Source of the DNA: a virus | Strand: one strand, 5' to 3' | IMG/VR virus record: IMGVR_UViG_3300025666_000035 | Span: 1-28,477 of that record | Length of the DNA: 28,477 nucleotides | In this document: piece after piece, positions 1 through 28,477 of the stretch | Position numbering within the stretch: position 1 is the stretch's first letter | How the letters are laid out: every line of letters starts with the position of its first letter | The notes under the pieces: model-generated | What the model saw: the letters and a program-made list of their open reading frames with translations, nothing else | What the model was told of the DNA's origin: nothing | Databases searched by the model: none | Position numbers and translations under genes: made by a program

Positions 1-1854
1 ATAATATAATTGATTAAAGCCCGTAGTTGTTACCTCATACTTAATAACATTAGATGTTGGGCTTAAATAAAACAACCCAACACCTCCATCTGATAAAGTA
101 CCTCTTTGACCACCCCAATAAGTGCTGTTATAGTTTTGGCTATCTGTTACCAAATTCGTACTCTGCGGTTCCCACAACCAACTTCCGCACCCACTATCTG
201 GCACTACTTCTTGCCCGAGATATTCTTTTACAGATACGTTGTCTATTGTAACATTACCCGCTCCTCGCAAAGCAAAACCTAGACCTATTGATGGTTGACT
301 TGTAAATATATACTCATATTCTCCAACATTTTGTATTAAAACAGATGCGGGACTACCTCCCATATAAATTTGAACAAAATTACTTCCACTAGCTTGTGAT
401 ACTTTTATTTTTACTTTATATTGAGTATTTGGATTTAAAATTGATTGTGATAAATAAGATGCACCCCCAGTATGTGTTGCTTCACCATTAGCAATACTCC
501 AACCCGCACCTTTAGACCAAGCCGTATCGCTATCAAACCCACCATTTAAAATTTCCTCACTCCCTAAAGCATCTTGATAACTAAACCCCTCGTAGTTTAT
601 TCTCGGTAGGGAGGTATCGGTAGTAATTTCGATTACTGAAATGTTTGTTATTGAGCCGTTGAAAGATGCGGGTTGAAAGAAAAGTGTTGACGAGGTTAAA
701 GTTCCACAATTAAAAATAAAATCGTGGACACCTAAACTATTAAAATATTCACTTGTATTTAAATACCCATCACTAACGGCTCTAATTTCTCCGCTTATGT
801 ATTCAGTTATTTCAAAAGATATTTTATATTTTTTGTTGCTTAATAATATATTACCTTGCGAAAGAAAACTACTGCTAACGTTACAAATAGCTACACCATT
901 TCCAATACTCCAATTATAACCCAAATTCCAATTTTGCCCCACCTCTTTAACCGAGATGTTTGTTATAGAGCCAGTTGTTGTACCTAAAGCCCGTATGTAA
1001 AAAGATGTTTCAGTTCCTTTTTCAAAATAAAATGTAGCTACTCCAACAGAATTTAAAGAGCCAACTAAAGAGCCGCTAAAATAAACACCAAAACTACCAC
1101 TTGAAATAGATAGCACTTCAAAAGATACTTTAACGCTTGTGCCATTTGGAATTTGTGATGCTACTGCATTTTGAGAAACAGATTGACCGCTTGGTGTAGA
1201 TGTAAATACAGCCTTGTTTTCGCCTATTGATACCCCAGTACCTAAAGTCCAATCTTGACCGACCTCACGCACTGAAATGTTGTCTATTGATATATCGGTT
1301 ATTCCAGAATTTCTTGCTATGTTAATTGGTGTTTCTGTTGCAACAAAATAAAAACTATGCGTACCTATTGCTGAATTTATTTCGCCAATATTACCAAGCT
1401 TTAAACCTCCATCATTATTAGATACAATAGTGTATGTTAATACATAAGATTTACCAATAGTTGTTATATTATTTTGTACTAAAACTTGAAAGCTACCATC
1501 ATTAGAAATTATATTAGCTACACCATTTTCAATAGTAACTTGTGTTGACTTACTCCAACCCGTAGAACCATTACTAAAATCGCCATTGGTAATTAATTCG
1601 CTACCCTCTTGAGAAAACGAGCCGTTACTAACCTCTTGTACACCCTCCTCTGAAAAGTCTCCGTTCTGCACTAAATTACTCGATAGTATCTGTACGTTTT
1701 CAACAAGACCTTGAGCGTTTACTCTTGTAGCTGCCGAGTTTCTGCTAAAATCAAAATCACCACTTCCATCACTTGGCTTCACACAAAGTGCTTCACCATT
1801 GTTATACGCAGTAGGTGTTAATATAATTGATGCTTTATCTAAAAGGTTGCTCAT
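1..1854 (-). CDS. Tail fibre / receptor-binding protein with repeated jelly-roll-like modules (3' end cut by window edge)
   Basis: The frame is open for 618 codons from the ATG at 1854 to the left edge with no stop, so the C-terminus is missing. Residues about 31-52 (DFDFSRNSAATRVNAQGLVE) and 562-568 (EPQSTNL) are hallmark segments of a fibre/spike family common in Bacteroidetes phages. Between them lie four modules of about 100 residues (roughly 88-199, 200-306, 307-410, 434-545). Each starts near a Trp/Gly-rich stretch with an NG-A motif and ends in ISVREVG, ISVKEVG, ISVIEI or VSVKEY. They resemble CBM4/9-like beta-sandwiches. I infer adhesion to host surface glycans. The ATG overlaps the upstream stop by one base (TAATG). 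The family is fairly sure; sugar binding is inference. Confidence 0.8.
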   Translation of the reverse strand, partial: MSNLLDKASIILTPTAYNNGEALCVKPSDGSGDFDFSRNSAATRVNAQGLVENVQILSSNLVQNGDFSEEGVQEVSNGSFSQEGSELITNGDFSNGSTGWSKSTQVTIENGVANIISNDGSFQVLVQNNITTIGKSYVLTYTIVSNNDGGLKLGNIGEINSAIGTHSFYFVATETPINIARNSGITDISIDNISVREVGQDWTLGTGVSIGENKAVFTSTPSGQSVSQNAVASQIPNGTSVKVSFEVLSISSGSFGVYFSGSLVGSLNSVGVATFYFEKGTETSFYIRALGTTTGSITNISVKEVGQNWNLGYNWSIGNGVAICNVSSSFLSQGNILLSNKKYKISFEITEYISGEIRAVSDGYLNTSEYFNSLGVHDFIFNCGTLTSSTLFFQPASFNGSITNISVIEITTDTSLPRINYEGFSYQDALGSEEILNGGFDSDTAWSKGAGWSIANGEATHTGGASYLSQSILNPNTQYKVKIKVSQASGSNFVQIYMGGSPASVLIQNVGEYEYIFTSQPSIGLGFALRGAGNVTIDNVSVKEYLGQEVVPDSGCGSWLWEPQSTNLVTDSQNYNSTYWGGQRGTLSDGGVGLFYLSPTSNVIKYEVTTTGFNQLYY

Positions 1855-2054
1855 TATTGTATATTTTCTAATTCATCTAAAGTTGCAGTAGTACAAGTAA
1901 CATTCTCATAGTATGTTGCCCTTGCTTGTAAGGTTAAAAGTAATGCTGGTACTGCACTACACCCAGCATATTCTTTGTAGACTAAACCCCAATTTACAGA
2001 GTTATCACAAACACCTCTACCCCACCAACTTTTATAATATATTTCGTTTGCCAT
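1854..2054 (-). CDS. Small hypothetical protein, structural region
   Basis: A 66-residue protein starting MANEIYYKSWWG. It is rich in aromatic residues, has three Cys and no predicted membrane segment. It lies between a tiny Lys-rich ORF and the tail fibre. Its start overlaps the upstream stop and its stop overlaps the fibre start, each by one base (TAATG), so it is probably translated by coupling. I do not recognise a family. Its position suggests a minor virion or fibre-associated protein. Confidence 0.65.
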   Translation of the reverse strand: MANEIYYKSWWGRGVCDNSVNWGLVYKEYAGCSAVPALLLTLQARATYYENVTCTTATLDELENIQ

Positions 2055-2128
2055 TACTTCTTCTTTTTTTTCTTTTTAAGAAATACCTTTAATTTCTCAA
2101 TGTTCTTTGCCTTTGGTTTGTAGATCAT
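2054..2128 (-). CDS. Putative 24-residue Lys-rich microprotein
   Basis: The ORF starts with ATG at 2128 and encodes MIYKPKAKNIEKLKVF followed by a Leu and seven Lys. Its stop overlaps the next ATG by one base, the same TAATG arrangement used by accepted neighbours, and it fills the only gap between the connector-like gene and the 66-residue gene. The basic tail could bind nucleic acid. Because it is so short, it could be only a coupling leader or chance. I do not know a family. Confidence 0.4.
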   Translation of the reverse strand: MIYKPKAKNIEKLKVFLKKKKKKK

Positions 2129-2137
2129 AACTTGTTA

Positions 2138-2647
2138 CTAAAGTACCCATCCATTAAATGTAGCCTCATAACTCGGATAGATGTCGTCATTGACGTTATT
2201 TGTGTACTCTGGATATGTAGCTTGGTTAAAACTCATAAAGTCTATAAAACGTCTTGAATACCATTCTGCATTTGTTCTTGCTTTCTCAACTAAAAAATCA
2301 ACCTCATTCTTATCTACAGTTTGTGCATTTTCAGATGTGTGTTTATATACACCACCGTTTTTAATTTGGTAAGCTGCGAAAGGTATGTAGTTTGCTTGTG
2401 CATACCATATAAGCATTTCAACAATAAAATCGTCAAGAATAGTTTTCCATCTTGCATTAGCTGGTAGATCAATTCCAGCAACAATAGCATCAGTTAAACC
2501 AGTATACATATTTGTACCTATAATTTGTTGTATGTCTATCTGTTGTGCGATCTTAATAAACTGTATAAATTTATCAGTATCTACATTCCCATCAATGATA
2601 GAGTTTCTAACTAAATCTGTTCTATTTATAAATAATACTGTTGCCAT
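2138..2647 (-). CDS. Probable head-tail connector / adaptor protein
   Basis: A 169-residue mostly helical protein directly downstream of the portal gene, with a 6-base gap. The N-terminus (LFINRTDLVRNSIIDGNVD) and the long helices with IQFIKIAQQIDIQQIIG resemble small head-completion/connector proteins that follow the portal in Bacteroidetes phages. No catalytic motif is visible. The role as a ring between portal and tail is inferred from position, size and helical character. A minor head protein would be an alternative. Confidence 0.55.
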   Translation of the reverse strand: MATVLFINRTDLVRNSIIDGNVDTDKFIQFIKIAQQIDIQQIIGTNMYTGLTDAIVAGIDLPANARWKTILDDFIVEMLIWYAQANYIPFAAYQIKNGGVYKHTSENAQTVDKNEVDFLVEKARTNAEWYSRRFIDFMSFNQATYPEYTNNVNDDIYPSYEATFNGWVL

Positions 2648-2653
2648 ATTTTT

Positions 2654-4453
2654 CTAGTTTGGGTATGCTCCTCTGTTTTTCATATCAATAGGTGCTTCTG
2701 CTGCATCTTTATATTCACTTCCTTTTGGTTGGTATGAGTTTGGTATTGTATCTACTTCTTTACCTTTAGAGATGTATTTCTCTGTTTCACTTTTCATTCT
2801 ATACAATTCTTCTTGCCAGAAATGACCGCAATAAATACCGCCTTTAAACTTAAATAAAGAATAGTTTTGCCCTTTATGTCCAAAGTTATTATTTACACCT
2901 TGAAATGATGCATTGTCTATATCTTCTTTTCTATACACAACACCCTTACCAGTTCTTGACATCATTGTTTTGCAGAAATCCCTACTATTGGCAGATGATA
3001 CCCTTTCTTGGTATGTGTATCTAATCTTGTAAAATGATTTATCTAACTTACTTTCTTCATTAGGCTTTGATTTAATAAAATCAGCAAACTTTTGTATCCT
3101 AGATAGCTTCTTTTTTATCTTTGAATTTGCCCATTCTTCAACATCTGAATTTTGATCTGAAACCTCTCTTACATCTACAAGTTCATAATCATCACCTATA
3201 GTTTCATATTTAAGGTTTTCTAAAATAGCATCAGCCATTTCATCTGTAAGTTCGTTTTTATCACTTGACATTTCAACACCAGTTTCTTCTTCAATAGTTT
3301 CTTTGTCTTGAAGTGTTTGGTCTACCTCTGTAAATTCTAGTGGTTGTAACGTTGTAAAGTATAGGTTTAAGCTGATTTCATTGTAAGCTAGTATATTATC
3401 AAAGCTATCTATTAAAAGTTCTTGAAACGGTCTTATAACGGTGTTATCCATTAACAAAGATGCAGTCTTTATTTCTTCTGCATTGTTACCTAGTCCACTA
3501 CCATCTTTTATACCTAATAACATTGGTGATACGATCCTATGGGCAACCATTATTTTTGATGTGCTTTCTTCACTCAAGAATTGGTACTGATTGTGTGCAT
3601 CACTTAATTGTACTGGTGTAATTTCTGCTTGACTTTCTTTATTGTCGTTAAAAGCTAAAATGAATTTACCAGCGTTACTTGTCCCAGAAAACTTCTGTGC
3701 AATTTTCGTTTCTATTAATTGTCTTTCTTGTTGGTTAGGAGTACCGTTGTTAAAATTAATTAACATCGATGGGCTTAAACCATTCATAATGTTGTTTAGG
3801 TGGTAGTTAGATACTTCTTCTTCAAGTTCTGCATACTGCAAACCACCTTGATAGTCTACTGGTGAGTAGTAATAAAAACCACTCTTGTATGGTTTGATGT
3901 AGTATATCTCAATTTCTTCATTAGACATACCAAAGGCTGGTATTCTTAAAGGTTCATCAGTCTTTTTGATGTTTGCCCAATCATTAAAATAGTAATAAGC
4001 TGGTACATTTCCATCTTCATCACATTTTTCTGCTCTTAATGTTTCAATAGGCATATGTTCTAGTTGAACAATCTTGCTTCTATCCTTTGAGTAGATAACT
4101 TGTATTGCAGCTTGTCCCATAAGTTTAAGATCATAACAAGCCCTACGTACAACATCTTTCCTAAACAAAGAAATCATCTGTGCATACTCATTAGGTTTTC
4201 TGTTGCTATCTGTAGCATTTAAACCTTTTCCATAAATAGCTTGTGAGATACCATTTATAGCAGCATTGTTTGTTGGTGAACCATTATATCTATCAATAAG
4301 GAATTGAAAATAATTATTATCTGCACCATATTCAATCCAATCAGCACCATTAACTTCTTTAACCTCTGGTGATGTGTATGTACTTAAATTTACAAAGCCA
4401 AACTCTGATACTTTTGTTTTGCTAAATTGTCCTTTTTCGTTTCTTTTTCTCAT
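2654..4453 (-). CDS. Portal protein with a Cys/His-containing C-terminal extension
   Basis: A 599-residue protein that I recognise as a Bacteroidetes-phage portal. The N-terminal part has IEYGADNNYFQFLIDRYNGS followed by a block resembling portal wing and clip regions (MNGLSPSMLINFNNG, SKIMVAHRIVSPMLLG). Portals form the dodecameric DNA gate at a capsid vertex and dock the terminase. From about residue 474 there is an extra domain with FYKIRYTY, DFCKTMMSRTG and GGIYCGHFW (Cys494, Cys542, His544), possibly metal-binding. The start overlaps the upstream stop as ATGA. Unusually, the gene lies downstream of the capsid gene in transcription order. The function is fairly sure; the role of the C-terminal domain is unknown. 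Confidence 0.8.
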   Translation of the reverse strand: MRKRNEKGQFSKTKVSEFGFVNLSTYTSPEVKEVNGADWIEYGADNNYFQFLIDRYNGSPTNNAAINGISQAIYGKGLNATDSNRKPNEYAQMISLFRKDVVRRACYDLKLMGQAAIQVIYSKDRSKIVQLEHMPIETLRAEKCDEDGNVPAYYYFNDWANIKKTDEPLRIPAFGMSNEEIEIYYIKPYKSGFYYYSPVDYQGGLQYAELEEEVSNYHLNNIMNGLSPSMLINFNNGTPNQQERQLIETKIAQKFSGTSNAGKFILAFNDNKESQAEITPVQLSDAHNQYQFLSEESTSKIMVAHRIVSPMLLGIKDGSGLGNNAEEIKTASLLMDNTVIRPFQELLIDSFDNILAYNEISLNLYFTTLQPLEFTEVDQTLQDKETIEEETGVEMSSDKNELTDEMADAILENLKYETIGDDYELVDVREVSDQNSDVEEWANSKIKKKLSRIQKFADFIKSKPNEESKLDKSFYKIRYTYQERVSSANSRDFCKTMMSRTGKGVVYRKEDIDNASFQGVNNNFGHKGQNYSLFKFKGGIYCGHFWQEELYRMKSETEKYISKGKEVDTIPNSYQPKGSEYKDAAEAPIDMKNRGAYPN

Positions 4454-4839
4454 ATTACAATATAGTCATTATTGAAACCATCGTATTCTGTATATTGGTC
4501 TTTATTTACTTTATAGAAATAATTGTTATCTGCATCAATTTCTGCTTTTTGTGCAGTACAGAAAATCCTATCCTTATATATTACATTTGTTTTTGCTACA
4601 TCTGAATATATAGTTAAATCATAAAAATGCCCCTCAACTAAATTTGAATAGGTATCATTATATACATTGTAGGTATCGTTTACAATTTCAATATTACCAA
4701 CACCAGCAACTCTAGGTACTAATGTATAATCAACAGTTACATTTGTGCTATCATCTCTAATAGTCATATATGCAGTTGATACATAATCTCTAGGTATTAT
4801 AGTAAATTGATTTGTTGAGGTTGTGTTAAATAATATCAT
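4450..4839 (-). CDS. Small structural protein of unknown function
   Basis: A 129-residue, Asn/Asp/Tyr-rich and probably beta-rich protein starting MILFNTTSTNQFTIIPRDYV. It is the first gene after a strong terminator and has its own late-promoter candidate 3 bp before the ATG. It is coupled to the portal gene by an ATGA overlap. It may be a virion decoration, connector or stopper protein. I recognise no catalytic motif. Its place at the head of the portal-fibre operon suggests a head or neck role (inference). Confidence 0.65.
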   Translation of the reverse strand: MILFNTTSTNQFTIIPRDYVSTAYMTIRDDSTNVTVDYTLVPRVAGVGNIEIVNDTYNVYNDTYSNLVEGHFYDLTIYSDVAKTNVIYKDRIFCTAQKAEIDADNNYFYKVNKDQYTEYDGFNNDYIVI

Positions 4840-4842
4840 TAC

Positions 4843-4873
4843 TTATATAACGTATAAAAAATAGTAATTTGTA
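4843..4873 (-). promoter_or_regulatory. Late-promoter candidate P-late 1
   Basis: The minus strand reads TACAAA (4873-4868), 15 bases, then CGTTATATAA (4852-4843), and the ATG follows 3 bases later. It sits directly downstream of the intrinsic terminator at 4879-4907, which is where a new promoter is needed. The 10-mer is shared exactly with sites at 7081, 15622 and 17799. If TTATAT is the -10 element, transcription would begin at about the A of the ATG. No experimental support exists here. Confidence 0.65.
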
Positions 4874-4878
4874 AAAAC

Positions 4879-4907
4879 AAAAAAAAAGCACCCGATTAAG
4901 GATGCTT
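4879..4907 (-). terminator. Rho-independent terminator after the tail tube gene
   Basis: On the minus strand, AAGCATCC pairs with GGGTGCTT (one G-U wobble) around a 6-nt loop, followed by a run of nine T. It lies 22 bases after the stop of the gene at 4929-5450 and just before the late-promoter candidate at 4843-4873, so it separates two transcription units. Confidence 0.85.
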
Positions 4908-4928
4908 CTAATTTAAAATAAATATTAG

Positions 4929-5450
4929 TTATGCAGTTGGGTCTACTTGTGCTGCATCTCCAGTTACTGCTGCTGCAAGGAAATAAGGTGCAGTTTCTTC
5001 CATACCCTCAAACGTAAGTGTAAATCCACTTAAATCACCCGCTGCTGCTCCAGTTACTACTGTTCCACCAGTACACTCCATACCATTTTCAAAGCCACAT
5101 AAGAAGCTATTACCATAGTAATCTTCTACAACTACATATGGTCTTGCTACTGCAAGTGTTTGTAGTTCTTGTTGCGTTAAAGCATCTAAATAAGTAAGTG
5201 TAAGGTTTAAAGTTTGAGTGTAAAATGTCGTTCCATTTTCTCGGCTACTTGTTACAGTAGTTTCTAAAGATGAATTACCTTTTACATCATATTCATACCA
5301 AGTTGGTGTTCCCGTAAACGCTGCTTCACCAGTTGATGCATCTACTGTGATTGCAGTAAGGTCACCATAATCAGCAAAGAATACTTTTTTTATGCCACCA
5401 AAAGCACTTTTGCAAGGTAGTTTTCTACCCGTTGTTAATGTACAAGCCAT
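4929..5450 (-). CDS. Probable major tail (tube) protein
   Basis: A 173-residue protein starting MACTLTTGRKLPCKSAFGGI, rich in Thr, Ala and Gly and apparently beta-rich. The MACTLTTGR..PCK opening is one I recall from Bacteroidetes siphophage tail tube proteins. It follows the major capsid gene and is framed by intrinsic terminators on both sides (5465-5498 and 4879-4907), which gives it a near-monocistronic context, as expected for an abundant virion protein. No promoter motif is visible in the 14 bases between the upstream hairpin and the ATG, so it probably relies on read-through or RNA processing. Confidence 0.6.
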   Translation of the reverse strand: MACTLTTGRKLPCKSAFGGIKKVFFADYGDLTAITVDASTGEAAFTGTPTWYEYDVKGNSSLETTVTSSRENGTTFYTQTLNLTLTYLDALTQQELQTLAVARPYVVVEDYYGNSFLCGFENGMECTGGTVVTGAAAGDLSGFTLTFEGMEETAPYFLAAAVTGDAAQVDPTA

Positions 5451-5464
5451 TGTTTTTATGTTTT

Positions 5465-5498
5465 AAAAAAAAAGGGTGAGCAGATTACCTACCCACCC
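5465..5498 (-). terminator. Intrinsic terminator-like hairpin between capsid and tail tube genes
   Basis: On the minus strand GGGTGGGTAG pairs with CTGCTCACCC (10 bp including two wobbles) around a 5-nt loop, followed by nine T. It lies 23 bases after the capsid stop and ends only 14 bases before the next ATG. It should end most capsid transcripts, with leak-through feeding the tail tube gene. Alternatively it acts as an RNA-stability or processing hairpin. Confidence 0.85.
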
Positions 5499-5520
5499 CT
5501 TTTATAGATTAATTAATTAA

Positions 5521-6489
5521 TTATGCGTAAGATACTATATCATTAGTTCCAAATTGTACTGCACTTGTAAATCTGACTACCATTCTCACATTGTTGCTAC
5601 CATCCAAATCTGCCATATCTAGTACTTTTACTTCTTGTGCTGAATTTAGTAATCCAGTTCCAAAGTATAAGTTAGAACGTTGTGCTGCATACATTTTGTC
5701 ATCAGACATTCCTGGTGATACAAAGATTTTAACTCCGTTTACCGTTAGGCTTCCGTTGTTCCACCATTGTGTACCCATATTAGCTACACCATTTGCTCCT
5801 AAACCATTTGCTCCAAAACCACCTAGTGCTTGTACATATAGTTTAGCTGCTTTAGTTCCTACATAGATAAATAAATCTTCTTTACCATATAATGCAGATG
5901 GTATTGCATCAACTACTTCAGAAAGTTTGTCAATGATATTTGCAGATGTAAGTGCTACTGATGTTATCGCTTGTGCTGCTGGAATATCTCCAGATGTTAC
6001 TGCTGCTGCAATTAGTTTTTCAAACCCATCAAAAGATGTGTAAGTTGCTCCAGCCACATCTCCTTGCCAAATATTAAATTCTGTTGACTGTGCAATTTCG
6101 CTCGCTACGTGAGCAATCAAGAAATCAGAAAACTTTGGTGGTAATGTTTGACCAAGACCATAACCCATTGATTGTGCTTCCCAATCGTTTACAAAGTCAT
6201 ACTTACATAATTGTAGGTTTACTTGTAGTTCTTTTGGTTCAATAATTCTTTCAGTTAGTGTAACTGTAGATGTTGGTGAAAAATCACAAGATGCAGATGC
6301 CACTAAAGCATTTGTAGCTAGTTTTTTGATTACTTCTTTAAAAGCGATGTTTGCCTTTACTGTTAAACCACCGTCATCAATAGTTGATGCAGATAATAAA
6401 GCTGCTGCGATATACTCACCAGCAAATTCACCCGCATAAGTAGTAGTTATGTTAGTGGTTGTCGCTAAATTTACGTTTCTTCTTTTCAT
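5521..6489 (-). CDS. Major capsid protein
   Basis: A 322-residue protein recognisable as the coat protein by its context (protease, scaffold candidate, then this gene, then a strong terminator) and its sequence. It has a Thr/Ala-rich N-terminus, RIIEPKELQVNLQLCKYDF, the glycine-rich NGSLTVNGVKIFVSPGMSDD segment, and a C-terminus ending MVVRFTSAVQFGTNDIVSYA, as in HK97-like coats of Bacteroidetes phages. It would assemble the icosahedral shell. One base separates it from the upstream gene, so the two are probably co-translated. No long delta domain is seen, in line with a separate scaffold. Confidence 0.8.
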   Translation of the reverse strand: MKRRNVNLATTTNITTTYAGEFAGEYIAAALLSASTIDDGGLTVKANIAFKEVIKKLATNALVASASCDFSPTSTVTLTERIIEPKELQVNLQLCKYDFVNDWEAQSMGYGLGQTLPPKFSDFLIAHVASEIAQSTEFNIWQGDVAGATYTSFDGFEKLIAAAVTSGDIPAAQAITSVALTSANIIDKLSEVVDAIPSALYGKEDLFIYVGTKAAKLYVQALGGFGANGLGANGVANMGTQWWNNGSLTVNGVKIFVSPGMSDDKMYAAQRSNLYFGTGLLNSAQEVKVLDMADLDGSNNVRMVVRFTSAVQFGTNDIVSYA

Positions 6490-6490
6490 T

Positions 6491-7075
6491 TTATTTATTT
6501 AATTTGTTTAATACTCTATCTAGTGTTGTGTTGAATTGTCCTTTAGCAAATTGCATTTGTTTTTTCTGTGGTGCTTTTGCTTCTGGGTTGTGTTTAATTG
6601 GTTTTCTAGCTGCTGAAAGTTCTTCTTTCTTTTCTTCTTCTTTCACATCCATATCTGAAAATTTCTTTTTCAGCATTTCAATTTCTTCTTTTACTTCTTC
6701 AATAACTGGTGCAATAACCTCAACTACTGCTTCAATAATTGCTTCAACTTCTGTAGCAACCTCTGCTGGTACTTCTGTTTCAACAGTTTCTTCTTCAAGA
6801 TCCTCTGTTTCTTCTTTAGCTGGTACTTCATCAGATACTTCTCTGACATCTGCAATCATACCCTCTTCAGATACTACAACTAATCTACCATCTTCAAGGA
6901 TATACTCCCCTACTGGCATTGCTACTTTCTCATCGTCTGTGACAATAAAGATTTCACTTCCTTTCTCAAATGTTTCAGCACTTACTACAGTACCGTTTTC
7001 CAACTTCATTTCTTCAAGTTTTACCTCGATGTTTAAAAGTGTTCTAATTTGATTTAACATTTTTGTTTTTTCCAT
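6491..7075 (-). CDS. Candidate scaffold / capsid assembly protein
   Basis: A 194-residue protein. The N-terminal half (about 1-80) is compact, with EEMKLENGTVVSAETFEKGS and the repeated GEYILEDGRLVVV pattern. The middle (about 83-150) is extremely Glu/Val-rich and coiled-coil-like. The C-terminus is basic (ARKPIKHNPEAKAPQKKQMQ). An acidic helical rod with a basic capsid-binding tail, immediately upstream of the major capsid gene, is typical of a scaffolding protein. It contains ADVREVSDE, close to VDVREVSDQ in the portal. It has its own late-promoter candidate at 7081-7111. The role is inferred from architecture and position. Confidence 0.55.
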   Translation of the reverse strand: MEKTKMLNQIRTLLNIEVKLEEMKLENGTVVSAETFEKGSEIFIVTDDEKVAMPVGEYILEDGRLVVVSEEGMIADVREVSDEVPAKEETEDLEEETVETEVPAEVATEVEAIIEAVVEVIAPVIEEVKEEIEMLKKKFSDMDVKEEEKKEELSAARKPIKHNPEAKAPQKKQMQFAKGQFNTTLDRVLNKLNK

Positions 7076-7080
7076 ACTAT

Positions 7081-7111
7081 TTATATAACGATTATTAATT
7101 TACTTTTTGCA
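7081..7111 (-). promoter_or_regulatory. Late-promoter candidate P-late 2
   Basis: The minus strand has TGCAAA (7111-7106), 15 bases, then CGTTATATAA (7090-7081), with the ATG of the scaffold candidate 5 bases downstream. The longer string AAATGCAAAA is identical to that at P-late 3 and lies at the same distance. It would boost scaffold and capsid transcription within the head operon. Confidence 0.6.
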
Positions 7112-7114
7112 TTT

Positions 7115-7276
7115 TCAATCTGTTCTTGTTATTACACCAATACCTTGTGCTTGCATAGAACCATCACAACAAGAGATAGAATACTTGTTGGTGTCCCAAC
7201 ATAAACAAGCACGACCACCCCCAGTAGGTGATGTTCTACTAGGAATAAAAGTTTTATTTTTGTTGTTTCTTTGCAT
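7115..7276 (-). CDS. Small Cys-rich protein in the capsid region
   Basis: A 53-residue protein (MQRNNKNKTFIPSRTSPTGG...) with the cluster CLCWDTNKYSISCCDG followed by MQAQGIG. The CLC..CCDGS..AQGIG pattern is one I recall from small conserved proteins near the capsid genes of Bacteroidetes phages. The four Cys suggest a metal-binding knuckle or virion cross-link. It starts 3 bases after the upstream stop, and its stop lies just before the promoter candidate at 7081-7111. The function is unknown. Confidence 0.7.
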   Translation of the reverse strand: MQRNNKNKTFIPSRTSPTGGGRACLCWDTNKYSISCCDGSMQAQGIGVITRTD

Positions 7277-7279
7277 TTA

Positions 7280-7714
7280 TTAGAAATATATATTTTCTTC
7301 TAAATCTCTAGTTATATTAGCTATCACTAGTTCACCAATTAAACTATCTGCTTTTATATAATTAGAAATAGTTTCGGGATTAATACCTAATTCATTAGCT
7401 GCATTTTTTGCGTTATCCAAAAGACTTTCAACTCTATTAAATATATCATTATTTTTATTTAGAATTTCTTGACCTTTTTGTTCTAATTCATCTCTAGTAG
7501 CTTCCATTTCTTGAATTTGTTTTACTAGTTCGTTTTGTTTCTTATTAAATTCAATTACTGAATTTTCAAATTCTTCATCAGAAACAAGAGATTTTTCTAT
7601 TTCAGAAATTTCGTCACCTAAATCATCAGCTACACCTAGTGCTACCTTTTGTGCTTTAAGGTTTACTTTTTGGTTTGGTAGTTTGCTATAAACTTTTTCT
7701 AATCTACTTTTCAT
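7280..7714 (-). CDS. Coiled-coil protein, paralogue of the next gene upstream
   Basis: A 144-residue, Glu/Lys/Asn-rich, almost wholly helical protein. Its N-terminus MKSRLEKVYSKLPNQKV is nearly the same as that of its neighbour at 7716-8105 (MKSNIEKVYSKLPNKKQ). Both share a central coiled coil and a late motif with A-ELG--P (NAANELGINPETI here). The pair looks like a tandem duplication within the head operon between the protease and the scaffold candidate. Possible roles are scaffold accessory, protease substrate or internal head protein. I know no enzymatic family for it. Confidence 0.65.
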   Translation of the reverse strand: MKSRLEKVYSKLPNQKVNLKAQKVALGVADDLGDEISEIEKSLVSDEEFENSVIEFNKKQNELVKQIQEMEATRDELEQKGQEILNKNNDIFNRVESLLDNAKNAANELGINPETISNYIKADSLIGELVIANITRDLEENIYF

Positions 7715-7715
7715 T

Positions 7716-8105
7716 TTATATTTGGTTTAATTTTGAATTTGCTTCATTTATTTTTTCCATAGCTTCATCATAAATATCAAAAGAATTTTCATATTGATTT
7801 AATTCGCTAGGTTCTACGCCTAATTCATTTGCTAATTCACTTGCTTGTAATAATTTTGCATCTAATTTTCTTGCTTCATCTGTTAAATCTTGCAAGTCTA
7901 CTTCTAAACTATTTTTAAAACTATTAAATTCATTTTGTATTCTTTCAAGTTCTTCAATGTCAATTTCAATATTTTTTGAAAATACACTAACAGATGACGC
8001 GATACTTGTTAATTCAGAAACTACGTTTAATTTTACATTATGTTTTTTAAAGCTTTGCTTTTTGTTTGGTAGTTTAGAGTATACCTTTTCTATGTTACTT
8101 TTCAT
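7716..8105 (-). CDS. Coiled-coil protein, paralogue of the gene at 7280-7714
   Basis: A 129-residue helical protein starting MKSNIEKVYSKLPNKKQ with a long heptad-like middle and SELANELGVEPSELNQYE near the C-terminus. One base separates its stop from the next start, and its own start overlaps the protease stop as ATGA. The similarity to its neighbour (MKS--EKVYSKLPN-K and ANELG--P) indicates duplication and divergence. It probably acts in head assembly, but this is inferred from position only. Confidence 0.65.
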   Translation of the reverse strand: MKSNIEKVYSKLPNKKQSFKKHNVKLNVVSELTSIASSVSVFSKNIEIDIEELERIQNEFNSFKNSLEVDLQDLTDEARKLDAKLLQASELANELGVEPSELNQYENSFDIYDEAMEKINEANSKLNQI

Positions 8106-8686
8106 TTTACTATGTCTTTTATTTGGTTTAATAATTGTTCAGCCATTTGTTCTTCTATAGCTTCTTTTGGTGCTTCCATTTTATCCGCAAAGTAACCCTC
8201 GATAGAAAAACCTTTTACTTTGTTTGTCTTTACATACTCATTCCAAACATCTTCATTATTGACCTTGACTGATCCCATCCACGTTCCAACTGGTACGTCT
8301 AAACCATACAATGCAGTCTTGTCTTTGGCTTTATCTTCTACTATCCAGCTTTCAACTAATGTTAAACCATTAAGTGCTTGTGCGTGTTCTAGTGTTGATC
8401 TACTTTGGTTTCCATTCTGTAAGAACATTTGAGATGCTTTTACAATAGTATCTTTTGAAAAGAATATGTAATACTCACCCTCTGAACCATTTCTGTATAT
8501 AGGCTTGTCTGGTATTAATAAAGCACCCATTAATATCTTCTTTTCTTTGTCTACTTCTGCTAACTTTATCTCTTGGTTCTTTAATGCAACAAAGTCACTT
8601 TCAATGGCTGGGCTTTCTACGATTGAAATCGCTTCTACTCCAGCATCCAAATCTTCTTCATCTAAAATAAGTTCTATTATCCTCAT
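8102..8686 (-). CDS. XkdF-like phage serine protease (prohead protease candidate)
   Basis: A 194-residue protein matching the XkdF / Peptidase S78-2 pattern. It starts with LILDEEDLDAGVEAISIVESPAIESDF, then MGALLIPDKPIYR, EYYIFFSKDTI, a His in TLEHA (His101), and VPVGTWMGSVKV, with a Ser in GFSIEGYF (Ser161). His101 and Ser161 are the likely catalytic pair. Such proteases mature prohead proteins before DNA packaging. The gene heads the head module and is preceded by a late-promoter candidate 2 bases before its ATG. Confident in the family; proteolysis itself is inferred. Confidence 0.8.
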   Translation of the reverse strand: MRIIELILDEEDLDAGVEAISIVESPAIESDFVALKNQEIKLAEVDKEKKILMGALLIPDKPIYRNGSEGEYYIFFSKDTIVKASQMFLQNGNQSRSTLEHAQALNGLTLVESWIVEDKAKDKTALYGLDVPVGTWMGSVKVNNEDVWNEYVKTNKVKGFSIEGYFADKMEAPKEAIEEQMAEQLLNQIKDIVK

Positions 8687-8688
8687 AA

Positions 8689-8719
8689 ATATATAACGTG
8701 TTTAGTTTTTAATTTTGCA
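8689..8719 (-). promoter_or_regulatory. Late-promoter candidate P-late 3
   Basis: The minus strand has TGCAAA (8719-8714), 15 bases, then CGTTATATAT (8698-8689, 9 of 10 matches), and the ATG of the protease gene 2 bases later. The upstream string AAATGCAAAA matches P-late 2 exactly at the same spacing. It is located between the tape measure stop and the first head gene. Confidence 0.6.
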
Positions 8720-8720
8720 T

Positions 8721-10442
8721 TTAGCCTATACTAGCACCCTCAATAATGTTTCTATCCATTTCTTGTGCTGTTGTTACATCATTACTTACAACGTATGCCC
8801 TTGCTGGTCTTTGTGTTTGACTACCTATTGCATCTGCTAATTGTGTTTCACCACTTGCACCTACTACATTAAATGCTGGTGCTTGTGATCCACCACCCGC
8901 ACCAGATGCTGGGTTTGTTCCACCTCTAGCATTACTAGGTGATGTTTTTAATATATCTTTTACAGATTTAAAACCAATAGCAGCAGTTGTAGCTATGTTT
9001 GCTATTTTTAAACCAAATTCAAAAGGTGTAACAGTCTTTGTTGCAAGTTCAGCAGTAATACCTTGATATGTATTTATTAATGCAGCAGCAGCAGCAGCAG
9101 CTTTACTGGCAGCACTCTGTTCATCAAACAAAGTTGATATATCACCAAGTGTATTTTTTGCCATATCTAACTGTGCATTTCTTTTTATAGCCTCATCTTT
9201 TTCTTCTTCTTCTTTGTTTTTCTTTACAACCCCAGCAATTTGATTTTCATAGTATGCTGCTATTCTAGCTTTTTCTATCCAAGTTGCCTCTAGTAAATCT
9301 AGTTCTGCAAGTGCTGCTGCTTTTTCTCTTTCTAGTTTTTGTATTTCAGAAAATTCTGTTGCATCATTTACTATTTTTTGTATATCTTCTAATCTCTTTT
9401 TTTCTTTATCTATTGCTTCTTGATCAATTTTATCTTGCTTTGCTTTATCTTGTTCTGCAAATATTGCTTTTTGTTCATCTTCAGCCTTTTTTTGTGCTGC
9501 TTTTAATTCTAATATTTTTATTGAATTTGTACCATAAAATTTTGCTGCTAATTCTATTTGTTCAGTATAATCTTCATTTATTAATCTTAATTTTTCTGCA
9601 CGTTCTTCTGCTTCTGTATCAATTAAACCTTTGCGTATTCTTTCAATAGCTTCAATTCTAGCTTTTTCTGCTGCTTCTGCATCTGCTGCACTTGTATCTT
9701 TATCTTTAGGTTTAGTTTTTTTTGGATCTTCAATTAAACTACTTTCAAATTGTGTGTATTTGTTTTCTAAATCACTTAATATTTGTCTTTGTTTTATTAA
9801 AGCTTCATTTTCTTCTTCTGTTATTTCACTAATTCCTTTTTTACCTTGTCTTATTCTTTCAGCAATAGTTAACGTTTCAGTTTCTATTTCTAATTTTCTT
9901 AAAGCACTTTTTTCATCTTCAATAGATTTTAATAAAGTATCTCTTTTTTCTTTAATTAAAGCCTTTTCTTTTTCTATTAAAGCATCAACATTTTTACCTT
10001 GTTTTTTTTCTAGTTCTATTTGGCTTTTTAAATTTCTTAATTTTAAATCAACTGCATCTAAATTCTGATTGTTTAAAACTATTTGCTTTTCAAGTTCTTT
10101 ATTTGTATCACTTACAAAATCAACAATGGCATCCCAATGCTCAACCAATAAACCAACTGCAACAACCGCTGCACCAATACCACTTGATATTAATGCAGTT
10201 TTCATAGCCTTACCACTTAACTTTGCAGCCTTACCAACCGCAACCAATTTAGATGCAAGACCACCAGTCATTTGGTCTAACTTACCTAATACAGCACCAC
10301 CAACTTGTTGCATACCAGATAATTCTTTACTAGCTTTTTTTGTAGTCTTTGCAGTTTTCTTTACTGCATCATCAACCTTATTTACACTAGCAACTGCATC
10401 ATCTGTTTTAGCAACTAATTGAACCTCTACTACTTTTGCCAT
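8721..10442 (-). CDS. Tail tape measure protein
   Basis: A 573-residue protein. The N-terminal 60 residues are rich in Lys, Ala and Val. A glycine-rich hydrophobic segment (about 75-100, ALISSGIGAAVVAVGLLVEH) is followed by a long charged coiled coil (about 115-425), an Ala-rich patch and a Gly-rich linker. The end, PARAYVVSNDVTTAQEMD, matches the C-terminal signature of Bacteroidetes phage tape measures as I recall it. Length sets tail length. At about 1.5 angstrom per residue this implies a short tail near 85 nm (inference). It overlaps the 47-residue ORF upstream by 13 bases. Unusually for a siphophage it is separated from the tail chaperone gene by several others. Confidence 0.8.
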   Translation of the reverse strand: MAKVVEVQLVAKTDDAVASVNKVDDAVKKTAKTTKKASKELSGMQQVGGAVLGKLDQMTGGLASKLVAVGKAAKLSGKAMKTALISSGIGAAVVAVGLLVEHWDAIVDFVSDTNKELEKQIVLNNQNLDAVDLKLRNLKSQIELEKKQGKNVDALIEKEKALIKEKRDTLLKSIEDEKSALRKLEIETETLTIAERIRQGKKGISEITEEENEALIKQRQILSDLENKYTQFESSLIEDPKKTKPKDKDTSAADAEAAEKARIEAIERIRKGLIDTEAEERAEKLRLINEDYTEQIELAAKFYGTNSIKILELKAAQKKAEDEQKAIFAEQDKAKQDKIDQEAIDKEKKRLEDIQKIVNDATEFSEIQKLEREKAAALAELDLLEATWIEKARIAAYYENQIAGVVKKNKEEEEKDEAIKRNAQLDMAKNTLGDISTLFDEQSAASKAAAAAAALINTYQGITAELATKTVTPFEFGLKIANIATTAAIGFKSVKDILKTSPSNARGGTNPASGAGGGSQAPAFNVVGASGETQLADAIGSQTQRPARAYVVSNDVTTAQEMDRNIIEGASIG

Positions 10443-10573
10443 TTTAAATCTCTTTTAATTTGATTGTAACCCTCTTTTAATGTTTCCGCTAATTTATATT
10501 TTCCTTGTGCTATTCTTATGTTTTCAGTATCAGCCTCAACAACTTGTAGCAAGTCTATTATATTCTTAATCAT
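10430..10573 (-). CDS. Small helical protein before the tape measure gene
   Basis: A 47-residue ORF (MIKNIIDLLQVVEADTENIR..., ending KRDLKWQK) that starts with an ATGA overlap on the preceding gene and ends 13 bases inside the tape measure gene. It fills the only gap in this part of the operon and is helical and amphipathic. It may be a tail chaperone-type helper or a small tail protein. No family is recognised. The double overlap supports it as real. Confidence 0.6.
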   Translation of the reverse strand: MIKNIIDLLQVVEADTENIRIAQGKYKLAETLKEGYNQIKRDLKWQK

Positions 10574-12732
10574 AATATTGTGTTTAGTAATTCAAATTCT
10601 GTTTTACCAGTTGTTAGATCTGTTTTCATTGAATTAATCTTGTAGCTATCTTGTCCTAATTCTATCAAGTCATTTAATTCCAGATCATAATAAACTTTCA
10701 TAGGTAGATAAGCAGTAACCTTAACTAATCTTCTTTTTGCATTAAATACATCTTGTATATAAGTCTTGTATTTAGTTTCAAATAAAGTATCTGTAAAGCA
10801 AGTTGGGTTACCGGTTTCTCCTATTGTATATTCATTATACTCATTTTTAAAATGTATGTTTACTTTACTTGTAGCACAATCTAAAGCTAAACTGTTTGAT
10901 GGTATAAAATATCTTGTTATATCATCTTCATCAGTAGTATCTTCATCTCTAATCCTCATTGAAGTACCGTTATTAAGGATAGGATAAAAAAGTAAAGGCT
11001 CTCCATAATAAGGTTCAAAATTATCATCTACAAAATACCCATATTGAATTGTGGTTAAACCTATATTAGCAGCAGTGGGATTTATATCAATTATTCTTTG
11101 ATATTGCATATGCTCAAAAGGCAGTTCAACTTTATAGGTTTCTGTTGGAGCATCAAATCTTGTGTTATCTCTGTAACTTTCAGAACCCCATCCGGAATTC
11201 CAAATCTGTTCAAATTGTTTCGCAAGTAAAGTACCTAATCCTTTATATCTAAAATTAATTTCTTTAAAAGGTAACGCAACATCCACCTTTGATGTTTTAG
11301 TATCTAAATATTTATCTATGTTAATTGGTGTTTGTGAACCCGCTGCATAATAACTGTCTAATGTTCTAACTACTATAATACCTACATCATTAACAAAAGC
11401 AGTTAAGTTAAACATCTTAAACATTCCAGATAGAAAGTCTATGATTTTTATTTTAGGTATCTGTTGTGTAATGTTAAATTCAAATACAGCACTTGTTTCA
11501 AATGTTACAGCATTGCTATATTCAATTCCACCATCTAATTCAAAAAAATCTTCATCTCTTTCTTGAAATTCAACAACCCATTTAATGCCACCGGCAGCAA
11601 ATTGTAAAAGTACCTCTGACCTAATCTCTATAGTATAAACTCCATTAGCTAGTTGTTCTTCATCTATAATTGTTGTTAAACCACTAGCGCCTATCTCTAT
11701 TTCTAAATAACCATTTGGTCCCGTAACCCTTACATCATAAGGTATTGCTGGAGTAGAAAATACTGGATTTAAAATTAAAGATACTTGTGGTGAGTCTAAA
11801 GAATAAGCATTCCCAGGATTCAAATTAATTTCTAATTGACCATTCTCCATCTCTGATAGTTGGGTCATTCCCCCATAATCTCCGGTTGGTGTTTCATCTC
11901 CCAACTCTGTTACTAATGTCCATTCTGCATCACCAAAACTAGGTGTTTCTACATTTCCTTTTTTTCTATGTAACCATAAAAATAATTCGTCAAATTCATC
12001 ATTGGTAGCATCATTAAAAAAATCATTTGAAAATACAATATCTGAACCATATCCATTCGCTACTGTATATTTTGTTTCTATTGCATCAATTATAGCTTGT
12101 ACTCTTAATGCGTATTTAAACTGCTTCCAATCAACACCATTTTGTTGTTGTGTGCCAGATCCGTGTGGATATATATTGTTTGTTGTAGCCTCTGGGTCAA
12201 AAGTTGAGTGTGAATTACTATTGTATATTAATCTGTTTGTATGTGTAATTAAAGGCACAACTATGTTATTGTTTCCGCTTGGGAAACCTTGTATTGTATC
12301 TCTTATATTTGCATAATTATATACTTGTGAGTTATCATCTAATGCAGCTAAACTACTCAACAAATCATCACCCAGAACATCTTTAAGGTTCACTGTATTA
12401 CCAAAGAAAGTAATGTGATATGTATGAGCTACATTGTTTTTTAAATCAACACTATTAAGCTTTATTTTACCATTCTTAAAAGGTAAATCATTTAACTCTA
12501 ATCTTGCATCAGCTTTATTTCTTGCATCAAAGCCAAAGTCAATATCAAAATTATAATAGTGCTGAAATATCTTATTATTAACTCTAGAAGCCGGAACCGC
12601 AAATGTTTGTGTAAACTCGGTAAAGACCTTTGCAATATCTTTTACATTTTGAATAGTCTGCGTAAGCGATACACTTTCATCTTTAAACAAGTCTACTCTT
12701 TCAGTACCGATATATAATTGTAGTCTACGCAT
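10570..12732 (-). CDS. Large tail / baseplate-like structural protein
   Basis: A 720-residue protein starting MRRLQLYIGTERVDLFKDES. It contains FTEFTQTFAVPASRVNNKIF near residues 38-57, a pattern I associate with large tail proteins of Bacteroidetes phages and prophages. The rest is rich in Asn, Thr, Asp and beta segments. It may be a hub, baseplate or distal-tail component; no enzymatic motif (for example a lysozyme) is apparent. It abuts the upstream gene with no gap, and its stop overlaps the 47-residue ORF. The function is inferred from size and place next to the tape measure gene. Confidence 0.6.
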   Translation of the reverse strand: MRRLQLYIGTERVDLFKDESVSLTQTIQNVKDIAKVFTEFTQTFAVPASRVNNKIFQHYYNFDIDFGFDARNKADARLELNDLPFKNGKIKLNSVDLKNNVAHTYHITFFGNTVNLKDVLGDDLLSSLAALDDNSQVYNYANIRDTIQGFPSGNNNIVVPLITHTNRLIYNSNSHSTFDPEATTNNIYPHGSGTQQQNGVDWKQFKYALRVQAIIDAIETKYTVANGYGSDIVFSNDFFNDATNDEFDELFLWLHRKKGNVETPSFGDAEWTLVTELGDETPTGDYGGMTQLSEMENGQLEINLNPGNAYSLDSPQVSLILNPVFSTPAIPYDVRVTGPNGYLEIEIGASGLTTIIDEEQLANGVYTIEIRSEVLLQFAAGGIKWVVEFQERDEDFFELDGGIEYSNAVTFETSAVFEFNITQQIPKIKIIDFLSGMFKMFNLTAFVNDVGIIVVRTLDSYYAAGSQTPINIDKYLDTKTSKVDVALPFKEINFRYKGLGTLLAKQFEQIWNSGWGSESYRDNTRFDAPTETYKVELPFEHMQYQRIIDINPTAANIGLTTIQYGYFVDDNFEPYYGEPLLFYPILNNGTSMRIRDEDTTDEDDITRYFIPSNSLALDCATSKVNIHFKNEYNEYTIGETGNPTCFTDTLFETKYKTYIQDVFNAKRRLVKVTAYLPMKVYYDLELNDLIELGQDSYKINSMKTDLTTGKTEFELLNTIL

Positions 12733-13737
12733 TTATCTAATGTTGTTTATGTAATCAAAAGCTTCTTCAAACTCCATACTATATTCTATTAGCCTATCAT
12801 TTACACTTGTTTTAAAGGCTACTGATGATGTTTTAACCTTTACCGGTATGATTATACCAGATCCTTTTCTCACAGTAGATAGCCAAACGTATTCACTTAA
12901 TAGCAATTCTTCAAATTGTTGGTTTGCAAACTCCGGATAATATCCGCTACTTAATTTATGTGTTTGTTTAGCTTGTGTATTGAATACTTTGTTTGGTGCA
13001 TTCTGTACTGAATAGGTAGCGCTTGAACCACTTGGATAGGTTATTGTATTTGATTTGTAACCCTCATTAGATCTGGATAGGTTTTTAGAATTCTTTAAAA
13101 AGAACCATAAATCTTGTTGTGCGCCATACTTGTTTATGTATATAATTCTTTTACCATCACCATACTTTGTGCAATCAATTCTTTTAATATTACATACAAC
13201 ACCATCAACATTTGTTACACTTGTATCTGTACTCGTATAAGGTGTTACAACCAAACCATTCAAAGCAGTTATGCTTGGTAATTTACCCGCAGTATTATTT
13301 GGTGCAAATATTGTAAAGGTATCTGTATCTTCATTTATAGGTATTAAGTAAGTAGGTGTAGTTCTTCCAAAAGGCACGGTTGGATTTACTTCTTCTTCAA
13401 ATGTTCCATAGGCTTCAAAGCCAACATCTGTAATTGTTGCCGGTTCATCTATCACAGTACCAAGCCCATTTATTGCATTATAACTCTTTAGGTTTGTTTC
13501 TATATCAACAGTCTGTGGCACATAACTACTTTGGTAAGTTATCTCTATGTAATCCCTTGCAAGTTCTGCAATATCAAAATTAACTGTTTGAGTTGCCACT
13601 AAAGATAAAGGCAAATTCTTTGTTAGTGTATATCTTAAAGTTCCATCAATAGTAACCTTGCACACAACAGACCTTGCTCCGGCACTTGCTACTATAAATT
13701 TAAACTGTGGGTTTCTTAATGCTAATTGTAATGCCAT
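12733..13737 (-). CDS. Tail-associated structural protein, unknown role
   Basis: A 334-residue, beta-rich protein starting MALQLALRNPQFKFIVASAG. It has FDIAELARDYIEITY near residue 55 and a Ser/Thr-rich middle. A conserved-looking block reads KYGAQQDLWFFLKNSK, followed by LLSEYVWLSTVRKGSG and a C-terminal domain that reads like a beta-barrel lid. It is directly upstream of the 720-residue tail protein with no spacing, so the two probably act together, for example as distal tail proteins. I recall relatives in flavobacterial phages without known function. Confidence 0.6.
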   Translation of the reverse strand: MALQLALRNPQFKFIVASAGARSVVCKVTIDGTLRYTLTKNLPLSLVATQTVNFDIAELARDYIEITYQSSYVPQTVDIETNLKSYNAINGLGTVIDEPATITDVGFEAYGTFEEEVNPTVPFGRTTPTYLIPINEDTDTFTIFAPNNTAGKLPSITALNGLVVTPYTSTDTSVTNVDGVVCNIKRIDCTKYGDGKRIIYINKYGAQQDLWFFLKNSKNLSRSNEGYKSNTITYPSGSSATYSVQNAPNKVFNTQAKQTHKLSSGYYPEFANQQFEELLLSEYVWLSTVRKGSGIIIPVKVKTSSVAFKTSVNDRLIEYSMEFEEAFDYINNIR

Positions 13738-13738
13738 C

Positions 13739-13882
13739 TTAAAAGTCTAGTGTTAGTGTTGCTATAAATAAATAGAACCTTATTGTTGTGTATGTATATC
13801 TTTCATCTCTTGCGATGTACTCCCAACCTAACATAAATCTGTTATGTGGGAAATGAAATGCTATGCCTAATGTCCAATCCAT
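13739..13882 (-). CDS. Small conserved-looking protein in the tail module
   Basis: A 47-residue ORF beginning MDWTLGIAFHFPHNRFMLGW and ending FYLFIATLTLDF. The pattern of His/Pro/Arg followed by GWEYI and a hydrophobic beta-like tail is one I recall from small proteins of Bacteroidetes mobile elements. It sits in the gap between the neck-like protein and the 334-residue tail protein, leaving 1 and 3 bases on the two sides. The hydrophobic C-terminus could be a membrane hairpin or beta strand. The function is unknown. Confidence 0.65.
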   Translation of the reverse strand: MDWTLGIAFHFPHNRFMLGWEYIARDERYTYTTIRFYLFIATLTLDF

Positions 13883-13885
13883 ATC

Positions 13886-14416
13886 TTATTTTTTTGTTCC
13901 TAGTATAATTGCGTTTTCTATATCTAGTGAAAAAGCATCTGTTAATTGTTTTGGTAAGTTCTGTAAACCTAGTTCAAATGGTGTAGTAAAGAATAAGTTT
14001 GCTTTTAAACCTTTGTTGTAAATTGATCTTGATATTAAATAAGTCATTGTATCATAACTCATAAATTTACCTTTTTTATCTCTCCATTGAAACCTTTTCT
14101 TTTCTAACCAACCTTTAATACCATCTCTTAAACCATACTTTGGAAAATTACCACTACCATATTGAAATTGTGATAGTGATGCAGCAGTTTCTGGGTAGGT
14201 TGAGGTTTTACCCCTTACACCTTTATCTACAAAAGTTCCATAATCTTCCATTAGAAAATCTAACAAAAACAGATCTTGGCTTTTTTCATATTTGTAGCTA
14301 ACTGATTTATATAAATCACCTAAACTTTTTCTTTCATCTACTAGGTTTTTCTTTGCACTATCTACTACATATTCAGCATAAGCATTTAAAACCTCATCTA
14401 CATTTTTAAAGTCCAT
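13886..14416 (-). CDS. HK97 gp10-like neck / tail-completion protein
   Basis: A 176-residue protein from the ATG at 14416, which overlaps the upstream stop as TAATG. An earlier TTG at 14422 is less likely. The central DYGTFVDKGVRGKTSTYPE and the helical N-terminus resemble HK97 gp10-type head-tail joining proteins, which attach the tail tube to the connector. LRDGIKGWLEKKRFQWRDKK is a basic stretch near the middle. Its position between tail-terminator-like and tail proteins fits. Moderately confident on fold, less on exact role. Confidence 0.55.
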   Translation of the reverse strand: MDFKNVDEVLNAYAEYVVDSAKKNLVDERKSLGDLYKSVSYKYEKSQDLFLLDFLMEDYGTFVDKGVRGKTSTYPETAASLSQFQYGSGNFPKYGLRDGIKGWLEKKRFQWRDKKGKFMSYDTMTYLISRSIYNKGLKANLFFTTPFELGLQNLPKQLTDAFSLDIENAIILGTKK

Positions 14417-14886
14417 TAACAAATGTATATATCATTGTAAATTAGTATAGTCATTGTAGCACTCCATCCAGCAAGTTGATTTTCAAACCTATCATTAAAT
14501 GGTGTTAAACTTGGATTGCCATCTAGTTGATACATATCTGTATGTAATGATCCCATTCTTAACTTCTGTATTAGCTTGTTTAAGACTAGTAGCTGTGTGT
14601 TTAGAATATCTTGTTCATTATCATTGCCAGTAAATCTATCTGTTGTTATATCCTTTGATTGGTCTACAATATCACAAGCTAGTATACTTATGTTAAACCT
14701 CAACACTTGTTCTTCTGCTGAAACACTATTTACAATCATATGTGCTAATGGAAATATGTCTTGCTTGTTTAGGTTTACTTTGCTTATGTCACCAATAGAA
14801 ACTGTATTAGTAAATTCAGTACCTCTTAATTGTTCTTCTATTGTTGAGGTTAATTGATAATACCCTCTTATACCTTGTTGGCTCAT
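14416..14886 (-). CDS. Probable tail terminator / completion protein
   Basis: A 156-residue protein starting MSQQGIRGYYQLTSTIEEQL. It contains IFPLAHMIVNSVSAEEQVLRF, ILACDIVDQSK and NEQDILNTQLLVLNKLIQKL, then a Trp-containing beta end (LAGWSATMTILI). This pattern is typical, as I recall, of a tail-completion protein in Bacteroidetes siphophages. Its ATG overlaps the stop of the -1 frame of the upstream frameshift gene (ATGA), supporting translation of that frame. The role is inferred. Confidence 0.55.
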   Translation of the reverse strand: MSQQGIRGYYQLTSTIEEQLRGTEFTNTVSIGDISKVNLNKQDIFPLAHMIVNSVSAEEQVLRFNISILACDIVDQSKDITTDRFTGNDNEQDILNTQLLVLNKLIQKLRMGSLHTDMYQLDGNPSLTPFNDRFENQLAGWSATMTILIYNDIYIC

Positions 14887-15137
14887 TTGAAATTTTGTTT
14901 AATTCTTTTGGCTTCTACTTCTGCTTTGTCTTTCATAAAGGATAGCATCATAAAACATTCGTGTACTCCTAGTTTAGTGATATTTTCATATCTTGTAATG
15001 TCTCCTTGAGCAAGTCCGTAAATTGAGTTATACCAGCCCCATTTGGTTGTGAAGTTAGATACTGCGTCAAGGCTTGTGTTTGATCCTTGTCCAAATAATT
15101 CATCATAGTTTTCGACAAGTCCAGACCTAAATTCCAC
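14883..15137 (-). CDS. -1 frame extension of the tail assembly chaperone (expressed by frameshift)
   Basis: An 84-codon frame with no good start of its own; its first possible initiator, GTG at 15137, lies immediately after the T10 run. It encodes NFTTKWGWYNSIYGLAQGDI and ITKLGVHECFMMLSF, segments that look like a genuine conserved domain. A -1 slip in the run joins it to the zero frame and would give a product of about 245 residues. Its stop overlaps the next gene's start as ATGA, unlike the zero-frame stop at 14969. I infer a gpGT-type extended chaperone. Confidence 0.65.
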   Translation of the reverse strand: MEFRSGLVENYDELFGQGSNTSLDAVSNFTTKWGWYNSIYGLAQGDITRYENITKLGVHECFMMLSFMKDKAEVEAKRIKQNFK

Positions 15138-15619
15138 AAAAAAAAAATTGATGACAAGACTGCATCCATAGGCATATCTAAAATCTCTTGATCTACACCT
15201 ACTTTGTATTCTTCTATTGTGTATTTGTCTTTTATTTTGTTTACTACTGGTCTATATAAAACTGCCATAGCTTTTTCTATATTTTCCCAGTCACCAATAA
15301 AGGTATCTAAATCTATATACTCACCTAATGTTAAATCATCTAGTTGTGGATGAAACCCATAGTTAATATTGTTTAGCTTAAAACTTCTAACTAGGTTAGG
15401 CTTCTGCTCAAACATTTCTGTAAGTGTACTTACTATTAGTTCACTATCATTAAACTTCAACCTCATTACATCTTCAAGGTTTAACTTGCAAAATATTTCA
15501 ATGATCTTTGCATTTAAAAAACTCTCATCATCTACATTTTTCTGTATTTTAAGAAAGTGCTTATACTGCCTTAAAGTAATTTCACTTAAATCATTTGGTA
15601 CTGTAATATTGATATTCAT
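14969..15619 (-). CDS. Tail assembly chaperone candidate, zero-frame product
   Basis: A 216-residue protein starting MNINITVPNDLSEITLRQYK, mainly helical with no membrane segment. At codons 158-161 the zero frame crosses a run of ten T. The zero frame continues for about 56 codons that overlap the -1 frame, and both frames look like plausible protein. Two overlapping products from a slippery site are characteristic of the lambda gpG/gpGT tail chaperones, which bind the tape measure protein. Unlike in lambda, the tape measure gene is not adjacent. The gene begins a transcription unit (promoter candidate 15622-15652). Confidence 0.65.
   Translation of the reverse strand: MNINITVPNDLSEITLRQYKHFLKIQKNVDDESFLNAKIIEIFCKLNLEDVMRLKFNDSELIVSTLTEMFEQKPNLVRSFKLNNINYGFHPQLDDLTLGEYIDLDTFIGDWENIEKAMAVLYRPVVNKIKDKYTIEEYKVGVDQEILDMPMDAVLSSIFFLWNLGLDLSKTMMNYLDKDQTQALTQYLTSQPNGAGITQFTDLLKETLQDMKISLN
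15138..15148 (-). promoter_or_regulatory. Programmed -1 frameshift slippery run
   Basis: On the minus strand the zero frame reads ATT TTT TTT TTG across ten consecutive T, containing the perfect heptamer T TTT TTT. A -1 slip moves ribosomes from the frame ending at 14969 into the frame ending at 14883. A 6-bp complementarity (CTTGTC with GACAAG, 15119-15114 and 15091-15086) begins 18 bases downstream and may be a weak stimulator. Transcriptional slippage on the long run is an alternative mechanism. Confidence 0.65.
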
Positions 15620-15621
15620 AC

Positions 15622-15652
15622 TTATATAACGTTTTTAAAATGGTTTTTTATA
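15622..15652 (-). promoter_or_regulatory. Late-promoter candidate P-late 4
   Basis: The minus strand has TATAAA (15652-15647), 15 bases, then CGTTATATAA (15631-15622), with the ATG of the frameshift gene 2 bases later. It directly follows the terminator at 15669-15698, so it would restart transcription for the tail operon. Confidence 0.65.
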
Positions 15653-15668
15653 GTAAGGTAAATATAAT

Positions 15669-15698
15669 AAAAAAAGGTACACCATTTCTGATGCACCT
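15669..15698 (-). terminator. Rho-independent terminator ending the terminase operon
   Basis: On the minus strand AGGTGCATCA pairs fully with TGGTGTACCT (10 bp with two wobbles) around a GAAA tetraloop, followed by seven T. It lies 21 bases after the stop of the gene at 15720-15833. Confidence 0.9.
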
Positions 15699-15719
15699 CT
15701 TAAACAAAACTCAACTTAA

Positions 15720-15833
15720 CTAAATCATACTTGCTTCGTGGCAAGTGCCACTACACACACCGGGCTTTTCTATTTCTGCACCACATTCTGTGCATTCATA
15801 TTCTTTGTATTCTGGGGGGCTATACCAATCCAT
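15720..15833 (-). CDS. Small zinc-ribbon-like protein
   Basis: A 37-residue ORF with YECTECGAEIEKPGVCSGTC, a CxxC and a C-x3-C pair that could bind one zinc ion. It overlaps the preceding gene by 14 bases and is followed by the terminator at 15669-15698. Similar tiny ECTECG proteins occur in Bacteroidetes phages as far as I recall. It might bind nucleic acid or a protein partner, but the function is unknown. Confidence 0.65.
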   Translation of the reverse strand: MDWYSPPEYKEYECTECGAEIEKPGVCSGTCHEASMI

Positions 15834-15954
15834 AATATTCTGTTTTTAATTTACCATTACGGTAATGTTCTACAATTACACCAGTTGATAAAGGTACTAC
15901 CTTGTATGGTCTGATGCTTTTCTTTACTAAAAATCTGTTTATTAATTTTTTCAT
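15820..15954 (-). CDS. Small basic protein, unknown
   Basis: A 44-residue ORF starting MKKLINRFLVKKSIRPYKVV, with a basic N-terminus and a likely short beta C-terminus (GVIVEHYRNGKLKTEYYG). Its ATG overlaps the upstream stop by one base and its end overlaps the next gene by 14 bases, so it fits the coupled small-gene cluster after the terminase. No family is recognised. Confidence 0.55.
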   Translation of the reverse strand: MKKLINRFLVKKSIRPYKVVPLSTGVIVEHYRNGKLKTEYYGLV

Positions 15955-16052
15955 TATTCTTCTATTTCGTTAAATACTGCGTGTTCTAAACAATCACCAC
16001 ATATTTCATCACTTAAATAAGATGCTTCTGCACCACAACAATTACTATACAT
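15954..16052 (-). CDS. Tiny Cys-rich knuckle protein
   Basis: A 32-residue ORF, MYSNCCGAEASYLSDEICGD and so on, with a CC pair and CGDC (CxxC), a plausible zinc knuckle. The stop overlaps the next ATG (TAATG). It is the first of three coupled microgenes between the 16064 gene and the terminator. Related CCGA...CxxC microproteins appear in many phages. The function is unknown. Confidence 0.55.
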   Translation of the reverse strand: MYSNCCGAEASYLSDEICGDCLEHAVFNEIEE

Positions 16053-16063
16053 ATTCTTTTGTT

Positions 16064-16234
16064 TTATAGTTCGTAAACTTTTTTATAAACCTCTTGTGTG
16101 TTTTTAACCGCTTTGTTATAACCTACACTAAATGCTTCTGATGCTAGGTTACTCATAATGGTTAGTAGTTCAGAGTTATACTCTATGTCTAATCCTCTTA
16201 ATTTGTCGTATGCGTTTTCTAATGGTGTTTTCAT
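16064..16234 (-). CDS. Small hypothetical protein downstream of the terminase
   Basis: A 56-residue helical protein from the ATG at 16234 (MKTPLENAYDKLRGLDIEYN). An upstream in-frame extension to 16288 is less likely because it would run through an A/T-rich palindrome and encode a Cys/Phe-rich stretch. The start is preceded by AACAGAT, also seen before the gene at 17931-18140, which has the similar opening MQTPKEKAYQL. The two may be distant relatives. The function is unknown. Confidence 0.6.
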   Translation of the reverse strand: MKTPLENAYDKLRGLDIEYNSELLTIMSNLASEAFSVGYNKAVKNTQEVYKKVYEL

Positions 16235-16252
16235 ATCTGTTTTGTTAGTTAA

Positions 16253-16266
16253 TATATTGCAATATA
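16253..16266. promoter_or_regulatory. 14-bp perfect palindrome, possible operator
   Basis: TATATTGCAATATA reads the same on both strands and lies in the 69-base gap between the large terminase stop and the ATG at 16234. Next to it on the minus strand is an A/T-rich TTTATTTG, which resembles but does not fully match a host -7 element. A dimeric repressor site is one explanation. Confidence 0.35.
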
Positions 16267-16303
16267 CAAATAAATAACATACCAACAAATAATTTAATAA
16301 CTT

Positions 16304-17512
16304 TTATGATATAAAGTAATTACCCCTATTTGGATTTTGTAGTTGATATGATACAGAATATCTGATTGCATCTATAATATGGTTGAATTTGTCTTGTGGT
16401 GTTTTAGACTTTTTTTCTAACCAGGAGTAGTTGTTTAGTTCTTTGATTAAGTTTATACTGTTTTCTTCTACAATCAAATCATAATCTTGTAGTAATGCTA
16501 TACCATAGGTAATTGAGCCTTGACCTTTTATTGCTTTGACTACATTACAACCTTTTGCTTTCAGTTCGTGTAGTAATCTTGGTTCAGCACTATCACCTAC
16601 TATAAGATGGTTTTTAGCGTGTTTAAGGTTTAGTTCAGCTATTTGTGATGTGGTAAGACCTTTCAAGTAAAAGCATTCCTTTAAATAGATTATCTTGTTG
16701 TTTGTATCTATGTTAGTTTCCACCAAACTGTTCTCGTCTGCGGCAAATCCATAATCTTGACCAAAGACACTTACACCTACTTTTTTAAACTCACCTATTT
16801 TCCAATTAGTAAATATAACACCCTCTGCTTTTGCCAACCAACCACCAAGCATCTGATGTTTGTATTTCTCTGGTCTGCGTTTCTTTATGTTTTCTATTTG
16901 CTCTAAATAGCTTTTAGATAGGTTTTCTATATTATCTAAATATGTAGTGTGTATGTAGGTTGTATTTCCTTTGGTTGTGTTTGTACCAGCTTGTACACCT
17001 TTATCTTCAAAGAACCTATTATATATCCAATGCTCTTTTGTAACTGGGTTTAAAATAAGTATTACCCTATTCTTTTGTTTGAGGTTTCTTACACTTAAAT
17101 CTATCTTATCAAATATGTTTTCATCTTGCAGTTCTTCTGCTTCATCCATTACCCACGTAGAAACGTTAGTTAAAGACTTTAGGTTAGCCGTTTGATCACC
17201 GCTTGATGTCTTGATACCTTTGAAGATTATCTTGCTACCAGATAGCTTATTTCGTATTTCATCTTTTGTTATATAAAATACGTGTTGTAGGTTTAGTGTT
17301 TCTATCTTATGTATAAACTCGGGTATAATAGAAATGTATGCAGATGATAATGTAAACCTAGTAAACAAGATTGTATGCCCAGCTTCAAAAGTGAGCAACA
17401 ACAAAAGTAAGTTTATAGAATACGATTTACCAGAACCACGACCACCAGTTACAATATAATATCTTGCATCTGATGTTTGGATAGGGTTATACTTTGGGTC
17501 AACTTCTATCAC
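16304..17512 (-). CDS. terL: Terminase large subunit (PBSX-like family)
   Basis: A 402-residue DNA-packaging motor. The ATPase domain has Walker A GGRGSGKS at 23-30 and Walker B VMDEAEE at 121-127. The nuclease domain has candidate acidic residues in GQDYGFAADE (Asp253), VGDSAEPR (Asp307) and HIIDAIRYS (Asp381). The size and motifs match phage PBSX-type large terminases that cut concatemers and translocate DNA through the portal. The start overlaps the small subunit stop as ATGA. The residues seen appear complete, so it is probably active. Confidence 0.92.
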   Translation of the reverse strand: MIEVDPKYNPIQTSDARYYIVTGGRGSGKSYSINLLLLLLTFEAGHTILFTRFTLSSAYISIIPEFIHKIETLNLQHVFYITKDEIRNKLSGSKIIFKGIKTSSGDQTANLKSLTNVSTWVMDEAEELQDENIFDKIDLSVRNLKQKNRVILILNPVTKEHWIYNRFFEDKGVQAGTNTTKGNTTYIHTTYLDNIENLSKSYLEQIENIKKRRPEKYKHQMLGGWLAKAEGVIFTNWKIGEFKKVGVSVFGQDYGFAADENSLVETNIDTNNKIIYLKECFYLKGLTTSQIAELNLKHAKNHLIVGDSAEPRLLHELKAKGCNVVKAIKGQGSITYGIALLQDYDLIVEENSINLIKELNNYSWLEKKSKTPQDKFNHIIDAIRYSVSYQLQNPNRGNYFIS

Positions 17513-17775
17513 TTAAATTTTATAATATCTTTAAAGTTAATATTGAAACCATCTGTAGATGTTATATCTACACTCTCTTTAGGCTTACCATATCTGTAAC
17601 CAAAGTACAATGACATAGCACGGCTATCACCTTTTAAGATCTGTTTGCCAAGTGTTTTAATTACCTCATCATTATCAATAAGGTTATCTAACTTTTCAAT
17701 TAGTTTAAGTTCGTCTGCTTTCTTTGGTCTACCAGCACCCTCTCTTGCACCACCGTTATTTTTTCTTTTATCCAT
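17509..17775 (-). CDS. terS: Terminase small subunit candidate
   Basis: An 88-residue protein with the opening NNGGAREGAGRPKKADELKL, a hallmark N-terminus of phage small terminase-type proteins, followed by helices (LIEKLDNLIDNDEVIKTLGK and GDSRAMSLYFGYRYGKPKE). It would recognise packaging DNA. It overlaps terL by 4 bases (ATGA) and has a late-promoter candidate 23 bases upstream, so it starts the packaging operon. Confidence 0.75.
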   Translation of the reverse strand: MDKRKNNGGAREGAGRPKKADELKLIEKLDNLIDNDEVIKTLGKQILKGDSRAMSLYFGYRYGKPKESVDITSTDGFNINFKDIIKFK

Positions 17776-17798
17776 TTGAAATAAATTTGTTTATTCAA

Positions 17799-17829
17799 TT
17801 ATATAACGTAATTACTCAACGTTTTTATT
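17799..17829 (-). promoter_or_regulatory. Late-promoter candidate P-late 5
   Basis: The minus strand has AATAAA (17829-17824), 15 bases, then CGTTATATAA (17808-17799). The ATG of the terminase small subunit is 23 bases further. The upstream hexamer is the weakest of the five. It overlaps the end of the gene at 17812-17934. Confidence 0.55.
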
Positions 17830-17934
17830 TAGCTTTAATTCTAGCAATTTTTCTCTTATAGCTTTTCTTTCTTTACCCTTTGGTAATTTGTCAAATAGTT
17901 GTTGTAGCTTTTGTATTAGTTTCTTTCTGTTCAT
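17812..17934 (-). CDS. Small basic helical protein
   Basis: A 40-residue ORF (MNRKKLIQKLQQLFDKLPKG and so on) that starts with an ATGA overlap on the upstream gene. It is Lys/Leu-rich and amphipathic. It is the last small gene before the terminase promoter. No family is known. It is supported by the overlap and by filling the gap. Confidence 0.5.
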   Translation of the reverse strand: MNRKKLIQKLQQLFDKLPKGKERKAIREKLLELKLNKNVE

Positions 17935-18140
17935 AGTTTTTCTATTTCATTTATTACTTCTTGATAGTATTCTATGTTGTTAGATGGTTTTAGTATTTCG
18001 TTTTCTAGTATAAGACTTATATGTAGTTTAGCACATTTTTTTGCTTCTGTGCTTGTTGTTGTTTCTACATAAAATGCTTTTACTAATTGGTATGCTTTTT
18101 CTTTTGGTGTTTGCATAAATAGCCATTCTTTTTTTATCAT
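17931..18140 (-). CDS. Small hypothetical protein
   Basis: Up to 69 residues from the ATG at 18140; an internal ATG at 18116 would give 61 residues (MQTPKEKAYQLVKAFYVETT). The second start resembles the opening of the 56-residue gene at 16064-16234, which argues for it, but the ATG at 18140 has the A-rich AACAGAT leader. It has no visible motif and appears helical. Its end overlaps the next gene as ATGA. Confidence 0.55.
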   Translation of the reverse strand: MIKKEWLFMQTPKEKAYQLVKAFYVETTTSTEAKKCAKLHISLILENEILKPSNNIEYYQEVINEIEKL

Positions 18141-18149
18141 ATCTGTTTT

Positions 18150-19001
18150 TTAAATTCCACAATAACCAGTATCGCAATCATCAAAGTCTTCATCAAATAA
18201 TTGGTTCTGTACCCCAAACCTTAATATGTCTTTGTATGTAGCTTCTGAATTAAATGTGTTCCCAGTATTTTCTTCTTGCTTAACAAACCAGTTGAAACTA
18301 TCTTTATCTTTTTGTGCTATATGAGATAAAAATAATGGGTTTCTATTTACACAGCCAACACAATTATTTCTATATGCAAACCTTACTTTTTGTTTGTCCC
18401 AATAATTATAGATGGTATCTTTTTGCACATTGTCTTCTATCAATGGAAACTCTGCATATCTATATGGTACTTCTGCCCATTTATTATTTTTACCTTTTTT
18501 AGACTTACCTATTATTGTTTTAAAGTGTTCTAAACCATTTTCATCTGCACGTTCTAATATGTTAGCCATTCTGTTTTTTTCTGTTGGTCTTAACCCTATT
18601 CTCATTCTTACTGGCAGTTCTGTATTTTCTTTTAAGAAATTGAATATTGGTATTATCTTCATATCTGTTGTACAAAACCTTGCCATCTTATTAGGTAAGT
18701 AATTACTATGGTTTTTTATAACTTGTTCAAATGTATCACCACTTACCCAATTAACACCTTGCCCAGTATGTTGCTCTAAATCTAAAATGGTATATATTAT
18801 ATCATCCATCTCAACAGTACCAATAAATTCTTTTCCTATTTTATCTGATACAAGTTGCCTTGTCTTTTCATCTTTACCTTTCATCCAAAGGTTATTTTTA
18901 TCTTCAACCCTTACCAAAGAAAATATATTTATATTAGCTGGGTAGTGCTTCATAAGATATGCAGATGTTTTACCACCAGAAATACTGTTTACGGTTATCA
19001 T
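18150..19001 (-). CDS. PAPS-reductase-like / adenine nucleotide alpha hydrolase family protein
   Basis: A 283-residue protein from the ATG at 19001. An earlier GTG is less likely, because the ATG follows an A9 tract. SISGGKTSAYLM near residues 6-17 is an SGGKTS PP-loop. Cys residues occur in RFCTTDMK (Cys110), NNCVGC (Cys214, Cys217) and near the C-terminus (Cys276, Cys281), which could bind an Fe-S cluster or metal. Phage CysH/DndC-like proteins may act in sulfur metabolism or in DNA or RNA thiolation. Its place beside methyltransferases makes nucleic-acid modification attractive, but this is inference. Confidence 0.75.
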   Translation of the reverse strand: MITVNSISGGKTSAYLMKHYPANINIFSLVRVEDKNNLWMKGKDEKTRQLVSDKIGKEFIGTVEMDDIIYTILDLEQHTGQGVNWVSGDTFEQVIKNHSNYLPNKMARFCTTDMKIIPIFNFLKENTELPVRMRIGLRPTEKNRMANILERADENGLEHFKTIIGKSKKGKNNKWAEVPYRYAEFPLIEDNVQKDTIYNYWDKQKVRFAYRNNCVGCVNRNPLFLSHIAQKDKDSFNWFVKQEENTGNTFNSEATYKDILRFGVQNQLFDEDFDDCDTGYCGI

Positions 19002-19011
19002 TTTTTTTTGT

Positions 19012-19587
19012 TTAAGTTGCACAGTTTATTATTTCGTACTCACTATTGTTTTGCTTCCATTCAAAAGACTTTAATACTAAAGCTGCTCTTTCATCATACA
19101 TTGTTTTTTGTTCTTCTTCTAAATCTCTGTATTTTATTTCATTTGGTGTGTAACCATTTGAATATTGTTTATCGTAGTTGCTTAACTTTTCTATTGCTTT
19201 GAAATAATCTTTTTCTAGTGTTGCATACTTTTTTTGTATCACTTCTAGTTTAGATATTTGGCTGTACTCTATTTGTGATTTAACTATAAAGTTGCTTTCA
19301 AGTTTATCGTAGTAATCAAATCTATCTTTTTTGTACAATGGATACATTTTGTTTGCGTGTATTGCCGTTGCGTGATCAAATGATTTACCTTTTGATTTTA
19401 TAAAGTCTGATATACTTACCCACCTCATATCAAGTTTGTTTCTTAATATATGACAAAGCAATGCTCGATGCTCAACGTATTCGGTTTGTCTTGTTTGTTT
19501 GTATATATCTATGCCAGTTAAAGTAATAAGTAATTCACTTACTTGTTCTGGTGTTTCTAATATTGTTGGTATTGTGTTGTAATTCAT
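19012..19587 (-). CDS. Protein resembling DnaA domain IV (DNA-binding replication factor candidate)
   Basis: A 191-residue protein without an AAA+ domain. The stretch from about residue 31 (TRQTEYVEHRALLCHILRNK) to 82 (FDHATAIHANKMYPLYK) resembles the DnaA C-terminal DNA-binding domain, whose signature ends in a DHxTVLHA-type sequence; here it is FDHATAIHA. The rest is a long helical tail. Such stand-alone domain IV proteins occur in Bacteroidetes phages. It might bind DnaA-type boxes to start replication or to compete with host DnaA. Its start has an ATGA overlap with the upstream gene. The family call is moderate. Confidence 0.55.
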   Translation of the reverse strand: MNYNTIPTILETPEQVSELLITLTGIDIYKQTRQTEYVEHRALLCHILRNKLDMRWVSISDFIKSKGKSFDHATAIHANKMYPLYKKDRFDYYDKLESNFIVKSQIEYSQISKLEVIQKKYATLEKDYFKAIEKLSNYDKQYSNGYTPNEIKYRDLEEEQKTMYDERAALVLKSFEWKQNNSEYEIINCAT

Positions 19588-19757
19588 TTGCTTTGTAGTT
19601 TTTGTATGTATAAAGCTGCATCCATTAGTTCTTCTTTTAGGTGCTGCAAAAAATCATCTTTGTTATTGTCTTGTAGTGTTGTTTTGTATTTGTCTATTCC
19701 TACACAACTTCTTATATCAAATTCTCTTTTTAAATCTTCTACTATTTTATCTTTCAT
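19584..19757 (-). CDS. Small helical protein, phage hypothetical
   Basis: A 57-residue ORF with DIRSCVGIDKYKTTLQDNNK and a C-terminal helix (FLQHLKEELMDAALYIQKLQ). The Gly-x-x-Lys-Tyr-x-Thr-Thr-Leu pattern followed by a Glu/Asp-rich helix is one I recall from small phage proteins related to MazG-like folds. It ends with an ATGA overlap on the next gene and starts one base after the methyltransferase stop. The function is unknown. Confidence 0.6.
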   Translation of the reverse strand: MKDKIVEDLKREFDIRSCVGIDKYKTTLQDNNKDDFLQHLKEELMDAALYIQKLQSK

Positions 19758-19758
19758 A

Positions 19759-20424
19759 TTAAAATAATTCAGTTTGTTTTATATTTGATTTTCTTATTAT
19801 TCCTAATGCTGTTTCTAATATTGTTTTACCAGCTTCATAGTCTACCAGGTTTCTTGCTATTTTTCCTTTATCTTGTTTTCCTTTATATTTTTTTATTAAA
19901 GAATTTATACAATGAAAATCAATAAATTGTTCAGACATTTTTTTAGTTATGTTTTTATTACAATTCATTTGTGGTGGTATTCTTTTGCTTAAACTATTAG
20001 GTAAATTAAAATTTGTCCAGTATAAATGCCTATCTCGTTTTTTTGCAGGTATTAATAAATCATAATAAGGTATAACATTTTCAACTACATACTTGCCATT
20101 AAAAAAATTATTTAAAAAAATAACTTCTTGGTAAAGCTTCATATCTGGATATTGTATTTTAAAATTATTTCTATTTTTAAAAGTGTAATTCATTCTACTA
20201 TGTGTGGGACAAGGTGGTGATGACCATATAAAATCATATTCTTGGTAATGGTCTAATAAATATTGGTGTGCATCGGCAACTATAACTTTATCATTAGGAA
20301 ACCTTTCTTGGTATAGTCTGGCTAATTCCGCATCTAATTCTACCGCAGTAACATCTACATCTGTAACTTCATCCCACTTGTATCTGTTTCCACCCAAACA
20401 AGCATATAGGTTTAATATTTTCAT
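19759..20424 (-). CDS. DNA (cytosine-5) methyltransferase-like protein
   Basis: A 221-residue protein from the ATG at 20424 (MKILNLYACLGGNRYKW), which overlaps the upstream stop as ATGA. An earlier GTG is not favoured. Motif I is LYACLGGNRYKW, a phage-type variant. SSPPCPTHS (68-76) contains the catalytic Pro-Cys, and VEN (114-116) is motif VI. The size is small and no large target-recognition region is seen. It would methylate phage DNA to evade restriction or control gene expression. The family is clear; the target is unknown. Confidence 0.85.
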   Translation of the reverse strand: MKILNLYACLGGNRYKWDEVTDVDVTAVELDAELARLYQERFPNDKVIVADAHQYLLDHYQEYDFIWSSPPCPTHSRMNYTFKNRNNFKIQYPDMKLYQEVIFLNNFFNGKYVVENVIPYYDLLIPAKKRDRHLYWTNFNLPNSLSKRIPPQMNCNKNITKKMSEQFIDFHCINSLIKKYKGKQDKGKIARNLVDYEAGKTILETALGIIRKSNIKQTELF

Positions 20425-21134
20425 TCTGTTCTTAATTTTAAAAGGTGGTAGCACTCAACAAATTTTTGTCTAGCCTTCCCTTTGTATTCTAGTTTAAATA
20501 ATTCATATAACTTTCTTGTGTATTGGTATTTTGTTGTGCAGTCTTTAAAATGTTTTTCTGCAAACTTCTTACCCTTACCTTTAAAGTAGTTTACATTGTC
20601 TGCGGTATCACCAACAATGCATTGCTCATAGAAATTGTACATTGCTTCTTCTTCAGATATATCTAGTATTACTTTATGCTTGTAGTGATAGTTGTACATT
20701 AAGCAAGGAAACTGTTTGTAGTCTTTGTCTATTGAAACAATCATTACCTCATCTCTACCAATATCATCGCTAATTTGCTTCCAGTACCTTGCAACCATAT
20801 CATCTGTTTCTACACCGTAACCCCAAATACTATCGTAGTGGTCTTTTACAAATTGGTGCATCTCATCTAATAAAGGTGGCAGTTCTTGTTTCTTTCTGTT
20901 GGCTTTGTACTTTGGTGTGATTAGTTTTCTGAAGTTACCCTTTGAACCACTAAAGGTTAAAATTTTATCTATAGGGTATTTTTCTTCTAGGTGATTAACA
21001 ATAGACATAAATTGCTCATCAAACTTTGCTCTACTATCTTCTATGTTTGTGTAGTATAGTTCATCATCTGGTGTTTCTCTTTTACGATAGCAACTTGCAA
21101 AAATTAAGCTATCTGCATCAATTAGTAAAATCAT
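20421..21134 (-). CDS. 5'-3' exonuclease of the FEN / RNase H-like phage family
   Basis: A 237-residue protein. MILLIDADSLIF at the N-terminus (Asp6, Asp8), GVETDDMVARYW, SIDKDYKQFP and GDTADNVNYFKGKGKKFAEK are the acidic and helix-hairpin motifs of the 5'-nuclease family (T4 RNase H, T7 gp6, Pol I exo domain). It would remove RNA primers or resect DNA during replication and recombination. It overlaps the 53-residue gene upstream by 17 bases and the methyltransferase downstream by ATGA. Confidence 0.85.
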   Translation of the reverse strand: MILLIDADSLIFASCYRKRETPDDELYYTNIEDSRAKFDEQFMSIVNHLEEKYPIDKILTFSGSKGNFRKLITPKYKANRKKQELPPLLDEMHQFVKDHYDSIWGYGVETDDMVARYWKQISDDIGRDEVMIVSIDKDYKQFPCLMYNYHYKHKVILDISEEEAMYNFYEQCIVGDTADNVNYFKGKGKKFAEKHFKDCTTKYQYTRKLYELFKLEYKGKARQKFVECYHLLKLRTE

Positions 21135-21279
21135 CTATTGTTATGTTAAGTTTTAAATAATTCTTTTTTCCTTGTTTTACTTGGTAGTTAATATGTACAT
21201 CAGTAATCTCACTATCTTGTTCAGTATGATATTCTATTTGCTTTCTTAACTTTTCCCAAGCTGCTTTGTTTACTTCCAT
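21118..21279 (-). CDS. Small hypothetical protein
   Basis: A 53-residue ORF (MEVNKAAWEKLRKQIEYHTE and so on) that overlaps the exonuclease start by 17 bases and is preceded by an A-rich leader. The C-terminal half alternates charged and hydrophobic residues (NYLKLNITIDDF), suggesting beta strands. An inverted repeat lies 16 bases upstream. No family is recognised. Confidence 0.6.
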   Translation of the reverse strand: MEVNKAAWEKLRKQIEYHTEQDSEITDVHINYQVKQGKKNYLKLNITIDDFTN

Positions 21280-21295
21280 AATGTTATTTTTATGC

Positions 21296-21316
21296 AAAGT
21301 AACACTATTTTACTTT
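21296..21316 (-). promoter_or_regulatory. Hairpin in the leader before the 53-residue gene
   Basis: AAAGTAA and TTACTTT form a 7-bp stem around a 7-nt loop in the 57-base gap after the gene at 21337-21756. No T run follows on the minus strand, so it is not a typical terminator. It could be an operator or an RNA processing site. Confidence 0.35.
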
Positions 21317-21336
21317 ATAAACAAAACATTTAACAA

Positions 21337-21756
21337 CTAATTTGGTTCTATATTTATATTTATTCTTACCGCTTGGTTTTCTTTAAGCAAATACACATCT
21401 TTTAAAAGTCTTTTCTTTGTCCACATTGTTGTATCTGGGCAGTACTTTTTTACTGGTGTTGGCATCTCTAAAGTGTTGAGGTAATACATAAAGTTTCCTT
21501 TAGGATCATTTACAAAGAATATCTTTACAACATCATCTAAAGCCATTAGAGCATCGTACTTGTCTTTTTCTAACATTTTATCTTCATAGTACTTGTTTCT
21601 AAATTTCATCTCTATAACGCAATCAACACCCTTTGGTGTTTTACCTTTTGCATCATACCTAGAATAACCATCACCACAATGTTCTAACTCCCACCCATCA
21701 AGGTTAAGCAAAAACACAACTGCCTTTTCCCACTCATTAATTTTTTTAATTCCCAT
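21337..21756 (-). CDS. PD-(D/E)XK nuclease-like protein
   Basis: A 139-residue protein. The core reads GYSRYDAKGKTPKGVDCVIE followed by MKFR, giving the D-x(n)-E-x-K pattern of the PD-(D/E)XK superfamily in a beta-turn context. The size is typical of phage Holliday-junction or structure-specific nucleases. The neighbours (5'-3' exonuclease, sigma-like factor, RecA-fold ATPase) support a DNA-processing role. The start ATG overlaps the preceding gene by 11 bases. The active role is inferred. Confidence 0.6.
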   Translation of the reverse strand: MGIKKINEWEKAVVFLLNLDGWELEHCGDGYSRYDAKGKTPKGVDCVIEMKFRNKYYEDKMLEKDKYDALMALDDVVKIFFVNDPKGNFMYYLNTLEMPTPVKKYCPDTTMWTKKRLLKDVYLLKENQAVRININIEPN

Positions 21757-21955
21757 TGTTCCAAATTATGTTAAGCTGCTTTATCCACAACTTTATTTTC
21801 TTTGGATTGCAAGTGCAAGGTTTGTGATATTTATGATTGTAGTACTTTGCGTGTAACTGGCATATAAGTTCAAACTCATTAGGTTGTAAAGTGTTCTTTG
21901 GTTCTGACCTAAAGTCACTCCAGCTTTCAAAATCTTCTTTAGTAAATTTTACCAT
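21746..21955 (-). CDS. Small protein with a Cys pair, unknown
   Basis: A 69-residue ORF starting MVKFTKEDFESWSDFRSEPK, with ICQLHAKYYNHKYHKPCTC as the most distinctive stretch. The His and Cys residues could bind zinc. It overlaps the nuclease downstream by 11 bases and the 48-residue gene upstream by 7 bases. A perfect TTATCCACA DnaA-box sequence falls inside it on the plus strand. The function is unknown. Confidence 0.6.
   Translation of the reverse strand: MVKFTKEDFESWSDFRSEPKNTLQPNEFELICQLHAKYYNHKYHKPCTCNPKKIKLWIKQLNIIWNNGN
21781..21789 (+). other. Exact DnaA-box sequence TTATCCACA
   Basis: The 9-mer matches the strong E. coli DnaA box exactly and was the only exact copy noticed by eye. 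It lies inside a coding region (encoding Leu-Trp-Ile-Lys on the other strand), so it may be chance. It is listed because the phage carries a protein resembling DnaA domain IV. Confidence 0.3.
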
Positions 21956-22095
21956 CTTTCAATTTTTATTTCGTTTAACTTTTTTCTTCTGTTGTTACAA
22001 TTACATTTAGTACCTCTTAACTTGTGGTATTTATCTACCAGGTATTTAATACCAGTATACTTTGTGATGTAATAAATAATGTTTCCTATTTTCAT
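21949..22095 (-). CDS. Small Cys-pair phage protein
   Basis: A 48-residue ORF, MKIGNIIYYITKYTGIKYLV and so on, with KCNCNNRRKKLN near the C-terminus. The pattern of a short helix with TGIK..V..Y followed by CxC..R...LN is one I recall from small proteins in Bacteroidetes phages. The start overlaps the sigma-like gene as ATGA. The function is unknown. It may bind nucleic acid through its basic end. Confidence 0.65.
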   Translation of the reverse strand: MKIGNIIYYITKYTGIKYLVDKYHKLRGTKCNCNNRRKKLNEIKIERW

Positions 22096-22568
22096 AATAG
22101 TTTTTTTAGTTTGCTTTTTACTTTGTTGTATGTGTTGTAAAGTGAATAGTAATGTATTAAACTTTTCCTAGAAAATTCTGCAATGCTTTCACCATCATTT
22201 ATTATTTCAAACACCTTTCTATCATACCAGAACATCTTTGATAGTTCTTCTTGTATTTTATCATATGGTTCCTGGTAGTTTACATCTGATGTGGTTAAGT
22301 GTATGTCATCCATAGAAACCATAGTAATGTTTTTACCTTTTCTTTTTAAATCGTAAAACAATGTTCTTAAAGTCTTAAAAATATAGTAGTAGTTTATTTC
22401 TTCTTCATTGTACATTATATCCAAACCTTTTTCAAGTTTCAGTTGTATCTTATAATACATTTCTTGTACAATATCTTCAGCAGTTTCTTGTTTACAACCA
22501 AAGGATAAAACTATTTCTACCCACTCTTTATGCTTTTTAGCAACTAATATCATTGTTTTTTTTACCAT
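22092..22568 (-). CDS. Sigma-70 family (ECF-like) RNA polymerase sigma factor candidate
   Basis: A 158-residue protein. About residues 13-76 resemble sigma region 2, with CKQETAEDIVQEMYYKIQLK followed later by YYYIFKTLRTLFYDLKRKGK. About 112-155 resemble a region 4 helix-turn-helix (DGESIAEFSRKSLIHYYSLY). It would direct RNA polymerase to phage promoters. The CGTTATATAA sites before late genes are an attractive target (inference). It starts one base after the ATPase stop and couples to the next gene by ATGA. An ATG at 22553 is an alternative start. Confidence 0.65.
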   Translation of the reverse strand: MVKKTMILVAKKHKEWVEIVLSFGCKQETAEDIVQEMYYKIQLKLEKGLDIMYNEEEINYYYIFKTLRTLFYDLKRKGKNITMVSMDDIHLTTSDVNYQEPYDKIQEELSKMFWYDRKVFEIINDGESIAEFSRKSLIHYYSLYNTYNKVKSKLKKLL

Positions 22569-22569
22569 A

Positions 22570-23406
22570 TCATTTTAACGGATCATATAAATCATTTACT
22601 ATTGTTGGCAATCCTTTTTCGTTTACTTCAAAGCTAAATGTTTCAAAAGAGTACCCTCTACTTCTACCACACTTAACCGTTGTCCAATCTTTGTTTACTG
22701 TGTTTGCTTCCAAAATCACGACAGTTTCCGCCTTCTTTTCAAGTGCAGAACCTAAATGCCCAGTACCAAGTTTAGCACTACCAAAGTTTTGATGTATCAC
22801 ACAAATGATATGTGCGTTTTGTTGTTGGCTTATTCTCATTAATGCACTTACTAATTCATTACTTTTTTCTATGTTGTTTACATCTGCACACAAATCAGCC
22901 ACACCATCTATAATTAAAAGTGATGGTTCTTTTATATGTTCCTTTAAATAGTATTCAATAAACTCTAAACGTTCCTTAAAAGCTACTGTACGTAATGCAA
23001 ACGTATGGTATTTATCTTTAGGTATGTTGCTATCCATATCTAATGGTCTTTTAAACACTTTAGATGCGTGCCAGCTTCCTTGTTCTGTATCTATATAAAT
23101 TAAATCACCATTACCTCTATGTCCTTTTATTTGTCCACCGTAAATATTTGAACCACTTAAATAAGCACTTGCAAGTAAAGAGCAAAAAAAACTTTTACGG
23201 GTCTTTGGTGGTGCAGTAATTACTGAAAGATTGCCAAAAGTACCTAAAGCTATTGGTATAAGTAAATCACCTTTATCTGATTGTAAAACCTTTTCACCAT
23301 AGCTTAAACATACTGGTGGATAATCTATTTTTTCGTCAATGTCTATCTTGCAAGTATCTGCAATAAACTCCATCAACATATTCTGTTCTGTTTCTTTTTC
23401 TGTCAT
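22570..23406 (-). CDS. RecA-fold AAA family ATPase (RepA-like helicase / loader)
   Basis: A 278-residue protein. ITAPPKTRKSFF at about 63-74 stands where a Walker A loop belongs, but the usual GxxxxGKS is APPKTRKS. DLIYIDTEQG, the Walker B LLIIDGVADL (163-172), the VIHQN box (203-207) and the LGTGHLGSALEKKAE segment follow the RepA/DnaB-like fold. Such proteins in Bacteroidetes phages and mobile elements are probably replicative ATPases or loaders. A terminator-like hairpin lies 13 bases upstream, so expression probably depends on read-through from the SSB gene. Confidence 0.75.
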   Translation of the reverse strand: MTEKETEQNMLMEFIADTCKIDIDEKIDYPPVCLSYGEKVLQSDKGDLLIPIALGTFGNLSVITAPPKTRKSFFCSLLASAYLSGSNIYGGQIKGHRGNGDLIYIDTEQGSWHASKVFKRPLDMDSNIPKDKYHTFALRTVAFKERLEFIEYYLKEHIKEPSLLIIDGVADLCADVNNIEKSNELVSALMRISQQQNAHIICVIHQNFGSAKLGTGHLGSALEKKAETVVILEANTVNKDWTTVKCGRSRGYSFETFSFEVNEKGLPTIVNDLYDPLK

Positions 23407-23419
23407 TTGTTAAATATAT

Positions 23420-23453
23420 AAAAAAAAGGTGCAAGTTAAAAACTCACACCTTT
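23420..23453 (-). terminator. Intrinsic terminator-like hairpin after the SSB gene
   Basis: On the minus strand AAAGGTGTGAGTT pairs with AACTTGCACCTTT (13 bp with two wobbles) around a 3-nt loop, followed by a run of about eight T. It is 14 bases after the SSB stop and 13 bases before the ATPase ATG. It should raise SSB mRNA relative to downstream genes. Confidence 0.85.
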
Positions 23454-23467
23454 TAAAGTTAGGCTAA

Positions 23468-23773
23468 TTAAAATGGTAAGTCATCACTTGCTGGTTCTGC
23501 CACTGCTTGTGGTTGATCATCTCTTTCAGCAACCGTTACACCATCTGGTGATGACATCCATACCACCTTACCGTTTCCAAGATAGTTTTTAGCAACCTTT
23601 GCTTCTCTTTCTTCTTTGGTTTGGCTATCCATAAAAGCTACGTTGTTTCCATACCTAGTTTCATCTTGTATTGCTATTGTGAAATTGTAGTACACCGCGC
23701 CGTCACGACCCTTAATAAATTTTTCTTTTGGTAGTTTATCTACTCTAATACTTCCGTTGATAATTGCACTCAT
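23468..23773 (-). CDS. ssb: Single-stranded DNA-binding protein
   Basis: A 101-residue protein with an OB-fold-like core (IINGSIRVDKLPKEKFIKGR, VYYNFTIAIQDETR, GKVVWMSSPDG). An acidic tail ends ASDDLPF, the DDxPF-type tip by which SSBs recruit replication proteins. It is shorter than host SSB (about 150-180 residues). It would coat single-stranded DNA in replication and recombination. It follows a strong hairpin/pseudoknot candidate in its leader (23792-23821) and is followed by a terminator, an arrangement suited to high and self-limited expression. Confidence 0.8.
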   Translation of the reverse strand: MSAIINGSIRVDKLPKEKFIKGRDGAVYYNFTIAIQDETRYGNNVAFMDSQTKEEREAKVAKNYLGNGKVVWMSSPDGVTVAERDDQPQAVAEPASDDLPF

Positions 23774-23791
23774 AATATATAGTTTAAATTT

Positions 23792-23821
23792 GGTATTGTC
23801 ATTACACGCAATACCTCGTGT
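23792..23821 (-). promoter_or_regulatory. H-type RNA pseudoknot candidate in the ssb leader
   Basis: On the minus strand: stem 1 ACACG (23821-23817), one A (23816), stem 2 GGTATTG (23815-23809), stem 1 partner CGTGT (23808-23804), a 5-nt loop AATGA, then stem 2 partner CAATACC (23798-23792). Both stems pair perfectly and can stack with no gap. It starts one base after the stop of the upstream gene and is followed by an A/T-only stretch (apart from one C) up to the ssb ATG. The layout resembles the T4/T2 gene 32 mRNA pseudoknot, which nucleates gp32 binding for translational autorepression. The stems could also form alternative hairpins. Confidence 0.6.
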
Positions 23822-23822
23822 T

Positions 23823-24197
23823 TTATTTTGTTTTAAAATTAAGAAAATCCATTAAATCTTTTTCCTTTATTTCCTCGTTATTTAAAAAACACTTACCATC
23901 TTCAAAATTATTTTTTTCAAAGGTAATTAAATTTGTTCCATAAAATTTCCAATCTTTTGAAATGCCTTTTTTAATCCATTTATCCAATAATCCAAGCATA
24001 TACCTTTGGTCTGGTTTTACTTCTGCATTATGGCTTTTTAATTCTACAAGCATAATTTTTTTATTTGTTTTGTGCCATAGAACAAAATCCAAATCATAAC
24101 ACCTATACCCAGTATGTGCATCATCTAAATTATTTCTAATCCATTGACTAAAGTATAAGTCATTTTTTCTATTAAATGTATTTTCCTTTTTAGTCAC
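23823..24197 (-). CDS. PD-(D/E)XK-like endonuclease candidate beside a DNA methyltransferase
   Basis: A 124-residue protein. FSQWIRNNLDDAHTGYRCYD is followed by LDFVLWHKTNKKIMLVELKS, giving the D...E-x-K pattern of the PD-(D/E)XK fold. It starts with GTG at 24197, sharing a base with the methyltransferase stop. Stand-alone phage nucleases of this kind are often resolvase-like. The immediate coupling to a methyltransferase also allows a compact restriction-modification-like pair. The nuclease fold is moderately supported and the role is inference. Confidence 0.55.
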   Translation of the reverse strand: MTKKENTFNRKNDLYFSQWIRNNLDDAHTGYRCYDLDFVLWHKTNKKIMLVELKSHNAEVKPDQRYMLGLLDKWIKKGISKDWKFYGTNLITFEKNNFEDGKCFLNNEEIKEKDLMDFLNFKTK

Positions 24198-25381
24198 TAT
24201 ATTAATGCTTTAGCAATATTAAATGTTTTCTCATCTATTTCCGCACCAATTACATTTCTACCTTTTGCTTTTGCCACAATCATTGTTGTTCCACTTCCAG
24301 CAAATGGTTCTAATATTGTATCACCTTTTTTAGTAAACATTTCTATTAAATAAGCAACACCACTTTTACTTTGTTGCCAGTCGTGACCATTCTTTTCTCT
24401 TTGTTCTGAAATAAAATAATCTTGAAATGTATTTTCTATTTTCTTTTTTCCGTTTTGAAATATTAAAACTGGTTTCCATCTGCACATTAAATTTATACCA
24501 TTAACAATTTGTGTTTGACCTTCGTGATAAACCGCAAATGTCCAGTAGTAATCTAAATTCTCACACATTCTTTTCATTACTTCTGGGAGATACATTTGAC
24601 CAGAATAAGCAACACAATATCCATTTGGTTTTAATACTCTTTTTGCAAACCTTGATAGTTTGCTCCAAACCTCAATAAACTCTTTTGGATATGGTGGATC
24701 TGTTATAATGCAATCAATACTACCATCTGGTATGTCTTTAAAAACTTCTTCAAAATCACCTAATCTAAAATCAATTTCAATCTTTTTGTTTTTTCCGATT
24801 TCTGCTAGTCTATCTCTTTCGTTTTCTTTTTCAGCTTTCTTTTCTTCTTTTTTAATTTCTTTATAAGCAGCATTAATACTTACTTCACCAGTTCTTAATT
24901 TTGCTTTTACTTCTTCTGGTGCTTTCTCCTGTATCTTTTTTACTTTAGCAATAGTATCGTGTGAAACTGATGCAACCTTTGATAGTTCTTTTCTTGTTTC
25001 TATAGGTTTACTTTCCGCAGATATCTGCTTAATGTCGTTTCTTTTACCTTGATTTTCCTTTGCTTTTTTACTAAAAACATCTTCAAGTTCTAATGCTAAA
25101 ACACTTCTTTGGTAGTTGCTTAAATTTCTTCTACCAAATTGGTTTAGTATCATCCATTCCTTAACCGCTTCTTCATTATCAAAATGTTTGCTTTCGGTTT
25201 CAAAATCTAAATCCCACCTGGTGGCTATTTCATAACGGTTATGTCCATCTATAATAAAACCATTCCAAGTAAGTATTTTTTCTCTTATACCCTCACTCAT
25301 ACAATTATTTTCTAATTGCTTAAATTCTTCTTTTGTTAAAGGTGGTATTAAATCTTTAAATTCTTGTTTTATTTCTATCAT
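24197..25381 (-). CDS. ParB-like domain fused to a DNA methyltransferase
   Basis: A 394-residue protein from the ATG at 25381. Upstream in-frame starts would overlap the previous gene. The N-terminal part has DGHNRY (45-50), a ParB/sulfiredoxin-type catalytic-like motif, then a helical linker (about 130-205, KELSKVASVSHDTIAKVKKI). The C-terminal part is a beta-class DNA amino-methyltransferase with DPPY (228-231) preceding EPFAGSGTT (358-366). It would methylate adenine N6 or cytosine N4. Fusions of this kind are common in Bacteroidetes phages. The family is very likely; the site and the role of the ParB part are unknown. Confidence 0.85.
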   Translation of the reverse strand: MIEIKQEFKDLIPPLTKEEFKQLENNCMSEGIREKILTWNGFIIDGHNRYEIATRWDLDFETESKHFDNEEAVKEWMILNQFGRRNLSNYQRSVLALELEDVFSKKAKENQGKRNDIKQISAESKPIETRKELSKVASVSHDTIAKVKKIQEKAPEEVKAKLRTGEVSINAAYKEIKKEEKKAEKENERDRLAEIGKNKKIEIDFRLGDFEEVFKDIPDGSIDCIITDPPYPKEFIEVWSKLSRFAKRVLKPNGYCVAYSGQMYLPEVMKRMCENLDYYWTFAVYHEGQTQIVNGINLMCRWKPVLIFQNGKKKIENTFQDYFISEQREKNGHDWQQSKSGVAYLIEMFTKKGDTILEPFAGSGTTMIVAKAKGRNVIGAEIDEKTFNIAKALI

Positions 25382-25382
25382 A

Positions 25383-25769
25383 TTATTTTCTTTTAAAATC
25401 ATCACTTTCATCTTCACCAAATACACCTAACTCGTAGAAACCAGTTAGTTTTAAAACTGATCTTGATAAAGCACGTTTTTCTGCCATTTCCATAACGTAC
25501 CAACTGTTGCAATTACCATCTTTATAGTTAGCACCTTTTAATGCACTACCAAATGTTTCAATTTGTACTTCTTCTTTTTTTGCATATGCTTTTACAACTG
25601 CAAAGTTAGGTTCACATTTTACAACCTCATAATTGATTGCAATGTTTTCTTTTGCGGCAATCTTTTCAATACCTTGTCGTGTGATTATAACATAGTGTTG
25701 ATGTTTGTATACATCGGTTTTTTCAAGTTCATACTTTTTGTACAAATCTAATAATTTTTCTCTATCCAT
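25383..25769 (-). CDS. Possible single-strand annealing protein (Rad52-like)
   Basis: A 128-residue protein. IITRQGIEKIAAKENIAINY, VVKAYAKKEEVQIETFGSAL and the segment WYVMEMAEKRALSRSVLKLT are like a Rad52/Sak3-type annealing core, whose family ends with a MAEKRAxxRxVLKL helix. It sits among NinG, SSB and nucleases. It would anneal ssDNA during recombination. The similarity is by eye and weak. It could also be an unrelated phage protein. It shares an 8-base overlap with the 45-residue ORF upstream. Confidence 0.4.
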   Translation of the reverse strand: MDREKLLDLYKKYELEKTDVYKHQHYVIITRQGIEKIAAKENIAINYEVVKCEPNFAVVKAYAKKEEVQIETFGSALKGANYKDGNCNSWYVMEMAEKRALSRSVLKLTGFYELGVFGEDESDDFKRK

Positions 25770-25899
25770 TTTGTTTAAATATTTGTGATACTTCTATTTG
25801 TGCTTTTAATTCTTCTATTCTATTACATAAGGCTTCTATCCTATATGTATACTCATCAAATTTAGTCTGTGCAGTTTCTTGTGAAAAGTTAGTTTGCAT
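25762..25899 (-). CDS. Small helical protein
   Basis: A 45-residue ORF, MQTNFSQETAQTKFDEYTYR and so on, with a coiled-coil-like second half (IEALCNRIEELKAQIE). The start overlaps the upstream stop by one base (TAATG) and its end overlaps the next gene by 8 bases. No family is recognised. Supported by the coupling. Confidence 0.5.
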   Translation of the reverse strand: MQTNFSQETAQTKFDEYTYRIEALCNRIEELKAQIEVSQIFKQNG

Positions 25900-26048
25900 T
25901 ACTGAATATTTATTAAGGTTGATTTTGCATCATCTAATCTTTTATTGATAGATAGTTGTGTAATGTGATCTTTGTTTAGCTTTGCTTTAACTAACTCTAT
26001 TTCAAGATGTAATATTTCATCTTTTAAATCGTGTTTTTGTGTTCTCAT
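25899..26048 (-). CDS. Small helical protein, first gene of the second early unit
   Basis: A 49-residue ORF starting MRTQKHDLKDEILHLEIELV, a leucine-rich coiled coil. It has an A-rich AACAGA leader before the ATG at 26048 and is the first gene after the terminator and the host-type promoter at 26075-26102. The function is unknown. It might be a small regulator or a protein-protein adaptor. Confidence 0.5.
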   Translation of the reverse strand: MRTQKHDLKDEILHLEIELVKAKLNKDHITQLSINKRLDDAKSTLINIQ

Positions 26049-26074
26049 TCTGTTAAGTTTAAATTAATAATAAA

Positions 26075-26102
26075 CAAATATAAACAAAATATTTAATAAC
26101 AA
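26075..26102 (-). promoter_or_regulatory. Host-type (Bacteroidetes) promoter candidate for the replication operon
   Basis: On the minus strand TTG (26102-26100), 17 bases, then TATATTTG (26082-26075). This fits the flavobacterial TTG-N17-23-TAnnTTTG consensus. It follows the terminator at 26115-26143 and precedes the ATG at 26048 by 26 bases, so it can drive the recombination/replication genes from 26048 leftward. Confidence 0.65.
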
Positions 26103-26114
26103 AACTATAAAAGC

Positions 26115-26143
26115 AAAAAAAAGGCTTGACATATAGCCAAACC
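26115..26143 (-). terminator. Rho-independent terminator after ninG
   Basis: On the minus strand GGTTTGGC pairs with GTCAAGCC (8 bp, two wobbles) around a 5-nt loop, followed by eight T. It is 39 bases after the ninG stop and just before the promoter at 26075-26102. Confidence 0.85.
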
Positions 26144-26182
26144 CCTTTCCCTTAACAAAACAGAATAGTTAAAGATAGTCTT

Positions 26183-26578
26183 TTATAAACTATCTACCAA
26201 GTCTTTATAGTGTTTTATCATATCTTGTAGTTCATCATTAGAATACTTTACAGTTTCTTTTGATTTTATATATAATTCTTCAGCAGTACCATCACCATAC
26301 TTTTCATCCAGGTACTTTGAAAATAAATACTGTTCACCAGCTTTGAACATATTACAACCCACGCATTGCACCGCAACATTTTTTTCTAACCATCTTGTTG
26401 CATAGTGTTTTCTTGATTGAAAGTGACCACATTGCATACCTTTTTTATAGTGTGATACCTTACCACAAGTAAAGCAAGTAACATCACCATTGTGATCTGC
26501 ATCCTTTAACCTTATGTACTGGCTAAATATAGCATCTAGTTTTTTTACTATTTTGCTTCTGCTTGGTTTAGATGGCAT
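26183..26578 (-). CDS. ninG: NinG-like recombination protein (Rap family)
   Basis: A 131-residue protein with the NinG layout. VTCFTCGK (Cys35, Cys38) is followed by MQCGHFQSRKHYATRW (Cys50, His52), then VQCVGCNMFKAGEQYLF (Cys72, Cys75). Lambda NinG/Rap is a nuclease that resolves recombination intermediates and uses zinc-binding Cys and an HNH-like core. The gene begins 11 bases before the end of the 42-residue ORF. The size is somewhat shorter than lambda NinG (about 200 residues). Confidence 0.8.
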   Translation of the reverse strand: MPSKPSRSKIVKKLDAIFSQYIRLKDADHNGDVTCFTCGKVSHYKKGMQCGHFQSRKHYATRWLEKNVAVQCVGCNMFKAGEQYLFSKYLDEKYGDGTAEELYIKSKETVKYSNDELQDMIKHYKDLVDSL

Positions 26579-26696
26579 TATCTATAACTTCTAAAATATG
26601 TCTTAACTCACTTCTTTCAAACTCACCTAGTGATTTATCATCTACAATTAATAGGTAATAATCTTTTCTTACTTGAATACATTTTGTGTTTTCCAT
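26568..26696 (-). CDS. Small acidic protein upstream of ninG
   Basis: A 42-residue ORF (MENTKCIQVRKDYYLLIVDD, then a charged helix). It overlaps the ninG start by 11 bases and starts about 55 bases after a TATATTTG element. It is the first gene after the A/T island. No family is recognised; a small early regulator is possible but not supported. Confidence 0.5.
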   Translation of the reverse strand: MENTKCIQVRKDYYLLIVDDKSLGEFERSELRHILEVIDNAI

Positions 26697-26740
26697 CTTT
26701 TATTTGTTTAAGTCTGATTTTTTGAATAACTTTACACTTT

Positions 26741-26832
26741 TTTATTACTTCAAATATATAAAATAAATAATTAGAAATATATATATAAATATAAATCTAA
26801 AAATATATATTAAAAAAAATATAGAAATACTT
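26741..26832. other. A/T-only island between lysis and early genes
   Basis: About 90 bases of almost pure A/T (only a few G or C) in the 169-base intergenic gap after the holin gene. It contains the TATATTTG element at 26751-26758 and runs of TATATATA. It may serve as a promoter up-element region or as a DNA-unwinding segment of an origin. No DnaA boxes or clear iterons are visible. Confidence 0.5.
26751..26758 (-). promoter_or_regulatory. Host-type -7 element before the ninG unit
   Basis: The minus strand reads TATATTTG, a perfect match to TAnnTTTG. No TTG is found 17-23 bases upstream, only A/T, so it is a half-site. The transcript would start about 50 bases before the ATG at 26696. Confidence 0.4.
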
Positions 26833-26865
26833 AAAAATAAAAGATAATGATTTTGGTATAGTATT

Positions 26866-27324
26866 CTATTTCTTGGAGATATACTGGTATTTTTCAATTC
26901 CTCTTGATCCATAGTAGCTTATAAAAACTGTAATAAGTAAAGATTTAAGTAAATCTATCCATTCAGAACCTACACCAAATTCTAAATTTAAACTATCCAT
27001 TAGTATAAGTAACCAAGTTGATACAGTTAAGAATATTAACATCATTGGTCTTACATTCTTTGAGAGCCAACTATCACTAGACATATCGCTTGACCATCTT
27101 TTAGAAACCTCTTGTATTTCTATAATATCTAATTCAAGCAGTTTTAAGGCTTCTTCTTTATCTTTAGGTGTGATAGCATCATCTTTGCTTATAAGACCAC
27201 CTACTAGCTTTAAAATACCAGCATCTGGTATAATATCACTAACACCTTTAAGAATGTTTGGTGCAGCTTTAGATAAAAACTTACCTACTCTTGTATCTTT
27301 AAACTTTTTTTTACTTTTTTCCAT
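26866..27324 (-). CDS. Holin (GTA-holin / 3TM-like family)
   Basis: A 152-residue protein. A basic N-terminus and an amphipathic region (AAPNILKGVSDIIPDAGILK) are followed by two clear membrane segments (about 94-110, MMLIFLTVSTWLLILMD; about 123-138, IDLLKSLLITVFISYY) and the ending SRGIEKYQY. VRPMMLIF and YYGSRGIEK are recognisable signatures of holins of the PF11351 type. It would form membrane lesions for endolysin release. The gene overlaps the 52-residue membrane protein upstream by 14 bases. Confidence 0.75.
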   Translation of the reverse strand: MEKSKKKFKDTRVGKFLSKAAPNILKGVSDIIPDAGILKLVGGLISKDDAITPKDKEEALKLLELDIIEIQEVSKRWSSDMSSDSWLSKNVRPMMLIFLTVSTWLLILMDSLNLEFGVGSEWIDLLKSLLITVFISYYGSRGIEKYQYISKK

Positions 27325-27469
27325 TGTTCTTATTCATTAAGTACCACTTGTGCGAGGTATACCCAATAGTTAAAAGTAAAAGTGTAATCTTTAAAAATAC
27401 ATCAACGTTTGACATTGAAAAAATAAATGTTCCTAGATTAATTAAAAGTGTTTTGTAGTCTGTTACCAT
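27311..27469 (-). CDS. Small one-transmembrane protein in lysis cassette (second holin / antiholin candidate)
   Basis: A 52-residue ORF (MVTDYKTLLINLGTFIFSMS, then VFLKITLLLLTIGYTSHKWY and a basic tail). It has one strong membrane helix (about 24-37) and a second amphipathic hydrophobic stretch at the N-terminus. It starts one base after the endolysin stop and overlaps the larger holin gene by 14 bases. Tiny membrane proteins beside holins are typical holin or antiholin partners. The role is inferred from position. Confidence 0.6.
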   Translation of the reverse strand: MVTDYKTLLINLGTFIFSMSNVDVFLKITLLLLTIGYTSHKWYLMNKNNGKK

Positions 27470-27470
27470 A

Positions 27471-27926
27471 TTAATAAGTGTAATAAACACCTCTTTTTTT
27501 AGTTACTAATACTTGTTGTCTGTTGTTGTCTTTGTTGTAAGAAACGTGCAACCATTTAGGTTCTGCACCAAATTCCCATATAAGCTGGTCAAACTCTAAA
27601 TTGTCTTTTATCCAATGAAACATCTCAAGGTTAGATTTACAATTTTCTTTACCACAAGCCATACTTGTAATATCCATTGCTTCACCTTTCATATGAGATG
27701 ACGTTTTAGAGCCTTTTAAGGCAGTATTAAGTTCTAAAGACCTAAACATACTATTTACTTTAATTGGTGCATCTACCCACTCTCTTAATGGTTCAAACAC
27801 TTCTTCAGCTAATAGTTTCATATTCTCAACTTGTTCTTCATTTGGTTTATTCTTTATACCTTTTTGTTTAGCATAATTAGAACCAACTGCTTCTTTGTAA
27901 GAAATGTGTTTACTTATTCTTTTCAT
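27471..27926 (-). CDS. Peptidase M15 endolysin (D-Ala-D-Ala / L-Ala-D-Glu-type)
   Basis: A 151-residue protein with the M15 zinc motif SSHMKGEAMD (His78, Asp85) and WLHVSY (His127), together with FRSLELNTALKGSKTSSH. The size matches stand-alone phage M15 endolysins, which cut peptidoglycan peptide bonds. There is no signal peptide, so release by a holin is needed, and two candidates follow in the operon. The start overlaps the upstream gene by 17 bases. Confidence 0.85.
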   Translation of the reverse strand: MKRISKHISYKEAVGSNYAKQKGIKNKPNEEQVENMKLLAEEVFEPLREWVDAPIKVNSMFRSLELNTALKGSKTSSHMKGEAMDITSMACGKENCKSNLEMFHWIKDNLEFDQLIWEFGAEPKWLHVSYNKDNNRQQVLVTKKRGVYYTY

Positions 27927-28149
27927 CTGTGATTAATTTAAAAGTTCCATCTTCAAGATTTACTTCTATGTTACCATACTTTGCTTCAAGTTCTTTCTTG
28001 TTCTTTTCTTGCTTCATAGAAAGTTCTGCAAACATATGAGATAGTGTATGTGACTGTGTAGCCAATAAACCTAAATCGTGTAAGATTGCTTGTTTCTTCT
28101 GTTCTTGCTCTTTAAATTCTTTTAACTCACTTTTTGATAATTTTCCCAT
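27910..28149 (-). CDS. Small coiled-coil protein before endolysin
   Basis: A 79-residue protein from the ATG at 28149 (MGKLSKSELKEFKEQEQKKQ). An in-frame TTG at 28176 is not favoured. Helical and Lys/Glu-rich, it has GLLATQSHTLSHMFAELSMK in the middle and a short beta end (IEVNLEDGTFKLI). It follows a TATATTTG element and begins the lysis segment. It could be a minor tail or lysis accessory protein. No family is recognised. Confidence 0.6.
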   Translation of the reverse strand: MGKLSKSELKEFKEQEQKKQAILHDLGLLATQSHTLSHMFAELSMKQEKNKKELEAKYGNIEVNLEDGTFKLITDEKNK

Positions 28150-28173
28150 TGTATTTGTTTTTTGGTTAAGTAT

Positions 28174-28181
28174 CAAATATA
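28174..28181 (-). promoter_or_regulatory. Host-type -7 element before the lysis genes
   Basis: The minus strand reads TATATTTG, matching TAnnTTTG, 24 bases before the ATG at 28149 and just after the upstream stop (28186). No TTG is seen at 17-23 bases upstream, so support is partial. Confidence 0.35.
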
Positions 28182-28185
28182 CTAA

Positions 28186-28477
28186 TTATTTAGGTACTTC
28201 TGCGTTTCTTGGGTAACCGTAAAAGCTATGTGCTGCCTCAACTGGATATACCATAAAACCTCCAAAGTCTAAATCTAAACTGCTCATTACGTCTATGGCA
28301 TAACCATCATAATAAACCGCTGGAGTAATTATATTGCCCTCATCATCATAAGTAGCTGGTATCTTTACAACCTTACCGATATAAACAACCGCTGCCGTAT
28401 CTTTTGCAAATACTATTTCGTTATCTGTTTCAACTAAAACACCAATACTTAAAAGGTAGTCTTTGCCCTCTTGCTCT
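28186..28477 (-). CDS. C-terminal end of an unidentified protein (5' end cut by window edge)
   Basis: An open frame enters from the right edge and continues for 96 codons to TAA. It contains KDYLLSIGVLVETDNEIVFA, KVVKIPATYDDEGNIITPAV, YYDGYAIDVMSSLDLDFGGF and the ending EAAHSFYGYPRNAEVPK. It is beta-rich and aromatic, without membrane segments. Because it directly precedes the lysis genes it could be a late structural or tail-associated protein, but I do not recognise a family. Confidence 0.6.
   Translation of the reverse strand, partial: EQEGKDYLLSIGVLVETDNEIVFAKDTAAVVYIGKVVKIPATYDDEGNIITPAVYYDGYAIDVMSSLDLDFGGFMVYPVEAAHSFYGYPRNAEVPK

Follow-up and report, generated by a model that had tools for sequence, protein, structure and literature searches.

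Five sites on the minus strand of the window (the whole stretch of DNA analysed, a virus contig of 28.5 kb) are likely to be late promoters, read by the host core RNA polymerase together with a phage-encoded sigma factor of the ECF type. The window derives from a marine Bacteroidota phage in which the minus strand encodes nearly all genes, the early ones on the right and the late ones on the left. The nearest named relatives are the Nonlabens phages P12024S and P12024L (TerL 55%, portal 34%). Each site is followed by a head, tail or packaging gene, and the operons headed by the five comprise terS-terL, the tail genes, the protease, a scaffold-like gene plus capsid, and the portal. The likely recogniser, an ECF sigma factor encoded at 22092-22568, had been missed by the earlier note, which was made from the sequence alone. 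The features are as follows.

4843..4852, minus: -10 element of putative promoter 1, CGTTATATAA; ATG of 4450-4839 is 13 nt after the C; predicted leader 1 nt
4868..4873, minus: -35-like element of putative promoter 1, TACAAA
4884..4909, minus: intrinsic terminator directly upstream of putative promoter 1
4450..4839, minus: first gene of the promoter 1 operon; precedes the portal gene (2654-4453), in the place of P12024S gp5
7081..7090, minus: -10 element of putative promoter 2, CGTTATATAA; ATG of 6491-7075 at +15 from the C; predicted leader 3 nt
7106..7111, minus: -35-like element of putative promoter 2, TGCAAA
6491..7075, minus: scaffold-like gene (function inferred from its position), followed by the probable major capsid gene (5521-6489)
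8689..8698, minus: -10 element of putative promoter 3, CGTTATATAT; ATG of 8102-8686 at +12; predicted leader 0
8714..8719, minus: -35-like element of putative promoter 3, TGCAAA
8102..8686, minus: prohead protease (Peptidase_S78_2)
15622..15631, minus: -10 element of putative promoter 4, CGTTATATAA; ATG of 14969-15619 at +12; predicted leader 0
15647..15652, minus: -35-like element of putative promoter 4, TATAAA
15672..15701, minus: intrinsic terminator directly upstream of putative promoter 4
14969..15619, minus: first gene of the tail operon (phrog_32199)
17799..17808, minus: -10 element of putative promoter 5, CGTTATATAA; terS ATG at +33; predicted leader ~21 nt
17824..17829, minus: -35-like element of putative promoter 5, AATAAA
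17509..17775, minus: small terminase gene terS, followed by terL (16304-17512)
22092..22568, minus: phage sigma factor of predicted ECF-type fold, 158 aa; sigma2 ~1-81, linker 81-95, sigma4 ~96-158
26075..26082, minus: -7 element TATATTTG of host type, ahead of the early/middle region; consensus from PMC6847099

The putative late promoter sites

The 10-mer CGTTATATAA is found exactly on the minus strand at 4843, 7081, 15622 and 17799, and a fifth copy at 8689, CGTTATATAT, matches it at nine of ten positions; these five copies had been claimed in the earlier note, and all positions were confirmed. Its further claims held as to the hexamers exactly 15 bp upstream of every copy (TACAAA, TGCAAA, TGCAAA, TATAAA and AATAAA), the placement before virion or packaging genes only with none before early genes, and the intrinsic terminators directly upstream of two sites (15701-15672 and 4909-4884). 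The distance from TTATAT to the ATG, given as 5-8 bases at four sites, held in part, the actual values being 4, 4, 5 and 7 bases. The proposed form TRYAAA-N17-TTATAT was refined: CGTTATAT describes the -10 element better, accompanied by an A-rich -35 element at fixed spacing (AAA-N15-CGTTATAT in the clade of the window), and what stays invariant is CGTT plus TATAT, a -10 of the ECF type, rather than TTATAT alone. That the module is a bipartite promoter, as was claimed, is supported by conservation, absence before early genes and ECF geometry; its activity is inferred.

With one mismatch allowed, the 10-mer CGTTATATAA occurs eight times in the window against 3.5 expected, which is not significant alone; the evidence therefore rests on how the elements are combined and placed and on their conservation. 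When the bipartite pattern was searched loosely, with two mismatches allowed, only noise resulted (68 vs 62), and the search was replaced by an out-of-sample weight matrix of 35 positions, trained on 29 sites from relatives only, in contigs whose sigma factor is at most ~80% identical to that of the window. This matrix ranks exactly the five late sites first in the window (24.8, 24.0, 23.0, 20.5 and 18.9 bits); the sixth-best match has 6.6 bits. No match in 100 dinucleotide shuffles reached 18.9 bits, the best having 17.1. The scores are partly high by construction, because sites entered the training set by having CGTTATA before ATG; AAA at the fixed spacing was not part of that selection. The early half of the window contains none of the five sites.

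The minus strand has host-type TAnnTTTG elements at 26082, 25864, 26758 and 28181, and at none of the five late sites. The sigma-ABfr host promoter (TTTG, TAHHTTTG) was accordingly rejected for the late sites, with 0/5 matching and the elements occurring in the early region. The sigma70 promoter TTGACA/TATAAT (16-18 bp spacing) did not fit either, and matches to a sigma70-type consensus in the region were fewer than in shuffles (48 vs 73).

Between the protease and scaffold genes, 7280-7714 and 7716-8105 encode proteins that start alike (MKS..EKVYSKLPN.K), which points to a tandem duplication.

The phage sigma factor and the predicted starts

The ORF at 22092-22568 is unannotated, and its PHROG, phrog_31712, is of unknown function. 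It aligns with gp33 of P12024S, which Pfam assigns to Sigma70_r2; this domain was matched in 15 of the 19 family members (best 1.3e-8), and Pfam returned no Sigma70_r2 match for the window's own copy. A PDB profile search gave ECF sigma chains (best E 9e-4). The AF2 model (pLDDT 83) consists of helical domains at residues 1-80 and 99-157 with a low-confidence stretch at 81-95, and its low pTM of 0.49 is due to the loose linker. The best rows of a Foldseek search with the model were ECF sigmas. Superposed alone, the sigma2 domain fits SigR/RpoE at 2.2-2.4 A (2.2-2.8 A across matches) and the sigma4 domain fits sigmaE region 4 bound to the -35 element at 1.8 A. The architecture of ECF (group IV) factors, sigma2 plus sigma4 with a flexible linker and without sigma1.1 or sigma3, is met. 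By its model-predicted fold the protein is a two-domain ECF-type sigma factor; its binding to core RNA polymerase and its promoter specificity are inferred, without biochemistry. No anti-sigma factor was recognised among the neighbours of the gene, which were looked at in passing. Among named phages, tblastn with the sigmas of the window and P12024S gave no match outside the Nonlabens phages, and the window sigma as query found nothing.

In sigmaH the -10 element is G-11 T-10 T-9, the -35 element GGAACA and the spacer 17 bp (PMC6411747). Applied to the window, this geometry makes the C position -12, and +1 is therefore expected 12 nt downstream of it. The predicted +1 is the A of the ATG at 8689 and 15622, with predicted leaders of 1 nt at 4843 and 3 nt at 7081. 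The exception is terS, predicted to be not leaderless with a leader of ~21 nt, in agreement with the ~20 bases claimed before. The -35 AAAACA of P12024S has the same register as that of sigmaH, and in the window clade the distance between A-tract and -10 is ~2 bp shorter than that of characterised ECF promoters. A GTT/CGT-type -10, an A-rich/AAC -35 and rigid spacing satisfy the criterion for an ECF-type promoter. In 49 distinct tail-gene sequences the ATG is invariant and codon-position constraint starts at the ATG. Most transcripts of F. johnsoniae carry a leader (longer than 10 nt in 87%, mean 33), and its genes favour A at -3, a positive determinant in leadered host genes (PMC6847099); position -3 is variable at the phage late sites. 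The leaderless starts claimed in the earlier note are supported by the ECF geometry (C-12 G-11 T-10 T-9) and remain an inference, no transcript ends being available; what is inferred, without transcript data, is a 5' end at the AUG or a few nt from it at four sites.

In the terS leader (17776-17798) and its relatives a changing inverted repeat follows the -10, with a third half-site near the ATG (e.g. TTGATTAATCAA...TTCAA and TTAGTTAACTAA...CTAA). The mean arm is 5.7 vs 5.0 in shuffles; the repeat may be an operator or a TerS site.

Conservation and variation among relatives

A sigma homologue is located near terL in dozens of related contigs, and a scan of genome contigs yielded only two relatives. 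In about 150 related IMG/VR contigs, many of them near-identical, 216 of 234 occurrences of CGTTATAT lie within 60 nt upstream of an ORF-opening ATG. Seven genes of P12024S have the related module AAAACA-N17-GTTAATA, ending just before the ATG; in its clade AAAAC stands at -22 to -18 with CGTTA at 0, and 15 of the 20 non-redundant sites have the ATG at +12 from the C. The module also stands before the same orthologous late genes in contigs whose sigmas are more distant. The number of CGTTA[AT] occurrences 9-17 nt before an ATG was 5 in the window (0.12 expected), 6 in P12024S (0.41 expected), 13 in L153-157 (0.8 expected) and 15 in 18 loci with a sigma 50-65% identical (1.7 expected). Five Bacteroidota phages without the sigma, RAP44, Harreka_1, phi14:2 (first 50 kb only), P12002L and phi17:1, together had 1 vs 1.6 expected.

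Among TerL relatives of the P12024S type the CGTTA scan found almost none, though many carry a sigma homologue upstream, because the -10 varies from clade to clade. The variant CTATTATATA lies before starts in 35 of 40 cases vs 1.5 expected, and other sigma-bearing contigs have GTTTATA, TATTATATA or AGTTATATA at the same place. These patterns were picked after viewing the sequences, so that the counts are descriptive and not tests. Promoter sequence and sigma change together at constant promoter-to-ATG distance; the covariation is seen at the level of clades only, and common descent is therefore not separated from co-evolution. In contigs of the RAP44 type the sigma is absent in 22 of 23, and the box is absent too. 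Some sigma-bearing loci have no clear module before every expected gene, e.g. the tail gene of L263.

Four further observations were made. L325 has a RAP44-type TerL with a sigma homologue, unlike the other 22. CGTTATATTA occurs 27 nt before a 151-aa ORF at L007:2565 and at 11 other loci, and could be one more copy of the promoter or a site of host type. L225 (CAJQLJ010000094.1), a contig in the bin of a Campylobacterales MAG, has genes for the phage sigma and for a TerS-like protein and is probably a phage contig inside that bin. OQ791282.1, 'Shigella phage Henu10', has a match whose coordinates and identity equal those of Riemerella phage PT15, and its host label seems doubtful.

Proposed mechanism, rival explanations and known systems

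In the proposed mechanism, host sigma-ABfr RNA polymerase would transcribe the early region, sigma gene included, from TAnnTTTG promoters. The phage sigma would then guide the host core polymerase to the A-rich(-35)-N15-CGTTATAT(-10) sites at the head of the operons for packaging, tail, protease, scaffold/capsid and portal. Four of the five promoters would be fused to the start codon, with +1 falling 0-3 nt before the A of the ATG; translation of the first cistron would therefore proceed on an mRNA with no leader or almost none, and terS would retain its leader of ~21 nt. Promoter function, recognition by the sigma, late timing and the exact 5' ends are inferred, in the absence of transcript or protein-DNA data.

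The first rival accepts the late promoters and has them read by an alternative ECF sigma of the host or a modified host holoenzyme, the phage protein acting elsewhere or as a cofactor. Hosts of the Bacteroidota carry many ECF sigmas, and no binding data tie the phage protein to the sites. This is nevertheless unlikely, given the homologue near terL in dozens of contigs (vs only two relatives in the genome-contig scan), promoter variants that track the sigma clades, and the lack of the module in phages without the sigma. A similarly doubtful rival places the start further up- or downstream, giving ordinary short leaders; the mostly leadered transcripts of F. johnsoniae (PMC6847099) and the leader of terS speak for it. 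Against it, the ATG typically follows the C of CGTT by 12 nt across unrelated spacers, the published ECF geometry puts +1 at the ATG where codon constraint begins, and the base at -3 varies, whereas in leadered host genes A-3 acts as a positive determinant.

Far less tenable is a translation-initiation or A/T-rich compositional signal without promoter function. Upstream regions in Bacteroidota are A-rich, and A-rich 6-mers are enriched before all starts; however, CGTT is specific and does not precede internal late cistrons, the copy at terS is 33-40 nt from the ATG, the -35 A-tract has fixed spacing, two copies follow terminators, and the control phages lack the box. Chance recurrence of an AT-rich 10-mer, for which the one-mismatch count of 8 vs 3.5 might be cited, is practically ruled out by the matrix shuffle test and the conservation across relatives.

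Late promoters read with the phage sigma remain the preferred reading. A bolder version, which the evidence favours by a small margin, is that a widespread group of Bacteroidota phages uses its own ECF sigma with start-codon-fused promoters to make leaderless first late cistrons, the promoter drifting with the sigma at a held promoter-to-ATG geometry, in hosts that use mainly leadered mRNAs. The proposal offers a late-transcription mechanism for an abundant, little-studied marine phage group, a function for the unannotated family phrog_31712, and diverged pairs of sigma and promoter, provided by nature, from which ECF specificity can be read. Should the mRNAs prove leaderless, translation without a leader could also be tested directly in a phylum that does without Shine-Dalgarno pairing.

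An incomplete search of the open-access literature found no description of the promoters of this sigma family. Among known systems, phiEco32 and 7-11 resemble the proposed system in having their own distant sigma70-family factor, with host promoters for early and phage promoters for structural genes (PMC4331800). Their late/middle motif TAATGTATA (PMC4331800) is a single extended -10-like box in phiEco32, whereas the window phage has a fixed -35/-10 pair, belongs to another host phylum and has putative promoters abutting start codons. T4 late promoters (TATAAATA, gp55) have an AT-rich box near +1 and a phage sigma for virion genes. They resemble the system proposed for the window in both respects, but they lack a -35 and need gp33 and the clamp; in the window the -35 is conserved and the sigma retains region 4. 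Bacteroidota sigma-ABfr promoters (TTTG/TAHHTTTG, PMC6847099) belong to the same kind of host and are present in the early regions here, but the late module does not match them and host transcripts are mostly leadered. ECF promoters (M. tuberculosis sigmaH GGAACA-N17-GTT, PMC6411747; B. subtilis SigW) share with the system proposed for the window GTT at -11 to -9, an A-rich/AAC -35, rigid spacing and a two-domain sigma; AAAACA-N17-GTT of P12024S has the register of the sigmaH sequence. Unlike those systems, the window sigma is phage-encoded and would serve virion genes, and the -10 is extended by TATAT. A phage-encoded sigma for structural genes is already known (phiEco32, 7-11; PMC4331800); new, within the literature searched, are the putative bipartite ECF promoters fused to start codons and their clade-wise drift.

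Follow-up and report, generated by a model that had tools for sequence, protein, structure and literature searches.

Locus and leader

We analysed a stretch of viral DNA of 28,477 nt (positions 1 to 28,477 of IMG/VR record IMGVR_UViG_3300025666_000035), here called the window. Its minus strand carries at 23792-23821 the sequence of an H-type pseudoknot of architecture 5-1-7-0-5, that is, a stem 1 of 5 bp, a single A as first loop, a stem 2 of 7 bp, no gap between the stems and a last loop (loop 3) of 5 nt. The pseudoknot lies 1 nt past the stop codon of the upstream gene and 18 nt ahead of the ATG of a gene for a 101-aa SSB-like protein (Table 1). A preliminary description of this DNA had proposed just this structure, and its stem lengths, loop lengths and 18-nt tract, A/T-rich with one C, are exactly as claimed there. 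It had also placed the phage with hosts among the Bacteroidetes, which is supported by homologues of the SSB-like protein in Bacteroidota genomes and in Flavobacterium and Tenacibaculum phages. At the far side of the window, positions 1-1854 hold a 618-aa open frame that runs off the left end; judging by its repetitive content, it may encode a tail or surface protein.

Table 1. Pseudoknot, spacer and neighboring features in the window
Feature	Positions	Strand	Remarks
Stem 1, 5' arm ACACG	23817-23821	minus	pairs with 23804-23808
Loop 1, single A	23816	minus	same base in 14 of 14 distinct versions
Stem 2, 5' arm GGTATTG	23809-23815	minus	pairs with 23792-23798
Stem 1, 3' arm CGTGT	23804-23808	minus	covariation as for 5' arm
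Loop 3 AATGA, unpaired	23799-23803	minus	WWTGA in nearly all relatives
Stem 2, 3' arm CAATACC	23792-23798	minus	covariation as for 5' arm
A/U tract AAATTTAAACTATATATT, including translation start region	23774-23791	minus	17 of 18 A/T; ATG at 23773
SSB-like gene, 101 aa	23468-23773	minus	~75-aa domain, variable linker, DDLPF tip; PHROG 24909
Intrinsic terminator after SSB-like gene	23424-23454	minus	14-pair stem, then T run
Upstream gene, VRR-NUC domain	23823-24197	minus	PF08774, 2.5e-5; not conserved in relatives

Identity of the SSB-like protein

The preliminary description had called the protein a DDLPF-tailed SSB. The acidic P-F tip is confirmed, and the SSB identity is likely, judging from the arrangement of domain, linker and DLPF tip, together with matches to profiles that are weak. 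The protein resembles the bacterial SSB family (PF00436) in its small domain, variable linker and acidic D-x-L/I-P-F tip, but is too diverged for direct recognition; a Pfam search with the 101-aa protein itself gave no match. PF00436 was weakly matched by 10 of 52 members of the protein family (best E-value 2.5e-4), and a profile comparison with 13 true SSBs was colinear over 66 columns, at a weak E-value of 0.08. Two AlphaFold models of mediocre quality (pLDDT 72 and 77) found no match in a PDB fold search. The P and F of the tip are invariant in 38 diverse members while the linker is variable, and one tip reads DDDDDIPF. The homologue in a Flavobacterium phage adjoins genes for an ERF recombinase and an exonuclease. 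Some SSB-like proteins (L047, L066) have an insert around ATKTHLTEP ahead of the acidic tip, and its being common to diverged clades hints at recombination within the gene.

Conservation of the pseudoknot by compensatory changes

The 49-nt leader was put through 5000 dinucleotide shuffles, and no shuffled version reached the pseudoknot score. About four other sites in the window's 57 kb of strand score equally high with the pseudoknot finder, so we regard the case from this single sequence as suggestive, and turn to relatives. A protein search of viral contigs yielded 80 loci, more than 50 of which have the pseudoknot directly before the gene, with differing genes upstream. A pattern search that left the inner positions of stem 2 free matched 66 stretches; all 66 were perfectly paired and all 66 lay before an SSB-like gene. 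With stem 2 wholly free there were 70 matches, of which 69 pair at 7/7 positions and one at 6/7; an SSB-like gene starts directly behind 69 of these, and the remaining one is at a contig end, too short to tell. When instead both arms of stem 1 were left free, 109 stretches matched. Sixty-nine of these were the pseudoknot before an SSB-like gene (counted as such when at least 4/5 positions of stem 1 and at least 6/7 of stem 2 paired), and the other 40 were unpaired chance matches elsewhere. Four of the 69 (L246, L260, L270 and L283) have a new stem 1, AGCAG/CTGCT, perfectly paired, with a diverged relative of the gene downstream. In all, about 75 viral contigs carry the pseudoknot, always before the one gene family (one contig end is too short to tell).

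The preliminary description had proposed looking for covariation among relatives, and both stems do covary strongly. In stem 1, ACACG/CGTGT changes to ACACT/AGTGT, and a wobble intermediate, ACACT/GGTGT, also occurs, such that pair 5 is found as G-C, U-A and U-G. In stem 2, GGTATTG/CAATACC changes to GGTATAG/CTATACC, GGTGTTG/CAACACC and GGCATAG/CTATGCC, with both-side changes at pairs 3, 4 and 6. The unpaired loop 3 varies among AATGA, TATGA, ATTGA and ATAGA. Across 14 distinct versions, 98.8% of cells are paired, and both partners have changed in 7 of the 12 pairs, four of which belong to stem 1 and three to stem 2. The number of independent events is small, pairs 2-4 of stem 1 having changed together in one clade. 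Control values from 500 shuffles, and from slides, never came near that observed. The wobble cells, six in number, are without exception G-U when read on the gene strand; the opposite strand has none, which points to selection on the sense RNA. We judge the pseudoknot to be real because relatives keep both stems by compensatory changes; its structure, and selection on it, are established computationally.

Gene context and spacer

In relatives the upstream genes are of many kinds, and the pseudoknot mostly starts 1 nt after their stop codon. Comparison of 23823-25769 with the corresponding regions of relatives shows the gene before the pseudoknot swapped between phages (a nuclease here, many others elsewhere), and the joints at the pseudoknot are sharp. 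From pseudoknot to ATG the spacer stays constant at 18-22 nt, whichever gene lies upstream and whatever its distance and frame. The carrier spacers average 97.5% A/T, and UUAA or UAAA is present in all of them, as it is in all non-carriers; the A/U tract before the SSB-like gene contains no Shine-Dalgarno-like sequence. Behind the gene, 45 of 45 carriers and 106 of 114 non-carriers have a terminator-like site. With a strong terminator in nearly all relatives, the SSB-like gene therefore usually closes its transcription unit. At its other end, neither a promoter nor a terminator can fit between the upstream stop codon and the pseudoknot, which argues for control of translation.

Loop 3 (23799-23803 in the window; also L010, L058 and L124) often contains AUG. 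In the window this AUG is out of frame with the gene, and the short ORF that it opens stops at a TGA that shares bases with the start codon of the gene. ACACT-type versions whose spacer is 19 nt have this AUG in frame, where it would lengthen the protein by about ten residues. We considered a leader ORF starting at this AUG and rejected it, given ATTGA versions that have no AUG and changes of frame among relatives; since such ATTGA versions occur, the AUG is probably incidental.

Distribution and exchange

The pseudoknot is sporadic, missing in most relatives and sometimes beside nearly identical proteins. At L118 and L079, for example, the proteins differ by one or two residues, and L118 has the pseudoknot while L079 lacks it. 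One SSB-like protein is also found with pseudoknots of different sequence, as would be expected if the fold is what is recognised, and near-identical pseudoknots precede proteins that are merely 60% identical. On a poorly resolved tree built from 157 distinct proteins, the presence of the pseudoknot requires 5-6 changes, and at least four protein clades contain it. Given near-identical proteins with and without it, and similar copies before such divergent proteins, the pseudoknot thus behaves as an exchangeable cassette.

Beyond these contigs, we found no host-genome copy of the pseudoknot in 400 genomes of one Bacteroidota family, no similar DNA among 50,697 records of phage isolates, and no such pseudoknot with the more distant protein relatives (a Flavobacterium phage and bacterial genomes). 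One 28.7-kb contig, IMGVR_UViG_3300025266_000036, has a pseudoknot at either end (L088 and L117), which suggests a terminal repeat or a circular genome.

Comparison with gene 32 leaders and STAXI

The autoregulation of gene 32 is a textbook case, known to our knowledge only from T4-like phages. The gene 32 pseudoknot of T2 has stems of 5 and 7 bp and a single-nucleotide first loop. Applied to other gene 32 leaders, our finder returned 4-1-7-0-5 for T4, 5-1-7-0-5 for RB69 and 5-1-7-0-4 for Serratia phage X20, always with A as loop 1, and returned no pseudoknot for the leaders of CC31 and a Salmonella phage. The T4 gene 32-like geometry asserted in the preliminary description is thus borne out, being identical to that of RB69 and near-identical to those of T4 and X20. 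All share the H-type fold, the single A as first loop, the 7-bp stem 2, the adjacent stems and a last loop of 4-5 nt (5 nt here), and likewise an A/U-rich tract with UUAA or UAAA ahead of the start codon, an SSB-type gene downstream (a likely one here), and sporadic occurrence among relatives. Among H-type pseudoknots, bridging a 7-bp stem with a 1-nt loop is geometrically favoured, so the likeness to RB69 is partly physical.

There are also differences. The 101-aa protein has no detectable similarity to gp32, and a match to the gp32 family was not found for it. The tract is 18-22 nt long here, against 39-45 nt in gene 32 leaders (more than 40 in T4). The phages are those of Bacteroidota, and the leader has no Shine-Dalgarno sequence.

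In T4 and RB69, gp32 binds the leader pseudoknot and represses translation; the T4 operator requires downstream UUAAA/UAAA repeats, some T4-like phages have no gene 32 pseudoknot, and the way in which an unspecific ssDNA binder selects its own mRNA is a standing question (PMC535899, PMC3014915). The gp32 proteins of T4 and RB69 each repress the other's operator, despite its diverged sequence (PMC535899).

Rfam had no match for our leader, either at the gathering threshold or at E-values up to 5, and the gene 32 leaders of RB69 and X20 were likewise unmatched. The STAXI motif (RF01728) consists of pseudoknots close to SSB and other DNA-handling genes (PMC2864571). Our element is like STAXI in being a pseudoknot close to a probable SSB-type gene, but STAXI comprises pseudoknots in tandem, two or three of them and often with UUCG loops, whereas here there is a single one and it has no UUCG loop. 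Our literature searches turned up no earlier description of the element, gene 32 of T4/RB69 and STAXI being the only near matches.

In all likelihood, then, the element would work like the gene 32 operator, yet be no member of that group by descent. The preliminary description had called the resemblance convergent. Convergence is indeed likely, because the 101-aa protein and gp32 show no similarity, with the reservation that a 30-nt RNA cannot prove a separate origin.

A putative translational operator and its alternatives

We favor, as probable, the interpretation that the SSB-like protein binds the pseudoknot as a translational operator and thereby regulates its own synthesis. The leader would fold into the compact H-type pseudoknot, serving as operator of the gene downstream. 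When the protein is in excess over the ssDNA to be covered, it would bind the pseudoknot and then occupy the adjoining 18-22-nt A/U tract, the presumed ribosome landing site, so that initiation is blocked; when ssDNA is plentiful, the protein would depart and synthesis resume. Here we infer binding, spreading and repression from what gp32 does in T4 and RB69.

A broader proposal, for which we would put the chances at slightly less than even, is that T4-like phages and phages of Bacteroidota separately evolved the same 30-nt architecture, in each case as operator for an ssDNA-binding protein unrelated to the other. If so, proteins of this type would have in the fold a general RNA decoy, and the pseudoknot would be a control cassette exchanged among ssb alleles. 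A second case of this RNA geometry, with an SSB-like protein unrelated to gp32, would moreover reveal which features of the fold matter. Direct tests are possible with the natural material at hand, namely pairs of near-identical proteins that differ in having the pseudoknot, and a single protein found with differing pseudoknots.

The main rival to the autoregulation hypothesis is that this is a real cis-acting RNA with another role or a ligand other than the SSB-like protein, one that opens the ribosome site, insulates the gene from upstream genes or acts as a nuclease shield. We consider this unlikely, but it accounts for several observations: the start 1 nt past the upstream stop in most arrangements, behind varied genes, is insulator-like, close relatives manage without the pseudoknot, and near-identical copies precede well-diverged proteins. 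However, insulation would be useful to many genes, while the element is restricted to one gene family and keeps a constant distance to its start codon, and the gp32 precedent shares both the geometry and the kind of gene.

A second objection would be that we are looking at a conserved DNA block, a recombination joint between phage modules in which the pairing is incidental. The abrupt switching of upstream genes while the block persists, and its spread over at least four protein clades, are what such a joint would produce. Sequence-based joints require identity, though, and here changes in the stems are matched pair by pair, up to the replacement of a whole stem 1, with wobbles on the sense strand only; we find this explanation very improbable.

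We give still less credence to the possibility that the RNA adopts a nested structure instead of the pseudoknot. The standard nested fold of the leader is a different, extended hairpin with a minimum of -8.9 kcal/mol, and stem 2 is common to both folds. The three extra pairs of this hairpin, however, never covary and are broken in 2-6 of the 14 versions, whereas stem 1 of the pseudoknot covaries at four pairs. Rough energies, in which the pseudoknot penalty term is an assumed value, make the two folds about equal if coaxial stacking is left out and give the pseudoknot an advantage of up to ~5 kcal/mol if stacking is counted.

Finally, the position of the pseudoknot just past a stop codon might bring to mind frameshifting or readthrough from the upstream gene, but distances vary and, with the upstream gene as reference, the downstream gene occurs in each of the three frames, which excludes such fusions and makes this the least credible explanation of all.
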